DNA of 64,000 bases, from positions 434,001-498,000 of the forward strand of contig NZ_FMWG01000001.1 in the NCBI RefSeq assembly GCF_900102795.1. Reading direction: 5' to 3'. A program made the translations under genes and the position numbers. The notes under the pieces were generated by a model, which saw only the letters and a program-made list of their open reading frames with translations, had not been told where the DNA came from and did no database searches. This document shows, piece by piece, positions 1-64,000 of this stretch (position 1 is its first letter; each line of letters begins with the position of its first letter). The stretch comes from Epibacterium ulvae (GTDB lineage: Bacteria > Pseudomonadota > Alphaproteobacteria > Rhodobacterales > Rhodobacteraceae).

Positions 1-351
1 ATAAGCGCTCCACTTCCCAGATAGATCCAATGTTTCGTAAGTGGGAAACAGCATGCCTTCCGCGCGGTCTTCCAGAAGAACTTCGATGAATTCCCCGTCT
101 TCGCTGAGGAACAGGTTTTTTTGACCCGTGATGCCTTGCGCAAAGTAATTGTCCAGAACCAGCGTTTGCCCATCCACTGTCACAATTTGGAGGTCGTTGC
201 CGATGCGTTGGTAGCTTTGAACATCCTGAGTGCGGAGATTGAGAGAGATGTCTTTCGCACTTGTCGCATCGACAAGCGGAGCCCCTTCAGCAAACTCACC
301 ATGTTGTTTCGTACCCGATAGATCACGGGTTATATATGCAACCGTACTCAT
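1..351 (-). CDS. BapA-prefix type secreted adhesin, N-terminal part (runs off the window)
   Basis: Reading leftward from ATG at 351, the frame stays open for 117 codons to the window edge. It begins MSTVAYITRDLSGTKQHGEF and continues with a beta-rich stretch (residues about 27-105) containing NLRTQDVQSYQRIGNDLQIV and LVLDNYFA. This matches the BapA/LapF 'prefix-like' domain found at the N-terminus of very large, usually type I-secreted, biofilm adhesins. The repeats and C-terminal secretion signal expected for such a protein would lie outside the window. The start is chosen because the domain begins there; the Shine-Dalgarno is weak. Role in surface attachment is inferred from the family only. 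Confidence 0.75.
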   Translation of the reverse strand, partial: MSTVAYITRDLSGTKQHGEFAEGAPLVDATSAKDISLNLRTQDVQSYQRIGNDLQIVTVDGQTLVLDNYFAQGITGQKNLFLSEDGEFIEVLLEDRAEGMLFPTYETLDLSGKWSAY

Positions 352-1066
352 TTTTTTACCACTCGATAAAGGGTACTCTGATGCCCGCCATGAAAACGGA
401 TCGCAGTGTTAGCCCTGTGTTCGCCTAATTTTGCTGCAGCTTTATGATTGGCCGCTTTTGGAGCATATTGTGGCAAATTTTAGTCACATGTCTAGCCAAG
501 CTAAGGCAGGCAGGTGTGTTAAAGTACATTAACCGTGTCTATTCTGCAGCAATCTTGCCCAGAGACTGTGTATAACTCAGGAAGCCGTGAGCGTTATGGG
601 CTTCAATCCAATGTTATCAATGGTACGCCTCATTGAGAAACGCTGTAACTTTAGCAAAATACCAAGCGTTTATTGCGAATCGTAGTGGCGGCATCTGCTT
701 GATACGACCTCGGTGCATCACACTATTTCGTTGCCATACGCACAGGCTCTCTCGATCATGTGAGAAGAGATTTATGTTCAAATTTAGCGAATTTAAATAA
801 AAATAAACTTGTTCCAGATAGCCTGAGAACCACATCTGTAGTAAGATAGAAAAAAAGCAGAGTATCCAATGTGGACATCGTTCCACAGGTGAAGACCCCA
901 TCTCGCGGGGCGACCTCAGCGCGTGCCACCTAAGCTGGCGCGGAGCAGATATCAGAATTTAAGAACGACGCGGACACCTCATAGCCCACGTGCAGGGCGC
1001 TATTGTCTGCGTGCAATGTAAAACCCCAGGAGGACGGGCACACAAAAGATCAGGAGGCTTGATCAT
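352..1066. other. 715-bp intergenic region between two divergent genes
   Basis: No convincing coding sequence is seen; the one longer open frame (about 617-901, minus) has no recognisable domain and unusual composition for this genome. The region must hold divergent promoters for the adhesin and for prkA. Close to prkA, the AGGAGG ribosome site (1052-1057) lies inside a small inverted repeat (GATCA ... TGATC). A larger RNA or upstream regulatory region is possible but nothing specific was recognised. Confidence 0.5.
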
Positions 1067-3001
1067 ATGTCGAATATCGCTGAACTTTTTGCCGAGCAGT
1101 ACGGTCAAACTAAAGAGCAGGAGATGTCCTTGCAGGACTATTTGTCTGCCTGTCGGGATGATCCAAGCATGTACGCCAATGTGGCGGAGCGAATGCTTAA
1201 GGCAATTGGAGACGAGGAGCTGGTTGATACGTCCAAGGACGCAAGGTTAGGCCCGATTTTTCAGAACCGAACGATTAAGCGATACAACGCCTTTAAAGAT
1301 TTCTACGGCATGGAGGACACGATTGAACGTATCGTGGGATATTTCCGCCATGCCGCCCAGGGGTTGGAGGAACGTAAGCAGATCCTCTATCTTCTTGGAC
1401 CTGTAGGCGGGGGGAAGTCATCTCTTGCAGAACGCCTCAAACGACTGATCGAAGACCAGCCAATTTATGTGCTCAAAGCTGGTGATCAGGTTTCTCCGAT
1501 TTTTGAAAGCCCACTTGGCCTGTTTGATCCCATCAAGATGGGCCGGACGCTTGAGAAAGAGTTTGGCATACTGCCGCATCGCTTGCCTGGGTTGATGTCA
1601 CCTTGGGCGGTTGAACGTCTTGATGAATTTGAGGGTGACATCAATAAATTCTCAGTCGTACGTCTCTATCCCTCCCGTTTGCGCCGTATCTGCGTGGCCA
1701 AGGTAGAGCCGGGAGACGAGAATAATCAGGATATTTCAACGCTTGTTGGTAAGGTTGATATCCGTCAGCTTGAACATTTTAGTCAAGACAATCCAGATGC
1801 TTACAGTTTCTCGGGTGGTTTGAACCGCGCGACCCAAGGTGTCTTGGAATTTGTGGAGATGTTTAAGGCCCCCATCAAGATGCTCCATCCGTTGCTGACG
1901 GCAACGCAGGAAGGCAACTATATGGGCACCGAAAGTTTTGGCGCGATTCCCTTTTCAGGTTTGATCCTTGCGCACTCAAACGAAAGCGAATGGCAAACGT
2001 TCAAGAACAACAAAAACAATGAAGCGTTCATTGATCGGGTGTCCATCGTGAAGGTGCCCTACTGCCTGCGTGTCAGCGACGAGGCGGAAATTTACCACAA
2101 GCTGATCGAAGGCAGTGAGCTGCGGGATGCGCCTTGCGCGCCCGAGACGTTGAAAATCCTCAGCCGGTTCTCTGTGCTGACACGTCTGAAGCCACATGAA
2201 AATTCAAACCTTTACAGCAAAATGCGTGTCTATGACGGGGAAAGCCTGAAAGATACGGATCCGAAGGCCAAGACGGTTCAGGAATATCAGGACCGTGCAG
2301 GTGTGGATGAGGGGATGAACGGGGTTTCAACCCGGTTTGCTTTCAAGGTTCTGAGCTCGGTTTTCAACTTTGATACGGATGAAGTCGCCGCGGATCCCGT
2401 GCATTTGATGTATGTCCTAGAGCAAATGATCAAGCGCGAGCAGTTCCCGCAGGAGGTTGAACAGAAATACCTTGAGTTCATCAAAACCGAGCTGGCGCCA
2501 CGTTATGAGGAGTTCATCGGCAATGAGATCCAGAAAGCCTATCTGGAAAGCTATACAGAATATGGCCAGAACGTCTTTGATCGTTATATCGCCCATGCGG
2601 ATGCATGGATTGAAGAGCAAGATTATAAAGACCCAGATACCGGCCAGCTATATGATCGCGAAATCCTAGATGCAGAGCTGAGCAAGATTGAAAAGCCTTG
2701 TGGCATCGCCAATCCCAAAGATTTCCGCAACGAGGTGGTTAAATTCTCTTTGCGCCACCGCGCCAATACGGGATCAAACCCGGCCTGGAATTCGTATGAA
2801 AAGCTGCGCGATGTGATTGAAAAGCACATGTTCAGTCAGGTTGAAGAGCTTTTGCCTGTGATCTCCTTTGGCAGCAAGAAAGACAGTAAAACCGAAAGCA
2901 AACATCAGGAGTTTGTCGAACGGATGCGCAGCCACGGATATACAGATCGCCAAGTTCGGCGTCTGGTGGAATGGTATATGCGCGTCAATAAAGCGGGATA
3001 A
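1067..3001 (+). CDS. prkA: PrkA-family serine protein kinase / AAA+ ATPase
   Basis: 644 aa, the usual length for the PrkA/YeaG family. The N-terminal AAA+ part carries Walker A GPVGGGKSS at about residues 111-119; the C-terminal half matches the PrkA kinase-like domain. The start has an AGGAGG nine bases upstream. In enterobacteria the homologue YeaG acts with YeaH in responses to nitrogen starvation and stationary phase; whether it is a true kinase or a Lon-like AAA protein is debated. It is the first gene of a tight three-gene operon with a DUF444 protein and SpoVR, a combination conserved across proteobacteria, so a general stress-response role is likely. Confidence 0.95.
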   Translation: MSNIAELFAEQYGQTKEQEMSLQDYLSACRDDPSMYANVAERMLKAIGDEELVDTSKDARLGPIFQNRTIKRYNAFKDFYGMEDTIERIVGYFRHAAQGLEERKQILYLLGPVGGGKSSLAERLKRLIEDQPIYVLKAGDQVSPIFESPLGLFDPIKMGRTLEKEFGILPHRLPGLMSPWAVERLDEFEGDINKFSVVRLYPSRLRRICVAKVEPGDENNQDISTLVGKVDIRQLEHFSQDNPDAYSFSGGLNRATQGVLEFVEMFKAPIKMLHPLLTATQEGNYMGTESFGAIPFSGLILAHSNESEWQTFKNNKNNEAFIDRVSIVKVPYCLRVSDEAEIYHKLIEGSELRDAPCAPETLKILSRFSVLTRLKPHENSNLYSKMRVYDGESLKDTDPKAKTVQEYQDRAGVDEGMNGVSTRFAFKVLSSVFNFDTDEVAADPVHLMYVLEQMIKREQFPQEVEQKYLEFIKTELAPRYEEFIGNEIQKAYLESYTEYGQNVFDRYIAHADAWIEEQDYKDPDTGQLYDREILDAELSKIEKPCGIANPKDFRNEVVKFSLRHRANTGSNPAWNSYEKLRDVIEKHMFSQVEELLPVISFGSKKDSKTESKHQEFVERMRSHGYTDRQVRRLVEWYMRVNKAG

Positions 3002-3015
3002 GGTGGGGGTCGCCA

Positions 3016-4350
3016 ATGCATCATTTCATTGACCGGCGCGCCAATCCGAAAGGCAAAAGTCTGGGAAACCGGCAACGGTTCCTAAGACGCGCGCGCGAAA
3101 ATATCAAAGAACGGGTTGATAAATCCGTTCGCGATAAGTCGATACAGGGTGGTGTAGATGCCACCCGCGGTGGGGAAAAGGTAACGATCCCTTCGAAAGG
3201 CCTCAAAGAGCCGCGCCTCTATCATGATTCCAAGGGCGGAAAACGGCAATACGTCCTGCCTGGCAATAAAGAGTTTGTGGTCGGAGATGAAATCAAACGC
3301 CCCGGTGGGGATAGCGGAGAAGGAGGCCGCAAAGGATCTGACGATGGAGAAGGAAACGATGAGTTCTCCTTTACCCTGACGCAGGATGAGTATCTGGAAA
3401 TCCTGTTTGATGGCCTGGAACTGCCTGACCTTGTGGAAAAGGCCACAGTTGAGACGGAAACGATTGGTACGCGCCGGGCGGGGCTGACAACTGCAGGCAC
3501 GCCAAACAACCTTAATCTTGTACGTACAATGAGAAATTCGTTGGGGCGACGTATTGCATTGCAACGCCCGTCTATGGGGAAACAGCGAGAGCTTGAAGCG
3601 CAGATCGCGGATTTGGAAGCGCAGGAACCCCGGAATGTCTCACAGCAGGAATTGTTGGAAAGCCTTCAAAAGCAATTGGACACGCTTAAGCGCAAGCGCC
3701 GGGTTGTAGGGTATATTGACCCGCTTGATCTGCGCTATGATACCTATGTTCCCGAGAAAATCCGCAACTCTCGCGCTGTTGTTTTTTGCCTGATGGATGT
3801 TTCCGGTTCGATGCAGGAACGGGAAAAGGAGTTGGCCAAACGGTTCTTCCTGTTGCTTCATTTGTTTTTGGAGCGTTGCTATGAGCATACAGAGCTGGTT
3901 TTTGTGCGTCACACGCATCACGCACAAGAAGTGGACGAAGAGACCTTCTTTTATGCGCGCGAGACCGGGGGGACCATCGTTTCAACGGCTCTGGAGAAGA
4001 TGAAAGAAATTATCGAGGAACGCTATCCGCCGGATGAATGGAACATCTATGGGGCGCAGGCCTCAGATGGTGAGAACTTTGGCAATGATTCACTGCGCTG
4101 TAAAAACCTGTTGTTGCAGCATCTTTTGCCGATTTGTCAGTATTACGCTTATGTTGAAATCGTTGAGGAACGTGCCGAGCATTTGCTGTTGAATCCAGAT
4201 GCGGGTGAAGATCTGTGGCAAAACTATCGTGAAGTCAAAGCGCAAGCTGCGCATTTTGAAATGCAGCGGGTGGCCTTTGCAGAACATATCTATCCGATTT
4301 TCCGTGAGTTCTTTTTACCCAAGGTTAAAGGAGGTTTGAATGTTGGATAA
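3016..4350 (+). CDS. YeaH/YhbH family protein (DUF444)
   Basis: 444 aa. The C-terminal half is a von Willebrand factor A-like domain with a MIDAS-type motif DVSGSMQ (about residues 260-266). The N-terminal half is basic and glycine-rich, as in YeaH. It starts 14 bases after prkA and its 3' end overlaps spoVR, so the three genes are one transcript. The family works as partner of PrkA/YeaG in stress adaptation; the exact biochemical role is unknown. Identification rests on the MIDAS motif, length and operon partners. Confidence 0.93.
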   Translation: MHHFIDRRANPKGKSLGNRQRFLRRARENIKERVDKSVRDKSIQGGVDATRGGEKVTIPSKGLKEPRLYHDSKGGKRQYVLPGNKEFVVGDEIKRPGGDSGEGGRKGSDDGEGNDEFSFTLTQDEYLEILFDGLELPDLVEKATVETETIGTRRAGLTTAGTPNNLNLVRTMRNSLGRRIALQRPSMGKQRELEAQIADLEAQEPRNVSQQELLESLQKQLDTLKRKRRVVGYIDPLDLRYDTYVPEKIRNSRAVVFCLMDVSGSMQEREKELAKRFFLLLHLFLERCYEHTELVFVRHTHHAQEVDEETFFYARETGGTIVSTALEKMKEIIEERYPPDEWNIYGAQASDGENFGNDSLRCKNLLLQHLLPICQYYAYVEIVEERAEHLLLNPDAGEDLWQNYREVKAQAAHFEMQRVAFAEHIYPIFREFFLPKVKGGLNVG

Positions 4351-5851
4351 AACCGATCAGGAACCTTTGTTTGATGGGCCAGAATGGACGTTTCCACTGT
4401 TGGAAAAGGCTCGGGATGCGATTGAAAAAATCGCGCTTGGCGACTTGGGGTTGGATGTTTACCCCAATCAGATAGAGATTATCTCGGCCGAACAAATGCT
4501 GGATGCTTATTCCTGCGTCGGCCTGCCGCTGATGTATCAGCATTGGTCTTTTGGTAAACATTTCGCACGAGATGAAGCGCTCTATCGCACCGGACGGCAG
4601 GGGCTGGCCTATGAAATCGTGATCAATTCCAATCCTTGCATCAGCTATAATATGGAAGAAAACACCATGGCGATGCAGGCCTTGGTGATGGCGCATGCCG
4701 CGTTTGGGCACAATCATTTCTTTAAAAACAACTATCTGTTCCGGCAGTGGACCGACGCAGAGGGCATTCATGATTATCTGGCCTTTGCCAAAAACTATAT
4801 TGCAGCCTGTGAAGAGCGTCATGGCATTGATGCGGTTGAGGAAATTCTGGATGCGGCCCATGCGTTACAGTCGCAAGGCGTGTTTCGGTATGGCCGCCCG
4901 CCAAAACCAACAGCTGAAGAGCTGATGGCGATGTCAAAACTGCGTGAGGGTTACGAGAGTGCTCAAAGCGTGTTGGACATCTGGACTGACGCGATTATGG
5001 GAGATGACAAGAGCGGACAGAGTGACGGCGGTGCCTATGGGCAACGGCGCAAAGATATGAATATGCCGCAAGAGAACATTCTGTATTTCCTAGAAAAACA
5101 TAGCCCCGTGCTGGAAACGTGGCAGCGTGAGATTTTGCGGATTGTGCGAACGCTTGCGCAGTATTTTTATCCGCAGAAACAAACCAAGGTGATGAACGAA
5201 GGTTGTGCGACCTTTGTGCATTACTACATCATAAACGAGCTGCATGATCAGGGCTTGATTACCCAAGGGGCCTTTATGGAGATCATGCACAGCCATACGA
5301 ATGTTGTTTTGCAGCCAGAATTTGATGATCCACGGTTTTCTGGTATCAATCCGTACGCGCTGGGCTTTGCAATGATGCAGGACATTCGTCGTATTTGTGA
5401 AACCCCAACAGACGAAGATCGTGAATGGTTTCCAGAATTTGCCGGGGATCCTGATTGGCGCAAAGTCTTGCGGGATGCTTGGGCGAATTATCGGGACGAA
5501 AGTTTTATACAGCAGTTCCTGTCGCCTCATTTGATCCGCAAATTCAAACTGTTTGCGCTCAGCGATGAGGAAGATCAGGCAAACCTCATGGTGAGCTCGA
5601 TCCACAATCGTGCAGGCTATAAGGCGATCCGTCGAGGGCTCGCGCATCAATATGATCTGGCCTATCAGGAACCGGATATACAGGTTGCAGATGCAGATTT
5701 GAAAGGTGATCGTGAGTTAAAGCTTATTCATACCGTGCGCGATGGCATTCACCTGCATGACGCTGACAAAGAAGAAGTGCTGATTCATCTGCGCAGATTG
5801 TGGGGATATGAGGTTCGCTTGGACGCGGTTGAGGTGCAAAGCAACATCTAG
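4340..5851 (+). CDS. spoVR: SpoVR family protein
   Basis: 503 aa, full length for the SpoVR/YcgB family. It begins 11 bases inside the end of the DUF444 gene, after an AAGGAGG site, indicating coupled translation. Recognisable family stretches include the region around HNHFFKNN (about residues 122-129) and NEGCATFVHY (about residues 287-296). SpoVR was named for a Bacillus cortex mutant, but in proteobacteria it appears with PrkA and DUF444 as a stress module of unknown mechanism. A bidirectional terminator follows directly. Confidence 0.94.
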   Translation: MLDKTDQEPLFDGPEWTFPLLEKARDAIEKIALGDLGLDVYPNQIEIISAEQMLDAYSCVGLPLMYQHWSFGKHFARDEALYRTGRQGLAYEIVINSNPCISYNMEENTMAMQALVMAHAAFGHNHFFKNNYLFRQWTDAEGIHDYLAFAKNYIAACEERHGIDAVEEILDAAHALQSQGVFRYGRPPKPTAEELMAMSKLREGYESAQSVLDIWTDAIMGDDKSGQSDGGAYGQRRKDMNMPQENILYFLEKHSPVLETWQREILRIVRTLAQYFYPQKQTKVMNEGCATFVHYYIINELHDQGLITQGAFMEIMHSHTNVVLQPEFDDPRFSGINPYALGFAMMQDIRRICETPTDEDREWFPEFAGDPDWRKVLRDAWANYRDESFIQQFLSPHLIRKFKLFALSDEEDQANLMVSSIHNRAGYKAIRRGLAHQYDLAYQEPDIQVADADLKGDRELKLIHTVRDGIHLHDADKEEVLIHLRRLWGYEVRLDAVEVQSNI

Positions 5852-5860
5852 GAGAAAAGC

Positions 5861-5892
5861 AAAAACGCAGACCCGATTGAGTCTGCGTTTTG
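5861..5892. terminator. Bidirectional rho-independent terminator
   Basis: AAAACGCAGAC (5862-5872) pairs perfectly with GTCTGCGTTTT (5881-5891) across an 8-base loop. The A-run on one side and T-run on the other let it serve both the spoVR operon (plus) and the ADH gene (minus). Confidence 0.9.
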
Positions 5893-5898
5893 TTGTCA

Positions 5899-7011
5899 TT
5901 AGAATTCTACAACCGCTCTGATGGATTTTCCTTCATGCATTAGATCAAAGCCTTCATTGATTTGATCCAGGGAAAGTTTGTGAGTGATCATGGGGTCAAT
6001 CTCGATTTTTCCATCCATGTACCAGTCGACAATTTTTGGCACATCGGTGCGACCAGAGGCTCCGCCAAAGGCAGTACCGCGCCAGCTGCGCCCTGTGACC
6101 AGTTGGAAGGGACGGGTTGAGATTTCTGCACCTGCGGGGGCTACGCCAATGATAATGGATTCACCCCAGCCCTTATGTGCTGCTTCCAGTGCGGTGCGCA
6201 TCACATTTACATTGCCCGTCGCATCAAAGGTATAATCGGCCCCACCGCCTGTGAGCTCTACCAAATGAGCCACAAGGTCGCCTTCGACATCAGCGGGGTT
6301 CACAAAGTCAGTCATTCCAAATTTGGTGGCCATCTCAACTTTGCTTGGGTTGAGGTCGACACCGACGATTTGATCCGCACCTGCCAAACGCAGTCCTTGA
6401 ATGACGTTCAGGCCGATCCCGCCGAGGCCAAAAACGATGCCGGTGGAGCCGATCTCAACCTTGGCCGTGTTGATGACAGCACCAATGCCGGTGGTGACAC
6501 CGCAACCGATGTAGCAGATTTTATCAAATGGTGCGTCTGAACGAACCTTTGCAAGTGCAATTTCAGGGACAACTGTGTGGTTCGCGAAAGTAGAACACCC
6601 CATGTAGTGATGGATCGGAGTGCCGTCCAACATGGAGAACCGGGTCGAGCCATCCGGTAACAAGCCTTGGCCTTGCGTTTCGCGGATAGACTGGCAAAGG
6701 TTAGTCTTTGGATTGAGGCAATATTCGCACTCCCGACATTCGGGTGTATATAACGGGATAACATGATCCCCAACCTCTAGGCTGGTGACGCCTTCACCGA
6801 CTTCGATAACAACGCCTGCGCCTTCGTGGCCTAAAATGGCTGGAAAGATCCCTTCGGGATCATCGCCTGAGCGTGTAAACTCATCCGTATGGCAAAGGCC
6901 TGTGGCTTTGATTTCAACCAGAACCTCGCCCGCACGTGGGCCCTCCAAATTGACTTCCATAACCTCCAAAGGTTTACCGGCTGCTACGGCAACTGCGGCA
7001 CGGGTGCGCAT
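5899..7011 (-). CDS. S-(hydroxymethyl)glutathione dehydrogenase / class III alcohol dehydrogenase
   Basis: 370 aa from ATG at 7011. The frame is open further upstream, but GGAGGT sits seven bases before this ATG and the protein [20 protein letters not shown] begins as the family does; the upstream extension is not family-like. Motifs: catalytic zinc region [10 protein letters not shown] and GHEGAGVV, structural zinc cysteines [15 protein letters not shown], and NAD-binding [12 protein letters not shown]. It oxidises S-hydroxymethylglutathione in glutathione-dependent formaldehyde removal and can act as S-nitrosoglutathione reductase. No S-formylglutathione hydrolase gene is adjacent. Confidence 0.95.
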
Positions 7012-7148
7012 CATGATGACCTCCATCGTGTATTGGCGTGGCGCGCCCCGTTGATTGGTTTGCGCACAAATGTAACGTCGAACTTGGTCATATTGCCGTG
7101 GATTGCAAGCGCCGCCCAGAACTTCTTGTTCAAAAGTATCAGTTTTTC

Positions 7149-7179
7149 TTGACCTTCTAGTTACTGGAAGGCTCAAAGA
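7149..7179 (+). promoter_or_regulatory. CueR-type operator and promoter of copA
   Basis: TTGACC (7149-7154) is a good -35 box overlapping the dyad ACCTTCTAG / CTGGAAGG (7152-7171), the classic MerR/CueR copper box. The weak -10 (about 7174-7179) is about 19 bases from the -35, the over-long spacer that MerR-family activators correct by DNA distortion. The regulator gene cueR lies at the end of the same operon. Confidence 0.85.
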
Positions 7180-7197
7180 AGGAAGAAAGAAAATCAG

Positions 7198-7212
7198 ATG
7201 AGCCAGAAATAG
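7198..7212 (+). other. Possible four-residue leader ORF (MSQK) abutting copA
   Basis: A GAAGGAAG purine run (7178-7185) precedes ATG 7198, which reads MSQK and stops at TAG 7210-7212, immediately before the copA ATG at 7213. The copA ATG has no ribosome site of its own at normal spacing, so copA may be translated by reinitiation. The alternative is that ribosomes start weakly at 7213 directly. Confidence 0.4.
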
Positions 7213-9711
7213 ATGACTTCCACATTGCAACTTTCTTTCGCGCTGGATGGGGTGAGCTGCGGCGGGTGCGTTGGGCGCGCGCAGCGCGCCATAGAGACTG
7301 TTCCGGGAGTGAGAGGAGCGCACGTCAATCTCGCCAATGCGCGGGCCGACGTGACCGCTGATCTTGGGCTTTCAGTGGCTGAACTGACGCACGTGCTTGC
7401 AAAGGCAGGGTATCCGGCAAGAGAGAGGCAGGTTGTGCTGCAACTGGAGGGATTGTCTTGTGGCAGCTGTATTGCGCGGGTGGAAGCCGCATTGCTGGCA
7501 GTGCCCGGGGTTCTTTCGGCACACGCCTCTCTCACAGATGGTCGGGCGCGGTTGCAGGTCTTGGATGGCGACGGTGATGATCAGGCGCTTCTGAACGCGA
7601 GCAGTCAGGCAGGATATCAGGCTATCGTGATAAACGGTGGTGATCGTGATGTAGAAACGCCAAAAGAAAGATCTGCGCGGGAACAGCGGGATTTGCGCAA
7701 ACGCACCTTTTGGGCCGCTCTTCTTACGCTTCCTGTGTTTGGTCTGGAGATGGGAGGGCATCTGCTCCCATCGTTCCATCACTGGGTGATGGCAACGATC
7801 GGTCAGACGGTCAGTTGGACGCTACAAGCCATCCTTGTTTCCATGTTGTTGTTCGGTCCGGGGCGCCAGTTTCTGACGATTGGTTTTTCCGCTTTGTGGC
7901 GACGGGCGCCGGACATGAACTCGCTCGTAGCGCTGGGTACTACAGCTGCGTTTTCCTATTCTATGGTGGCCTGTTTCCTGCCGGAGGCGCTGCCTGTTGA
8001 TGCGGTTGCCGTCTATTTTGAATCTGCGGCCGTTATTGTGACTCTTATCTTGGTGGGACGCCTGCTTGAAGCGCGGGCAAAAGGGCAGACGGGGGCCGCC
8101 ATTCAGGCGCTTGCTGGCTTGCAGCCCGCGACGGCGCATCGTTTGCCCGCTTTGGGAGAGCTGGCCCAAGAAGTGCCGGTTGCGGATATTCGATCAGGTG
8201 ATCTTATTCGGCTGCGGCCGGGAGAGCGTGTGGCTGTTGATGGTGTTGTGGTGCAAGGGCAGGGACCTCTTGATGAGGCGATGCTGTCTGGTGAGCCCAT
8301 TCCTGTTTTCAAGTCCAACGGGGACAGGGTCTCTGCAGGCACGGTGAATGGCGCTTCTCCGCTCGTGATCCAAACCACAGATGTTGGCCAACATACGCGT
8401 CTTTCGCAGATCATTGCGATGGTTGAGCGGGCTCAGGCTGTGAAATTGCCAGTGCAGGCCTTGGTCGACCGGATTACATTGTGGTTTGTACCTGCGATTT
8501 TAGGGGTCGCCGTGATCACTTTTTTGATCTGGCTGTCATTTGGCGGCAGTGTGAGCGCGGCATTGGTTGCTTCTGTTTCGGTTCTGATCATTGCTTGCCC
8601 CTGCGCGATGGGATTGGCCACACCTACGTCTATTATGGTGGGGCTTGGTCGTGCGGCAGAACAAAGTATTTTATTTCGAAAAGGGACCGCGCTGCAAAGT
8701 TTGGAAGGTGTTCAGCTTGTGGCTTTTGATAAAACGGGCACGTTGACCGAAGGCAAACCTGCGCTGATTGAGGCGCATTGCGCACCGAACGTGGATAAAG
8801 AGCGGTTGCTAAGCCAGGTTGCAGCGCTGGAGGCACAGTCTGAACACCCGATTGGAAAGGCCTTGGTTCGGGCTGCGCCATCTGATGGGATAAACGTCGA
8901 GGCTGTGGATGTCTCGCCGGGGCAGGGTATTTCAGGTCTTGTGGCAGGGGAGCGGCTGGCGGTTGGAACTTTTGACTATATCGCTACCAGCGTAGATATT
9001 CCTGAATCTTGGCAGCGCGCTGCACGTGAGGCTTCTGCTAAGGGTGCTACTCCGGTTTTTGTGGCGCGCGATGGGGCTGCAGCGGCGGTGCTGATGATGC
9101 TGGACCAGTTAAAACCAGAGGCTGCGTCTGCGATTTCGGCACTTAAGCAACAGGGGATGAAAGTTGCGATGATTTCAGGCGATACAGTTGGAGCCGCATC
9201 TCACATTGCTGCGCGTCTTGGTATCGATATCGTATTTGGTGCATGCCTGCCCGAGCAAAAGCTTGAACGATTGGCAGAGTTGAAGGCTGTTCATGGTGCC
9301 GTGGCTTTTGTCGGGGATGGTATCAATGATGTGCCGGCCTTGGCCGCTGCAGATTGTGGGATCGCTTTGGGTACTGGAACCGATGTGGCGATGGAAGCAG
9401 GAGAGGTGGTGCTTTCTGCAGGGACGCCCCAAGGTGTTGTCTCAGCCCTACAGATGAGCCGTGCAATCATGAGGAATATCCGGCAAAATTTGGTCTGGGC
9501 TTTTGGGTACAATGTGCTGATGGTTCCAGTTGCTGCTGGCATTTTGGTCCCCTTTGGGGGGCCGATGTTGTCTCCGATGCTAGCAGCGGGAGCGATGGCT
9601 GGTTCTAGTGTTTTGGTACTTGCAAACGCCTTGCGCTTGCGCCGCGGGTTCGGGAGCATACATGATACCTTAAGCGGGCAACAAAACAAAAGTTTAGCAG
9701 TCAGCGGCTAG
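7213..9711 (+). CDS. copA: Copper-exporting P1B-type ATPase
   Basis: 832 aa, full length. Two N-terminal heavy-metal-associated domains are present: CGGC at residues 16-19 and CGSC at residues 83-86. The membrane part has the transport-site CPC motif ([13 protein letters not shown]). The soluble part has the phosphorylation motif DKTGTLTEG, the nucleotide-binding HP in SEHPIG, and the hinge [11 protein letters not shown]. It pumps Cu(I) from cytoplasm to periplasm. Transcription is expected to be activated by CueR through the operator at 7149-7179; cueR follows nine bases downstream, giving an autoregulated export operon. Confidence 0.96.
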
Positions 9712-9720
9712 GAGGAATGA

Positions 9721-10104
9721 ATGAATATCGGAGATGTGGCGGAGAGGTCAGGTTTACCTGCAAAAACGATCCGCTATTACGAAGATATCGGATTGATCCG
9801 TCCGCATCGAAGCGCCAATGGTTACCGTTGTTTTGTCGAAAGTGACCTGCACAAGTTGGCATTTCTTGCCCGTGCGCGCGCGCTTGGTTTTTCAATTGAA
9901 GATTGCCGTACCTTGGTTGGGCTTTATGAAGACGAGAGTCGGGCCAGTGCTGATGTAAAAGATTTGGCGCAACAGCATCTTCGAAAAATAGATGCAAAAA
10001 TTTCTGATCTTGAAGCGATGCGAAACACTCTTAGTGAACTTGTGGAGTGTTGTGCTGGGGACGATCGTCCCGATTGTCCCATTTTGCGTGGTTTGGCCAC
10101 GTAA
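9721..10104 (+). CDS. cueR: Cu(I)-responsive MerR-family regulator
   Basis: 127 aa. The N-terminal winged helix-turn-helix reads MNIGDVAERSGLPAKTIRYY, followed by the long dimerisation helix. The C-terminal copper loop has CAGDDRPDC, two cysteines separated by seven residues as in CueR, then the family-typical CPIL. AGGAGG precedes the ATG, and the gene follows copA in the same transcript. It should bind the dyad in front of copA. Confidence 0.94.
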   Translation: MNIGDVAERSGLPAKTIRYYEDIGLIRPHRSANGYRCFVESDLHKLAFLARARALGFSIEDCRTLVGLYEDESRASADVKDLAQQHLRKIDAKISDLEAMRNTLSELVECCAGDDRPDCPILRGLAT

Positions 10105-10525
10105 GCGGGTTTTGGTTGAAGCTTATTGTCAGCGCATGATCTAAAGCCTAGTACCTAGCTTGCGGGCATATGAAAGCATCTGCTTGGCAACGGTGCCTTC
10201 ACACGCTCGGTGTGTGTTCTATGAGAATTTCTCGCTGTTGAGATCGTGAATGGAACATTATGCTTCCTTATTGCGGGGTATGCACGTGCAGGCCTTTGTA
10301 TTTTCTTAAGATAGCCGGACGTGTCATCACACCTCATTTATTATAGCCGTTTCTTTGGTTAAAAAGGTGCAATGAGACTAACAAAGACGTGTTATGGTAT
10401 CGTGCGATTGTTTTTCGATGGACCTTTGGTCGCATTAAGCAACTTTAGGTGGTATAAGTATTGATTTTTTGAATTCTTGTGACATTATCGTGATAATGGC
10501 TTTAGAAATTTAAAAGGCGTTCATA
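10105..10525. other. 421-bp intergenic region
   Basis: Contains the promoter of the following regulator and the end of the copper operon. A small hairpin (CACAC ... GTGTG near 10200) is present. The stretch before 10526 is AT-rich. No gene, RNA or clear terminator was recognised. Confidence 0.5.
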
Positions 10526-12163
10526 ATGGCAGTTTTGTTGAGGATTCGGCACTTTGGGGCCTTCGGTGTCTATCATAGTGATGGCCAAGGTATCCCGTTG
10601 GGCGCTAAGCATCAGGCGTTGCTAGCACTTTTGAGCACGGCAGAAGGCGGCATACGCACGCGTGCATTTTTGGAAAACACACTTTGGTGTCTCTCTCAGC
10701 CTGAGCAAGCAAAGGCGAGCCTACGGACGGCTCTTTCGACCCTGAAACGGCACCTTGGCGTTGAAGCTTCGGATGTGCTCACCGCGAACCGAGAGCGTGT
10801 GACGCTGAGAATGGATCTTGTTGAAATTGATGAGGATGCCGCCAAGGGCGAGTTCATGGAAGGGTTTGAGCTGGCGCATGAGGAAGAATTTGCAGCTTGG
10901 CTTGTTAAGATGCGCCAGCACCGCGGCGGCGTACCTGTTCGTGCGATTGAGCGGCTGAACAGCGCGTCACACCTCGTGAAAATGGGAAGCGACGCGATTT
11001 TGCCAACCGTAACCGTGATGCCTTTACGTTTGCGTGAAATGGCAGAAGTTTCATCTCCTCTTCCTGATGTCTTAGGAGAAGAGTTGACCCGCGCGCTGGG
11101 GCGTAGTCGCGCGTTTTGCGTTACCTCTTTTTTGGCTGCACGGCAGTTTGATGCTGTGACGAGCACACCTGCAGTGGTGAGCGCAGCCACTGGCGCGACA
11201 TTTATCGTGAGCGGCAGTGTGTCAATTAGCGAGGGGCAGTTTACCCTGGACCTGGATTTAAACGATGCAGTGAGAGATAAGCTGATTTGGTCGCGGCGAT
11301 ACGAGGGGGATATTGCTGATTTACTAAAGGGGAGTACGGATCTGCTGCATCGGATGAGCCGTGATGTCTCCCGTAGTATGACCGGTGAGGCATTGGAGCA
11401 GAGCTCAATTAAACCGCTGGCGGATTTGGAAAATCACACGTTGCTTATGGCGTCGATTGCTTTGATGCAAAACGGCCAGCGTGCTCTTTTTGAACGCGCC
11501 CGAGATGTCTTAAGTGTTTTGGCAGATCGGGAGTATGGCCACCCAATTGTACAGTGCTGGCAGGGGATTTGGCACGTTTTGCGTGTAGAGCATGGGATTT
11601 CGGAAAACAGAGATGCCGATATCGATGCTGCGCGTGTCTATGCGGATGGTGCGCTGGCGTCAGAACCCATGTTGTCACTTGCGCATACTTTGAACGCAAT
11701 GATTGATGCCCAGCTTGCGTTTAATTTCGAAGCAGCTTTGGCGTCGTTGTCTTTGGCGTTGGAAGATAATCCCAGTGAAGCTTTGGCACTTGTAATGAAA
11801 GCACAAGTGTTTGCATATCTCGACCAGTCTGCGGATGCGGTACAGCTTGCGACTGCTGCGCGTCAGTTAATGCCTCTTGGGCCTCAAAAGTTTTATTTCG
11901 AAGTTATTTCCGCCATCGCACATCTGGCTGACGGTAATTTTGCCAAAGCAGTTGAGTTTGGTGAGCTTGCACTTGCCAGTAATCCAGGCTTTCCTCAGAC
12001 TTTACGGCTTCTTGGTGTCGTCAATAGAGCACAGAGAAATGGTAGCAGTGGTCGTGATGCCATCCAAGCGCTTCTTGCAGAGGTACCCGGGTTTGCAATG
12101 CGACCCAGCCTTCGCTTTGTTGACGCAAAGGTTGGTGCTGTATATGCAACTGGAACGCGCTGA
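10526..12163 (+). CDS. SARP/BTAD-like transcriptional regulator with TPR-type C-terminus
   Basis: 545 aa. Residues about 1-90 look like the winged-helix DNA-binding domain of SARP/OmpR type (FGAFGVYHSDGQGIPLGAKHQALLALL), followed by a bacterial transcriptional activation-like region. A middle segment (about 170-260) resembles the TolB-like part of CadC/adenylate cyclase-type regulators. The C-terminal half is helical and TPR-like. It is convergent with the purine transport operon and shares a terminator with it. Target genes are unknown; control of the purine operon is only a guess from proximity. Confidence 0.7.
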   Translation: MAVLLRIRHFGAFGVYHSDGQGIPLGAKHQALLALLSTAEGGIRTRAFLENTLWCLSQPEQAKASLRTALSTLKRHLGVEASDVLTANRERVTLRMDLVEIDEDAAKGEFMEGFELAHEEEFAAWLVKMRQHRGGVPVRAIERLNSASHLVKMGSDAILPTVTVMPLRLREMAEVSSPLPDVLGEELTRALGRSRAFCVTSFLAARQFDAVTSTPAVVSAATGATFIVSGSVSISEGQFTLDLDLNDAVRDKLIWSRRYEGDIADLLKGSTDLLHRMSRDVSRSMTGEALEQSSIKPLADLENHTLLMASIALMQNGQRALFERARDVLSVLADREYGHPIVQCWQGIWHVLRVEHGISENRDADIDAARVYADGALASEPMLSLAHTLNAMIDAQLAFNFEAALASLSLALEDNPSEALALVMKAQVFAYLDQSADAVQLATAARQLMPLGPQKFYFEVISAIAHLADGNFAKAVEFGELALASNPGFPQTLRLLGVVNRAQRNGSSGRDAIQALLAEVPGFAMRPSLRFVDAKVGAVYATGTR

Positions 12164-12193
12164 TTTTGTATATATTTCACATTTCATTTCGCA

Positions 12194-12220
12194 AAAAGCC
12201 CGCCATATTGGCGGGCTTTT
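12194..12220. terminator. Bidirectional rho-independent terminator
   Basis: AAAAGCCCGCC (12194-12204) pairs perfectly with GGCGGGCTTTT (12210-12220) over a 5-base loop. It ends both the regulator gene (plus) and the long purine operon (minus). Confidence 0.93.
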
Positions 12221-12241
12221 CTTTGGATCGTTTCTGCTTTC

Positions 12242-13315
12242 TTATTGTGGGATGTCGCCTTCCAGACCTTCCACGTAGAAGGTCATACCGGCAAGGGTGC
12301 CATCATCTGCGGTTTCGCCATCAGCCAACCAAGGTGTGCCATCTTGTTTGTTCAGTGGGCCGGTAAAGCTGTGATATTCTCCTGAAGCCAGTTTTTCTTT
12401 CAGTGCCAACGCTTCTGCTTTGACATCAGCCGGAACCGCGTCAGAGATCTCGCCGATCCCAACCATGCCGGCGCCGATGCCATCCCATGTGTCTTTGCTG
12501 CTCCATGTACCATCAATCACGGCTTGGGTACGTGCGATGTAATAAGGTGCCCAATCATCAATGATGGATGAGACGCGTGGGAAGGGGGCATATTCAGACA
12601 TGTCTGATGCCTGACCAAAGGTGATGACATCGCCTGCTGCTTTTGCAGCTGCTTGTGGGGCGGTGGAGTCTGTATGTTGCAAAATGACATCCGCGCCTTG
12701 TTCGATCAGAACTTTGGCTGCATCTGCTTCTTTTGCTGGGTCAAACCAAGTGAACGCCCAGACGATTTTGAATTCCACGTCAGGGTTTACTTTTTTTGCG
12801 TGGATATATGCAGAGTTGATACCACGGATCACTTCGGGGATTGGGAAAGACCCGATATATCCAATGACATTTGATTTGGTCATATGGCCAGCAATGGTGC
12901 CCTGAACCGCGCGGCCTTCGTAAAACCGAGCGGAGTAAGTCGAGACGTTGTCAGAGCGTTTATAGCCCGTCGCGTGTTCGAATTTCACGTTGGGAAATTT
13001 CTTGGCGACGTTGATGGTTGGGTCCATGTAGCCAAAGGAGGTGGTGAAGATCAGATCTGCACCTTCCAATGCCATCTGGGTCATGACGCGTTCAGAATCT
13101 GGGCCTTCTGCGACGTTTTCCACAAAGACGGTTTCGACCTGATCGCCAAACTCTGCGACAACGGCTTTGCGACCTTGGTCGTGTTCATAGGTCCAACCAC
13201 CGTCACCAACGGGGCCAACATAGACAAAACCAACTTTGGTTTTATCTGCGGCAACGCCAGCTGTTGCCAGACCAAGCGCCATTGCGGCAGAGGTCAGAAG
13301 AGTCGTGAGTTTCAT
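12242..13315 (-). CDS. BMP-family ABC transporter substrate-binding protein (purine/nucleoside)
   Basis: 357 aa from ATG 13315, preceded by GGAG at about nine bases. A signal peptide MKLTTLLTSAAMALGLATAG ends in AVA-type cleavage before DKTKVGFVYVG. The basic-membrane-protein family (PnrA-like fold) binds nucleosides or purines. It is the last gene of the leftward run xdhA-B-C, ATPase, two permeases, so it is the periplasmic receptor of that transporter. Ligand (hypoxanthine, xanthine, guanosine or related) is inferred from the linked xanthine dehydrogenase. Confidence 0.92.
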   Translation of the reverse strand: MKLTTLLTSAAMALGLATAGVAADKTKVGFVYVGPVGDGGWTYEHDQGRKAVVAEFGDQVETVFVENVAEGPDSERVMTQMALEGADLIFTTSFGYMDPTINVAKKFPNVKFEHATGYKRSDNVSTYSARFYEGRAVQGTIAGHMTKSNVIGYIGSFPIPEVIRGINSAYIHAKKVNPDVEFKIVWAFTWFDPAKEADAAKVLIEQGADVILQHTDSTAPQAAAKAAGDVITFGQASDMSEYAPFPRVSSIIDDWAPYYIARTQAVIDGTWSSKDTWDGIGAGMVGIGEISDAVPADVKAEALALKEKLASGEYHSFTGPLNKQDGTPWLADGETADDGTLAGMTFYVEGLEGDIPQ

Positions 13316-13340
13316 ATAAGGACACTCCATGTTGTGTTGT

Positions 13341-13356
13341 GCTCATTGAAATGAGC
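13341..13356. other. Intercistronic hairpin before the binding-protein gene
   Basis: GCTCAT / ATGAGC with a four-base loop lies between the permease and BMP genes. No T-run follows on the minus strand, so it is more likely a processing or stabilising stem that lets the binding protein be made in excess than a terminator. Confidence 0.4.
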
Positions 13357-13369
13357 GGTTTTTGTTGTT

Positions 13370-14290
13370 TCAGCGAGACGCGTGGAAAATCCGTCCCAAA
13401 GCGGCCGGAGCGCTGCTTTTGTCGGCGGACAAGATAACCAAGACGACGATTGTAATGATGTAGGGTGACATTGCCAGATACTCGACCGGGATAGCAACGC
13501 CTGCGGCTTGCAGATTGAGCTGTACAACGGTGAGGCCGCCAAAAAGATAGGCACCAAGCAGGGCACGCCAGGGTTTCCAGCTTGCAAACACCACGAGAGC
13601 CAAGGCAATCCAGCCAACCCCGGCCGTCATGCCCTCGGTCCATTGTGGTACGCGGATCAGGCTAATATAAGCTCCGCCCAGACCAGCGCATGCGCCCCCA
13701 AACAGGATGGCGAGAATGCGAATGCGGACTACCTTATATCCCAGCGCGTGCGCTGCGTCGTGGTTTTCACCCACGGCGCGCAAAATAAGCCCAACCCGTG
13801 TAAACTTTAACATAGCCCAGACCGCTGCTGTCAGTGCGATGCCGAAATAGAGAATGATATCGTGAGAAAACAGGATTGGCCCCACAATGGGGAGATCTGA
13901 TAAGAGCGGCAGATACAGTTGCCCCATTTCAGGTGGGCGAATGCCCACGTAAGATTGTCCCAGAAGGGCGGAGAGGCCAAGCCCAAATAAGGTCAACGCG
14001 AGACCTGAAGCCACCTGATTGGCCAATGCGATCTGCGTGAGCACGACAAACAACAGCGAGAGCGCGGCCCCTGCAAAAGCTGCGGCGACAAAGCCGACGA
14101 GTGGTGATCCTGTTTCAACTGCGGTGGCAAAACCGGCAATAGCGCCAATGATCATCATGCCTTCGACACCAAGGTTTAAAACACCAGCTTTTTCGACAAC
14201 CAGCTCTCCGATGGCGGCAAGCAGGATCGGGGTCGCAGCGACCATCAAAGACGCGATGAGCAGAACGGGGTTGATTGCAGAGAGGTCCAT
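13370..14290 (-). CDS. ABC transporter permease (nucleoside type)
   Basis: 306 aa, almost entirely hydrophobic with about eight predicted membrane segments. It contains GELVVEKAGVLNLGVEGMM near the N-terminus, the signature of the permease family that pairs with BMP receptors (branched-chain/ribose permease superfamily). Its start overlaps the stop of the preceding permease by one base. It forms the inner-membrane channel with that protein. Confidence 0.92.
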   Translation of the reverse strand: MDLSAINPVLLIASLMVAATPILLAAIGELVVEKAGVLNLGVEGMMIIGAIAGFATAVETGSPLVGFVAAAFAGAALSLLFVVLTQIALANQVASGLALTLFGLGLSALLGQSYVGIRPPEMGQLYLPLLSDLPIVGPILFSHDIILYFGIALTAAVWAMLKFTRVGLILRAVGENHDAAHALGYKVVRIRILAILFGGACAGLGGAYISLIRVPQWTEGMTAGVGWIALALVVFASWKPWRALLGAYLFGGLTVVQLNLQAAGVAIPVEYLAMSPYIITIVVLVILSADKSSAPAALGRIFHASR

Positions 14291-15372
14291 TATGCAGTCT
14301 CCGGTGCGCCAAGGCGTATGCGAAAGTTGGTGAGGAGATCAAAGGCCAGAAGGAAGAATAAAAGCATTCCCTGAAAGACCTGAATGGCTGAAGAGGGCAG
14401 GCCAAGATTAGATTGTGCAATGTCCCCGCCAATGTAGGTCAACGCCATAAGGCCACCGGCGAGTAAAATACCGACGGGGTGCAGGCGTCCCAAAAAGGCA
14501 ACGATGATTGCGGTAAATCCATAGCCCACATTAAAATCAATGCTGACCTGACCGGCCGGACCTGAGACTTCAAAGAGCCCGGCGAGACCGGCCAGCGCAC
14601 CAGATGTGCCAAGGCAAAAAAGGATCAGTCGTGTTGGATTAACCCCCGCGAAACGCGCAGCGCGGGGTGCCTCTCCGGTGAGGCGGATGTGAAAGCCCAG
14701 CATATGACGGTTCAGGAGTACATAGGCAAAAATGACTGCGATAAAGGCGGCAACTACACCCAGGTGCAGGCCGCTGTTTGCAATAAGCTCTGCGTTGTGG
14801 GCGCTTTCATACTGTTGTAAGTTGCGGCTTCCCGGAAACCCGTAACCTTCTGGGTTTTTCAGCAATCCGAGCGACATAGAGGCCAACAGCTGTTCGGCCA
14901 CATAGACGAGCATCAGTGAAACAAGGATTTCATTGGTGCCAAAACGGGTCTTTAAAATCGCGGGGATCATGGCCCAAAGCCATCCGCCAAATGCGCCAGC
15001 CAAGATCATGAGTGGAAAAACATACCAGCCTTCAATGGGATAGAAGGCAAGGCCGACTCCGGCACCGGTGAGTGCCCCCATGATATATTGCCCCTCTGCC
15101 CCAATGTTCCATATCCCGGCTTTAAAGCCCAAAGATAATCCAATCGCGATGAGAACCAGAGGCGCGCCTTTGATCAAAAGCTGCGGTCGATAGTAAAAGG
15201 AAAACTCTCCAAATAAAGGTTCCCAAAAGATGGTGCGAATGGCTTCTATGGGTGGTTTTCCAAGGGCCGCAAAAAGCAGCCCTCCGGCGATCATCGTCGC
15301 CAGAACTGCCACCAAAGGTGTTGCAAGGGACCAAGCTTGTGACGGCTGCGGGCGTTTTTCAAGCCGGATCAT
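14290..15372 (-). CDS. ABC transporter permease (nucleoside type)
   Basis: 360 aa, polytopic, with FKAGIWNIGAEGQYIMGAL, the matching signature of the longer permease of BMP-type uptake systems. It lies between the ATPase gene (78-base gap) and the second permease (one-base overlap), so the two permeases are translationally coupled and likely heterodimerise. Confidence 0.92.
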   Translation of the reverse strand: MIRLEKRPQPSQAWSLATPLVAVLATMIAGGLLFAALGKPPIEAIRTIFWEPLFGEFSFYYRPQLLIKGAPLVLIAIGLSLGFKAGIWNIGAEGQYIMGALTGAGVGLAFYPIEGWYVFPLMILAGAFGGWLWAMIPAILKTRFGTNEILVSLMLVYVAEQLLASMSLGLLKNPEGYGFPGSRNLQQYESAHNAELIANSGLHLGVVAAFIAVIFAYVLLNRHMLGFHIRLTGEAPRAARFAGVNPTRLILFCLGTSGALAGLAGLFEVSGPAGQVSIDFNVGYGFTAIIVAFLGRLHPVGILLAGGLMALTYIGGDIAQSNLGLPSSAIQVFQGMLLFFLLAFDLLTNFRIRLGAPETA

Positions 15373-15450
15373 AGGCGCAGGTTCCCTGTGTAAGTTTGGT
15401 CATGGTGTTTTGACGGAAAGGTTCTGATGTCTGGTTTGCAAAGGGCGTGG

Positions 15451-16989
15451 CTAAACATGGGCAACCTCCATGCCATGCGCTCCACCCATCATTAGGCCGA
15501 TTTCTTCGACAGTCAGCCCTGTGGTTTCACGTGGAGGGCTAAGCCGCCCTTCGTTCAGGGCCGCAAAAATATCTGAAATTTCCATTAGCTCATCCAGATC
15601 CTGGCTGATGCAGAGGATGGCGGCGCCCTCAGCGGCCAGATCCAGTAGTGATTGCCGGATTGCGGCAGCCGCGGCAGCGTCCACACCCCAGGTGGGCTGG
15701 TTTACGACAAGCACCTTAGGGTTTTGAAGCACTTCGCGGCCGATAACAAATTTTTGCAAATTGCCACCAGACAGCGCGCGCGCAGCGTTTTCGGTTCCAG
15801 GGGTGCGCACATCAAAGGCTTCGATAATGCGGGCTGCGAATCCGCGTGCAGCCCCCCACTTCAGGAAGCCGCCCTGAGCAAGCTTTTCACGCACTGCGCC
15901 GGTGAGCATTGCATTTTCTGTCAGGCTCATATCAGGAGCGGCTGCATGGCCCAAGCGTTCTTCGGGCGCAGACAGGAGGCCAAGACCGCGACGTTGGTTG
16001 GGGCCCAAATGTCCAATAGAATGTCCGTTTAGCTGGACGCTTGCAGGGGAGGTGCTTAGTTCACCAGACAGTACCGAGAGCAGTTCATCCTGTCCGTTGC
16101 CTGCCACCCCCCCAATACCTAGGATTTCCCCTTGTCGCAGGGTTAAGGAGATGTCTCTCAATGTGGTGCCAAATTCACTGGGCGCGGAAACAGTGAGATT
16201 TTGCACCTCAAGTGCGCTATCACCAAAACTGCGTGTGCTCCGGGCCGGTGTTTTTAGTGCGCTGCCCACCATCATTTCTGCCATATCGCGGGCTGAGGTG
16301 TCAGAAGGAATACAAGACCCGACGTTTTTGCCGAGTCTCAGAATGGTGGCAGCATCACAAAGGCTGCGGATCTCTTCAAGTTTGTGGCTAATGTAAAGGA
16401 TCGAGGTGCCCTCAGAGCGCAGCTTGCGCAAGGTTTCAAAGAGAATACCAACCTCTTGCGGTGTCAAAACACTGGTGGGCTCATCCATGATCAGTAGTTT
16501 TGGATCTTGCAAAAGACAGCGGATGATCTCAACCCGCTGGCGTTCACCTGCTGAAAGATCCCCAACACGGCGGCTTGGATCAAGGGGCAGGCCATAGGTT
16601 TGCGACACATCCCGAATTCGACGTGCAAGGTCGCGCATCTTAGGCGGGTTTTCCATACCAAGAGCGATGTTTTCGGCTACATTTAGCGCATCAAAGAGCG
16701 AAAAATGCTGAAACACCATTGCGATCCCGTCAGCGCGGGCCTGGCGTGGTTCAGCTGGCGCAAACGCGGCACCATTCAGTTTCATCTCTCCGCTGTCGGG
16801 TTTGACAAGACCATAGATCATTTTGACAAGAGTTGACTTACCCGCGCCATTCTCTCCAAGGAGCGCATGGACTTCGCCGGGTTGAATGGTCAGCGAGACC
16901 TGGTCATTAGCAATCACACCCGGGTAGGCTTTGGTCACGCCCGAAAGGCTTAGCAAAGGGTCTGTCACGCGCGATATTCCTTGTTCCAT
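15451..16989 (-). CDS. ABC transporter ATP-binding protein, duplicated ATPase
   Basis: 512 aa with two ABC domains. The first has Walker A GENGAGKS, signature LSAGERQRVEI and Walker B LLIMDEPTSV. The second is degenerate: the Walker A position reads GVAGNGQDEL, while the signature LSGGNLQKFVIGRE remains. This is the pattern of ribose/nucleoside-type ATPases. The start overlaps the 3' end of xdhC by 25 bases. It powers the two downstream permeases. Confidence 0.93.
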   Translation of the reverse strand: MEQGISRVTDPLLSLSGVTKAYPGVIANDQVSLTIQPGEVHALLGENGAGKSTLVKMIYGLVKPDSGEMKLNGAAFAPAEPRQARADGIAMVFQHFSLFDALNVAENIALGMENPPKMRDLARRIRDVSQTYGLPLDPSRRVGDLSAGERQRVEIIRCLLQDPKLLIMDEPTSVLTPQEVGILFETLRKLRSEGTSILYISHKLEEIRSLCDAATILRLGKNVGSCIPSDTSARDMAEMMVGSALKTPARSTRSFGDSALEVQNLTVSAPSEFGTTLRDISLTLRQGEILGIGGVAGNGQDELLSVLSGELSTSPASVQLNGHSIGHLGPNQRRGLGLLSAPEERLGHAAAPDMSLTENAMLTGAVREKLAQGGFLKWGAARGFAARIIEAFDVRTPGTENAARALSGGNLQKFVIGREVLQNPKVLVVNQPTWGVDAAAAAAIRQSLLDLAAEGAAILCISQDLDELMEISDIFAALNEGRLSPPRETTGLTVEEIGLMMGGAHGMEVAHV

Positions 16990-17915
16990 TCGGCGGCTGC
17001 CTGAGCGGGTCGCAAAAGTTCGGCCGCGACACCTACGGCGATCATCTGAGGGTGCTTGCCCAGACTTGGATCTCCGATTGGACAGGTGATCCTGTTCGGT
17101 GCCTCAGCGCTATGCCCTAATTGCACAAGCTGACGACGGAACCGGGCCCACTTGGTGGATGATCCGATGACACCTGCAAAAGAAAATTCTTGTGCAAGCA
17201 AGGCGTTGCATAGCGCTAGATCCAGTTTATGGGAATAGGTGAGTATAACATGTGCCGTATTTTCTGGCGCATAGTGTACCACTCTAACCGGATCATCTGC
17301 GGGGAGCACCGTGATATTGCTGGGGTAAGTCTTGGGGAAACGCGATGTACTGGTGTCGACCCATGTGATGTCAAGATCCGGGAGAGGTGCAAGGATCGAG
17401 ACGATTGCACGGCCGACATGGCCCGCCCCCCAGACCCAGACAGGTCGGCTTGGTTTGTGTACGGGTTCGATAAACCAGCCATCAATAAGTTCACTGTCAG
17501 GGCGTTGGCCTTGATTACGTGCGCTTGCCAAAATGCGTTTCACGGCGAAGGGAGGCGTTTTTTCTGCGGTCGCATGGATGGGTCGGGCGATGATATCACT
17601 GGTGAGTGTTGCGCAGCGTGCAGCATCATAAAGTTCGCTGATCAAAGTCACAGACCCACCACAACACTGACCCAGATCTGGCCCCAACGCATGGGTGCTG
17701 CTTTCAGTATATTGTGTTTGGGTACGCGCTGTTTTGGCGGCGTGGTATTCTAAAGTGCCGCCGCCAATTGTCCCAGATTGTCCGCCTGCCCAGACCAGCA
17801 TTGCGGCGCCCACTTCGCGCGGTGAAGAGCCGCGCACAGCGGCAATTGCAACGCGGGTTACCTGCCCGTGTTCAGCAACGGCTTTTTTTAAAGCTTCTCG
17901 ATCAAAACCTGTCAT
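16965..17915 (-). CDS. xdhC: Xanthine dehydrogenase accessory protein XdhC
   Basis: 316 aa. The N-terminal XdhC/CoxI part has GPDLGQCCGGSVTL, containing the conserved paired cysteines. The C-terminal Rossmann part has WVWGAGHVGRAI. XdhC binds molybdenum cofactor, supports its sulfuration and inserts it into XdhB. It sits three bases after xdhB and overlaps the transporter ATPase gene, tying purine oxidation and uptake into one transcript. Confidence 0.94.
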   Translation of the reverse strand: MTGFDREALKKAVAEHGQVTRVAIAAVRGSSPREVGAAMLVWAGGQSGTIGGGTLEYHAAKTARTQTQYTESSTHALGPDLGQCCGGSVTLISELYDAARCATLTSDIIARPIHATAEKTPPFAVKRILASARNQGQRPDSELIDGWFIEPVHKPSRPVWVWGAGHVGRAIVSILAPLPDLDITWVDTSTSRFPKTYPSNITVLPADDPVRVVHYAPENTAHVILTYSHKLDLALCNALLAQEFSFAGVIGSSTKWARFRRQLVQLGHSAEAPNRITCPIGDPSLGKHPQMIAVGVAAELLRPAQAAAEWNKEYRA

Positions 17916-17918
17916 ATT

Positions 17919-20207
17919 TTACACCTCGCGGAGGCGCTGACAGGCAGACCACAGTTCTTCGGGCGTGGCTGGCGCATTGAGTGCAGGGTAGGCATTGCCT
18001 GCCTGCGCAACGGCATCGCTGAGCGCAAGATAGACTGAAATGCCAAGCATGAAAGGAGGTTCGCCCACCGCTTTTGAGCGATAGATCGTGCGAGCAGGGT
18101 TGGCTTGATCCCAAAGTGCTACATTGAAAATATCGGGCGCATCTGAACAGGCAGGGATTTTATAGGTTGAGGGCGCATGCGTGCGAAGGTGGCCTTTGTC
18201 GTCCCAAACCAGTTCCTCTGTCGTGAGCCAGCCTGCGCCTTGGACATATCCGCCTTCAACCTGACCGATATCCAATGCAGGATTGAGGGAGCTGCCAGCA
18301 TCATGCAACAGATCTGCACGTAGAATACGATTTTCACCGGTGCGCAGATCCACAACCACTTCACTAAGCGCAGCGCCATAGGCAAAATAATAAAACGGCC
18401 GTCCTTGCCCCTTGATCCGGTCCCACTTTAGATCAGGTGTCTTGTAAAACCCCGTTGCGGACAGGCTGACGCGGGCCTCGTAACACTGTTTTGCAGCCTC
18501 TGCGAAAGAGAGGCGTTTGTCACCGATCAGTACATGATTGTCCGCAAAAGTGACTTCATCAGAGCCAGTGCATGGTGGTTGGCTTGTCAAATGGGCGACC
18601 ATACGCGCGCGGATTTGATCGCAGGCATCCATAACAGCCATGCCATTTAAGTCAGATCCCGAAGAAGCTGCAGTGGCGGATGTATTGGGGACTTTTGCCG
18701 TGTCGGTAGCGGTGATTTTTACACGATCCATAGATACACCAAAACGACTTGCCGCCACTTGTGCGACTTTCTGGAACAAGCCCTGGCCCATCTCAGTGCC
18801 GCCATGGTTCAGATGAATGGAGCCATCATTGTAGACATGGACCAAAGCTCCCGCTTGGTTCAGGTGTGTCAGGGTAAACGAGATGCCAAACTTAACGGGT
18901 GAGAACCCAAGTCCTCGTTTCAGGTGAGTTTGGCTTGCGTTCCACGACTCAATCTCTGCATGGCGCGTTTTGTAATCGGCGTCTATGAGCAGTTTTTCCG
19001 TGATCCCATGCAGCTCGAAATCCGTGACCGGCATGCCATATGGCGTCGTAACCGGTGCAGCCGAGGGGGCGGGGTAATAGTTGCGTTGGCGTACTGTGAC
19101 GGGATCCAGGTCAAGGTGGTGTGCGATATGATCCATAACCCGTTCAATGCCAACCATACCTTGTGGGCCACCAAATCCCCGAAACGCCGTAGCGCTTTGC
19201 AGGTTGGTTTTTAGCCGATGGCTTTCAATACGGATATTGGGCAGGTGGTAGGCATTATCCGAATGCAACATGGCGCGATCTGCCACCGGCAACGATAGAT
19301 CCTGCGCCCAGCCACAATTCACGTGATGCAGAAAAGAAAGCCCCTGCACGCGACCGGTGTCATCAAATCCAACCTCATATGTGATGCGAAAAGCATGACG
19401 CTTGCCGGTGATGATCATGTCATCGTCGCGGTCATAACGCATTTTACAGGGATGATCTGTCAACCGTGCCGCTACCGCACATGCGACCGCAAGGGCGTTT
19501 CCCTGGCTTTCCTTTCCGCCAAAGCCACCCCCCATGCGTCTGGTTTCCACACGGACACTGTGCATAGGCAGGCCGATGGCTTCTGCGACTTTGTGCTGTA
19601 TTTCAGTGGGATGCTGGGTTGAGGAATGGATGTGAAATCCGCCGTCCTCTTGTGGAAGCGCAAGCGCAGCCTGACCTTCAAGATAAAAATGTTCTTGTCC
19701 GCCAATTTCAAAACAGGCGCTGACGTGATGCGGCGCGTGCGAGATCGCGGTTTCCGCATCGCCCGATGACCAGATCCGCGGGCCCTCTTCAAAACGGCTG
19801 TTTGCTGCGAGTGCCTGATCTACTGTCAGAATGGGCGGGGTATCTTGGTAGGTGATCTTTGCTTTACGGGCTGCAATCCGTGCAGCGCGATGGCTGCGTG
19901 CCACAACCAAAAATATGGGCTGGCCCAAATAGTGGATTTCACCGTCAGACAGCATAGGTTCGTCATGAATGGAAGCTGATACATCATTGCTAAAGGGCAG
20001 ATCTTTTGCTTCCACTACTGCGATAACATCTGGACTGCGCCGAACTGTATCTAGGTCTTTCGAACTGATGTGCCCACGTGCGATTTCAGCCAGACCAAAG
20101 GCGAGATGTAGGCAGTCGCGTGGTGTGGGGATGTCATCGACATATCGGGCGGCCCCCGTCACATGCAGTTTTGCGGCATCATGGGGCAGGGGTTTGGTAA
20201 CGCTCAT
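17919..20207 (-). CDS. xdhB: Xanthine dehydrogenase, molybdopterin-binding large subunit
   Basis: 762 aa, normal for the bacterial two-subunit enzyme. Motifs of the molybdenum hydroxylase family are visible: [33 protein letters not shown] and GGTEMGQGL. It oxidises hypoxanthine to xanthine and xanthine to urate at the Mo centre, passing electrons to XdhA. It overlaps the end of xdhA by four bases. Confidence 0.96.
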
Positions 20208-21568
20208 GGCTGCACCTCAAGAACAGATGTGGCAGTGCCTGCAAGATCATCAAAGTAGCGTGCCAACAGTTCTGCAGCTGCGCCTAAACGATAGTCGGCC
20301 GAAGCGCGCATATCGCTGAGCGGTGTAAAGTCTTGCGCAAGTGCGTGTTGCGCTTGGGCCAGCGTTGTGCGCGTCCATGGTTGGCCAAGCAATGCGGCTT
20401 CTGCGGCTGCGGCGCGTTTGGGTACGCCAGCCAAGCCGCCAAAGGCCAGCCGCGCTGCTATGATGGTCCCGTTTTTGATGTGTACATTGAACGCGCCCAG
20501 AACTGCAGAAATGTCCTGATCAAACCGTTTTGAAAGTTTGTAAACCCGCAGGGCCTCTGCGGTTTTGGGAAGGGTAAAACGTTCGACAAATTCACCCGGC
20601 GCGCGATCTTGTTTGCCGTATTCAATGAAGAAATCTTCGACGGCTAATTGACGGCGTGTCTCGCCTTTTCTGAGGGTCATCTGTGCTCCAAGCGCGATCA
20701 GCACTGGCGGACAATCCCCGATGGGAGATCCGTTGGCTACATTCCCACCGAGCGTTGCTGCGTTGCGCACTTGCTGACTGGCAAAGCGACGCAACATGTC
20801 GGTAAACGCAGGGAAATCTTCACGTACCGCAGCACGAAGAGCGCTGATGGTTGTCATCGCACCGACCTCAAGTGTCTCACCTGTGTCTGTGATGGTTTTC
20901 AGATCGTCGCACCCTTGTAAAAAGATCACAGGATCGGGGTTTTGCAATTTCTTGGTTACGTCAAGGCCAAGATCCGTGGCTCCAGCCACCAGCCGAGCTG
21001 TTGGCGTTTTTATGTATATGGCTGCAAGCGCATCCGCGCTGTCCGGGCGCATAGGGTCTGCGCTGGGTGTGGCGATTTGTGGCGCGTTGGCGATCCATTC
21101 AGGCACGGGTGCGTTTTGCGCAGCTTTGGCGGCACGTAGGATTGGGGCATAGCCGGTACAGCGGCACAAGTTGCCTGCCAGTTGATCGTTGTAATCGGTC
21201 TCGCCATTTGCATGGGCCGTGACCATAGACATCACAAATCCCGGTGTGCAAAATCCGCATTGGCTGCCATGATATTGGATCAGCGCATCTTGTATCGGGT
21301 GCAACATGCCATTTGCAGCGGCTACACCTTCGACTGTGCGAACGGACCGTCCGTGCAGCTGCGGTAAAAACAGGATGCATGCATTTTGCGCCGCATGGCC
21401 GTTTTCATCGCTGACCATCACAGTACAGGCGCCGCAGTCGCCTTCGTTGCAGCCTTCTTTTGTGCCGGTCAATCCGCGTGTCTCACGCAGCCAATCCAAA
21501 AGGGTTAAAGTTGGCGGCACATCTTTCAGTGCCACGCTCTCTCCGTTCAGAAGAAAGGTGATGTCCAT
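20204..21568 (-). CDS. xdhA: Xanthine dehydrogenase small subunit (2Fe-2S and FAD)
   Basis: 454 aa from ATG 21568 ([10 protein letters not shown]), chosen because the family begins there; the frame is open eight codons further. The first 2Fe-2S cluster binds at [11 protein letters not shown], the second at CGFCTPGFV and LCRCTGY. The C-terminal part is the FAD domain with [11 protein letters not shown] and [15 protein letters not shown]. It takes electrons from XdhB to NAD. It is the first gene of the 9.3 kb leftward purine operon and has a folded leader. Confidence 0.95.
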
Positions 21569-21631
21569 TATGACACCCTGTCGCCATACCAAAAATGAGG
21601 CCGGTTGTGCCTTTGGTCGATGCGACGTAGA

Positions 21632-21693
21632 CCAGAGGCGGCACTGTATTGTTCAGTTCAATCGAGACTGTACGGAGCTGTGCCGCCCTCTGG
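21632..21693 (-). promoter_or_regulatory. Structured xdhA leader RNA, candidate riboswitch
   Basis: CCAGAGGCGGCAC (21632-21644) pairs with GTGCCGCCCTCTGG (21680-21693) with a single bulge. The stem encloses about 35 bases containing two copies of ACAGT on the minus strand. The stem starts 64 bases upstream of xdhA and is not followed by a T-run. Position and gene context suggest a purine-sensing leader such as the xanthine/urate (NMT1) class, but I cannot confirm the conserved nucleotides. It could also be an operator for a protein. Confidence 0.45.
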
Positions 21694-21878
21694 CAAGGAA
21701 AACCTGAAAAAATTGCTGAGCTGCTTGGAATTTGCGCATACTCCCTCTTCCAAGGATGTCGGCAAGGAGACCGGAACCATTACCATTTGCCGGATTTTTT
21801 GTGATGGAGTGAAACGCATTGGCACAATCGCGTAAATCACGGTGGCTCGTAATCGCTTGCTGAGGTAGCTTTCATGGT

Positions 21879-24800
21879 ATGACAGCTCCTCGATTCATAC
21901 ACCTGCGCACTCATACGGAATATTCTTTGCTGGAAGGCGCTTTGCGGTTGAAAAAACTGCCGGACTTATGCTTGGCAAATGACATGCCGGCGATTGCGGT
22001 CACAGACACCAACGCAATGTTTTCTGCATTGGAATTTTCGGTCACAGCATCAAAGGCAGGTGTCCAGCCGATCGTTGGCTGTCAGGTGGATCTCACTTTT
22101 CAAGAAGCCGAGCCGGGCGGTAAGCCTAAATTGCCTGCTCCTGTTGTTTTGCTTGCGCAGAACGAGACCGGTTATGAACATCTGATGAAGCTGTCTTCCT
22201 GTCTTTACGTCGATAAGGGGGGGCAGCTACCGCAGGTCACGTTAGAGGAGTTAGCAGCCAATTCAGCAGGGCTTATTTGTTTGAGCGGCGGCCCGCTTGG
22301 ACCTGTTGGTATGTTGTTACGGCAAGGTCAGCGTGATGCGGCTGAAGCTTTGATGCATCGCCTTAAGGCGATTTTTCCAGATCGCCTCTATGTAGAGTTA
22401 CAGCGCCACCCGGGAGAGGATGGCCAACCCGAAGCGGAACGTCTGACAGAACGTGGCCATGTTGAGATGGCCTACGCGATGGATCTGCCCTTGGTTGCGA
22501 CCAATGACGTCTATTTCCCCAAGGCAGATATGTACGAGGCGCATGATGCGCTGATCTGCATCGCTGAGGGCGCTTATGTGGATCAGATGGAAGGGCGCCG
22601 TCGCCTGACGCCGCAGCATTACTTCAAAAGCCAGGAAGAGATGATCACGCTTTTTGCGGACCTCCCAGAAGCGATTGAAAATACGGTTGAGATTGCGCAG
22701 CGGTGTGCGTTTAAGGCCTATCTGCGCGATCCGATTTTGCCAAAATTTGCCGATGATGAGGTCGCAGAATTGCGGCGCATTGCCAATGAGGGCCTGCAAA
22801 AACGTCTTGCGGTAATCCCGCATGCGGTGAGCGTTGAAGAATATCAAGAGCGCTTGGATTTTGAACTGGGCATTATCGAAGGCATGGGCTTTCCGGGCTA
22901 TTTTCTGATCGTTGCGGACTTTATCCAATGGGGCAAAGATCAGGGCATTCCGGTGGGGCCGGGGCGGGGGTCGGGCGCGGGCTCTTTGGTGGCTTATGCG
23001 CTGACGATCACCGACCTTGATCCATTGCGCTATTCTCTCCTGTTTGAACGGTTCTTGAACCCGGAACGGGTTTCAATGCCTGACTTTGACATCGATTTTT
23101 GCATGGATCGGCGCGAAGAGGTGATCCGCTACGTGCAAGAGAAATATGGCCGTGATAAGGTGGGGCAGATTATCACCTTTGGTGCGTTGTTGTCCAAAGC
23201 GGCGGTGCGCGATATTGGCCGGGTGCTGCAAATGCCCTTTGGTCAAGTGGATCGTCTGTCCAAGATGATTCCAGTGGAAGGTGTCAAACCCGTTTCCATT
23301 GAAAAAGCGCTGGTGGATGAACCCCGTCTGAAAGAAGAAGCGCGCAACGAACCTGTGGTCGATCGGCTGTTGACCTATGGCCAGCAGGTAGAGGGACTAT
23401 TGCGAAATGCCTCAACCCACGCAGCGGGGGTTGTGATTGGCGATCGGCCTTTGGATGCCTTGGTGCCGCTGTATCAAGATCCGCGTTCAGACATGCCTGC
23501 GACACAGTTCAATATGAAATGGGTGGAACAGGCCGGGTTGGTGAAATTCGACTTTCTTGGCCTGAAAACCCTGACCGTGATCCAGAACGCGATGAACCTG
23601 ATTATAAAATCAGGGCGGGACATCCATGTATCAGAAGATGGGCGAAGCCTTTATGAGCCGCCCGAGGGCGCTGTGAATGAAATCAACGCCATTCCGCTGG
23701 ATGATAAGGCGACATATGATCTTTATTCTGCGGCGAAAACCGTTGCGGTGTTTCAGGTGGAATCCACCGGCATGATGGATGCGCTTAAGCGCATGAAACC
23801 CACTTGTATCGAAGATATCGTTGCGCTCGTTGCGCTTTATCGTCCCGGCCCGATGGAGAATATTCCCACGTATTGTGAGGTGAAAAACGGCCAGCGCAAA
23901 ATTCAATCTGTGCATCCTTTGATCGATCATATTCTTGAAGAAACACAAGGTATTATCGTTTATCAGGAACAGGTTATGCAGATCGCTCAGGTGATGGCTG
24001 GTTACTCTCTTGGTGGCGCTGACCTGCTGCGCCGTGCGATGGGTAAAAAGATCAAAGAGGCGATGGATGCTGAGCGTCCGAAATTTGAAAAAGGCGCGGC
24101 AGAAAACGGGGTGCCTGCGAAAAAGGCCTCCGAAGTTTTCGATTTGCTTGAGAAATTTGCCAACTACGGGTTTAACAAATCCCACGCGGCCGCCTATGCG
24201 GTTGTAAGCTACCAGACCGGCTGGCTGAAAGCCAATCATCCGGTTGAGTTCATGGCAGGGGTCATGAACTGCGATATCCACCTAACCGAAAAGCTGGCGA
24301 TCTATTTCGAAGAGGTGCGCAAGGGGTTGAAGCTTGCATATGTGCCGCCCTGTGTAAATCGATCTTTGGCGACCTTTGATGTGGTTGATGGAAAACTGGT
24401 CTATGCGCTGGGCGCGTTGAAAAACGTTGGCACCGAGGCGATGAACCTTATTGTGGCTGGCCGGGATGATCGGCCATTTGCGACTTTGTTTGACTTGGCG
24501 CGTCGGGTGGATCTGAAAAAGGTGGGTAAGCGGCCCTTGGAAATGTTGGCGCGGGCAGGTGCCTTTGATCAGCTTGATAAAAACCGGCGTCGGGTTTTTG
24601 ATAGCCTTGAAGGGTTGGTTGCTTATTCTGCCGCTATTCATGAGCAGAAAAATTCTAATCAGGTCTCGCTCTTTGGGGAAGCAGGGGATGATCTGCCGGA
24701 GCCGCGCATGGCAGGTGTTCCGGATTGGTTGCCAGCGGAACGGCTTGCTGAAGAGTTTCGCGCGATTGGGTTTTACCTGTCCGGTCATCCTTTGGATGAC

Positions 24801-25376
24801 TATATGCCTGCGCTGAAGCGCAAAGATGTTATGACGTTGGATGAGGTCGAAGCAAAAGCAGCGCGAGGGCCATTTATGGCAAAAATGGCGGGTGTTGTTG
24901 CTGGGCGGCAAGAGCGCAAATCCGCGCGCGGAAACAGGTTCGCTTTTGCGCAATTGTCAGACCCTTCAGGGGCCTTTGAGGTAACGCTGTTTTCTGAAGT
25001 GCTGGAAAAATCGCGCGAGTTTCTGGATACGGGGTCTAAGGTCGTCATTACGGCAGAAGCCACGATGGAAAGTGATCAGTTAAAATTGCTGATCCGTTCT
25101 GTCGGACCTGTGGATGCTGCTATTGCAGATGCCGGACGCAGCTCATTGCGGCTTTATCTGGATGATGCCAGCGCGGTCCCTACCATTGCACGTGTCTTAG
25201 AAGATGCCAAATCAGCCGCCCGTTCTGCATCTCCGGGTGAGATCTATGTATATCTACAAGATCCAAAGCTGCCCGGCGATGTAGAGATGGATCTTGGTCA
25301 GATGTTTCCGATCAACCCACAGATCAAAGGCGCGCTGAAATCACTGGATGGTGTTTTGGATGTTGAAGAAATTTAG
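21879..25376 (+). CDS. dnaE: DNA polymerase III subunit alpha
   Basis: 1165 aa, full length for DnaE1. The N-terminal PHP domain begins FIHLRTHTEYSLLEGA. The polymerase active-site region has PDFDIDFCMDRR, GRGSGAGSLVAYAL upstream of it, and FNKSHAAAYAVVSY later. Helix-hairpin-helix and OB-fold regions follow (PFATLFDLARRVDLKKVGKR). It is the replicative polymerase core. The 3' end converges on nsrR with overlapping stop codons. Confidence 0.97.
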   Translation: MTAPRFIHLRTHTEYSLLEGALRLKKLPDLCLANDMPAIAVTDTNAMFSALEFSVTASKAGVQPIVGCQVDLTFQEAEPGGKPKLPAPVVLLAQNETGYEHLMKLSSCLYVDKGGQLPQVTLEELAANSAGLICLSGGPLGPVGMLLRQGQRDAAEALMHRLKAIFPDRLYVELQRHPGEDGQPEAERLTERGHVEMAYAMDLPLVATNDVYFPKADMYEAHDALICIAEGAYVDQMEGRRRLTPQHYFKSQEEMITLFADLPEAIENTVEIAQRCAFKAYLRDPILPKFADDEVAELRRIANEGLQKRLAVIPHAVSVEEYQERLDFELGIIEGMGFPGYFLIVADFIQWGKDQGIPVGPGRGSGAGSLVAYALTITDLDPLRYSLLFERFLNPERVSMPDFDIDFCMDRREEVIRYVQEKYGRDKVGQIITFGALLSKAAVRDIGRVLQMPFGQVDRLSKMIPVEGVKPVSIEKALVDEPRLKEEARNEPVVDRLLTYGQQVEGLLRNASTHAAGVVIGDRPLDALVPLYQDPRSDMPATQFNMKWVEQAGLVKFDFLGLKTLTVIQNAMNLIIKSGRDIHVSEDGRSLYEPPEGAVNEINAIPLDDKATYDLYSAAKTVAVFQVESTGMMDALKRMKPTCIEDIVALVALYRPGPMENIPTYCEVKNGQRKIQSVHPLIDHILEETQGIIVYQEQVMQIAQVMAGYSLGGADLLRRAMGKKIKEAMDAERPKFEKGAAENGVPAKKASEVFDLLEKFANYGFNKSHAAAYAVVSYQTGWLKANHPVEFMAGVMNCDIHLTEKLAIYFEEVRKGLKLAYVPPCVNRSLATFDVVDGKLVYALGALKNVGTEAMNLIVAGRDDRPFATLFDLARRVDLKKVGKRPLEMLARAGAFDQLDKNRRRVFDSLEGLVAYSAAIHEQKNSNQVSLFGEAGDDLPEPRMAGVPDWLPAERLAEEFRAIGFYLSGHPLDDYMPALKRKDVMTLDEVEAKAARGPFMAKMAGVVAGRQERKSARGNRFAFAQLSDPSGAFEVTLFSEVLEKSREFLDTGSKVVITAEATMESDQLKLLIRSVGPVDAAIADAGRSSLRLYLDDASAVPTIARVLEDAKSAARSASPGEIYVYLQDPKLPGDVEMDLGQMFPINPQIKGALKSLDGVLDVEEI

Positions 25377-25813
25377 GGCAGCAGATCATCAGTGTTTTTG
25401 AGGCCAAAATCTAAAGGCGACAATAAAATATCGGCCAGCGTGTAACGGTCCAGCACCGCGAGAAAGGCACTCTGCGCTTCAATCAGGGGCGATTTAAGGC
25501 GGCAGGTTCCTGTGATTACACATTTGTTTTGGGGGCGCATGCATTCTACCAGACCGAAATCAGGTTCAATAGCGCGTGTTACTGTGCCAAGGTTAATCTG
25601 TTCAGGGGCGTGGGCTAAGCGCAGGCCTCCAGATCTGCCACGTTGAGCGACTAAAATCCCGGCTTGTGTGAGATTGGTTGCCACTTTTTTTACCGTACCA
25701 TGGGGCAGATTGTAGAATGTCACGACCTCTTCCACTTTGATGATGCGGTCAGGATGCGACCCAGCAAAGATGAGCGTGCGAAACGCAATATCTGTCATAT
25801 CAGTCAAGCGCAT
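25373..25813 (-). CDS. nsrR: Rrf2-family nitric-oxide-sensing repressor NsrR
   Basis: 146 aa. The N-terminal winged helix starts MRLTDMTDIAFRTLIFAGSH. Three cysteines in ECMRPQNKC and GTCRL match the [4Fe-4S]/[2Fe-2S] ligand set of NsrR. It is divergent from the flavohaemoglobin gene hmp, the classic NsrR target. NO should destroy the cluster and release the operators between the genes. Confidence 0.92.
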   Translation of the reverse strand: MRLTDMTDIAFRTLIFAGSHPDRIIKVEEVVTFYNLPHGTVKKVATNLTQAGILVAQRGRSGGLRLAHAPEQINLGTVTRAIEPDFGLVECMRPQNKCVITGTCRLKSPLIEAQSAFLAVLDRYTLADILLSPLDFGLKNTDDLLP

Positions 25814-25901
25814 TGCTTAGGCTCCTTGTGAAGTCAAACCTTGGCCTAATGCCGCAGGCTGAAAGTGAACAGGGGGTGCGACAGATTGTCTGCCACTAAA
25901 G

Positions 25902-25955
25902 AGGTATATTGAATATCTGATTTGGAATGCTCATAAAATAGATACATAAAATATC
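25902..25955. promoter_or_regulatory. Two candidate NsrR operators in the nsrR-hmp promoter region
   Basis: AGGTATATTGAATATCT (25902-25918) is a near-perfect dyad of half-sites AGRTAT / ATAYCT. A second, GATACATAAAATATC (25941-25955), has GATA / TATC arms and ends 16 bases before the hmp start. Both sit between the divergent genes. Assignment to NsrR is by position and by resemblance to AT-rich NsrR dyads. Confidence 0.55.
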
Positions 25956-25971
25956 CATTATGGAGAGCCCT

Positions 25972-27156
25972 ATGACTGCCCCGTTAAGCGAAGCGACTTT
26001 AGCCACTATCGAAGCCACTGTACCTGCATTGGAAGCTGCAGGGGGGCAGGTGGTTCAGCGTTTGTATCATCACTTGTTAGCAGATCCCGAAATTCGGTCT
26101 TTGTTCAACATGTCGCATCAGGAAGGAGAGTCTCCGCAGCATAAGGCCCTTGCAGGAGCAATTTTGGCATATGCGCAAAACATCCGTCAGCCTCAGGTCT
26201 TGGCAGCTGCAATTGAGCGGATCGCACAAAAACATGTGGCCTTGCAAATCATGCCACATCATTATGATGCGGTGGAAAAAGCATTGATGGCTGCGCTTGG
26301 TGATGTGCTTGGTGAGGCCGCAACGCCAGAGATTGCTGCAGCCTGGCAGACGGCTTATCGGTTTCTCGCTTCTGTTCTTATTGATCGTGAAAAGACACTC
26401 TATGAGGCAAGCGCATCAGCGCCTGGGGGGTGGGACGGCTGGCGCCGTTTTATGATTACTGAAAAACATCAGGAAACCGCTGAAATTGCGTCATTTGTAT
26501 TGAAACCTGTCGATGGCGGTGCCGTTGCAAAGCATTTGCCGGGGCAATACCTGACAGTGCTGCTGTCCATAACAGAAGTGGAGACCGTACGCCGAAACTA
26601 CTCAATCTCGTGTGCTCCAAATGGGGATGCATATCGGATCACGGTCAAGCACGCGCCACAGGGCAAGGCTTCAGGCTGGTTGCATACAGTGGCACAAGTG
26701 GGCGATGAAATTGATGTGGCTGCGCCTGCGGGACATTTTTATCTGGATCTGAAAGACAAATCTGAGGTGGTTCTTGTGTCTGGCGGCGTTGGATTGACGC
26801 CTATGATTTCCATGTTGGAAGCAACATCTGGAGCAGGTGTGCCGATCACTTATATTCATGCTGCGCGCAGTGGAACGCATCACGCAATGGGCGCGCACCA
26901 TCGGGCGTTGGCTGATCGCTCGGTGGTGTTTTACGATACGCCAGAGGCCGCCGATGCGGTTGGCGTGGATTATGAACACAAAGGTCAGATCTCTGCGGAT
27001 TGGCTGGCTGACGAGACCAAGTCAAAGACAGCAGATTACTATATCTGCGGTCCAACCCCATTTATGCGTTCGATTGTTACGGGGTTAAAGGCGCGTGGTG
27101 TTGCTGCAGAACGCATTCATTATGAATTCTTTGGCCCTGAAAGCGAATCTTTCTAA
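25972..27156 (+). CDS. hmp: Flavohaemoprotein, nitric oxide dioxygenase
   Basis: 394 aa from ATG 25972, which has GGAGAG five to six bases upstream; an in-frame ATG at 25960 is less likely. The globin domain (about 1-135) has the LYHHLLADPEIRSLFN region and the proximal-histidine area QKHVALQI. The FAD domain has RRNYSISCAP and the NAD domain has VSGGVGLTPMISML. It converts NO to nitrate using O2 and NAD(P)H. NsrR upstream is the expected regulator. Confidence 0.95.
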   Translation: MTAPLSEATLATIEATVPALEAAGGQVVQRLYHHLLADPEIRSLFNMSHQEGESPQHKALAGAILAYAQNIRQPQVLAAAIERIAQKHVALQIMPHHYDAVEKALMAALGDVLGEAATPEIAAAWQTAYRFLASVLIDREKTLYEASASAPGGWDGWRRFMITEKHQETAEIASFVLKPVDGGAVAKHLPGQYLTVLLSITEVETVRRNYSISCAPNGDAYRITVKHAPQGKASGWLHTVAQVGDEIDVAAPAGHFYLDLKDKSEVVLVSGGVGLTPMISMLEATSGAGVPITYIHAARSGTHHAMGAHHRALADRSVVFYDTPEAADAVGVDYEHKGQISADWLADETKSKTADYYICGPTPFMRSIVTGLKARGVAAERIHYEFFGPESESF

Positions 27157-27178
27157 GGAGCGGACAACAAAGCGCTGC

Positions 27179-27373
27179 TTAATAGTGCGGCGGTCGTTCA
27201 TCGCCAAAGACCACTCCGCCGCCCGCATCGCTTTCACGTTGGGCTTCGCGTTCCATCAACATTTGGACACGACGCTGCAGCAATGCGATATCTGTCTGTT
27301 GCTGTGCGACAATTGTGCTCATCTCATCCAGATTACGGGTGAGGTGGGCAATTTGTTCTTCCAGATGCTGCAT
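27179..27373 (-). CDS. slyX: SlyX family protein
   Basis: 64 aa, [40 protein letters not shown], a short coiled coil typical of SlyX. The family is widespread and of unknown function. It converges on hmp and is divergent from hisS. Confidence 0.8.
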
Positions 27374-27573
27374 TTATCAATCTCCAAGAGCGGCGGGCAC
27401 CTTCTGATAGGGTGTTTGCGGGGTGGGGTCTATGGCTTGTCTGCAGAATGGTTTCCCGTGAAACGTTGAATGCATGGCGGATTTACTCTGGATTGGCATG
27501 CACGACTTGCCGCTTGGGCGTGCATGGGCTAGACGCGGAGCCACGTTTTATCACCACCTGCGAGGAGGCCGAG

Positions 27574-29061
27574 ATGGCCAAGATCAAGAAGCAACCCCGT
27601 CCCAAGGCGCAGACGCCGAAGGGGTTTCGTGATTATTTTGGAGCAGAGGTAAGCCAGCGCACAGAGATGTTGCAGGCGATAGCAGGTGTGTATCATCATT
27701 ATGGCTTTGACGCACTGGAGTCTTCGGCTGTTGAAACCGTAGAGGCGCTGGGCAAGTTCCTGCCTGATGTTGATCGTCCCAATGAAGGTGTCTTTGCGTG
27801 GCAGGAATTTGATGAGAACGATAAGGGTGATTGGATGGCCCTGCGTTATGATCTCACTGCGCCTTTAGCACGGGTTTATGCCCAGCACCGCAATGACCTG
27901 CCCAACCCTTACCGTCGGTATGCGATGGGGCCTGTGTGGCGGAACGAAAAACCGGGCCCTGGTCGCTATCGCCAGTTTTATCAGTGTGATGCGGATACCG
28001 TCGGCACGGCTTCTATGGCGGCTGATGCTGAGATCTGCATGATGTTGTCAGACACGCTGGAAACCGTGGGTATTCCACGCGGTGACTATCTGGTGCGGGT
28101 CAACAATCGTAAAGTTCTGAATGGCGTTTTGGAAGCAATGGGGCTTGCCGAAGATGATCCTAAGCGTGACGATGTGCTGCGCACGATCGATAAGTTTGAC
28201 AAAGTTGGCGAAAGCGGCGTGCGCGAATTGCTGGGCAAAGGGCGTCTGGATGCGTCTGGTGCTTATATCGATGGCGTGGGGCTGGGAGACGCGCAAGCGG
28301 ATCCAGTGATCGCCTTTTTGACCTCCCGTGCGGATGATGTGGCAGGCACCATGGCCAATCTGCGTGCTGCTGTTGGCGGGAGCAAAGTTGGCGCTGATGG
28401 TATCGCTGAGTTGGAATTGATCGGTGAACTGGTAACAGCTGGTGGCTATAGCGCGGATCAGATCCTGATTGATCCCTCCATCGTACGTGGCCTTGGGTAT
28501 TATACCGGTCCCGTGTTTGAAGCAGAGCTGACCTTTGAAATTCTGGATGAGAAGGGGCGCAAGCGTCAATTTGGATCTGTTTCCGGCGGTGGGCGTTATG
28601 ATGGTTTGGTGAAACGTTTTACCGGTCAGGAAGTGCCAGCGACTGGGGTTTCGATCGGTGTGGATCGCCTTTTGGCAGCTTTGCGCGAAAAGGGCAGGAT
28701 TTCAGCGCAGGCCAAAGGGCCGGTTGTCGTCACTGTCATGGATCGTGACAGGATGGCTGATTATCAGGCCATCGTGGCTGAGCTGCGCAATGCAGGTATT
28801 CGGGCAGAGGTCTATCTTGGCAACCCAAAGAATTTTGGGAACCAGCTGAAATACGCGGACAAGCGCAACTCTCCCGTTGCGGTTATTGAAGGCGGGGATG
28901 AAAAAGCACAAGGCATCATCCAGATCAAGGATTTGATTTTGGGAGCTAAGATTGCCGAAAATGCCACTCTGGAAGAGTGGAAAGAACGTCCCAGCCAGTT
29001 CACCGTACCCCGCGGCGATTTGATCGCTAAGGTACGTGAAATCCTAGAAAGCCAGGATTAA
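27574..29061 (+). CDS. hisS: Histidyl-tRNA synthetase
   Basis: 495 aa from ATG 27574 with GAGGAGG upstream; the frame is open further but the preceding residues are not family-like. Class II synthetase motifs are present: [11 protein letters not shown], motif 2 [20 protein letters not shown], the histidine-specific [10 protein letters not shown] and motif 3 SGGGRYDGL. It charges tRNA-His with histidine. Five bases later comes hisZ, a paralogue of its catalytic domain. Confidence 0.96.
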
Positions 29062-29065
29062 GACC

Positions 29066-30154
29066 ATGGCAAATCGATCAGATATACTTTCTCGTGCGCA
29101 ACGGTTTCGCACCAGTTTTGAAGCGGCGGGTGCGGTTTTGGTGGAGCCTCCGATCCTGCAGCCTTCCGATGCGCTTTTGGATCTATATGGCGAAGACATT
29201 CGTGCACGGGCTTATGTCACATCAGATGCCTTGCGCGGCGAGCAGATGCTGCGCCCGGATTTTACGGTGCCTGTTGTTCAGATGCATATGCGCGAAGGCG
29301 CAGAACCTGCACGCTATACCTATGCAGGGGAAGTGTTCCGGCGTCAGGAACAAGACACAGAGCGCGCCAATGAATATGTGCAAGTTGGGTATGAGGTCTT
29401 TGACCGTGTTAACCCAGCGGCGTCAGATGCAGAAGTGTTTGCACTGATCACATTGCAGCTTCGTGATCTGCCTCTGCGCGCCATCTGTGGTGATATTGGT
29501 ATTTTAAAAGCCGCTGTGCAGGGTCTGAAAACGACGGACTTACGCAAGGCAGCGCTGATGCGCCACATATGGCGGCCGCGTCGTTTTAAATGCTTGCTTG
29601 ATCAATTTTCGGGTCGCATCGATGTGCATCCCAGCCGACAGGCGCTTCTCTCGACTGAGGGGTGTGTAACCGGGACGGCACCTGAAATCGGGAAGCGCAG
29701 CTCGGTTGATATAGATGCGCGAGTCGAACAATTGCGTGCCGATGCACAGGCACCTGCGATTGATGAGCATGAAGTCGCTGCGCTCGAAGCGCTTTTGAAT
29801 GTGCGTGAGACGATCCCTTTTGCAATCGAACAGCTGCGCGATGTTGCTGTTGATTTACCTGCAATTTTACCTGCGCTGGAGCAGCTGGATGCGCGTGCAA
29901 ATGCGATGCGCGCGCGTGGCATTGATGTTGAGACGCTTGAATTCGAGGCCTCTTATGGGCGAACTTCGATGGAGTACTACGACGGGTTTGTCTTTGGCTT
30001 TTATGCCCGGGGGCGCCCTGATCTGCCTGCCATTGCCTTGGGGGGGCGTTATGATGCGCTGACCCGTCAACTGGGGCAGGGGAGTGAAATTCCGGCGGTT
30101 GGCGGTGTCTTGCGTCCTGATCTCATCCTGCAGCTTGAGGAGGAGACAGTATGA
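29066..30154 (+). CDS. hisZ: ATP phosphoribosyltransferase regulatory subunit HisZ
   Basis: 362 aa, related to the HisS catalytic core (ILQPSDALLDLYGEDI, RPDFTVPVVQMH, FRRQEQD, GGRYDAL) but shortened and lacking the anticodon-binding domain. HisZ is needed by the short form of HisG for activity and histidine feedback. It overlaps hisG by four bases, consistent with subunits of one enzyme. Confidence 0.95.
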   Translation: MANRSDILSRAQRFRTSFEAAGAVLVEPPILQPSDALLDLYGEDIRARAYVTSDALRGEQMLRPDFTVPVVQMHMREGAEPARYTYAGEVFRRQEQDTERANEYVQVGYEVFDRVNPAASDAEVFALITLQLRDLPLRAICGDIGILKAAVQGLKTTDLRKAALMRHIWRPRRFKCLLDQFSGRIDVHPSRQALLSTEGCVTGTAPEIGKRSSVDIDARVEQLRADAQAPAIDEHEVAALEALLNVRETIPFAIEQLRDVAVDLPAILPALEQLDARANAMRARGIDVETLEFEASYGRTSMEYYDGFVFGFYARGRPDLPAIALGGRYDALTRQLGQGSEIPAVGGVLRPDLILQLEEETV

Positions 30155-30843
30155 GCCTCAAACTTGGTGTACCGTCTAAAGGGCGGTTGATGGAAAAGAC
30201 GTTTGACTGGTTTGCAAAGCGTGGTGTGACACTTTCACGTACTGGATCTGACCGTGAATATGCTGGTCGTGTGGATGGTATCGGCGGTGTTGAGCTGGTG
30301 CTTTTATCCGCAGGAGAAGTGCCACGGGAACTGGCTGTGGGAAACATTCATCTTGGTGTGACCGGAACGGACCTTGTTCATGAGAAACTTGCCCGTTGGG
30401 AACAGCAGGTTGAAGAAATTGCACCGCTCGGCTTTGGACATGCTGATCTGATCTTGGCTGTGCCGCAGTTCTGGATTGACGTGGAAACGCTGGATGATCT
30501 GGATAGTGTCGCGGCGGAATTCCGTTCAAAATACGGTCATCGTTTGCGGATCGCGACAAAGTATCACCGTCTGGTGCGAGAATTCCTGACAGATACAGGT
30601 GTTGCGGATTACCAGCTGGTCGACAGTCAGGGCGCGACTGAAGGGACTGTTAAGAATGAAACCGCTGAGATGATTGCGGATATCACTTCTACCGGTGAAA
30701 CGCTGCGCGCGAACCATTTGAAAATCCTGTCCAATGGTTTGATCCTAAAGTCGCAAGCCACGATCTGGCGCAGTCGGGTTGCCTCCTATACCGCAGAAGA
30801 AAAAGACACGCTTAAGCAATTTATCCAGATGCTTTCTGTCTAA
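30151..30843 (+). CDS. hisG: ATP phosphoribosyltransferase, short catalytic subunit
   Basis: 230 aa, the short HisG form lacking the C-terminal regulatory domain, which explains the adjacent hisZ. Motifs include LGVPSKGRLMEKT and the phosphoribosyl-binding region LVDSQGATEGTVKNETAEMI. It catalyses the first step of histidine synthesis, ATP plus PRPP to phosphoribosyl-ATP. A strong terminator follows. Confidence 0.95.
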   Translation: MSLKLGVPSKGRLMEKTFDWFAKRGVTLSRTGSDREYAGRVDGIGGVELVLLSAGEVPRELAVGNIHLGVTGTDLVHEKLARWEQQVEEIAPLGFGHADLILAVPQFWIDVETLDDLDSVAAEFRSKYGHRLRIATKYHRLVREFLTDTGVADYQLVDSQGATEGTVKNETAEMIADITSTGETLRANHLKILSNGLILKSQATIWRSRVASYTAEEKDTLKQFIQMLSV

Positions 30844-30858
30844 GCAAATCTGTTTGCC

Positions 30859-30893
30859 AAGGGCGCGTTTGAACAGTTTCAGGCGCGCCCTTT
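30859..30893 (+). terminator. Rho-independent terminator after hisG
   Basis: AAGGGCGCG (30859-30867) pairs with CGCGCCCTT (30884-30892), followed by TTGTGTTT. Confidence 0.85.
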
Positions 30894-30968
30894 GTGTTTC
30901 ATGCTTGTACTTTTTGAGCGGAGCCGGTTTTGATGGCACGATAACGCAATCGCTCAAAGGACAGGCAA

Positions 30969-32087
30969 ATGGCAGGCCCACATGACACACGTTCCACAGT
31001 AGATTTGGGCGCTATGTTGCATCTGCGGGGGCAAGCACTGGAAAAAGGTGCGCCTATTGCGCTGCCTTTGGTTTCTAGCTCTATGTATCATTTGCCTGGT
31101 TTACCAGATGGATCCGCGGCTTATGGACGTGCGGACAATCCCACGTGGGAGCATCTGGAGCATATGCTTAGCCATTTGGAACAAGCAGAGGCGATTAGCT
31201 TTCCCTCTGGAATGGCAGCCATCGCCGCGGCGTTATTTGCAACTCTCAAGACGGGGGATCGCCTGCTGATCCCGTCAGATGGGTATTATGTGACACGGCG
31301 TCTGTCTGATCGCTTTTTGTCTCGCCTTGGTGTTGAAATTGTAGAACGTCCGACTGCGCGATTCAGTGAAGGGGGCTTTGAAGGCTTTGCTGTTGTTTAT
31401 TTAGAAACGCCGTCAAACCCTGGCCTTGATATGATGGATTTGGCTGCGGTTGCAGCGGATGTGCGGGCTGCAGGTGGGGTTACGATTGCAGACAACACAA
31501 CGATGACGCCTTTGGGGCAGCGCCCGCTTGATCTTGGTATCGATATCGTTGTCGCTTCGGATACCAAAGCGATGGGGGGGCACTCTGATCTGCTCATGGG
31601 GCATATCGCCAGTCGTCGTTCCGACCTGATTGAAGCAATGAGAGAATGGCGGACATTTTCAGGCTCTATTCCTGGGGCGCAGCCGGCATGGTTGCTCCAT
31701 CGCGGCATGGAGACGTTGGATGTACGGTTTGATCGTATGTGCACCTCTGCTCAAATCTTGGCAGAGCGCCTATCTGCGCTGCAAGGCGCACCAAAGCTGC
31801 GCTATCCAGGACTGCCTGGTGATTCTGCCTATGTTTTGTCGCAGAAACAATGCCTGCGTCATGGGTTTTTGATGTCTTTGACCTTTGAGACTGAAGCCAA
31901 AGCAGAGGCCTTTATCAACACGTGTGCCTTGATCCGCCCAGCAACCTCATTTGGTGGTGTACATACGTCGGCTGAGCGTCGCGCACGTTGGGGCGATGCA
32001 GTCCCTGCGGGGTTTGTACGACTTTCTGTTGGAGTGGAGCCTGTCGAGGAGCTGTGGAACGCAATTTGCGATGCTTTGCCTGATTAG
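30969..32087 (+). CDS. metC: Cystathionine beta-lyase
   Basis: 372 aa, a Cys/Met-metabolism PLP enzyme. The PLP lysine lies in SDTKAMGGHSDLLMG; other family marks are YGRADNPTWEHLE and FPSGMAAIAAALFA. It cleaves cystathionine to homocysteine, pyruvate and ammonia in methionine synthesis. AAAGGACAGG precedes the start. A related gamma-lyase activity cannot be excluded from sequence. Confidence 0.88.
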   Translation: MAGPHDTRSTVDLGAMLHLRGQALEKGAPIALPLVSSSMYHLPGLPDGSAAYGRADNPTWEHLEHMLSHLEQAEAISFPSGMAAIAAALFATLKTGDRLLIPSDGYYVTRRLSDRFLSRLGVEIVERPTARFSEGGFEGFAVVYLETPSNPGLDMMDLAAVAADVRAAGGVTIADNTTMTPLGQRPLDLGIDIVVASDTKAMGGHSDLLMGHIASRRSDLIEAMREWRTFSGSIPGAQPAWLLHRGMETLDVRFDRMCTSAQILAERLSALQGAPKLRYPGLPGDSAYVLSQKQCLRHGFLMSLTFETEAKAEAFINTCALIRPATSFGGVHTSAERRARWGDAVPAGFVRLSVGVEPVEELWNAICDALPD

Positions 32088-32118
32088 GGTCTGGCAGCAA
32101 AGCCTGTGATAGATTTGC

Positions 32119-32550
32119 CTAGAGCACGCCAATTTCTGCAAGAGCTTGAGACAGCTCGGGAGGGAGTGGATCTTCGGTTGTGGATCCTTTTGTGAGATCC
32201 GCTGGACTATCTTCGGTTTTGAGATAGCGCCAGCCTTGAAAAGGGCGTTTGGGGGCGGTTTGTGTGCTGTGTACTTTAGGTTCCAGAACAATCGCGCAAC
32301 GCCTTACGCCGTCTTCTGATGTTACCTCATCTAATCGTAAAATGCGTTGTCGACATTGGATCAACCCTTTGATGACCCAGTAAATTGAGCCACCATTCAG
32401 GAGTTCTGCTTCACGCTTTGGCCACATGCGGGTTATGTGGCGCGGGCAGCCATCTGTCCAATTCTTGCGATGAAGATCTTGCCAGGCCTGAAGGGTTTCC
32501 ACGCTCTCGCTTCCTACTGAAAGTTTGACGAGGTTTACGGTCTTGTCCAC
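32119..32550 (-). CDS. DUF1489 family protein
   Basis: 143 aa starting with GTG at 32550 (MDKTVNLVKLSVGSESV). The family is found mostly in alphaproteobacteria and has no known function. Recognised by MWPKREAELLNGGSIYWVIKG and the length. It is convergent with metC and divergent from nrdJ; its start lies among DnaA-box-like sequences. Confidence 0.75.
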   Translation of the reverse strand: MDKTVNLVKLSVGSESVETLQAWQDLHRKNWTDGCPRHITRMWPKREAELLNGGSIYWVIKGLIQCRQRILRLDEVTSEDGVRRCAIVLEPKVHSTQTAPKRPFQGWRYLKTEDSPADLTKGSTTEDPLPPELSQALAEIGVL

Positions 32551-32600
32551 AGGTTATCCCCAGAGTCGTTCAACATGAATACGAGTTATATATAGTAGCT
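32543..32600. promoter_or_regulatory. DnaA-box-like pair and palindromic AT block upstream of nrdJ
   Basis: TTGTCCACA (32543-32551) and TTATCCCCA (32554-32562) each match the DnaA box TTATNCACA at all but one base. Downstream, GTTATATATAGTAG (from about 32585) resembles one NrdR half-box. Both DnaA and NrdR control ribonucleotide reductase genes in other bacteria, so a link to nrdJ is plausible. Binding is not shown. Confidence 0.4.
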
Positions 32601-32743
32601 CTAGAATTGCTGCAGACAAGGTCTTGTGGTATTCTGAGAAAAGAATTGCTCGAGCAGTAAATTTCTCGTTGAGAAAATTCAAAGCTGCAGCTATCAGCTT
32701 CTGCTACTCTGACTGCCTCAAATTCATAAGGAATCACACCCAA

Positions 32744-35029
32744 ATGAGCCGCTTTGCTGCCCCCATTGCCGAACAAATCTGGGATATGAAATACCGCTTT
32801 AAGAATGCGGATGGATCTCCGATTGATGTGACCGTAGAGGACAGTTGGCGCCGGATTGCGCGCGATCTGGCACGTGCAGAAAAAGATCCTGCAGCTTGGG
32901 AAGTGAAATTTTATGAGGCGCTGGAGGATTTTAAATATCTTCCTGCCGGACGGATTACAGCAGGTGCGGGCACCGCGCGGCAGGTGACGCTGTTTAACTG
33001 TTTTGTGATGGGCACAGTTCCCGACAGCATGTCTGGCATTTTTGATATGTTAAAAGAAGCCGCGCTGACCATGCAGCAGGGCGGCGGTATTGGGTATGAT
33101 TTCTCAACCATCCGCCCACGTGGGGCTGATGTAAAAGGTGTTGCTGCAGATGCCTCTGGTCCATTGTCCTTTATGGACGTGTGGGATGCGATGTGCCGCA
33201 CGATTATGTCAGCCGGGTCACGCCGGGGCGCGATGATGGCGACCATGCGGTGTGATCATCCGGATGTAGAAGATTTTATCACTGCAAAAGCGGATTCAGC
33301 GCGCCTGCGCATGTTTAACATGTCCGTGCTTATCACCGATCCATTTATGGAAGCGGTGAAAGCAGATGGATCATGGGAATTAGTCTTTGACGGCAAAGTG
33401 TATCAGACCGTTCAGGCACGTGACCTGTGGAATAAGATCATGCAGGCGACGTATGACTATGCCGAGCCTGGGGTGATCTTTATTGACCGCATCAATAAAT
33501 CCAACAACCTGAATTACGTAGAGCAGATCGCAGCGACCAACCCGTGTGGTGAGCAACCTTTGCCACCTTATGGGGCGTGTTTGCTTGGCTCGGTTAATCT
33601 GGCGCGTTTGGTAACAAATCCTTTTGAAACCAATGCAGAGCTTGACCCCGAAGCGCTTAAAGAACTCGTTGGCACGGCTGTGCGGATGATGGACAATGTG
33701 GTAGATGTTTCCAAATTCCCATTAGATGCGCAAGCACAGGAAGCGAAGAACAAACGCCGGATTGGTCTGGGAGTTACCGGGCTGGCAGATGCGTTGCTGA
33801 TGCTGGGTCTGAGATATGGTTCTGACGAGGCGGCGCGTCAAACCGACCGCTGGTTGCACGCGATCGCGCGCGCCGCATATCTGGCGTCGGTGGATTTGGC
33901 AAAAGAAAAAGGCGCGTTCCCTTTGTTCGATGCTGAGGCATATCTGGCCTCAGGCAATATGATGAATATGGACGAGGATGTGCGCAATGCCATCCGTGAG
34001 AATGGCATTCGCAATGCCTTGCTGACCTCGATTGCACCAACGGGTACAATCTCATTATACGCTGGGAATGTCTCCTCCGGGATCGAGCCCGTCTTTGCAT
34101 ATGCTTATACGCGCAAGGTTTTACAGAAAGACGGCAGCCGCACCGAAGAGGAGGTTGTCGACTATGCTGTTCAGCTCTGGCGCGATAAATTCGGCGAAAA
34201 AACCTTGCCCGAGTATTTTGTGAATGCGCAAACCTTGGCGCCCAGCGATCATGTGAAAATGCAAGCAGCAGCGCAGAAATGGATCGACTCGTCGATTTCA
34301 AAAACCATTAACTGTCCCGAGGATATCTCATTTGATGATTTCAAAGATGTCTATATGCAGGCTTGGGATCAGGGATGTAAGGGGTGCACCACTTATCGCC
34401 CTAATGATGTGACGGGATCGGTCTTGTCGGTTTCTGAAAGCTCAGAAAAAGCGCCGGGTGAAGGTGCGGAAGCCCCCCAAGCGACAACAGGCGCAGATGT
34501 GGTCTATATGTCAGATCCACTGGATCGGCCACAGTCTTTGGAAGGCTCTACCTACAAGTTGAAGTGGCCAGATTCTGAGCATGCGATCTACTTGACAATC
34601 AATGATATTATAATTGGTGGACACCGCCGCCCGTTCGAAGTGTTTATCAACTCCAAAAATATGGAGCACTATGCTTGGACGCTTGCTCTAACCCGGATGA
34701 TCTCAGCCGTGTTCCGTCGCGGCGGCGATGTGTCTTTTGTGGTAGAAGAGCTGAAAGCCGTGTTCGACCCTCGTGGCGGTGCCTGGGTTCAGGGCAAATA
34801 CATTCCATCCATTCTTGCTGCGATCGGTGGTGTGATTGAGACTCATATGGTGAAAACGGGATTTATCGAAGGGGAAGGTATGGGATTGAAGTCCGACCCT
34901 AAGGCGGAAGTCGTAAATCTTACAGAAGCCCCTCGTGGTAAGGCTTGCCCATCTTGCGGCGAATACAGTTTGCAAATGGTTGAAGGATGTATGACCTGCA
35001 CAAGTTGTGGTTTTTCCAAGTGTGGCTAG
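32744..35029 (+). CDS. nrdJ: Adenosylcobalamin-dependent ribonucleoside-diphosphate reductase
   Basis: 761 aa from ATG 32744 with AAGGA at eleven bases; the frame is open 40 codons upstream but without family features. Class II markers: FNCFVMGTVPDSMSG, the loop NPCGEQPLPPYGACLLGSVN, and finger-loop SIAPTGTISLYAGNVSSGIEP. The C-terminus has zinc/redox cysteines CPSCGEYS and CMTCTSCGFSKCG. It makes deoxyribonucleotides independently of oxygen using vitamin B12. A Tn7-like element is inserted 18 bases after its stop codon, so its 3' end is the likely transposon target. Confidence 0.95.
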   Translation: MSRFAAPIAEQIWDMKYRFKNADGSPIDVTVEDSWRRIARDLARAEKDPAAWEVKFYEALEDFKYLPAGRITAGAGTARQVTLFNCFVMGTVPDSMSGIFDMLKEAALTMQQGGGIGYDFSTIRPRGADVKGVAADASGPLSFMDVWDAMCRTIMSAGSRRGAMMATMRCDHPDVEDFITAKADSARLRMFNMSVLITDPFMEAVKADGSWELVFDGKVYQTVQARDLWNKIMQATYDYAEPGVIFIDRINKSNNLNYVEQIAATNPCGEQPLPPYGACLLGSVNLARLVTNPFETNAELDPEALKELVGTAVRMMDNVVDVSKFPLDAQAQEAKNKRRIGLGVTGLADALLMLGLRYGSDEAARQTDRWLHAIARAAYLASVDLAKEKGAFPLFDAEAYLASGNMMNMDEDVRNAIRENGIRNALLTSIAPTGTISLYAGNVSSGIEPVFAYAYTRKVLQKDGSRTEEEVVDYAVQLWRDKFGEKTLPEYFVNAQTLAPSDHVKMQAAAQKWIDSSISKTINCPEDISFDDFKDVYMQAWDQGCKGCTTYRPNDVTGSVLSVSESSEKAPGEGAEAPQATTGADVVYMSDPLDRPQSLEGSTYKLKWPDSEHAIYLTINDIIIGGHRRPFEVFINSKNMEHYAWTLALTRMISAVFRRGGDVSFVVEELKAVFDPRGGAWVQGKYIPSILAAIGGVIETHMVKTGFIEGEGMGLKSDPKAEVVNLTEAPRGKACPSCGEYSLQMVEGCMTCTSCGFSKCG

Positions 35030-35042
35030 ATTTATGGGCCGT

Positions 35043-35047
35043 GTAGT
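35043..35047. repeat. Putative 5-bp target duplication GTAGT, left
   Basis: GTAGT here and at 55345-55349 flank the two ends of the Tn7-like element; the match extends further as GTAGTTGTG on both sides. Five bases is the normal Tn7-family duplication. The assignment assumes that the left end carries three extra TG dinucleotides compared with the right end. Confidence 0.6.
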
Positions 35048-35130
35048 TGTGTGTGTGGAACGACACATAAGGTGACACTTATTGACGCCGAGTTGCCACT
35101 TCTCGGCGTCAAACCTGCAATTTTTATGAC
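35048..35130. repeat. Left end of the Tn7-like element with TnsB-type repeats
   Basis: Related 18-19 bp sites are spaced 21-22 bp: GACACATAAGGTGACACTT (35062-35080), GACGCCGAGTTGCCACTT (35084-35101) and GGCGTCAAACCTGCAATTT (35105-35123). A weaker fourth begins near 35128. Sites 2 and 3 create a perfect 11-bp inverted repeat TTGACGCCGAG / CTCGGCGTCAA (35083-35113) that might also form a hairpin in nrdJ read-through RNA. Confidence 0.75.
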
Positions 35131-35345
35131 AACCTTTTGCGTGCGCCATCATTTGTATTGCAACTGGTGAAAAGTGAAAATTCGGTGCAGTTGCCGGTAT
35201 GGCTTCCTATGTTGGATAAAAGCAAACTCGCACTCAAAACTTCGTTGCAGCAAGTTTTTTCCAATTTTGGCAAATATATGATGGAGATCAACATAAGATT
35301 GCATCACATTATATTTATTCAATTTGAGGAATTGACGATCTAACA

Positions 35346-36143
35346 ATGAATGAGTTTGACGAGTTACCCCCGCTCCGTAAGACAACCATATCAGGTCGTG
35401 TTCAAGTCCGACGTGCACGTACCGTCGAGCAAATCCAACGCGCAAAAAAGCACGGTTATGCTAATCTCTTGGAACGGGTGGAGATCAATGACAGATCTTC
35501 TCCTGACTACGTTGTGTCTGAAGTTCTCGTCTTCTTGATGAGGGAAACCAAGACGCACAACAACCGCGCTCTTTTTGACAAGCTCTTTTTCGTTCTGTGG
35601 CAACGCATTAAACGGTCCTTCCCGTGGTACATCCCCGGTCAGGATGGCACAGATGATTCAAGCCAGCTTCAAATGGAAGACATGGTCTTAGATAGCTTGG
35701 GAGCCCTGATTGCGAGTGATCAGGCTGACTATGATGAAGACTTAGACTATTATGAAGTCAGTTTTGACCAGGCCATAAAGTTTGATCGGATAGATGCATG
35801 GCGTTCGGTCATGGGTAACGCCGCAAAGCGTGTTTCAATGACAACTGGTGATGAGGAAGAGCGTCTGACAGCCGAGGTAAAAACTGCACTCACAAAAATG
35901 GCGAGTGATGATTTTGTTGAAAACGAAGAAAAAATTTACCTGAAAGAGTCATTGCGTGCGATTAGCCAACTCCCAGAGAAGGAAAGGGAGGTTATGCTGT
36001 ACAAGATGAAGCAATACCCCATTGAGTCGACTGACCCATCCATCATTTCAATTTCATCAATCCTGAAGTGTACGCCGAAGACTGTTCAAAATCGTCTCAA
36101 GTCAGCGCGCTCCAGAATTAAGAAGATGTTAGGGGAGGAATAA
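35346..36143 (+). CDS. Sigma-70 family RNA polymerase sigma factor-like protein
   Basis: 265 aa. The C-terminal region (about 205-262) is a good sigma region 4: AISQLPEKEREVMLYKMKQY followed by an HTH, SSILKCTPKTVQNRLKSARSRIKKML. The middle part (about 60-140) is acidic and could correspond to region 2, but is diverged. It is the first transposon cargo gene and overlaps the next gene, so it heads the six-gene operon. It might drive transcription of that operon or of host genes upon a signal. It is much longer than standard ECF factors in the N-terminal part. Confidence 0.65.
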   Translation: MNEFDELPPLRKTTISGRVQVRRARTVEQIQRAKKHGYANLLERVEINDRSSPDYVVSEVLVFLMRETKTHNNRALFDKLFFVLWQRIKRSFPWYIPGQDGTDDSSQLQMEDMVLDSLGALIASDQADYDEDLDYYEVSFDQAIKFDRIDAWRSVMGNAAKRVSMTTGDEEERLTAEVKTALTKMASDDFVENEEKIYLKESLRAISQLPEKEREVMLYKMKQYPIESTDPSIISISSILKCTPKTVQNRLKSARSRIKKMLGEE

Positions 36144-36694
36144 TGATGCCCAAGAATCTTACAAAAGAGGATGTCCTGCGTTCGTTCTCCATTGAGGAAG
36201 ATCAGTCCAAGGAAACGCTTGATGCCTACCTTAAGCAATACCCTCAGTTCGCTTTGAATCTTATTGAGCTGTCGCTTGAGCTTGAGCTACTTGAGCCTCG
36301 ATCATCCGACGCAGATGAAGGCGTTGAAACCAACCCAATAGACACATCACAGGTGAAAGCCGCTTTAAGCGGTGAAAATGCCAAAGGGATTGCAAAAGAG
36401 TTAGGATTCCCACGCGCTGTTGTCGCCGCATTTAGAGATAGAGTTTTTGCACCAGAAACGCTGCCTCAGTCGCTAGTGCGCCGAACCGCATCTGCTGCTT
36501 CAATCGGCAAAGCACAGCTTTTAGCTTATTTGTGCATGCCAACGCATATGCCTTCCGGTCTCTCAATGAAAGCGACGGGTAAGCCTGAGGAGATGGAGAA
36601 GATTTCATTTTCAGATTTTGTTGCGGACTTGGGTCTTGATGAGACGCAGAAGGCACGGCTCTACGACGGCGGTTACGACAATGGATCCAATTGA
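36143..36694 (+). CDS. Unrecognised protein, possible partner of the sigma factor
   Basis: 183 aa, acidic, mostly helical in appearance. ATGATG at 36143/36146 follows AGGGGAGGAA; the second ATG has the better spacing, and the first overlaps the sigma-factor stop (TAATG). Residues about 70-95 (AALSGENAKGIAKELGFPRA) look like an HTH. No known domain was recognised. Its place between the sigma factor and the peptidase-helicase suggests it could be an anti-sigma-like protein or a peptidase substrate, as ImmA/IrrE-type peptidases often cleave regulators encoded beside them. That is inference. Confidence 0.6.
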   Translation: MMPKNLTKEDVLRSFSIEEDQSKETLDAYLKQYPQFALNLIELSLELELLEPRSSDADEGVETNPIDTSQVKAALSGENAKGIAKELGFPRAVVAAFRDRVFAPETLPQSLVRRTASAASIGKAQLLAYLCMPTHMPSGLSMKATGKPEEMEKISFSDFVADLGLDETQKARLYDGGYDNGSN

Positions 36695-39600
36695 GCGGGG
36701 TAGACAACGCGCTGACGAGCTTCATAAAGAGATAGTTGCAACTGGCGTTGACCCATCTGACTTAATGGGCATCGCTCTAGCTGCTGTAGGCATTTGCGGA
36801 AAATACGATGTTGAAGTTCAAAAGGCCAAGCCGGGGAGCGCTCCTTTAAAGGGATGTCACGCTTACCTCGACACGGACCTTGCTGTACTTGTCTATGCCG
36901 AAACAGGTGACACTTTTCTTGATGCATTTCATGTTGCTCATGAGGTTGGCCACTTGGAATTTGGAGGCCAAGTCCACACTGACACCGAAATCGAACCGGA
37001 CCCTCTACGGCCGACAGAGGTAGCTTCTGTTGGCGTTGAACGTGTTGTTGATTACGGTCGCCGGCAACGGCGCGAAGTCCAAATGGATCTGTTTGCGCGC
37101 GAGCTACTATTTCCAAGGTCACTTGCTAGGACGATGCACCTAAATGATCTAAAATCGGCGTCTAGTATTTCAGCAGAACTGGGCATTCCATTTGCGGTCA
37201 CCGCAATGCAGATCATGGATGCTATTTTGCTGCCGGTGCGACCTCCGTTCGTAGCGAAAGCACCGACACCCAAGCCCCTCAACGACGTTCAAACCAGGGC
37301 CGCAGAACATCGCGGGTCACCTTTCTTACTTGAAGCAGGTCCGGGGACCGGAAAAACACAAACTCTGGTTGGCCGGATCACGTCATTGCGCGATGAAGGT
37401 GCAGACCCCGAACGGCTGCTTGTACTGACCTATTCCAACAAAGCTGCCGGAGAAATGTTGGAACGCATCACCTCAGCATGGCCGGAGGCCGCAGGCAAGA
37501 TGTGGGTAGGCACGTTTCATTCGTTTGGTTTGGACTTGATCCGTCGTTTCTACGACAAGTTGGGATTGCCGGACAATCCCGTGATGATGGATCAAACTGA
37601 AGCGATTGAGCTTCTTGAAATTGAATATGCACATCTAGATTTGACCCGTTTTCGCGACCTTTGGGATCCCACAGACAAACTACGTTCCATTTTATCAGCC
37701 ATTTCACGTGCAAAGGACGAGGTTGTTGATGCTCAGAAGTACGCTAATTTAGCAACTGCGATGGTGGATGAGATTGATCCGTCGGACGAAGTTCGTAAAA
37801 AGTCAGCACTTATTTGCGAAGAAGTAGCAAAGGTCTACGAGGTCTACGAGCGTCTCAAAAAACAGCGCAACAAGCTAGATTTTGGGGATCTGGTGGCACT
37901 ACCGGTAGGCCTGTTTGAAAGTGACCCAATCGCACGCAGCCTGATTCAATCTGAATATGACCACGTCTTGGTCGATGAATATCAGGACGTAAACCGGGCT
38001 AGCGTTCGCTTGCTAAAAGCAGTTGTTGGAAACGGGGAGAACTTGTGGGTTGTGGGTGATGCGAAACAATCGATCTACAGATTTCGAGGTGCGTCATCGT
38101 ACAATTTGATAAGATTCGATACGGAAGATTTTCCCAACGGAGCACGTGCAGAGCTAACGACGAACTATCGATCAAGCGATGAGATCTGCAAGGCATTCGA
38201 AACCTTTGCCCGCTCTGGAATGCGCAATGCTCCGGCATCATTCAAGGTCGATGCGGCTCGTGGCGCGCTTAAATCAAAACCTCAGTTCATACGTGCACGT
38301 AACAAGGATGACGAGATCGAGGTCTTAGCGAAATCTATCCAGGCGGTTCATCAAACTGGTGTGCCTTACCAAGATCAAGCAGTCCTGTGCAAAGGAAACG
38401 AACGATTGGCAGCTCTCGCTGCTGGCCTGGAGGAACGGGGGATTCCCGCCCTCTTCCTTGGGCCATTGTTTGAACGCGATGAAATACGAGAATTAATGTC
38501 ACTGCTCTCGCTCGCGGTTGAGGCACGACCCATGGGTTTGGTCAAAGTAGCCTGCATGAAATCGTTCGAAATGGAACTTAATGATGTTGAGATGATCGTT
38601 TTAGCGATGCGGGAGGCAAGCATTGATCGTTTAGGTTTGTGGCCTGAGTTTGATACGACCAACTTGGCACTTTCCTCTACCGGCCGCGTTGGCTTCGAAC
38701 GGCTTCAAGCAGTTTTCAAAGATATAGGGCCTGCGACAGATCCTTGGGACCTTCTGACCAGGGTTCTTCTAGATGACACGCATCACCTTGCTGATCTGGC
38801 CAAAGGAACCACTGCTTCGAATAGGAATGCATCAATTGCCATTTGGCAATTCATGAACTTTCTGCGGACCTTTCCGAGAGAGGGGGATGGATATCCCATC
38901 CAGAGATTGATGAACCATGTTCGACGCATCGCGTTGTTGGCCGATGACCGTGATTTACGGCAGTTACCAGATGCGGCGCAGGAGGTAGATGCGGTACGCC
39001 TGATGACCATGCATGGCAGCAAAGGATTAGAGTTCCCTGTAGTCCATGTTCCAAGCCTGACAAAGGACTCGATCCCAATTGGGTTTAGCGGATTTACCAA
39101 GCCGCTAGACCCACCAGATGGTATGATCGAGGGAGTTGCTGGTCCGGGGATCGATGCCTTGCGAGAAGGGCATGAAGAAGAACAAGAATGTTTGTTTTTT
39201 GTTGCGATGTCTCGCGCCGAAGACCAACTCTATCTTTATGCGGCGACTGAAACGATCGCGAAAGGCAATACTTCCGGGCGAAACCGACCTTCTTCTCCAT
39301 TCGTGTCTCTGCTTGGCGACACTATTGAAACACCGCCTGTCGATGGAACAACTGCTCGAACATCGAGAAACGCTAGCCCAATTGGGGTAAATTTTGATGC
39401 ACCATTGGAATTGTATCCTGCGATTCCAGATCAATATATGGCTTGCCCGAGGAAGGTCTTCTATACTCACATCATGAAGCTGGGTGGGCGGCGGCGAGAA
39501 ACACCGTTCATGCTCATGCATAACACTGTCCAAAAATTTGTAGATACGGTCAAAACCATGCATGGGACTGCTCTTGCTTGGGCAAATGTAGCAGGCCACT

Positions 39601-40127
39601 TTGAACAGGCATGGGTCGAAGAAGGTCCGACAGAGAACCCGTACTGCAACGACTACAAATCGATTGCCCATGATCTGTGTCAGTTCTTCATTGCTAACCA
39701 TGCAGGATTGCAAGGTGTGGAACCGCCCAAGTTGGAATACCACTTTGGCGATTGTTACGTCGTTTTGCGCCCTGACGAAGCACATACCATTTCATCCCCG
39801 TCAAAGACTCTGAGACGAATCAGGACAGGTCGTATGCAGCGTAAGCCGCTCGACAATCTTGAAATTTGTATGTTGTTTCTGGCATCAGAGATTGACCCAA
39901 GTATCTCCGGAGCCGAGATGTTGTTTCTAACAAGCCACGATCTTTTTCCAGTGGAACTCAAAACTCAGATGGCTAAGAACCGGGTTTCCAAATTGCACGG
40001 CTTAGGTAAGGCTTTCCATCAAGGTAGGTTTGAGACCAACCCAGATGATCGCTGCCCAAACTGCTCAAACTACTTTGTCTGCGGTAAATTACCGGCCGGT
40101 ACGGTGCGTAAAAAAAATCTTAATTAA
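36681..40127 (+). CDS. ImmA/IrrE-type metallopeptidase fused to UvrD-like helicase with Fe-S C-terminus
   Basis: 1148 aa. Residues about 60-190 hold a zinc metallopeptidase of ImmA/IrrE type (HVAHEVGHLEF, HEVGH at 87-91). Residues about 200-870 form a superfamily 1A helicase: Walker A GPGTGKT at 220-226, DEYQD at 433-437, TNYRSSDEI, and MTMHGSKGLEFPVVHV late. The C-terminus has C922 plus C1125, C1128 and C1134, the cysteine layout of AddB/Cas4 iron-sulfur nucleases. The catalytic D-ExK of such a nuclease looks degenerate (RRIRTGR where DYKTGR is usual). The start overlaps the previous gene by 14 bases. Likely a DNA-processing effector or sensor with a protease switch. Confidence 0.85.
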   Translation: MDPIERGRQRADELHKEIVATGVDPSDLMGIALAAVGICGKYDVEVQKAKPGSAPLKGCHAYLDTDLAVLVYAETGDTFLDAFHVAHEVGHLEFGGQVHTDTEIEPDPLRPTEVASVGVERVVDYGRRQRREVQMDLFARELLFPRSLARTMHLNDLKSASSISAELGIPFAVTAMQIMDAILLPVRPPFVAKAPTPKPLNDVQTRAAEHRGSPFLLEAGPGTGKTQTLVGRITSLRDEGADPERLLVLTYSNKAAGEMLERITSAWPEAAGKMWVGTFHSFGLDLIRRFYDKLGLPDNPVMMDQTEAIELLEIEYAHLDLTRFRDLWDPTDKLRSILSAISRAKDEVVDAQKYANLATAMVDEIDPSDEVRKKSALICEEVAKVYEVYERLKKQRNKLDFGDLVALPVGLFESDPIARSLIQSEYDHVLVDEYQDVNRASVRLLKAVVGNGENLWVVGDAKQSIYRFRGASSYNLIRFDTEDFPNGARAELTTNYRSSDEICKAFETFARSGMRNAPASFKVDAARGALKSKPQFIRARNKDDEIEVLAKSIQAVHQTGVPYQDQAVLCKGNERLAALAAGLEERGIPALFLGPLFERDEIRELMSLLSLAVEARPMGLVKVACMKSFEMELNDVEMIVLAMREASIDRLGLWPEFDTTNLALSSTGRVGFERLQAVFKDIGPATDPWDLLTRVLLDDTHHLADLAKGTTASNRNASIAIWQFMNFLRTFPREGDGYPIQRLMNHVRRIALLADDRDLRQLPDAAQEVDAVRLMTMHGSKGLEFPVVHVPSLTKDSIPIGFSGFTKPLDPPDGMIEGVAGPGIDALREGHEEEQECLFFVAMSRAEDQLYLYAATETIAKGNTSGRNRPSSPFVSLLGDTIETPPVDGTTARTSRNASPIGVNFDAPLELYPAIPDQYMACPRKVFYTHIMKLGGRRRETPFMLMHNTVQKFVDTVKTMHGTALAWANVAGHFEQAWVEEGPTENPYCNDYKSIAHDLCQFFIANHAGLQGVEPPKLEYHFGDCYVVLRPDEAHTISSPSKTLRRIRTGRMQRKPLDNLEICMLFLASEIDPSISGAEMLFLTSHDLFPVELKTQMAKNRVSKLHGLGKAFHQGRFETNPDDRCPNCSNYFVCGKLPAGTVRKKNLN

Positions 40128-40212
40128 TTTTTACCGACTCTCAGAAATTGAGTCGATTGACCCATTGCAAGCAGGGACAGGCAGTTCGTGCATAACATAA
40201 AGGGTCATTCAA

Positions 40213-41142
40213 ATGGCAGACGAAAACAACAATTCTCCAATCATGGAGTTCGACGATATCGGTGACGCTGTACGCGGTCATCGTCCTTTGCATAAGGCAC
40301 GTAAGTACCGTGTTGATGTTGCAGACGAAACTTTGAAAACCACAAAGATCAAACTTGATGATCCTATCCCGCTGGGTCGTCAAATTTTGGAGGCTGTTGG
40401 GGCACATCCTGTAGAAGAACATGGCTTAATCGCTGTCTTGGGCAATGGCGACTTTGAAGACATCAGCCTCGATGAGCCATTCGATCTTCGCGGGCGTGGC
40501 GCAGAAAAGGTCATCTACTTCATGACCGACCGTAGCTTCAAATTCAAAATCGATCATCGTGACTTGGAATGGGGCAAATCGCTCATCAGTGGCTTCGTTC
40601 TCAAAAAATTGGCGTCTCTGCCCGCCGGGTACGATCTTTACATGGAAGTACCTGGAGGTAAGGGCCACGATGAATTGATCGAAGACTGCGCTGTTATCAA
40701 CTTGGGTGAACGCGGCGTTGAACGTTTCATCACCGTTATGGCGGAAACGACGGAGGGGCTTGAGCCCCTCCCACCCAAGGATCGCGAGTATCTTGAAGCA
40801 GAAGGGTTTTCGTATGAATTTCAAACTCACGGCGGGCAAGCTGGGGTTATCATCAAGGATTTTCCACTTCCAGAAAATGCCTATAACAATGATACCGCCG
40901 ACTTGCTAATCCTATTGCCACGCGGTTATCCGGACGCCCGTCCAGATATGTTTTTTGTCGATCCATGGCTCAAGTTAAAGAAGACGGGCGCAGAGGCACG
41001 GTGCGCGAATGTACCACATGTCTTTGGTAATCGCACATGGCAACGCTGGTCGCGTCATAGCACAGCCTGGCGTCCAGGGATTGATGGTTTGCATACAATG
41101 GTGGCACGCGCTCGATGTGCGTTGGAGAAAGGCCATGTATAA
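40213..41142 (+). CDS. Two ubiquitin-like domains fused to an E2-like conjugating domain
   Basis: 309 aa. Two tandem ubiquitin-like (Multiubiq-type) domains lie at about 31-108 (YRVDVADETLKTTKIKLDD, ending EKVIYFMTD) and 109-178 (FKFKIDHRDLEWGKSLISG, ending ERFITVMAE). Residues about 185-309 form an E2/UBC-like domain of the prokaryotic E2 'E' type, with LLPRGYPDARPDMFF (235-249) and TWQRWSRHSTAWRPGIDGLH. C264 is a possible catalytic cysteine but is not certain. The stop overlaps the E1 gene start by eight bases. It is expected to supply both the modifier and the conjugating enzyme, with processing by the JAMM protease next door. Confidence 0.85.
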   Translation: MADENNNSPIMEFDDIGDAVRGHRPLHKARKYRVDVADETLKTTKIKLDDPIPLGRQILEAVGAHPVEEHGLIAVLGNGDFEDISLDEPFDLRGRGAEKVIYFMTDRSFKFKIDHRDLEWGKSLISGFVLKKLASLPAGYDLYMEVPGGKGHDELIEDCAVINLGERGVERFITVMAETTEGLEPLPPKDREYLEAEGFSYEFQTHGGQAGVIIKDFPLPENAYNNDTADLLILLPRGYPDARPDMFFVDPWLKLKKTGAEARCANVPHVFGNRTWQRWSRHSTAWRPGIDGLHTMVARARCALEKGHV

Positions 41143-42541
41143 ACTTGAATTGGATGCAGTCCTACAATCTGCTCATTTTGAACTGATCGAAAGGCTATTG
41201 GATACGTCTGATGGGTCAGAAGCTTCTGCGTATATGTTGTTTGGAAATTCAGAAATCACAGCCGACCCTTGGTCTGGAGCACCTCGTTTGCGTGTTGTGT
41301 CCCACAAATTTGTCCCAATCGCAGAAACAGAGAAAGTCAGCTCGTCAGCTCGTCATGTGACTTGGTCGACTGGCGGATTTATGCGCCTTCTATCTAAGGC
41401 CAAGTCGGAAGGTCTAATTCCAGCATTGGTTCATACCCATCCGCGTGGCGTGGCCCGTTTCTCAAGTCAGGATGACAAAAACGAGAAGGGCCTCGCTCGT
41501 ACGGCGTTTGTTAAAGGTGTAAAAGGGCTTCTCAGCATCGTTATCGACGGAGGACATAGTATCGCAGTACGGTTATGGACCCCTGATGGCGGATGTCATG
41601 AAATCAAGCGCGTAACGTCTGTTGGGCCAAAAGTTCGATTTTTGACGAGCCTTTCACTCGATACGGCAGATAACCGAGTGCTGGATCGTCAGGCACGTTT
41701 GTTCGGCTCGTCCTTCAACGATGTAATTAGTCAACTTCGCATAGGCGTGGTTGGAGCTGGCGCTACTGGTAGTGCTGTAGCGACGCTTTTGATCCGGTTA
41801 GGCTTTGGACGCGTCTTAGTCGTAGACAAGGATGTTCTAGAGCTGAGTAATCTAAATCGAGTTCATGGTGCACGCCGTTGCGATGTGCAGGCAGAACTCA
41901 CCAAAGTAAAAAATATTGCACGTTTGGCGGCTGAAACTAACTTGGGTCCTAAAGTGATAGCGTTGCAATCATGGGCCGGTTCGCAAGAATCCCGTGATGC
42001 ATTGAAGTCCTGTGATGTTGTATTTGGTGCGACCGATGATCATTCGGGGCGGATATTCTTGAACCGTTTGGCACGCTTTTACAGCATTCCCTTGATCGAT
42101 TTGGGGTTGCGCATGAAGCGCCATGAGGATGGCCATGTTGACGTGTTTGGTCGCGTCACAACGTTTGTTGAAGGGCATCGGTGCTTGATGTGCCATGGGA
42201 TAATTGATCCTCAAAAGGCAGCAGATGAAGCGCTTGAGCGCGATGACCCTGACAATTTTCATAAGCTAAAGGAAGAAGCTTACATCCTAGGTGGCGGGGA
42301 TCCTTCACCTGCAGTTGTGACTTTTACCACAGAAGTGGCTTGCATGGCTGTAAATGAACTTGTCGCCGCGCTGACTTCGTTTCAGGGCCCACATGGTATG
42401 ACCCCGCACAGGGTCCGCAGATTTCATGCCCAAGACGATAGGTTCCCTTCTGCCTCGCCTAGTCCTGATTGTCCGATTTGCAGCCAAACCGATGTACTTG
42501 GTCGCGCAGACGTGGAGCCCTTTTTAGGGACAGTGGGGTAA
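41135..42541 (+). CDS. JAMM/JAB protease fused to ThiF-type E1 activating enzyme
   Basis: 468 aa. The N-terminal JAMM domain has E29 and the full zinc motif H100-x-H102 ... S110-x-x-D113 within HTHPRGVARFSSQDD. The C-terminal E1-like domain starts near 200 with IGVVGAGATGSAVATLLIRL (GAGATG 207-212) and D231 for ATP. Zinc pairs CLMC (350-353) and CPIC (446-449) are intact. E1 would adenylate the ubiquitin-like C-terminus and pass it to the E2; the JAMM part would trim precursors or remove conjugates. Start chosen at 41135 because it overlaps the previous stop (ATGTATAA) and the extension upstream is not domain-like. Confidence 0.9.
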   Translation: MYKLELDAVLQSAHFELIERLLDTSDGSEASAYMLFGNSEITADPWSGAPRLRVVSHKFVPIAETEKVSSSARHVTWSTGGFMRLLSKAKSEGLIPALVHTHPRGVARFSSQDDKNEKGLARTAFVKGVKGLLSIVIDGGHSIAVRLWTPDGGCHEIKRVTSVGPKVRFLTSLSLDTADNRVLDRQARLFGSSFNDVISQLRIGVVGAGATGSAVATLLIRLGFGRVLVVDKDVLELSNLNRVHGARRCDVQAELTKVKNIARLAAETNLGPKVIALQSWAGSQESRDALKSCDVVFGATDDHSGRIFLNRLARFYSIPLIDLGLRMKRHEDGHVDVFGRVTTFVEGHRCLMCHGIIDPQKAADEALERDDPDNFHKLKEEAYILGGGDPSPAVVTFTTEVACMAVNELVAALTSFQGPHGMTPHRVRRFHAQDDRFPSASPSPDCPICSQTDVLGRADVEPFLGTVG

Positions 42542-42545
42542 GACC

Positions 42546-42941
42546 ATGCTAGTCAAATTGCTCAAGGTGCTTCGGTGGCTGAGGTTGCTGAAAACGGATT
42601 TTGTTGTGGTTGAGCAAGAAGTGTTTCCGGATGAGGGGAGTGTTAGTCGAGGAGACCTCGTTGTTGTTCGCTCAGGTGAAGTATCGAAATGGGCGTGCAT
42701 GCGTTGCCCTGGGGGATGCGGTAAACAGATTTCATTGTCGTTGAATCCGGCTCGGCGGCCAAGATGGGGAGTATCCATTGACTACTGGCTCAGGCCAACT
42801 TTGGCTCCGTCGATCCATCAGAAGAATGAATGTGGTTGCCATTTTTTGCTGCAAAATGGGAAGGTGAGATGGTGCAAAGATGGTCGTCCAAAAGGTCAGG
42901 CCAATTCGCCAGCGAAAACAGGTGCACGGCAAAGGACCTAG
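42546..42941 (+). CDS. DUF6527-like small zinc protein
   Basis: 131 aa. Metal-binding residues C51, C54, C58 (CMRCPGGCGK) and C96, C98, H99 (CGCHF) fit the DUF6527 pattern, as do the LAPSI stretch and a closing NGKVRWC. This family is repeatedly found at the end of bacterial ubiquitin-like operons; its role (metalloenzyme, adaptor or E3-like) is not settled to my knowledge. It starts four bases after the E1 gene and is the last gene of the operon. The extreme N-terminus is basic and hydrophobic. Confidence 0.75.
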   Translation: MLVKLLKVLRWLRLLKTDFVVVEQEVFPDEGSVSRGDLVVVRSGEVSKWACMRCPGGCGKQISLSLNPARRPRWGVSIDYWLRPTLAPSIHQKNECGCHFLLQNGKVRWCKDGRPKGQANSPAKTGARQRT

Positions 42942-43201
42942 TCTTCAATATTCCCAGTCTAGCAACGACAGAAACCAAAGGACGATGCATATGTCGTTAA
43001 AACCCAAGTGCTGTACCTATTCGTCAAAGTCTTCTTCGGGAAATCTGCACCGCACCGTTAGATCCGCCGGCCAATGTCCGGTAAGTTGCAATTCAGTGAG
43101 TGTCTTCTTGAGAAGATGAAGCTTGATCACTGGTCAGTGTATTTCCTTAGAGGTTGAGTTGGTTATAAGAGGCAACAAACAAAAGCGTATTTGTGCTTAT
43201 C

Positions 43202-43747
43202 ATGAGTAGAGAGAGCAAATTTCTAAGTCTGGTGCTTCGGCACAAACCTGAAGAAATTGATCTTCAGCTTGATAATCATGGGTGGGCTCGCGTTGACGAG
43301 TTGCTGCGAAAGCTTAAGAAATCCGGTCGGAAACTCAGCCACGATGAGCTTATTGAGATTGTCGAAACCAGCGACAAGAAACGCTTTACTCTGTCTGAGG
43401 ACGGAAAGCGTATCAGAGCGGCACAAGGTCATTCGATTGAGGTAGATCTTGGTCTGAAGCCTCAGCAGCCTCCATGCGAGTTGTATCATGGAACGGCCAG
43501 CGCGAACTTGGATGCGATCTTTTCAAATGGTCTGTTGCCGGGGAAGCGTCAGCAGGTTCATCTGTCTCTTGATCCAGATACCGCTGAACGTGTCGGGCAG
43601 CGCCATGGTCGGCCGGTTGTCTTGCGCGTTTAAGCTCAGCGGATGTTTGACGACGGGTTTGAGTTTTTCCGCGCCGACAATGGTGTCTGGCTTACCGATG
43701 CGGTGCCTGCATGCTATTTGGGCTTCGGTCAGATGTCAGAGCAGTAG
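43202..43747 (+). pseudogene. kptA: RNA 2'-phosphotransferase (KptA/Tpt1) interrupted by an in-frame stop
   Basis: The frame reads as KptA from [19 protein letters not shown] through [26 protein letters not shown] and GRPVVLRV, then hits TAA at 43631-43633. In the same frame it continues AQRMFDDGFEFFRADNGVWL, the normal KptA C-terminus, to TAG at 43745-43747. Without the stop it would be about 181 aa, the usual length. KptA transfers a 2'-phosphate from RNA to NAD. Truncation removes the last beta strands and probably abolishes activity, unless the stop is read through. A GTG at 43193 is an alternative start. Confidence 0.9.
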
Positions 43748-43900
43748 AGCTAGGCGGATTTACGAGCGGTCGCAAAAGTCGCAGGCGCAGATGCAATAAG
43801 TTAATAGTCGTTTTGATTATTAACTAACTCATTGAATTAATATTATAAATTATGAATTTTGCACTTGATTTATCTTGTGCGTCTCCCCCGGGATTGTATT

Positions 43901-43929
43901 GTGTACACGAGGTGACACCAGATCTGGTG
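43901..43929. promoter_or_regulatory. Palindromic operator candidates before the HTH gene
   Basis: GTGTACAC (43901-43908) and CACCAGATCTGGTG (43916-43929) are perfect palindromes 8 and 14 bases long. They end 38 bases upstream of the small HTH regulator gene and are the likely binding sites of that regulator. Confidence 0.6.
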
Positions 43930-43967
43930 CACTTGAAAGATAGCAGATTTCTGAGGCAGGCGATTCA

Positions 43968-44201
43968 ATGGATGAACAGCGCACGGATGCAGAAACTCTG
44001 AAGTACCAGCTTAAGATGGCTGGATTTGCGCTGTCTGATGTAGCCGAGAGCGTCGGAGTCTCACGTAGTCTTGTAAGCAAAGTAATCCATCGCAGCCGGA
44101 GTTCAGAACCGGTTCAAGAATTCATTGCGAAACAGATCGGGAAGTCAGTCGGAGAACTGTTTGGCACGGATAAGCCAAAAAAGGAGAACCCGGATGAATA
44201 A
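43968..44201 (+). CDS. Small helix-turn-helix DNA-binding protein (Ner/Nlp-like)
   Basis: 77 aa. An HTH at about residues 20-42 (FALSDVAESVGVSRSLVSKV) resembles the Mu Ner / Nlp family. GAGG lies eleven bases before the ATG. It is directly upstream of tnsA in the same direction and downstream of two perfect palindromes, so it is probably an autoregulated repressor controlling the transposition operon. Its target is inferred. Confidence 0.7.
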   Translation: MDEQRTDAETLKYQLKMAGFALSDVAESVGVSRSLVSKVIHRSRSSEPVQEFIAKQIGKSVGELFGTDKPKKENPDE

Positions 44202-44378
44202 ATAAGCAACCCCCGGGAAGACGAAAACCCTCTTTCGTCCATGACGATCGAGGGCTCTCAGTAGGTAGATTTCTAGGCCACCTCTGACGAACTTCCCTTC
44301 TCATACGCCAAAAGTCAAGCTGCGACGCCGCTCTGCGGCGGCGCTGGCTATTGTTTTTACATAAAATGAAGGAGGCGC

Positions 44379-45155
44379 ATGATGTCGTCACCAGAATCTG
44401 GCCCCGTGGCCGACGATCAACAACAATCTAGCCCGAAATCGGAACTTGAAGCACGGCAATCCTATGTCGATTGTTCCCAGGGAATCGTGAGGGTTCCAAT
44501 GGGCAGTGCCGGAACCAGAAAGCTCAGCAAGAGATCGCGTCAAAGTAGCCGGGGAGGTATCCCATACTTTAGCCCAAAGTTGCAAAAATATGTGACTCTG
44601 AAAACTGAAAGCCACCTAGAGGGGGCTTGTCACTATGTCGCAATGGCGGATCCGAATGTTGTGCACATCTGGGATCAGCCCAAACCGGTGAAATACTATG
44701 AATGGGATGGTCGCAAGGCAGAATACACCGCAGATGCACTGATCGAATACCGATCCGGCTTCAAAATCTTGGTTGAAACAAAGCCGTCTGCGATCGCGAT
44801 TAAACGACAAACGGAACTCAAGCTAACGCGGGTTGCGGAATTTGTGCCTGCTGACTTTGCCAATCAGGTTACGCTATTCACGGAAAAGAGCTGCCCGAAG
44901 TGGCTCGTCGCCGATGCACGTCGCCTACATGAGTTTCAAAAGCATCCTGACCCTGAAGCGGATGACGCGATCCGCGAAGTAATCGATCGCCTGAGTGGTA
45001 CGACCACTTTGGGAGCACTGGCGGGGAAGACTGACCTGGCTGGCCGAGGCTTCCGGGCAGCATTTCGTGCCGTTTTTAGGGGTGAAATCCAACGGACAAA
45101 TGCGGGATCGCTAACCGTTAGCAGCTCTGTTTTCAAAGCGGAGGCAGCAGCATGA
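44379..45155 (+). CDS. tnsA: TnsA-type transposon endonuclease
   Basis: 258 aa with AGGAGG upstream. The restriction-endonuclease fold residues are in place: E81 (TESHLEGACHY), D119 (EYTADALIEY) and E133-x-K135 (ILVETKPS), matching TnsA E63, D114 and K132. In Tn7, TnsA cuts the 5' strands so that the element moves by cut and paste. The first 45 residues are polar and not conserved-looking. It overlaps tnsB by four bases (ATGA). Confidence 0.9.
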   Translation: MMSSPESGPVADDQQQSSPKSELEARQSYVDCSQGIVRVPMGSAGTRKLSKRSRQSSRGGIPYFSPKLQKYVTLKTESHLEGACHYVAMADPNVVHIWDQPKPVKYYEWDGRKAEYTADALIEYRSGFKILVETKPSAIAIKRQTELKLTRVAEFVPADFANQVTLFTEKSCPKWLVADARRLHEFQKHPDPEADDAIREVIDRLSGTTTLGALAGKTDLAGRGFRAAFRAVFRGEIQRTNAGSLTVSSSVFKAEAAA

Positions 45156-47293
45156 AAGTTGCACCCATTTTCCGCATCTATCCGCATGACAAGGTGGACT
45201 ACAACGGAGCAACTTGGCGAGCGTTCGCGCACGGTCCTAACGGCGTCACACTTCGCTGCAGTGACAATCCCGAGGTGTTTGACACCATATCCCACGAAAA
45301 GTTGCGGCGCCTGTTAAAGGCTCCGCATTTTAAGATTTGGCCGGGGCACTATTCCCAGAATTCGGCCCGTCTTCGGGCACTGGGAACAGAGGAGTTGATC
45401 GCTGATCAGCCTCTCTGGCAGCAGCAAAAAATCCGGGACCGGCTGTTTTGTATTCAAAGATGGTTCACCGAAGAAGATGTGGGGAGAGTGAAGCGTACTC
45501 CGCTCAACGCTAAACCATTCATCACTGCATTAGATATCGAAATGATGAAAAGATGTATTGGAAGGACGCTTCAGCACAAGAAACGGCAAACCGGACAAAT
45601 TGTAGAGGTAACCTTTGGCCCGTCCTTTGATACCCTGATGAGGTGGGTCAGGAAGTATGAGAAGTCGGGCTACAACCCTCTCAGTCTCAAGGATGGCAGA
45701 TGCAATTCAGGCAATCACAATCGAAAGTTCTGTGATGAAACATATGCGTTCATAGACACTCAGATTCTGGCATATGCGTCTCCGGAAAGGCGTTATGCAA
45801 ATGAAGTTGCCTTTGAGACGCAGCTTGCAATCGATGACATGAACGAAGCTCGTCTTGAGGTGGGTCAAAACCAACTCGGTCGGCCCTGCGCTAGGCAGAT
45901 CGAGCGGTATATATCAGAGCTTCCACCCTTCCTTGTAAAATGCGAACGCGAAGGCATAGATCGCGCACGAGGCATTTTCAACTGCTCGTCGACTGGTCTT
46001 GAAACACTCTTGCCATGTGAGCGTTTCGAGATGGACGGTTGGAAAGGCGACGTAATGCTTCTGCTTCATGATGCAGGAATATCAAGTAAACTGCCGCCCG
46101 AGGTTTTACAGAGAATTCCCAGAAGCCGTGTCTGGGTTTATGTCGTCATTGATCATGCCACACGCTGTGTTGTCGGGCTTCGTGTTGTGCTGAATGGCAG
46201 TGCAGATGAAACAGTCCGTGCCCTCGAGATGGCAACCCGCGACAAGACGACGATATCTGATGCTGTCGGCACGACTTTTAATTGGGTTGAAGGAGGCGGA
46301 TTCTCAACAGTCGTTTCCGATCAGGGCAGTGAATTTGCAAATGAGCAATTCGAGACGGCAGCAATTTCAGCGCTCGGTGCGTACGAAAGAAACCCTGCTG
46401 CCGCCCCATCTCTTAGGGGCGTCAATGAAAGGCTCTTTGGGATTTTTTCAACCAAGATCACCCCGATGATGAGTGGTCGCACCTTTGGAAACATCTTTGA
46501 ACGGGGCGACATTGATCCGGCTTCGACCGCCGCCTTAACGCCGGAACAACTTCTGCGGATTCTGATTTGGTATGTTGTCGATATCTATCACCGGACCCCT
46601 CACGCAGGTATCGGGTACGTTGCTCCCTCAGTCAAATGGGCCGAGCTTACCAAGGAGGTGGGGACATCCGCGCCGCCGGACGGCTACCGGATGCGTGCGG
46701 CATTTGGAGAGATGATCACCCGTCAGGTTGACGGTACCGGTGTCCTTGTGAATGGGATTCGGTATACAAGTCCGAAGCTAAGAAAATTCTTCATCGACAA
46801 TTATATGTGTGACGTCGATATTCGTGTTGATCCTTACGACATTAGTTGGGTTGTTGTTCGCGTCGATGACAACTGGATTGCGGCATATTCTACCATTCCT
46901 GATCTTGAAGGGGTGACATCCGAGGAATGGGCTGAGGCCAATCTCGCGAAAAAACGAAAGGGGCAGGCGCAGTTTGAGCGCGACCTGCCAGCCATTCGAA
47001 AAGCAATTGCAGCCATCAGAAAGATCAACGGGGATGCTGCAGCTCTGGTGGGTCTAACTCCTAAGAGGTTGACTGCGGATTACATAAACCAGTTGGAAGA
47101 GGAGCTCTTCAATGGTGAAGAAGTCATCCCGTGGCGCGATCCGGAGCCAGTTCCTGATGTTGGTCAGGTTTTCACTGGCGGTATGCCAACCGGTCAACCC
47201 AAACAGGGTGAGAATGATCTAGAGTCTCCGATCGTCGAAGCTCCAAAGCCGTCAGGCCTGAAGCCCAAATGGACTCTGGAGGGCGGAGAATGA
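45152..47293 (+). CDS. tnsB: TnsB-type DDE transposase
   Basis: 713 aa. Integrase-fold catalytic residues are D295 (FEMDGWKGD), D390 (VVSDQGSEF) and E426 (RGVNERLFG), giving DD(35)E spacing. An N-terminal region of about 290 residues should bind the end repeats; a C-terminal Mu-type beta-barrel follows, and the tail ends in a proline-rich stretch that in Tn7 contacts TnsC. It cuts the 3' strands and joins them to the target. Overlap with tnsC is four bases. Confidence 0.94.
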   Translation: MKVAPIFRIYPHDKVDYNGATWRAFAHGPNGVTLRCSDNPEVFDTISHEKLRRLLKAPHFKIWPGHYSQNSARLRALGTEELIADQPLWQQQKIRDRLFCIQRWFTEEDVGRVKRTPLNAKPFITALDIEMMKRCIGRTLQHKKRQTGQIVEVTFGPSFDTLMRWVRKYEKSGYNPLSLKDGRCNSGNHNRKFCDETYAFIDTQILAYASPERRYANEVAFETQLAIDDMNEARLEVGQNQLGRPCARQIERYISELPPFLVKCEREGIDRARGIFNCSSTGLETLLPCERFEMDGWKGDVMLLLHDAGISSKLPPEVLQRIPRSRVWVYVVIDHATRCVVGLRVVLNGSADETVRALEMATRDKTTISDAVGTTFNWVEGGGFSTVVSDQGSEFANEQFETAAISALGAYERNPAAAPSLRGVNERLFGIFSTKITPMMSGRTFGNIFERGDIDPASTAALTPEQLLRILIWYVVDIYHRTPHAGIGYVAPSVKWAELTKEVGTSAPPDGYRMRAAFGEMITRQVDGTGVLVNGIRYTSPKLRKFFIDNYMCDVDIRVDPYDISWVVVRVDDNWIAAYSTIPDLEGVTSEEWAEANLAKKRKGQAQFERDLPAIRKAIAAIRKINGDAAALVGLTPKRLTADYINQLEEELFNGEEVIPWRDPEPVPDVGQVFTGGMPTGQPKQGENDLESPIVEAPKPSGLKPKWTLEGGE

Positions 47294-48291
47294 GCGATTT
47301 GAGCAGAGAGGAAACTCTGGCAAACAGCGCTGATCGCATGGTTCAGCTCGGCAAATTGTTTGTGCGCCATGATCGGTTTGTCGATCTTGAACAGCGGATT
47401 GCTGCCTTGGCCAGGCAGCGGCGTGCTGAACTCAAATTTGGGGAGATCAGGCGGCAGAAGGGTCTTTCGGTGATCGGCGAGTCTGGTGCGGGTAAATCAG
47501 AAGCACTTAAGAAAATTCGTCAAAACTACTGTGTGCCGCGCAAAAACGCGCCCGATGAACGCGTCGGTGAGTTTGTAACGGTCGAAACACCTTCACCGGC
47601 AACACTGAAGTCAACCGGCATCGCAACACTGGAAGCCCTGCAGTTTGATATTGTGGGAAAACTAAGTGCGCCTGAACTTTGGAAGTTGGTGCGCCATCAT
47701 CTCGCAGAGCACAAGGTGTTCTTTTTGCATTTTGACGAGGCTCAGGACTTCATTCTAAACCAGTCTGGCCGTGAAGCGAGCAGCGTGATCAACACGATCA
47801 AGAGCCTGACCCAATCTGAGACCTGGCCGGTTTCGGTTATATTTTCAGGTAATACCGTTCTGGCCGATATTCTGGACAGTGACTTTCAGCTTGGACGGCG
47901 GCTTCCACCCATCCATTTTGAAAATCTGGCACCAGAAGCCGACCTGGATGATGTTGAACACATCCTGTCACAATATCTTGGTGCTGCGAAGCTGGAGTTT
48001 AAGCCGTCCACGGAGATGAGCGATTTCTTGGCAAGGCTGATAGTCTCTGCTTCGGGGCAGCTTGGTCTGGTTTTCGAGTTTATTCTGGAAGCGATACAGC
48101 TTGTCTTCGACGCCGGTAGAACAACTCTGGAGACAGGTGATTTCAAAGAGGTCTATCGACATCGTACCGGAGCCGTGGATGGCGCTAACCCGTTTGTTGC
48201 GGCCGATTTCAAAAGCATCAATACGCGGGTCGTTTTGGAAGGGAAGCTGGTCAGGAAAGGGGGGCAAAATAAGCCCTGGGCATTGTCATGA
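47290..48291 (+). CDS. tnsC: TnsC-type AAA+ transposition regulator
   Basis: 333 aa from ATG 47290, which overlaps the tnsB stop as ATGA and has GGAG upstream. Walker A is GESGAGKS (63-70) and Walker B FLHFDEAQD (146-153). The length is close to the short TniB/TnsC forms and shorter than Tn7 TnsC (about 555 aa). It links the target-site protein to the transposase and gives target immunity in related elements. Confidence 0.92.
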   Translation: MSDLSREETLANSADRMVQLGKLFVRHDRFVDLEQRIAALARQRRAELKFGEIRRQKGLSVIGESGAGKSEALKKIRQNYCVPRKNAPDERVGEFVTVETPSPATLKSTGIATLEALQFDIVGKLSAPELWKLVRHHLAEHKVFFLHFDEAQDFILNQSGREASSVINTIKSLTQSETWPVSVIFSGNTVLADILDSDFQLGRRLPPIHFENLAPEADLDDVEHILSQYLGAAKLEFKPSTEMSDFLARLIVSASGQLGLVFEFILEAIQLVFDAGRTTLETGDFKEVYRHRTGAVDGANPFVAADFKSINTRVVLEGKLVRKGGQNKPWALS

Positions 48292-50132
48292 GGCGAGCGA
48301 GACTAGGGTTAACTCTTCCAATCGGGCGAAATGAACCAGCAGTAGCTTACGCCTCTCGGTTGGCTGCCTTAAATGGCTGCTCCAGTCTCTGGGCGTTCTG
48401 CAGTCTGGTGGGGCTTTCCGCTTTGAAGCTCTCGCGCGCTGACCCAGAGGAACTGAGCCGCCTTTCTGATCTGTCGGGTACAGTCGTCGCGGATTTGGCG
48501 CGGTTCTCCATTCGGACGAATACACGCGCCACACGTACTCTTGGAGGTCAAATATTTCCGAACAAAGATATCAAGATTCAAACCCAGTACATCTGCCCAA
48601 AGTGCGTTCTGGAAGCCGCCGATGATCGCGAATGGTATCATGTTCCCCCCGATGTGTTTTGGTATCTTGATTTTGTGCGAACCTGCCCGAAACACGGATT
48701 GTTGCTGGTCCCAATGCCAGAGCAGCAGGTCGGCTGGTTTCCATATGATTTTACGGCCCGTTTGTCGCAGGCTCAGATTGGGAGAGAGACCCTGATTGGT
48801 CTAATGACACATGCTCCAACCAGAGTAGATGAATTCTCTATTGCTTCATTCTCCGGGAACACTGACAGCACCTGGCTCGCTGGCAGCAGTGCCTATGCAG
48901 TGTCCCGTGCGAGCGAGAGACTGGGTTGCATAGTTGAGGGATTCAGATCTGCCAGGCAGTTAAGTCGTCAAGAACTAGCCAGGCTGGCAGATGTTGGCTT
49001 TGAAGTGCTTTCAAATGGGCCGGAATCTCTGCGACGCGTGCTGGAGGAACTCATAGCGCAGCGCGGTCGATCCAGCCTGCGTAAAACTTTCGGTGTGTTC
49101 TTTCATCTTATGGATGGGAAAATGGGTGACGCAATCCCAATGGTCCGGGCTGTTCTCAGAGACGTCACTCTTGAGAATTTCGTAATACACCCGGGTGACA
49201 AACTACTTGGCGAGGTGTGTACGACACGAAGGTTTCACACCCTTACGTCCGCCTCCGATCTGACCGGTGTACATCCTGTGAAGCTTGCGAATGTGCTGAG
49301 GTCGGCAGGTCTTATGGCTGAGATATCTGCGTCAGATCCCATCATGATCGAAGCAGAGCCAGCTGAAGAGATGCTTCGAAAGCTGTCATCCTCGGTACTC
49401 ACAAAGGATGCGTTGAGTTTCCTCGGGCTGCCCTGGCGGCACTTGATGAGCCTTCAGGATTCCGGATTGATTGCGCCGGTTAATCCAGCCTGTAGAGGGC
49501 AATACATGTACTGTCTTCATGAACTGAAACACCTGCGGGACGCGATGTGTAAAAGCGCTCGCGTATTATCGAGAGAAAGCGCGGATCTTGTGCCTGTCTA
49601 TAAGGCTGCAAATCAATCTGTTTGCAGTATCAGTGAAGTCGTAACACTACTGACTTCCGGGAAACTTCAGGACGTCGGTCTTGTTGGAGGCGTGCAAGGT
49701 TTTGATGCTATACGTGTCGATCCCGCCGAGGTTTTTGAGGCACTGCCAGCTTACCGGGAAGTTACCGATGCAATGACACGGGAAGAGCTTCTGAAGCATT
49801 TCGGCGTCTGTGGGAAAACACTGGCCTTCCTGCTGCGTGAAGGTCACTTTGATGAGTTCCGTACCCGATGCAGGCAGTCTCGAAAGGTGCGCTCATATAT
49901 AACTATTTCCAGCGTTGAACGGTTTTCTGGAACCTACATCAGCCTCAGAAACCTGGCCCAGGAAATGCAAATTTCAGCACGCAATCTCAGCTATCTGATC
50001 AAAGGGGCCGGCTTGTATGAATTGCCAGTGCCGGAAAAGTGCCGAGGGAGATTTTTTCGGCGTGAAGACGTGCTATCTGGAAACGAATTAACGGGCTTGA
50101 ATAGCTCAAATAAAACAGGAGGCAGCCTTTGA
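48288..50132 (+). CDS. tniQ: TniQ/TnsD-family target-selection protein
   Basis: 614 aa. The N-terminal TniQ domain starts LTLPIGRNEPAVAYASRLA and has zinc ligands C103, C106, C133 and H136 (CPKC ... CPKH). The long C-terminal part has helix-turn-helix-like segments near 505-530 (ELLKHFGVCGKTLAFLLREG) and 550-575 (LRNLAQEMQISARNLSYLIK). This long form is like TnsD, which reads a fixed chromosomal site; the location of the element suggests that the site is the 3' end of nrdJ. It overlaps tnsC by four bases. Confidence 0.88.
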   Translation: MRRARLGLTLPIGRNEPAVAYASRLAALNGCSSLWAFCSLVGLSALKLSRADPEELSRLSDLSGTVVADLARFSIRTNTRATRTLGGQIFPNKDIKIQTQYICPKCVLEAADDREWYHVPPDVFWYLDFVRTCPKHGLLLVPMPEQQVGWFPYDFTARLSQAQIGRETLIGLMTHAPTRVDEFSIASFSGNTDSTWLAGSSAYAVSRASERLGCIVEGFRSARQLSRQELARLADVGFEVLSNGPESLRRVLEELIAQRGRSSLRKTFGVFFHLMDGKMGDAIPMVRAVLRDVTLENFVIHPGDKLLGEVCTTRRFHTLTSASDLTGVHPVKLANVLRSAGLMAEISASDPIMIEAEPAEEMLRKLSSSVLTKDALSFLGLPWRHLMSLQDSGLIAPVNPACRGQYMYCLHELKHLRDAMCKSARVLSRESADLVPVYKAANQSVCSISEVVTLLTSGKLQDVGLVGGVQGFDAIRVDPAEVFEALPAYREVTDAMTREELLKHFGVCGKTLAFLLREGHFDEFRTRCRQSRKVRSYITISSVERFSGTYISLRNLAQEMQISARNLSYLIKGAGLYELPVPEKCRGRFFRREDVLSGNELTGLNSSNKTGGSL

Positions 50133-50917
50133 AACTGCTTTTCCTTTCGGACCTGCACTATGACTTCTGGGTGGATGCCGACCGTGATCCCTTTGAAGGC
50201 ATCGAGGATCAAATTGGCGGGCTCGACCACCTACTGATTGCGGGCGATCTTACCAACAAGCCAAAGGTGCGGTGGAAGTACGCGTTTGAGAGATTGTCGA
50301 AGCTGCTGCCGCTTGAAAGAGTTTCGGTTTTCCCAGGCAACCACGACTTCTATGATTTTCGACTCGATCGCGAGGACCGTCTGGAACAAATCGCATCCGC
50401 ATTTGGGGTCGGGTATGTGCAAAAGAAGTAGCTCGTATTTGGCAGCACACGTGTTCTTTGTGCGACACTTTGGACCGACTTTGAGTTGGGAGCAGGTAGA
50501 ACCATCAACGAAAGTCACGCCTCCGCGCGAATGAATGACTTTAGGCACATTCGCGTCGCTTCCAAGGGATATCGAAAGCTGAGGCCGTCCGACCTAGTAT
50601 TAGCCCATCGCAATCAACTCGATTGGCTGAGTGGCGCTCTCGCCGAGGATTTTGACGGCCAAACCTTCGTGGCAACCCATCACGCGCCTCATCCTTCCGT
50701 GCTTGAGAAGCACGACGGCAACATTGCTGCCGCCTATGCCAGCGATCTGAGTGAGCTTATTCTGAAGCATCGCCCCGAACGCTGGTTCTTCAGGCATTGG
50801 CACGGGGTTAGAAATTCAAGTGTTGGCGATACCCAGCTGATCAATGTGTCCCTCGGATATCCCGACGAAATTGCGGATCCTGCAGCGCGGATCAGAGATC
50901 TGATTTTTGAAATCTGA
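50129..50917 (+). pseudogene. Metallophosphoesterase interrupted by an in-frame amber stop
   Basis: Begins with TTG overlapping the tniQ stop (TTGA). It shows calcineurin-like motifs FLSDLHYDF, IAGDLTN and FPGNHDFYD, then TAG at 50429-50431. The same frame continues LVFGSTRVLCATLWTDFELG and through VATHHAPH to the last metal motif at 50917. That motif reads FRHWHG instead of the usual GHxH. A single nonsense change therefore splits an approximately 262-aa protein. Its link to the tns operon suggests it was once co-expressed with tniQ; its role is unknown. Confidence 0.85.
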
Positions 50918-51209
50918 ATGTCCGAACTCAACCTGAAGGCGGTTTACATAACACCCGTTCAGCGACGTTCCCGGTTCGTTACGATGTCGTGCTTCAACCA
51001 AAAGCTGTCTGCGCACGCCCACCAAAAGAAGCGCGCGTAGACTGATTGATGTCGCTTCGCCGGACGTCTGGCCCGGCATGATGGGCCCCAACGGGGTCGC
51101 CGTCCTTCCCATCGCCGCACTCGATCCGCCCCACCGTGCGGCGTCTCCTGCGGTCCCCGCGCTTGATGGGTCCGGGTCCCCAATAGCCGTTTCATTCAGC
51201 CGCGAGAGA
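50918..51209. other. 292-bp convergent intergenic region with a GC-rich structured block
   Basis: The block at about 51050-51190 is clearly more GC-rich than its surroundings. It contains inverted repeats such as GCCGCAC / GTGCGGC (within 51110-51145) and GGCCC / GGGCC pairs near 51075. It could hold the end signals of the two convergent units, or be a foreign fragment or structured RNA. No gene was recognised with confidence. Confidence 0.4.
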
Positions 51210-52109
51210 TCATGATGCGAAGGCCTCGTTCTCGGTGATCTTTTCAAATGCGGGTAAGAACGCGTCATGGTGCAGCGATAAGTAACGCGTGATGCGCTCG
51301 CAGCGCATCAGTTTCGCGATGTAACCACGGGTCAGGACCAAATTGAGATGATCGGCTCCGTAGCTGTCTTCAACAAGGCGGACTTCGCGTTCCAGGTTTG
51401 CAGACTCGCGCTCCATAAGCTCCAGTTGCTCGCGCGAAATCCCTTTGATCTTTTTCGGCGTTGCCGCCGACACCAACTGGTTTTCGGGCGTCGCGGCCAG
51501 AAGCGATCGGGCATAGTTGATCGTGAACTTGTTCATGGCGACCATGAGTTGCGCCGCTTCAATCTGGCGAATTGGCTTCATTTTCTTCAGAATCTGAAAC
51601 CCGGTCAAAGCCACTTGTTTGTCTTTCAGCAGTTCCGCCGCCTCGTCGCAGATACCATCCAGAAGCTGGCGTTTCTGTTTCAGGGTCTTGATGTTGACAT
51701 TAAGCGCGCTCGCCAGACGGGCCTCCGGCACGCCAAGAGAGAGGGCTCTCAGGATCATCTTGTGCTCTTGAATGGTCGCGAGACGAGAGATGCGTTTGTT
51801 GTAGGTGAAGGCTTCATCGTCGGTGGAGACAAGACATCGCGCATGTGTCTGCCCCTGGTCCTTCAAAACCTCAAGGCGCAGATGCCCATCAAGCAATGTA
51901 TATTGACCAGCGTTGTAAGGGTCGCGGGACACGACAATAGGTTCAACAAGGCCAATTTCTAGAACAGATGCCGCGATCTGTTTGAACTTAATGCTGGCCT
52001 TCTTTTGCGGGGTGACCACGTAGAGTGGCGCGATCTCCTCGAATGGAAGCGTTACCAGCTCCTGTTCAAAAGCAGCTGCAACCGTCCGTTCTTCCCGGGT
52101 CACCGACAT
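51210..52109 (-). CDS. ParB/RepB-like protein, second of a pair
   Basis: 299 aa. The N-terminal ParB-like domain (about 25-100) has VEPIVVSRDPYNAGQYTLLDGHLRLEVLK; the middle resembles the plasmid partition RepB family. It overlaps the first ParB-like gene by ten bases and is third in the leftward unit recombinase-ParB-ParB. Whether it binds DNA, hydrolyses CTP as true ParB does, or acts as a nuclease is not visible from sequence. Confidence 0.8.
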   Translation of the reverse strand: MSVTREERTVAAAFEQELVTLPFEEIAPLYVVTPQKKASIKFKQIAASVLEIGLVEPIVVSRDPYNAGQYTLLDGHLRLEVLKDQGQTHARCLVSTDDEAFTYNKRISRLATIQEHKMILRALSLGVPEARLASALNVNIKTLKQKRQLLDGICDEAAELLKDKQVALTGFQILKKMKPIRQIEAAQLMVAMNKFTINYARSLLAATPENQLVSAATPKKIKGISREQLELMERESANLEREVRLVEDSYGADHLNLVLTRGYIAKLMRCERITRYLSLHHDAFLPAFEKITENEAFAS

Positions 52110-53008
52110 GCGGACGCCTCCTCGGACTGAGTTAGGCGGTCTGCAACTTGTTTTGGCAGACTGGCCAACCCTTCGGCGCGAAGCAATGTGACGAAGTTTT
52201 CGTCAGCCATCAGCGTCTTGAGCGCTTGTGTCAGAAAAAGCAGTTCGCTCCGCGTTGCGCCTGCCTTTCTCAGCAGCACCTTCTTTTTCTCGACATCGTT
52301 TTCATAGGTCTTGAGCAGAGTCTCGACAGAAAGACTCTTGCGTGGCCGTTCGACAGTGTTCGCGCGACCCTTGCCGTGTTTCTGGCGGGCTTCAACAAGA
52401 CGCTTGGCTGCAAGGAGTCTTCCGCCGCGCAGGAGCTTTTTCTCATAAGCCTGCCGGAGAACACGTTGCACGCCGACGTCATCGGCGTCCGCTATGTCAA
52501 CGGCAACACTGACCGGAATCTTACCGCTCTCCACTGCACGCAGGAGGCGGTGTTCATGACTTTCCAGAAGCTTTATCACGCCATGGACATACTTCTTGGA
52601 CAGCTGGGTCTTGGCGGCGATTTCAGCTTCAGAGTATCCCTTTTCCTTGAGGCGCCCAATATCTCGGAGCAAATCCAGCGAATGGTGCTGCCTGCGCGCC
52701 AGATTTTCTACCAAGCTCATTACAAGGCAGTCTTCGCTGCTGGCATTGATGACGATTGCCGGGATTTCAGATTGGCCAAGAACCTTGAATGCTTCCAGTC
52801 GGCCCTGGCCGCAGACCAATTCGTATACCGGCTTGTCTCCGTCTTCAGTCTCACGCGCCGCAACCGTAATGGGTCTTTTCAACCCAAGCTCCGCAATGTT
52901 CGCAGTGATCTCATCGAACACCTTTTTGTTCCTGAGCCTTGGGTTGACCACAGTGATTGCATCGACGGGAACAAGAACAGTGTGCTCGACTGGTGCGTAA
53001 TTCATCAC
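52100..53008 (-). CDS. ParB/RepB/Spo0J-like protein, first of a pair
   Basis: 302 aa. ParB-type N-terminus with LVPVDAITVVNPRLRN and VCGQGRLEAFKVLGQSEIPA, then the HTH-like KGYSEAEIAAKTQLSKKYVHGVIKLL. The start overlaps the recombinase stop by four bases (ATGA), so the genes are translated together. No ParA ATPase is encoded nearby, which argues against ordinary partition and for a role with the recombinase. Confidence 0.83.
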   Translation of the reverse strand: MMNYAPVEHTVLVPVDAITVVNPRLRNKKVFDEITANIAELGLKRPITVAARETEDGDKPVYELVCGQGRLEAFKVLGQSEIPAIVINASSEDCLVMSLVENLARRQHHSLDLLRDIGRLKEKGYSEAEIAAKTQLSKKYVHGVIKLLESHEHRLLRAVESGKIPVSVAVDIADADDVGVQRVLRQAYEKKLLRGGRLLAAKRLVEARQKHGKGRANTVERPRKSLSVETLLKTYENDVEKKKVLLRKAGATRSELLFLTQALKTLMADENFVTLLRAEGLASLPKQVADRLTQSEEASACR

Positions 53009-54561
53009 GCTACCTCCAATATCGGCGCACGTGCAGCCATGTCGAAGAAATGAGCCAGGTTGTCGAAGCGGAATGCATCAAGGGATAAACCGTTGTTTTC
53101 CGCCAAGCGTAACTTTGATTTGGTCATGTCAAAGGTGGGCAGCAAGTAGTAGTCGAGGGGCGCAGTATTGGCCTGTCCCATCCTGACGACGATGGACAAG
53201 TCCGGAAGTTGGCCGGTACTCAGTCGAATGTTCCAGCGATACGCGCCCGCGCCTGTTTGCATGCAGCGTGCGATGACAATGGAAACGGTGAACTCGTCAT
53301 TGATGATGAGAGTATCTGCATTGTGGCTTTGAGCGACGTCTCCGCCAACGGCTTCGACCCCGGCGATGATGTCCCGGACGATGTCGGAATGCAGGCTGCG
53401 CAATAGTCTGTTGATCTCAATGTAACGGTAATCTCTGTCAGGTTTGAAGCCGACGAGGCTGTAAGCACGCAACAGGCTACCAAATCTGTTCTGGTAGGCA
53501 CCGCTTGATGGAAGCTTTGGTGCTTCATTGATGACAAAGCCCGAGAGGTAGCCGTTTTCTTCCAAAACCTCCTTTAGCCGATCCAGCATTTCATCGTCGG
53601 ACAATACATGTGAACGAGCTGCAATAATTGCTCCGGCAGCGTTGAACAGGTTAGCGTCAACAATTGCTTCAAAAGCACCAACAGCGCGGACCCAGTTTTC
53701 CGGATCGTTCTGGACATGGCGTTTCTTGAGTTTGAAGGAGTGGCGGTTCCAGAGATTATTCCCGATGTATTTTTCGTTGGTCAGAATTTGACGTACAACC
53801 GCTGGTGACCAGTCCCGATCCAGATCAGTTCGGATGCCGCGTCGGTTCAGGTCTGACGCAATCTCAGCTTCAGACCAACCATCATTCACAAACCGCAAGA
53901 AGATCTGGTTTACTATAGCGACTTCATCAGCCGGACCCGGAACAAGCGTAACCCGGTCGGTTTGAATACTCTTGTGCTCTCCTCGCGACAGGATGCCCTT
54001 GGTACGACCGGCTTCATCGATCAACATGCGTCGCAGCCCGAACCCAGGCGCGCCGCCTTGTCGATAGCCCAACTCAATCAGTCGGCGCTGTCCTGCAAAG
54101 ACCTTTTGCGACAGCTCGCGACTGTATTCGCCAGCCATCGCGCGCTTGACGCCTTTTACAATGGTGGAAACGGGACTTCCGTCGTTTTCGAATTGCTCGG
54201 CGCAATACTCGACAGAAATGCCAGCGCGCTTGCAGATATACTCATAATAGGCGCTTTCATCCGCATCCTGAAAACGGCCCCAGCGACTGACATCATAGAC
54301 CAGGACTGTTTTGAAATCGATCTCACCTGCTTCGATGTCGTCAATAAGTTGCGAAAGACCAGCGCGTCCTTGAATGCTCAACCCGCTTTTGCCAGCATCA
54401 GAATAGGTTTGGATTATCTTGTAGCCGCGTTCTTCCGCATATCGCTGGATGGCGTCCGCCTGGTTTTCGGTCGAGTAGCGCTGATGCTCTGTCGACATGC
54501 GAACGTATTGGGCTGCGTTCCGGCGTTTTTCTCCGTCCGACTTGTTATTTGGCCAATTCAA
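53005..54561 (-). CDS. Large serine recombinase
   Basis: 518 aa starting with TTG at 54561, supported by GGAGG about nine bases upstream. The catalytic domain has the nucleophile S23 in AQYVRMSTEHQRYSTENQ, and DVSRWGRF and SRELSQKVFAGQ further on. A recombinase domain follows (PGFGLRRMLID ... AEIASDLNRRGI, LTNEKYIGNNLWNRHSFK), then a unique C-terminal region. It heads a unit with two ParB-like genes inside the transposon. It may resolve cointegrates, mobilise the cassette, or act with the ParB pair. Confidence 0.9.
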   Translation of the reverse strand: MNWPNNKSDGEKRRNAAQYVRMSTEHQRYSTENQADAIQRYAEERGYKIIQTYSDAGKSGLSIQGRAGLSQLIDDIEAGEIDFKTVLVYDVSRWGRFQDADESAYYEYICKRAGISVEYCAEQFENDGSPVSTIVKGVKRAMAGEYSRELSQKVFAGQRRLIELGYRQGGAPGFGLRRMLIDEAGRTKGILSRGEHKSIQTDRVTLVPGPADEVAIVNQIFLRFVNDGWSEAEIASDLNRRGIRTDLDRDWSPAVVRQILTNEKYIGNNLWNRHSFKLKKRHVQNDPENWVRAVGAFEAIVDANLFNAAGAIIAARSHVLSDDEMLDRLKEVLEENGYLSGFVINEAPKLPSSGAYQNRFGSLLRAYSLVGFKPDRDYRYIEINRLLRSLHSDIVRDIIAGVEAVGGDVAQSHNADTLIINDEFTVSIVIARCMQTGAGAYRWNIRLSTGQLPDLSIVVRMGQANTAPLDYYLLPTFDMTKSKLRLAENNGLSLDAFRFDNLAHFFDMAARAPILEVA

Positions 54562-54648
54562 TGACGTGGCCCTCCATATTCAAATTCGTAATTTTGCGCA
54601 GCTGTTCTGCGATTCCTTTCACGAATTTATCGGAAGGGAGACGGAAAC

Positions 54649-55029
54649 ATGTTTCATAAAAAGGGCAACATCTTTCATGGAGGCAGCCAGGATCTGGTTT
54701 CGGCTGTAGAATATCGAGAGGCAGTTAGGTCTGCGCTGACCTATGAGCTGGGAGGCGCGGGCCGGGCGGCGAAAGCAACGATAAAGTGGACGGGAGTAAG
54801 CCAAAGGACAGCAAAGAACTGGATAGCCGGTTCATACGGCCCAAGTGGTGAGCATTTGATTGGTTTGATGAAGCACTCGGATAGTGTGATGGGCGTGGTT
54901 TTGGAGCTAGCTGGACGTCATGAGACTTTGGCAATACAGCGCGTTGAGATCGTGAGACGGGAACTCAGAGAGGTATTGAAGGTACTGGACGCGATCTGTG
55001 CTGCTGACGATGCTTCGAGTGAAACCTAG
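54649..55029 (+). CDS. Small DNA-binding-like protein divergent from the recombinase
   Basis: 126 aa. An HTH-like segment IKWTGVSQRTAKNWIAGSYG lies at about residues 46-65. A good ribosome site (GGGAGA) precedes ATG 54649. Divergent position next to the recombinase unit suggests it controls that promoter. It is the last gene before the right end of the element. Confidence 0.6.
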   Translation: MFHKKGNIFHGGSQDLVSAVEYREAVRSALTYELGGAGRAAKATIKWTGVSQRTAKNWIAGSYGPSGEHLIGLMKHSDSVMGVVLELAGRHETLAIQRVEIVRRELREVLKVLDAICAADDASSET

Positions 55030-55230
55030 CGACAAACAAAGCTCATTTCGGTTTGTATGCCCTGCATCAAGTAACCAAGTTTTCTCATCCATCGATCGAA
55101 AGTGTTTGGGTTCTACACGGAGGCAGTGCCGGGCAATGCCGAGGGGAATTTTCGGGCGCGAAGACGCGTCATTTGGTTGAGATTTATTGAGAATTGACGT
55201 GGGTTGGGGGGCAGCACTTATTTGTTCGAT

Positions 55231-55344
55231 GAGTTGCAAGTTACGTGTCGGGAAATGGCAAGTTAGATGTCGGCGCTATCAGGAAGCCCCACAAAACAAG
55301 GGGGTTCCAGTCGCAAAAAGTGTCACCTTATGTGTCGTTCCAGA
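55231..55344. repeat. Right end of the Tn7-like element with TnsB-type repeats
   Basis: Read on the minus strand: terminal site GACACATAAGGTGACACTT (55318-55336), identical to the left terminal site, then GACATCTAACTTGCCATTT (55253-55271) and GACACGTAACTTGCAACTC (55231-55249). The inner two are 22 bp apart. The extreme terminus reads TCTGGAACG, differing by one base from the expected TGTGGAACG. Confidence 0.75.
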
Positions 55345-55349
55345 GTAGT
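55345..55349. repeat. Putative 5-bp target duplication GTAGT, right
   Basis: Matches GTAGT at 35043-35047 on the other side of the element. Confidence 0.6.
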
Positions 55350-55763
55350 TGTGGCGTTTCACCCGACATGACCTAAACGTCTCAATAGATCATTTTGGCA
55401 GATTACCTGGGAAAACGGCCTCGGATTATCTTCCTGGGCCGTTCGCAAGTCTGACAGGGACAGACGAATGAGATGTGCTGGGCTGAAGACATTGTCAGGC
55501 TTTGATACGGGACGGGAAGCAGGCTTTCGCTGCGGTTTGAACGAACGGCAGCATTGGAGAAAACGTGAGTTTTCTATAGTTGCAGAAAATCATCTGAAAA
55601 CGTACAGAGTACGAAGCATCGGCGGCCTGCAATCAACCAAGTGTTGTGTTACCTGCGACACCTGCGAGAAGGTTACCTTCAACTCGCCCTGCTACATGCT
55701 GTTACGGAATTGCGAAATTCCCGCGACGTTGGGAATGCGAGATTGTAGGTCGTTGATGCACCC
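55350..55763. other. Region upstream of the retron-type RT, candidate msr-msd locus
   Basis: No convincing gene is seen; a 101-codon open frame at 55468 has no family features. Several inverted repeats are present: ACGGCC / GGCCGT (55415-55442) and GGAATT-GCGA-AATTCC (55706-55721). Retron RNAs are encoded directly upstream of the RT, so this is where msr-msd would lie. The boundaries (a1/a2 repeat) were not identified. Confidence 0.35.
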
Positions 55764-57145
55764 ATGTCACTAAAGTCATTTGCTAACCTTAGACAAATCG
55801 CTTTTGCGCTTGGTCGAGACTACCGTCGGAAAATGGTCTACATCGCATATGGGCTTGCTCCAGGTGCAAGATATAAAGAATTCACCATCCCGAAGAAGAG
55901 CGGTGGAGAACGCCGCATTTGCGCACCTCGTATTGCGCTTCTCAAGTTGCAGCGCGACATCCTTCAGCTACTTGAAGGCGACTATCGTCCTCGTGCTCAC
56001 GTGCATGGATTTATCAGCGGGAAACAACGCAGCATCGTGAGCAATGCCCGACAGCATGTCGGTAAGCGCTGGGTTTTGAACATTGACCTCGAAGACTACT
56101 TCGAAACCATTCACTTCGGACGAGTTCGCGGGCGATTGATGACCCCGCCGTATGGCTATCCGACACCTTTCAGCAGATGATTGACGACAACGGATTTAGA
56201 ATTAACCACACAAAGACGCGCCTGCTGGGCCTCGCCTTTCAACAGGAAGTCACAGGTCTGATTGTGAATGAGAAAGTCAACGTGAAGCGCAAGTTTGTTC
56301 GCGACGTCCGGGCGATGCTTCATGACTGGGAGTTAAATGGCTTTGCTGCGGCATCGGTGCGGCATTTCAACGAGAAGCGTCCGGATAGAGGCCGGTTGCC
56401 GGAACAGGAGGCTACGAACTACGAATGGGTGGTCCGAGGGAAAATTGAGTTCATTCGGCAGGTGAAAGGATCTACCGATCAGGTCTTCCGCCGCCTAGCT
56501 GCAAGGTTCAATGCACTGTGTTCGGGCCAACACATTTCGATTCCGCTGGTCGAGGATAGCGACGTTCTCAACGCAGCCGTTTGGTATCTCGAAAATGACA
56601 CAGATGGCGGATCAGTGGGCACTTGTTTCGCTGTCGACACGAACCTGTTCGTTACTTGCGCGCACTGCCTCGGACCAAACCTGCGCATCTTCCCGCGACA
56701 AAATCCGGCATTCCCGATGGATGCGGACGAGTTAGCTCGCGACGATCACAACGACCTTGCGCTAATTCGGCTACGAACTCCGTTGCCCGCATTCAATCCT
56801 GCTGCCACTCTGCAAATGGCCTCGTCAGCCGAATTCAGCGCGCTCGGCATCCGATCTGCGGTGCAGGCTGCGGGCTATCCTTCAAGTCTGGACAGCACAT
56901 CTCTTTCGATCCGAGACACTGAAGTAACAGGGTTCTCGCGGAAAACCTTTGACGGCACCGCCGCTACATCTGACAACGTGATCGCCTTGCTGTCGGGCAC
57001 TTACGAGGGAATGAGTGGTGGTCCGGTGCTATTATCGGGAAAGGTCGTTGGCGTAATCGTCAGAGGGCCAAATGATGATGACCGGACAATCCCCTTCTTG
57101 GCGGTCAAATCAGGACATGTAAACGACCTGCTCGCGTCCCTTTGA
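55764..57145 (+). pseudogene. Retron-type reverse transcriptase fused to trypsin-like protease, core deleted
   Basis: The first part (55764 to about 56160) has RT features FTIPKKSGGERRICAP, HVHGFISGKQRSIVSNA and WVLNIDLEDYFETIHF. It then jumps, with a frame change, to the RT thumb FRINHTKTRLLGL and the retron mark QEVTGLIVNEKVNVKRKF. The palm segment with YADD is missing (an internal deletion of several hundred bases). The C-terminal protease is complete: FVTCAHCL (His), DDHNDLALIRL (Asp), GMSGGPVLL (Ser). ATG 56177 could still start the thumb-protease part. Reverse transcription must be lost. Confidence 0.85.
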
Positions 57146-57203
57146 AATGGTCGACTTAGGCCGTTTGGACCTGTCACGCTTTTGTGCCGCCCCAAGTGCT
57201 CGT

Positions 57204-58061
57204 TTAGGCCACTTTCCGTTCGAATGCGACCGGGCTTTTCCATCCCAATGCTGAGTGTCGTCGGCGCGGATTGTAGAAGCCATTGATGTATTCGAAGATG
57301 GCCAACTCAGCGGCTCTTCGGGTTGGCCAGGACCGCCGCCATATCAGCTCTGCCTTGATGGTCTTGAAGTAGGTTTCGACAGCCGCATTGTCATAACAAT
57401 TTCCCTTGCCGCGCATCGATACCTTGAAGCCATGCTGGCGCAGCAGTTTCTGGTAATCGTGTGAGCAATACTGACTGCCCCTGTCCGTATGATGTATGCA
57501 GCCCTTTGGTGGTTGTCGCAGAGCAACGGCCATCTTCAGGGCCCGTATTGCCAGATCACGCTTCATGCGGTTGCTCACAGCCCAACCGATCACGCGGCGT
57601 GAATGCAGATCGAGGATGACAGCAAGGTAGAGCCAGCCCTCGCGGGTCCAAACGTAACTGATGTCACCTGCCCATTTCTGATTGGATCGATCCGCATGGA
57701 AGTCACGGCTCAGGAGGTTCGGTGCGATGTTGAGGGCGTGGTTGCTGTCAGTCGTTGCTTTGTATTTCCTTGACCGTTCGGCCCATATGCCGTTCTCACG
57801 CATCAGTCTGCCAACCCGGCGGTGGCCAACGTTCAGACCCAACTCCTTCAGCTCTTCAGTCATTCTGGGGCGACCATAGCTGCCCAAGCTGAGCCGGGGT
57901 TGTTCCTTGATGTGGGCCAGAACAACCACGTCGGTCCGCTGCCTTCGGCTGGCCGGACGGCTCCGATAGGCGCGCAGGCCGCGAGCGCTGACGTCCAGCA
58001 CGCTGCACATGCGATCCGTAGAAAAGGCATCGCGGTGTTCTTCGATGAACCTAAACCTCAT
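57204..58061 (-). CDS. IS3-family transposase OrfB
   Basis: 285 aa with DDE integrase motifs: WAGDISYVWTREGWLYLAV (first D), HHTDRGSQYCSHDY (second D) and NAAVETYFKTIKAEL (E). It overlaps OrfA by four bases (ATGA) and lies in the -1 frame relative to OrfA. It is normally made as an OrfAB fusion. Confidence 0.93.
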   Translation of the reverse strand: MRFRFIEEHRDAFSTDRMCSVLDVSARGLRAYRSRPASRRQRTDVVVLAHIKEQPRLSLGSYGRPRMTEELKELGLNVGHRRVGRLMRENGIWAERSRKYKATTDSNHALNIAPNLLSRDFHADRSNQKWAGDISYVWTREGWLYLAVILDLHSRRVIGWAVSNRMKRDLAIRALKMAVALRQPPKGCIHHTDRGSQYCSHDYQKLLRQHGFKVSMRGKGNCYDNAAVETYFKTIKAELIWRRSWPTRRAAELAIFEYINGFYNPRRRHSALGWKSPVAFERKVA

Positions 58062-58354
58062 GGCTTTTGCCCCGCGAAGAACTGCGTTGCCTTTTTTAAG
58101 ATCTCCCTCTCCTCCTTGAGAATGCGGTTCTCTCGCCGAAGCCGTTCGTTCTCGCGCGCAAGGTCAAGGTCCTCTTTGGAAACCACATCCGTATCACGAT
58201 GCGCGGTCACCCACTTGTTCAGCGTCGAAATCCCAATTCCCAAATCCGACGCCACCTGCTTGCGTGTCAGACCGCTGGTCAGCGCGATCCGCACCGCGTC
58301 AGCCCGGAATTCATCCGTGCGTTTCGTTCCCATAGTTCGTCTCCTTTGTTGCAT
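58058..58354 (-). CDS. IS3-family transposase OrfA
   Basis: 98 aa with HTH DAVRIALTSGLTRKQVASDL and a leucine-zipper-like segment LARENERLRRENRILKEERE. A slippery A6G run (58091-58097, read on the minus strand) lies near its 3' end. A -1 slip there enters the OrfB frame with no stop before OrfB, the usual way of making the active OrfAB transposase. Confidence 0.9.
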   Translation of the reverse strand: MQQRRRTMGTKRTDEFRADAVRIALTSGLTRKQVASDLGIGISTLNKWVTAHRDTDVVSKEDLDLARENERLRRENRILKEEREILKKATQFFAGQKP

Positions 58355-58402
58355 TAAATGCTATCAAAGGAGCGGCATCAAACCGCGACAGGTCCAGCAT
58401 CT

Positions 58403-59002
58403 TTGTCTTTACCAACCTGTTTCAATCAGGCCGAACCATTAAGCGACAATCTTAGGTTCATAGCTGTGGACGTCGAGACTGCCGGGTACGATATCGCGAG
58501 CATCTGTCAAATTGGCCTCGCTTTTGTTGGGTTTGACAGCTCAATTGTAACTTATAGTGCATACATTGATCCCTGTACGCCATTCGCTGCAGGCAACACC
58601 CGATTGCATGGCATTCATGCTGCAACTGTCAAAAACGCCCCCAAATTTGCAGAAGTACTGCCAGATCTGCGTCCGGTTCTTGAAGCATATCCGCTTATTC
58701 AACATAGCCGTTACGATGAGAAAGCCTTTGATGCAGCGTGCCGACTTGCAGGACTTCAGGTGTTGAAGCCGGTATGGTCAGACAGCGTTGCCATCGCTCG
58801 CCAAGCCTGGCCGGAGTTGCGAGGCAATGGTGGGTATGGTCTGGCCAATCTCAAAAAGGTGTTAGGGCTCCAATTCAAACACCATGATGCCGGAGAAGAT
58901 GCACGTGCTGCTGCCGAAGTTACTTTGAAAGCGGAAGCTTCTATGGGGCGGAAAATCAGGATGCTCAATACCTCACAGCAGTTGGTCTTTGATTTTCAGT
59001 GA
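58403..59002 (+). CDS. DEDDh-type 3'-5' exonuclease (DnaQ-like), 5' end at an IS3 junction
   Basis: About 199 aa. The exonuclease motifs are complete: FIAVDVETAG (D, E), YPLIQHSRYDEKAFDA (D) and HHDAGEDARAAAEV (H, D). The reading frame enters from inside the adjacent IS3 copy, which ends at 58396; no ATG lies between the IS and the domain. I placed the start at TTG 58403 only as a possibility. The original N-terminus may have been cut off by the insertion. Confidence 0.75.
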   Translation: MSLPTCFNQAEPLSDNLRFIAVDVETAGYDIASICQIGLAFVGFDSSIVTYSAYIDPCTPFAAGNTRLHGIHAATVKNAPKFAEVLPDLRPVLEAYPLIQHSRYDEKAFDAACRLAGLQVLKPVWSDSVAIARQAWPELRGNGGYGLANLKKVLGLQFKHHDAGEDARAAAEVTLKAEASMGRKIRMLNTSQQLVFDFQ

Positions 59003-59219
59003 TGCGAGAGGGCGACTTCGTGGGCCGTAAGGCATTAAAACATCCATCAGCGCAAGCTGAGGGCTCAAATTTCACGAGAAATAGTACTTAGATTTAATGT
59101 ACATGCTACGTGTATTTTATGGACGCCAAAGAGTAACATTCAAAGATGGGTCTTGATTAAGGCTATGATTTGTAATCTAAAAATGTTGGCCAAATGAGAA
59201 AGCTGTGGGTCATTTTACA
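59003..59219. other. 217-bp AT-rich spacer
   Basis: Nothing recognisable between the exonuclease stop and the second transposon end. Confidence 0.5.
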
Positions 59220-59341
59220 GGAGCGACACACAAGGTGACACTTATTAACCTCGAGTTGTCACTTCTCGGCGTCAAACCTGCAATTTTAATAACAGCCCGA
59301 TGGACGCACCTTCATTTCATAGTGAAAAGGGATGAAATCGG
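59220..59341. repeat. Second, diverged copy of the Tn7-like left end
   Basis: This stretch aligns over about 120 bases with the left end at 35057-35180 in the same orientation. It includes GACACACAAGGTGACACTT (59225-59243), the segment ACTTCTCGGCGTCAAACCTG, and the later AGTGAAAAG. The inverted repeat of the intact end is broken here (TTAACCTCGAG instead of TTGACGCCGAG). It marks the remains of an older relative of the same transposon family. Confidence 0.8.
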
Positions 59342-59427
59342 TTGTTTTTTGCGGACGCGAAACCTGGCTGAGAAACTTGATAAGCAGCCATGCGTAGAAG
59401 GGGAGCTCTACTCCACTTACTGATTTG

Positions 59428-59469
59428 GAAATTGAAAATCCTCGTGTCAGCGGTTCGATTTCGCCCCCA
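59428..59469 (+). pseudogene. tRNA-Phe-like 3' half fragment
   Basis: ATTGAAAATCC (GAA anticodon loop and 3' stem), then TCGTGTCAG and a T-arm GCGGTTCGATTTCGC, followed by CCCC, resemble the 3' half of alphaproteobacterial tRNA-Phe. The 5' half and the CCA end are absent. tRNA 3' halves are common att sites of integrating elements, so this may be the scar of an earlier island. Confidence 0.5.
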
Positions 59470-59473
59470 AAGG

Positions 59474-59755
59474 ATGTTTATAAAATTAAAACAATATGAT
59501 AGATGGCTTTCACTCGGCGACTTTCTACCCGTTACGGGTGCGGAATCTGTGAGCTTGAAAGGAATAGCCGCTGTCTTGTTGGGGTTCTGTGCTGCGATCA
59601 TGATCATTTGGGACACAGTGGAATTGACTGCCAATCGGGTTTCCTCGCTTTGGCTGATGGCTACCTTCGCAATTCCCGCTCTCTATGCCGTCAATACGGT
59701 GTTTCCTGCACTCAACATTGCTTTAGGGTTTCCGCCGTCACCTTTCCCTCGGTAG
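59474..59755 (+). CDS. Small predicted membrane protein
   Basis: 93 aa with two hydrophobic stretches (about residues 28-46, LKGIAAVLLGFCAAIMIIW, and 59-84) and a proline-rich tail. No family was recognised. The start overlaps the GGATG after the tRNA-like fragment, and the ribosome site is poor. It lies inside what would be the older transposon remnant. Confidence 0.4.
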   Translation: MFIKLKQYDRWLSLGDFLPVTGAESVSLKGIAAVLLGFCAAIMIIWDTVELTANRVSSLWLMATFAIPALYAVNTVFPALNIALGFPPSPFPR

Positions 59756-59932
59756 CTTGTTTTTAGTTCGGCCTTTACTGGTCCAGTAGCTGTGTCAGGG
59801 AGCGCAAAAATCGGAACGAAAGGCTCCTCCGGAGCCAGGCGAACAAACAGGTCTTTCCAGATTGAGTTTAGGGAATCGTTAAAGACCTATTGTACGATCT
59901 CAGTCCTTACCGAGATAGCATTATCAGAAAGG
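59756..59932. other. 177-bp spacer
   Basis: Contains one hairpin, GGCTCC / GGAGCC near 59822-59836. Nothing else recognised. Confidence 0.4.
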
Positions 59933-60148
59933 TGAACCGCTCCGGTTTTACGGGAGACTGTTGAGTTTGTCTTTCAAGCTGCGATTTTGTCTGATTTCCA
60001 GGTTTGTTCGTATCGTTCCTCTGTTTCGATTGGCGTGATGTAGCTGAGCGGCTGCAGTAGGCGCCCTTTGTTGAATCAGTCTACCCATCCATTCGACCTG
60101 ATCTTTGGATTTCCACGGTCCCAGCCGATGGATGACTTCGGTTTGGGT
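59933..60148 (-). pseudogene. Remnant of a second IS3-family element (transposase C-terminus)
   Basis: On the minus strand the sequence reads TEVIHRLGPWKSKDQVEW in one frame, then after a frameshift and a Trp-to-stop change VD*FNKGRLLQPLSYITPIET, ending EERYEQTWKSDKIAA. This is the OrfB C-terminus of an IS3 group different from the intact copy. It is followed by an IS end starting TGAACCGCTCCGG (59933). The rest of the element is missing; it is cut off at the end of the next gene. Confidence 0.8.
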
Positions 60149-60157
60149 GATAAAGCG

Positions 60158-60718
60158 CTATTTGCTGTCTAGTCTAGCTAGTGGGTTTTTGCTCAATTCA
60201 TCCGAAATGTCGTCGTCCAAGGGAACCTCAAATGTGTTTAGCGTAAATCCAAGCGTCACATAAAAGCCGACCGTGGCAATCAAGTCTAAGATACCTCGCT
60301 TACCAATCAACAGTCTCAATTCCGTGAGGGTTGGTTCAGTCAAGCTGTTGTTTGAAAACAGCTCATCCACCGCTTTCGACAATATCGCATCATCCCCTTT
60401 GATGCCGTCCAAGGGTCCACCGAGGCGAGCAATGCGAGTGTCATCCAATCCAGATTTACGCGCGCGGACGATGTGTTGATGCCATTCGTAGCATGATCCA
60501 AGTCGCACTCCCGTGCGTAGGATCACGACCTCACTTCGTTCAGCCCCAAGCGAGGTCTGATTGACCACATGCTCGCGTAATTCCGACCATGCTTTTAGCA
60601 AAGCGGGGTGGTGCGCCATGGTGCGGTAGACATTTAGACCACCGGCAAATCCAGACAACATATCGGCAATTTCAAGTGGCCAATCTTGGTCACTTATCGG
60701 TGCAAAATCTTTTTTCAT
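60158..60718 (-). CDS. Carboxymuconolactone decarboxylase / AhpD-like family protein
   Basis: 186 aa. The family core AERSEVVILRTGVRLGSCYE leads into CYEWHQHIVRARKSGL, where a cysteine and histidine occupy the active-site position; the second cysteine of AhpD (CxxC) is absent. It is likely an oxidoreductase or decarboxylase-like protein of unknown substrate. Its 3' end borders the IS3 remnant, but the domain looks complete. It is the first core gene after the accessory region. Confidence 0.85.
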   Translation of the reverse strand: MKKDFAPISDQDWPLEIADMLSGFAGGLNVYRTMAHHPALLKAWSELREHVVNQTSLGAERSEVVILRTGVRLGSCYEWHQHIVRARKSGLDDTRIARLGGPLDGIKGDDAILSKAVDELFSNNSLTEPTLTELRLLIGKRGILDLIATVGFYVTLGFTLNTFEVPLDDDISDELSKNPLARLDSK

Positions 60719-60735
60719 CGTTCCAATTCGCTTGC

Positions 60736-61167
60736 TTAGCGCACAACATGCACTGAACAGCTAGAATGCCTTACGACACGTGCCGCGTTCGGTCCAAGCA
60801 GATAGTCTGCGAAATCTGGTTTATGGGCACCAATCACGATCAATCCACAATTGGTTTCCTCTGCAACCCGTAGAATCTCTTCATAGGCCGTGCCAGTGGC
60901 CACAACGTGGCGCACCTTTGCATCCGCAGCGGCACCAAGGCTTGCTACGATCTGGTCCCTCAATGCGGATTTTGCCTTTGCAAAAGCATTGTCATGGTGG
61001 GTTTGTTCAAAGAACCCTGCCACCAGACTTTTGCCGTAATCAGGGATGATGGTGACCACATCAAGCTGGGCGCCATCCAGATCGGCGAGACGCTTGGCTT
61101 CTTTCAAGACGGCATCATCTTTGCCTTGGTTGGAGATATCGATGGCACATAGGACAGAACGGCTCAT
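60736..61167 (-). CDS. Universal stress protein, UspA family
   Basis: 143 aa. Starts SRSVLCAIDISNQG and has the ATP-binding signature GAHKPDFADYLLGPNAARVVRHS (G-x2-G-type loop then G-x9-G-S/H). It overlaps the TRAP permease gene by four bases. Usp genes next to TRAP transporters are known, for example TeaD with TeaABC, where the Usp modulates transport in an ATP-dependent manner. A similar role is plausible here. Confidence 0.9.
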   Translation of the reverse strand: MSRSVLCAIDISNQGKDDAVLKEAKRLADLDGAQLDVVTIIPDYGKSLVAGFFEQTHHDNAFAKAKSALRDQIVASLGAAADAKVRHVVATGTAYEEILRVAEETNCGLIVIGAHKPDFADYLLGPNAARVVRHSSCSVHVVR

Positions 61168-63767
61168 GCTGGAGCTCCTTTTTGTGATGCGCGCGCTTTC
61201 TGGAGGAAGAAGATCAGACCCAGAAGCAGCAAACCTGGAATGAACAGAAGCTCTTTTGGCATCTGATCAGTCGGCGCTTTAACCTCTTTCACGGTGACAT
61301 AGTCGTCAGCGTAGAAATCGTAGCCTTGCAGCGTGGTCGCAAAGGGCGTGCCAAAGAGCGGTTCTTCAACCAGCAACTTGCCATCTTCTACCATTGTTAG
61401 AAGACCCAACGCGTCCATGCGCGCACCCGCAGGCGTGTCATCAATTGCAAGCACAAGCGTCGTATCTTTCAGTTCACCCGTGTCAAAGTCTGGTCCGTTG
61501 AGCACGATCCTGAGTTCAGACCCGGCCGTTGCCGCATCTACAGCTTCAACTAATGCGGTAGGCTGAACGGCTTGGAATGGTGGTTGGATGCGATCTAGGA
61601 AGAAATCTGGGCGGAATAACGAGAAGGCAATGAGTATCAATGCTACACTCTCATAGATACGGCTCTTGGTGATGAAGTAACCCATGGTGCCAGCCGTGAA
61701 GACGAGAATGGCGATACTTGACATCACAAAGACCAAAGTGCCTTGCAGCCAGGTCACATCAATTAACAGCAGATCCGTATTGAAGATGAAGACAAATGGC
61801 AAAGCAACAGTACGAAGGCTATAAAAGAAGGCCGTGAAGCCAGTTTTGATCGCATCGCCACCTGAAACCGCCGCGGCGGCGAAGCTTGCGAGGCCAACCG
61901 GAGGCGTCACGTCAGCCATAATGCCGAAGTAGAACACAAATAGGTGCACGGCGATCAGCGGCACAATCAGCCCTGACTGCGCGCCAAGTTCGACGACAAC
62001 CCCAGCCATCAGGGAGGACACCACGATGTAGTTCGCTGTTGTTGGCAGTCCCATTCCCAGAACGAGGGAGAGCAGGCCCACCATGACCAGCATCAGGATG
62101 AGGTTGCCGCCAGAGAGGAACTCAACAAGATCGGCCATGACCTGTCCGACACCTGTCAGTGTGACGGTGCCAACAATGACGCCAGCTGTTGCCGTCGCCA
62201 GACCGATGCCGATCATATTACGCGCGCCGTCGACAAGACCTTGCAGCAGGTCGACAATGCCGTCTTTGAACCGTTCAATCGTGTCGCTTTCGCCTCGGAA
62301 GATGGCCTTCAAAGGACGCTGTGTCAGAAGAATAACAAACAGCAACGATGTCGCCCAGAAGGCCGACAGGCCCGGCGATTTCTGCTCGATCATCAGAAAG
62401 TAGACCAGCACGATGATTGGCAGCAGATAATAAAGCCCGGATTTATAAATCTCACCTACGACCGGCAATTTCACCTCTTTGGCGTGAGGATCATCTGGTT
62501 CTAGGTCCGGAACCTGAGCCGCCAGATACAGCAGGGCCGTATAGGTCAGGAACACTAAGGCTGAGAGGATCAGGCCAGATGCTGGCAGAACAGAGGTGAT
62601 CGCTTTGATCGGGAATTGAACGCCATAGCAAAGCGCTGCAAAACCCACAAAGAAGGCCGCCATGCCGCCAATAGTTTTACCCATGGACACAACCCGGTCG
62701 CCCAGAACTGGCATGTTACGTTTCACCGCTTCCAGATGCACGATGTAAACCAGCGCGATGTAGGAAATCGAAGCTGGCAGGAAGGCGTGGGTAATGACTT
62801 CGACGTAAGAAATCCCGACGTATTCCACCATCAGGAAAGCTGCAGCTCCCATAACAGGCGGCATAATTTGACCATTCACAGACGAGGCCACTTCGACCGC
62901 GCCGCCTTGCTCAGATGTAAAGCCGACCCGTTTCATCAGCGGAATGGTGAAAGTGCCGGTGGTCACAACGTTTGCTATGGACGAGCCAGAAATCAGACCG
63001 GTGGCAGCAGAGCCAACAACAGCAGCTTTCGCCGGCCCGCCTTTCAGATGTCCCAAAGCACCGAATGCCATCTTAATGAAATAGTTCCCCGCTCCGGCTT
63101 TGTCTAAGAGCGCCCCAAATAACACGAACAAGAACACAAATTTGGTGGAAACACCCAACGCGATGCCAAAGACCCCTTCGGAAGTAATCCACATGTGGCT
63201 CATCGCTTTTTTCAGTGATGCGCCACCCCAACGGATCACGTCAGGAACAACTGTGGATGACCCAAAGAAGACATATAGCAGAAAAATCGTCGCGATGATC
63301 GCCATCGCAGGGCCAAGTGCACGGCGCGCGGCTTCAAACAACAGAACGAGGCCAGCCAAGGCGAACCATTTGTCCATATTGTCGGCCAAGCCGCCGGAAT
63401 TCACGATCTTTTGGTAGAAAAAATATCCATACAAAGCGATGAAAGCGCCTACACCCGCCATGATCCAATCTTGGATTGGAATATAGTTCCGTGGGCTCGA
63501 CTTCAGCGCTGGGTAGGCCATAAAGGCTAGGAAAATCGCAAAGGCCAGATGGATCTGGCGCGAGTTGTTAATAACCGATCCAGGGAGAATGTAGTTCGCC
63601 AGAGGAGACGCCAGAACAACCTGAAACACAGACCAGACAATTGCAACAATCGCCAGGAAGGTGCCGACATGGCCAACCGGATTGCGGGCACCAGCGTCGG
63701 AAGACGATACTAGATCCTGTAGCTCCTCCTCGCTAAGGGAGCGGCCTTCGGTCTTTGGTTCAGTCAT
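61164..63767 (-). CDS. TRAP transporter permease, fused small and large subunits (TAXI type)
   Basis: 867 aa from ATG 63767, preceded by GGGGGA; the open frame upstream overlaps a terminator. Strongly hydrophobic, with about 17-18 membrane segments: an N-terminal DctQ-like part and a DctM-like part (LSLVLGMGLPTTANYIVVSSLMAG, TPPVGLASFAAAAVSGGD). A soluble C-terminal region (about 740-840) resembles DUF3394, and a final membrane helix follows. It imports an organic acid or similar substrate using a sodium gradient; the substrate is unknown. It lies between its TAXI receptor gene and a Usp gene. Confidence 0.93.
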   Translation of the reverse strand: MTEPKTEGRSLSEEELQDLVSSSDAGARNPVGHVGTFLAIVAIVWSVFQVVLASPLANYILPGSVINNSRQIHLAFAIFLAFMAYPALKSSPRNYIPIQDWIMAGVGAFIALYGYFFYQKIVNSGGLADNMDKWFALAGLVLLFEAARRALGPAMAIIATIFLLYVFFGSSTVVPDVIRWGGASLKKAMSHMWITSEGVFGIALGVSTKFVFLFVLFGALLDKAGAGNYFIKMAFGALGHLKGGPAKAAVVGSAATGLISGSSIANVVTTGTFTIPLMKRVGFTSEQGGAVEVASSVNGQIMPPVMGAAAFLMVEYVGISYVEVITHAFLPASISYIALVYIVHLEAVKRNMPVLGDRVVSMGKTIGGMAAFFVGFAALCYGVQFPIKAITSVLPASGLILSALVFLTYTALLYLAAQVPDLEPDDPHAKEVKLPVVGEIYKSGLYYLLPIIVLVYFLMIEQKSPGLSAFWATSLLFVILLTQRPLKAIFRGESDTIERFKDGIVDLLQGLVDGARNMIGIGLATATAGVIVGTVTLTGVGQVMADLVEFLSGGNLILMLVMVGLLSLVLGMGLPTTANYIVVSSLMAGVVVELGAQSGLIVPLIAVHLFVFYFGIMADVTPPVGLASFAAAAVSGGDAIKTGFTAFFYSLRTVALPFVFIFNTDLLLIDVTWLQGTLVFVMSSIAILVFTAGTMGYFITKSRIYESVALILIAFSLFRPDFFLDRIQPPFQAVQPTALVEAVDAATAGSELRIVLNGPDFDTGELKDTTLVLAIDDTPAGARMDALGLLTMVEDGKLLVEEPLFGTPFATTLQGYDFYADDYVTVKEVKAPTDQMPKELLFIPGLLLLGLIFFLQKARASQKGAPA

Positions 63768-63808
63768 TTGAATTCCCCCTGAATATCCCAATTTTTTTGG
63801 TGTATTGG

Positions 63809-63834
63809 TAAAAAGAGGCACCAATGATGCCTCT
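63809..63834 (-). terminator. Rho-independent terminator/attenuator between receptor and permease genes
   Basis: On the minus strand AGAGGCA (63834-63828) pairs with TGCCTCT (63820-63814), followed by a T-run. It would make the TAXI receptor mRNA more abundant than the permease message, a usual arrangement for TRAP systems. Confidence 0.85.
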
Positions 63835-63856
63835 CCTTTTGGTTTGGTTAACTGGG

Positions 63857-64000
63857 TTATTCAATCCAGCCTTGCTCACGGTAATATTTCGCGGCACCAG
63901 GATGCAGCGGAGCAGACAGACCCGCAGTGGCCATTTCTTCTGGCTTCAGGTGTGCAAATGCTGGGTGGAGTTTTTTAAAGTCATCAAAGTTTTCGAAGAC
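63857..64000 (-). CDS. TAXI-family TRAP transporter solute-binding protein, C-terminal part
   Basis: The last 47 residues are visible, ending [16 protein letters not shown] at TAA 63857-63859. This tail is typical of TAXI receptors. The rest lies outside the window. It is upstream of, and co-transcribed through an attenuator with, the fused permease gene. Confidence 0.85.

Follow-up and report, generated by a model that had tools for sequence, protein, structure and literature searches.

The six-gene locus

The window, i.e., the whole stretch of 64,000 nucleotides of Epibacterium ulvae DNA that was analyzed, contains six open reading frames (ORFs) that, according to the ORF list and its translations, all lie on the forward strand with neighbors that overlap or almost touch each other.

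35346..36143, + strand: P1, sigma-70-family-like protein of 265 amino acids
36143..36694, + strand: P2, helical protein of 183 amino acids with an XRE/HTH-like core at residues 65-132
36681..40127, + strand: P3, protein of 1148 amino acids with an ImmA/IrrE peptidase, a UvrD-type helicase, and a RecB-type nuclease-like domain
40213..41142, + strand: P4, a fusion of two ubiquitin-like domains (Multi_ubiq) with an E2-like one (Prok-E2_E)
41135..42541, + strand: P5, JAB (JAMM) peptidase fused to an E1-like ThiF domain
42546..42941, + strand: P6, DUF6527 protein

The tight, same-strand operon described in the first-pass annotation is, thereby, borne out, with all six ORFs present and domains found by profile in P3 to P6 and, weakly, in P1. 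The operon is the cargo of a 20.3-kb Tn7-like element in the window. The same gene order is also found on plasmids of Roseovarius, Acinetobacter, Mesorhizobium, and Leptolyngbya, which rules out a chance arrangement, and the six-gene set occurs in bacteria of several phyla. Translation of P3 most probably begins at ATG 36681, which is also the start in the four plasmid homologues, and not at the mechanically assigned TTG 36618. The most likely start of P5 is ATG 41135, which overlaps the end of P4, and not the mechanical ATG 41009; the family searches with P5 used a start at 41129, which makes the protein two residues longer.

The ubiquitin-like back half

P4 contains two Multi_ubiq stretches (2.8e-24) and a fused Prok-E2_E domain (5.8e-42), P5 matches both Prok-JAB and ThiF, and P6 matches DUF6527 with 83 bits against a cut-off of 23.6 and would, judged by this family match, be a small zinc-finger-like partner. 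A multi-ubiquitin-like (Ubl) protein, an E2-like domain, a JAB-E1 protein, and a DUF6527 partner are the components of the predicted type 6e operons (Iyer et al., 2006; PMC1779556) and of the Bub operons (PMC13373217, citing Gong 2025 and Ye 2026), which are equated with each other in the present analysis. The likeness extends to a multi-Ubl protein with an E2/RWD-like domain or a third Ubl, an E1 with a JAB or other N-terminal domain, a small zinc-finger-like (DUF6527) protein, and the location of some of those operons on mobile elements. In another variant of the back half, the E1 is a DUF6791-ThiF protein, and both variants are seen with the front half described below. The back half is a known type 6e/Bub Ubl module and not a new one; its conjugation activity is a prediction from sequence.

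Domain architecture of P3 and P1

In the Pfam search, P3 of the window shows a Peptidase_M78 domain at residues 41-178 and UvrD from residue 200 onward. Profile matches delimit three parts on the DNA.

about 36801-37214, + strand: ImmA/IrrE peptidase
about 37278-39080, + strand: UvrD-type helicase
about 39432-40124, + strand: RecB-type nuclease-like domain, in which four Cys residues are invariant

P3 had earlier been described as a fusion of a HEVGH peptidase and UvrD. Both domains are confirmed, but the RecB-type C-terminal domain was missing from that description. This PD-(D/E)XK-like domain is above the Pfam cut-off in eight of eight homologues tested and slightly below it in P3 of the window (18.5 vs. 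22 bits). The peptidase and helicase motifs are intact: HExxH with the downstream Glu132, the feature that marks membership of the ImmA/IrrE (M78) family, the Walker A motif, and DE(Y/F)QD are present in all 87 full-length P3 homologues, and so are Cys922, Cys1125, Cys1128, and Cys1134. Motif III of the nuclease domain seems degenerate, with Arg at the Asp position in 70 and Arg at the Lys position in 60 of the 87 sequences, in the columns that we read as the catalytic ones. The nuclease domain is, as judged from its sequence, probably dead.

P1 consists of a conserved N-terminal extension (about residues 1-45), region-2-like helices, and region 4 at the C-terminus. The Pfam match of the window protein to region 4 is weak (22.6 bits vs. 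a cut-off of 25.7), and the protein is also under the NCBIfam cut-offs, with a best E value of 1.4e-6. Region 4 is matched by 45 of 52 P1 members with E values up to 0.1, and the fold comparison with known sigma factors gives an rmsd of 2.1 Å over 66 residues. The putative region 2 is assigned from the fold only. A Foldseek search with P1 gave nothing significant (best E value 0.39). The earlier designation of P1 as a sigma factor is upheld by the region 4 profile matches and the fold comparison as regards a sigma-like fold, with sigma action itself being predicted.

Distribution of the front half

When whole P3 served as the query, 146 of 148 genomes gave matches to UvrD-type helicases; the ImmA part and P2 were taken as queries in its place. 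Among the best 80 of 173 genome matches, P1 and P2 precede P3 in this order in all 80, and the Ubl-E1 module is located downstream of P3 in 76; three loci run into a contig end, and one is broken. In a phylum sample of 398 genomes, the P2 profile was strong in six, each time at a Ubl operon, whilst the Ubl protein was found in 15, six of which, the window included, have the front half. Eight extra P2 matches in this sample (E values 0.0018 to 0.0095) were rejected as chance, being partial (51-66 positions) and located in larger ORFs. No intact P1-P2-P3 set without Ubl genes was found among the loci with a readable downstream side. The proposed co-occurrence of the six genes holds in one direction, i.e., at the intact loci with a readable downstream side the front half is found beside Ubl genes, but not in the other, since Ubl operons without the front half are common. 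Thus, the partnership is one-way, and the front half P1-P2-P3 is a predicted regulatory module tied to the Ubl back half, which Ubl operons may lack but which, in the examined loci, did not turn up apart from them. Among viral contigs, 71 pattern matches included no relative. At three of 25 control Ubl loci that lack the front half (L174, L179, and L191), another UvrD-type ORF is located nearby, which matches the P3 profile with E values of 1e-24 to 1e-41, as compared with 1e-283 or better for true P3.

Promoter-like elements and a leader hairpin

Three further features were computed from the DNA.

35936..35963, + strand: internal element TTACCT-N17-CGATT (10/11), inside the P1 gene, 180 bp before P2
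40131..40158, + strand: junction element TTACCG-N17-CGATT in front of P4, which P1 may use as a promoter
40159..40212, + strand: hairpin in the Ubl mRNA leader, whose closing stem includes the ribosome-binding site

The first-pass annotation had suggested a second promoter in the 85-bp gap between P3 and P4 (40128-40212), and a conserved, two-box promoter-like element is indeed found there. It is exact in 72 of 87 loci and present at 10/11 in 13; in L197 its spacing is 16, and in L199 it is absent. At eight alternative spacings, 10/11 matches were found in one locus at 14 and in one at 16. After removal of near-copies, the element is present in 64 of 66 loci, though the median identity of P3 is 50%. 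Just after it follows the leader hairpin, which has a fold z-score of -2.9 in the window and shows covariation among relatives. The conserved junction signal suggests that the front half may switch the tagging genes on.

The internal element is located at the same codons of the P1 gene in relatives; of 92 loci, 66 have it exactly, 22 at 10/11, three at 9/11, and one not at all. The codons concerned are constrained: a T before Tyr198 is used in 61 of 64 cases (21 expected), TAC in 57 of 57 (30 expected), GCG in 61 of 61 (21 expected), and ATT in 60 of 63 (18.5 expected). As judged from these counts, synonymous codon choice preserves the element. Upstream of P1, the element is not enriched (mean best score 7.23 vs. 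7.18 in random windows); it occurs there at 10/11 within 400 bases in three of the 92 loci. A wider regulon in the genome of the window was not apparent either, with 44 sites with at most one mismatch vs. 50 for the reversed control.

A model for regulation by the front half

With slightly better than even confidence, we propose that the locus is a sigma-switched type 6e/Bub operon, in which P3 is the sensor, its peptidase cuts P2, and P1 is freed to act at two promoters. The helicase of P3, with its presumably inactive nuclease domain, would meet damaged or foreign DNA, and engagement of this DNA would turn on the fused ImmA peptidase. The peptidase would then cleave P2, which otherwise would keep P1 inactive, and the released P1 would steer RNA polymerase to the two TTACCG-N17-CGATT promoters. 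Activity of the promoter within the P1 gene would yield more P2 and P3, i.e., feedback, whilst the one at the end of P3 would lead to production of Ubl-E2, JAB-E1, and the DUF6527 protein, and the conjugation enzymes would tag their targets. The trigger would be DNA, and the output may be stress or phage defense. Whether all these parts, i.e., a helicase-peptidase sensor, sigma release, two promoters, hairpin-gated translation, and Ubl tagging as output, constitute a self-contained, sigma-driven DNA-stress response appears to us evenly balanced.

P2 is proposed as the candidate inhibitor and peptidase substrate. The window protein gave no match in the domain profile search, and the single match of the P2 profile to PDB sequences (E value 0.53) was taken as chance. 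A zinc-less anti-sigma domain was considered and rejected, as hhalign of the N-terminus against 24 zf-HC2 domains gave a probability of 0.17%, with up to 8.7% in 60 column-permuted controls. P2 may act on DNA rather than as an anti-sigma factor. A possible, although on the whole unlikely, alternative is that it is a CapH/DdrO-like DNA repressor, which is cut by P3 in the way CapP cuts CapH, with P1 as merely the activator required by the derepressed operon. This role gets more room because an inverted repeat is found upstream of P1 in eight of 92 loci. In CapH+CapP, an ImmA-type peptidase is encoded beside an HTH repressor; here, the peptidase is present, and the HTH likeness of P2 is weak.

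It is rather improbable that the front half acts as an effector in its own right, with P3 attacking invading DNA, P1 and P2 regulating P3, and the Ubl genes as a second weapon. The PADLOC matches of the operon are limited to the UvrD core of P3 and the E1 core, and this UvrD core resembles the models of defense-linked helicases, i.e., the DRT-associated helicase and GajB; P3 also retains its helicase motifs and the four Cys residues. However, the degenerate motif III argues against a nuclease weapon, and for a free-standing weapon it would be strange that the front half was not found without Ubl genes in the loci examined. P3 was rejected as GajB of Gabija, the likeness being confined to the UvrD core; in Gabija, a GajA nuclease gene lies beside the UvrD gene, and P3 is flanked by P2 and the Ubl gene. 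Equally doubtful is that TTACCG-N17-CGATT is bound by P2 or some other factor, or that common descent has fixed it as a housekeeping promoter. The pair of copies at each locus might serve as operators, but the two boxes are unlike each other and non-palindromic, with a fixed spacing of 17 bp and variable spacers between nearly constant boxes, and not a single site is present in the 25 Ubl loci that lack the front half and, with it, P1. Least probable is that P3 removes the N-terminal extension of P1 as a pro-segment, with P2 as a chaperone or scaffold: residues 1-45 are mostly outside the portion aligned to known sigma factors and contain near-invariant Leu10, Gly17, and Tyr20 and invariant Arg22 (49 sequences), but this is an argument from arrangement, and the ImmA/IrrE substrates named in the literature, as far as excerpted, are HTH repressors.

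Relation to known systems

Regulator genes adjoining Bub operons are not unprecedented: CapW or CapH+CapP accompany 219 of 544 Bub operons and CapK+CapS 59 of 544, and these regulators respond to DNA damage and adjoin Bub, CBASS, and other operons (PMC13373217). CapP is, like the PprI/IrrE peptidase, activated by ssDNA according to excerpts of PMC10904395. Unlike in CapH+CapP, P3 joins the peptidase to a helicase and a nuclease-like domain in one protein, and a sigma-like protein belongs to the set; unlike the Cap regulators, P1-P2-P3 accompanies, among the examined loci, Ubl modules and nothing else. The Deinococcus system PprI/IrrE-DdrO also has a metallopeptidase that controls transcription, but it acts via a repressor, and a helicase fusion, a sigma factor, and conjugation genes are not mentioned in those excerpts. 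Neither UvrD nor a sigma factor is mentioned in the text on type 6e (PMC1779556), and the words "ImmA" and "helicase" are absent from the Bub text (PMC13373217), where UvrD appears just as a repair gene. Among the papers listed in a literature search, there was no report of sigma-factor control of Ubl conjugation, which the main Bub papers may nevertheless mention, no paper on DUF6527, and, by title among the matches listed, none on IrrE with UvrD and ubiquitin.

Since the variant described here encodes a predicted sensor and switch of its own and contains two candidate promoters, its induction is testable with one reporter. If the proposed sigma switch is real, DNA damage would be linked to Ubl conjugation in bacteria, as it is in eukaryotes, in this case via a sigma factor.

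ECF sigma factors and their anti-sigma factors form a known class of a sigma gene plus a partner. Unlike in these pairs, P2 is no recognizable anti-sigma factor, and an element is located inside the sigma gene instead of upstream of it. Shared with them are the fold of P1, the -35/-10-like element with its 17-bp spacing, and a partner gene that overlaps the sigma gene.

Organization of the operon

The front half of the operon, which encodes a sigma-70-family-like protein (P1), a small helical partner (P2) and a fusion of an ImmA peptidase, a UvrD helicase and a RecB-type nuclease-like domain (P3), is a real, conserved and optional regulatory part of Bub-type operons. It combines a sigma-like protein with two putative cognate promoters. 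Six genes had been described by the first-pass annotation, and the ORFs and domains of the window bear this out. The features discussed here are:

35346-42941, + strand: six-gene operon, P1 to P6
35936-35963: internal copy of the element TTACCG-N17-CGATT, within the P1 gene
40131-40158: junction copy of the element, between P3 and P4
40159-40212: leader between this copy and the Ubl start

In the window, P1 and P2 overlap by 1 base and P2 and P3 by 14 bases, and 85 bp separate P3 from P4. A domain search identified P4-P6 as a Ubl2-E2, JAB-E1 and DUF6527 set. This back half is type 6e of Iyer et al., later named Bub. Of the 544 Bub operons counted in PMC13373217, CapW or CapH+CapP accompanies 219 and CapK+CapS accompanies 59; the front half is not mentioned in the excerpts consulted, and the source tables of Gong 2025 and Ye 2026 may include it. 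The Prok-E2_E domain is present in five of 148 related genomes, the window genome counted, and was absent from all 17 other searched genomes of the same genus.

Several genes adjoin the operon or its relatives. A KptA/Tpt1-like RNA 2'-phosphotransferase gene (43193-43799) lies just downstream of it and looks truncated or frameshifted, since the match breaks off after 153 of the 177 profile positions and an ORF that overlaps it continues in another frame. Two of four plasmid records carry an AbiEii-type nucleotidyltransferase and a DUF6088 partner beside the six genes (L038, 5911-7540; L040, 2208-4084). In a Sideroxydans MAG, the six-gene set is immediately preceded by another, distinct Ubl-E2/JAB-E1 module (L113, 3625-8449).

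Coupling of the front half to the Ubl genes

Among plasmids, 89 records gave tblastn matches to the ImmA part, 77 to P1 and 180 to P4. The six-gene order was identical in four records that were read out. Three plasmid Ubl operons that lack the front half have in its place a divergent ImmA gene accompanied by small partners. A scan of a species-genome collection with the ImmA part yielded 173 relatives, the best 80 of which were analysed. The profiles used for this were derived from five starting loci, with each back-half variant represented by two or three. P1 followed by P2 precedes P3 in 80/80 of these, with P1-P2 and P2-P3 gaps of -59 to +4 bases, one broken copy excepted. The contig ends within P3 at L047, L067 and L094; at L056, P3 is broken at 552 amino acids and the profiles found no Ubl genes, and an intact set is present in the same assembly (L072).

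Because the best 80 had been selected by likeness to Bub-linked proteins, P2 was tested independently. P2 has no Pfam family, and among 398 genomes of the phylum its own profile matched strongly in six (all at E 9.5e-17 or better). In what is, judging by the listing, the same draw, 15 genomes have a Multi_ubiq match with E no higher than 0.001, 13 of them exceeding the Pfam cut-off. The proposed co-occurrence of the two halves holds when read from the front half: a Ubl + E1 module lies downstream in 76 of the best 80 (75 by profile and L065 by Pfam, with a Multi_ubiq protein, a JAB match just under the cut-off and ThiF), and all six P2 matches are in Ubl loci. It fails when read from the back half, as only 6/15 Ubl genomes of the phylum sample (window included) have the front half. 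It was also found in 2/11 further Ubl genomes of a class sample (385 genomes) and in none of the four other Prok-E2_E genomes among 148 relatives; contigs of these three samples overlap in part with the best-80 set. The dependence is one-way: the front half needs the back half, but the back half does not need the front half.

Two copies of a promoter-like element

The suggestion that the 85-bp gap could hold a second promoter is supported by a promoter-like element, TTACCG-N17-CGATT, found there by aligning P3/P4 junctions. When the best site is scored in a stretch that starts 60 bases ahead of the P3 stop and extends 120 bases beyond it, 85 of 87 loci, some contigs being counted twice, have it exactly (72) or at 10/11 (13), and two at 7/11. 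By arithmetic, with even base use, at least 10/11 is expected with a chance of ~0.001 per locus. With eight other spacings (13-16 and 18-21), most loci reached 6-8 of 11, and 10/11 occurred in a single case each at 14 and at 16. After removal of near-copies, the element was present in 64/66 loci (median P3 identity 50%). No site was found in 25 Ubl loci that lack the front half (674,778 strand-bases).

The second copy, at codons Tyr198-Arg199...Ala205-Ile206 of P1, is exact in 66 of 92 loci, at 10/11 in 22 (the window itself scores 10/11), at 9/11 in three and absent from one. Since conserved residues partly dictate this motif, free codon positions were tested against each locus's own codon use; they retain the motif in 61/64, 57/57, 61/61 and 60/63 cases versus 21, 30, 21 and 18.5 expected. 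Among 43 P1 columns tested, Arg199, Ile206 and Ala205 rank as the three most constrained and Tyr198 as fifth. The constrained base of Arg199 is the G directly 3' of TTACCG; in the junction copy, too, this G is conserved to 91%. Sites are not enriched upstream of P1 across loci, nor in excess elsewhere in the window's genome, and the candidate regulon is therefore limited to P2-P3 and the Ubl genes. The proposed mechanism of control by the front half is likely.

An inverted repeat, TGTCAG...CTGACA, occurs within 300 bases 5' of P1 in 8/92 loci (L038, L047, L049, L071, L083, L086, L096 and L100), all within or close to the Roseovarius clade. It is a candidate P2 operator or a candidate part of the divergent neighbour gene.

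A hairpin in the Ubl leader

The leader RNA forms a hairpin, located at the same place in relatives (mean z -3.0 over 64 leaders, simple letter shuffle). In the Pseudomonas/Acinetobacter group (13 sequences), 94.6% of cells pair, versus at most 47% when slid, and 22 cells have paired changes (shuffles 7.0; 0/500 as high). In the Roseovarius group (11), an AAGGA site lies inside a nearly invariant closing stem; in the window, AAAGGG is within the stem (z -2.9). In the window and this group, the hairpin hides the Ubl gene's ribosome-binding site, and it may perhaps provide a second, translational control.

Domains of P3 and variation of the back half

Across 87 full-length P3 homologues, a set from which five short or broken ones were excluded, HExxH, Glu132, GPGTGKT, DE(Y/F)QD and four Cys never vary. 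PDDEXK_1 forms the C-terminal domain, whose Cys pattern is one known from Fe-S helicase-nucleases. Because Arg mostly replaces the Asp (70/87) and Lys (60/87) of the presumed nuclease motif III, this domain is predicted to bind DNA without cutting it.

The 80 loci belong to Pseudomonadota (76), Planctomycetota (2), Myxococcota (1) and Verrucomicrobiota (1), and one plasmid locus is cyanobacterial. The back module is of several types:

Ubl2-E2/JAB-E1, as in the window
Ubl3/DUF6791-E1
Ubl3 + separate E2 + JAB-E1
others besides these three

A tree of 66 P3 proteins, made quickly and with some long branches, requires six changes of type, one above the minimum possible (shuffled mean 22).

A Tn7-like element carries the operon

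The operon is contained in a Tn7-like element of ~20.3 kb:

35043-55353: Tn7-like element
35056-35080 and 55318-55342: 25-bp inverted ends
35043 and 55345: flanking direct repeat GTAGTTGTG
44379-50132: TnsA-like (under its cut-off), TnsB-like, TniB and TniQ genes

In a genome of the same genus, the site is empty: the ribonucleotide reductase gene is followed directly by sequence like 55345-55468 of the window. The element also contains two RepB/ParB-like genes and a large serine recombinase (51210-54561). The sole other case among the compared loci is L083 (1-4351), where the six-gene locus lies near TnsABC-TniQ homologues (27-35% identity).
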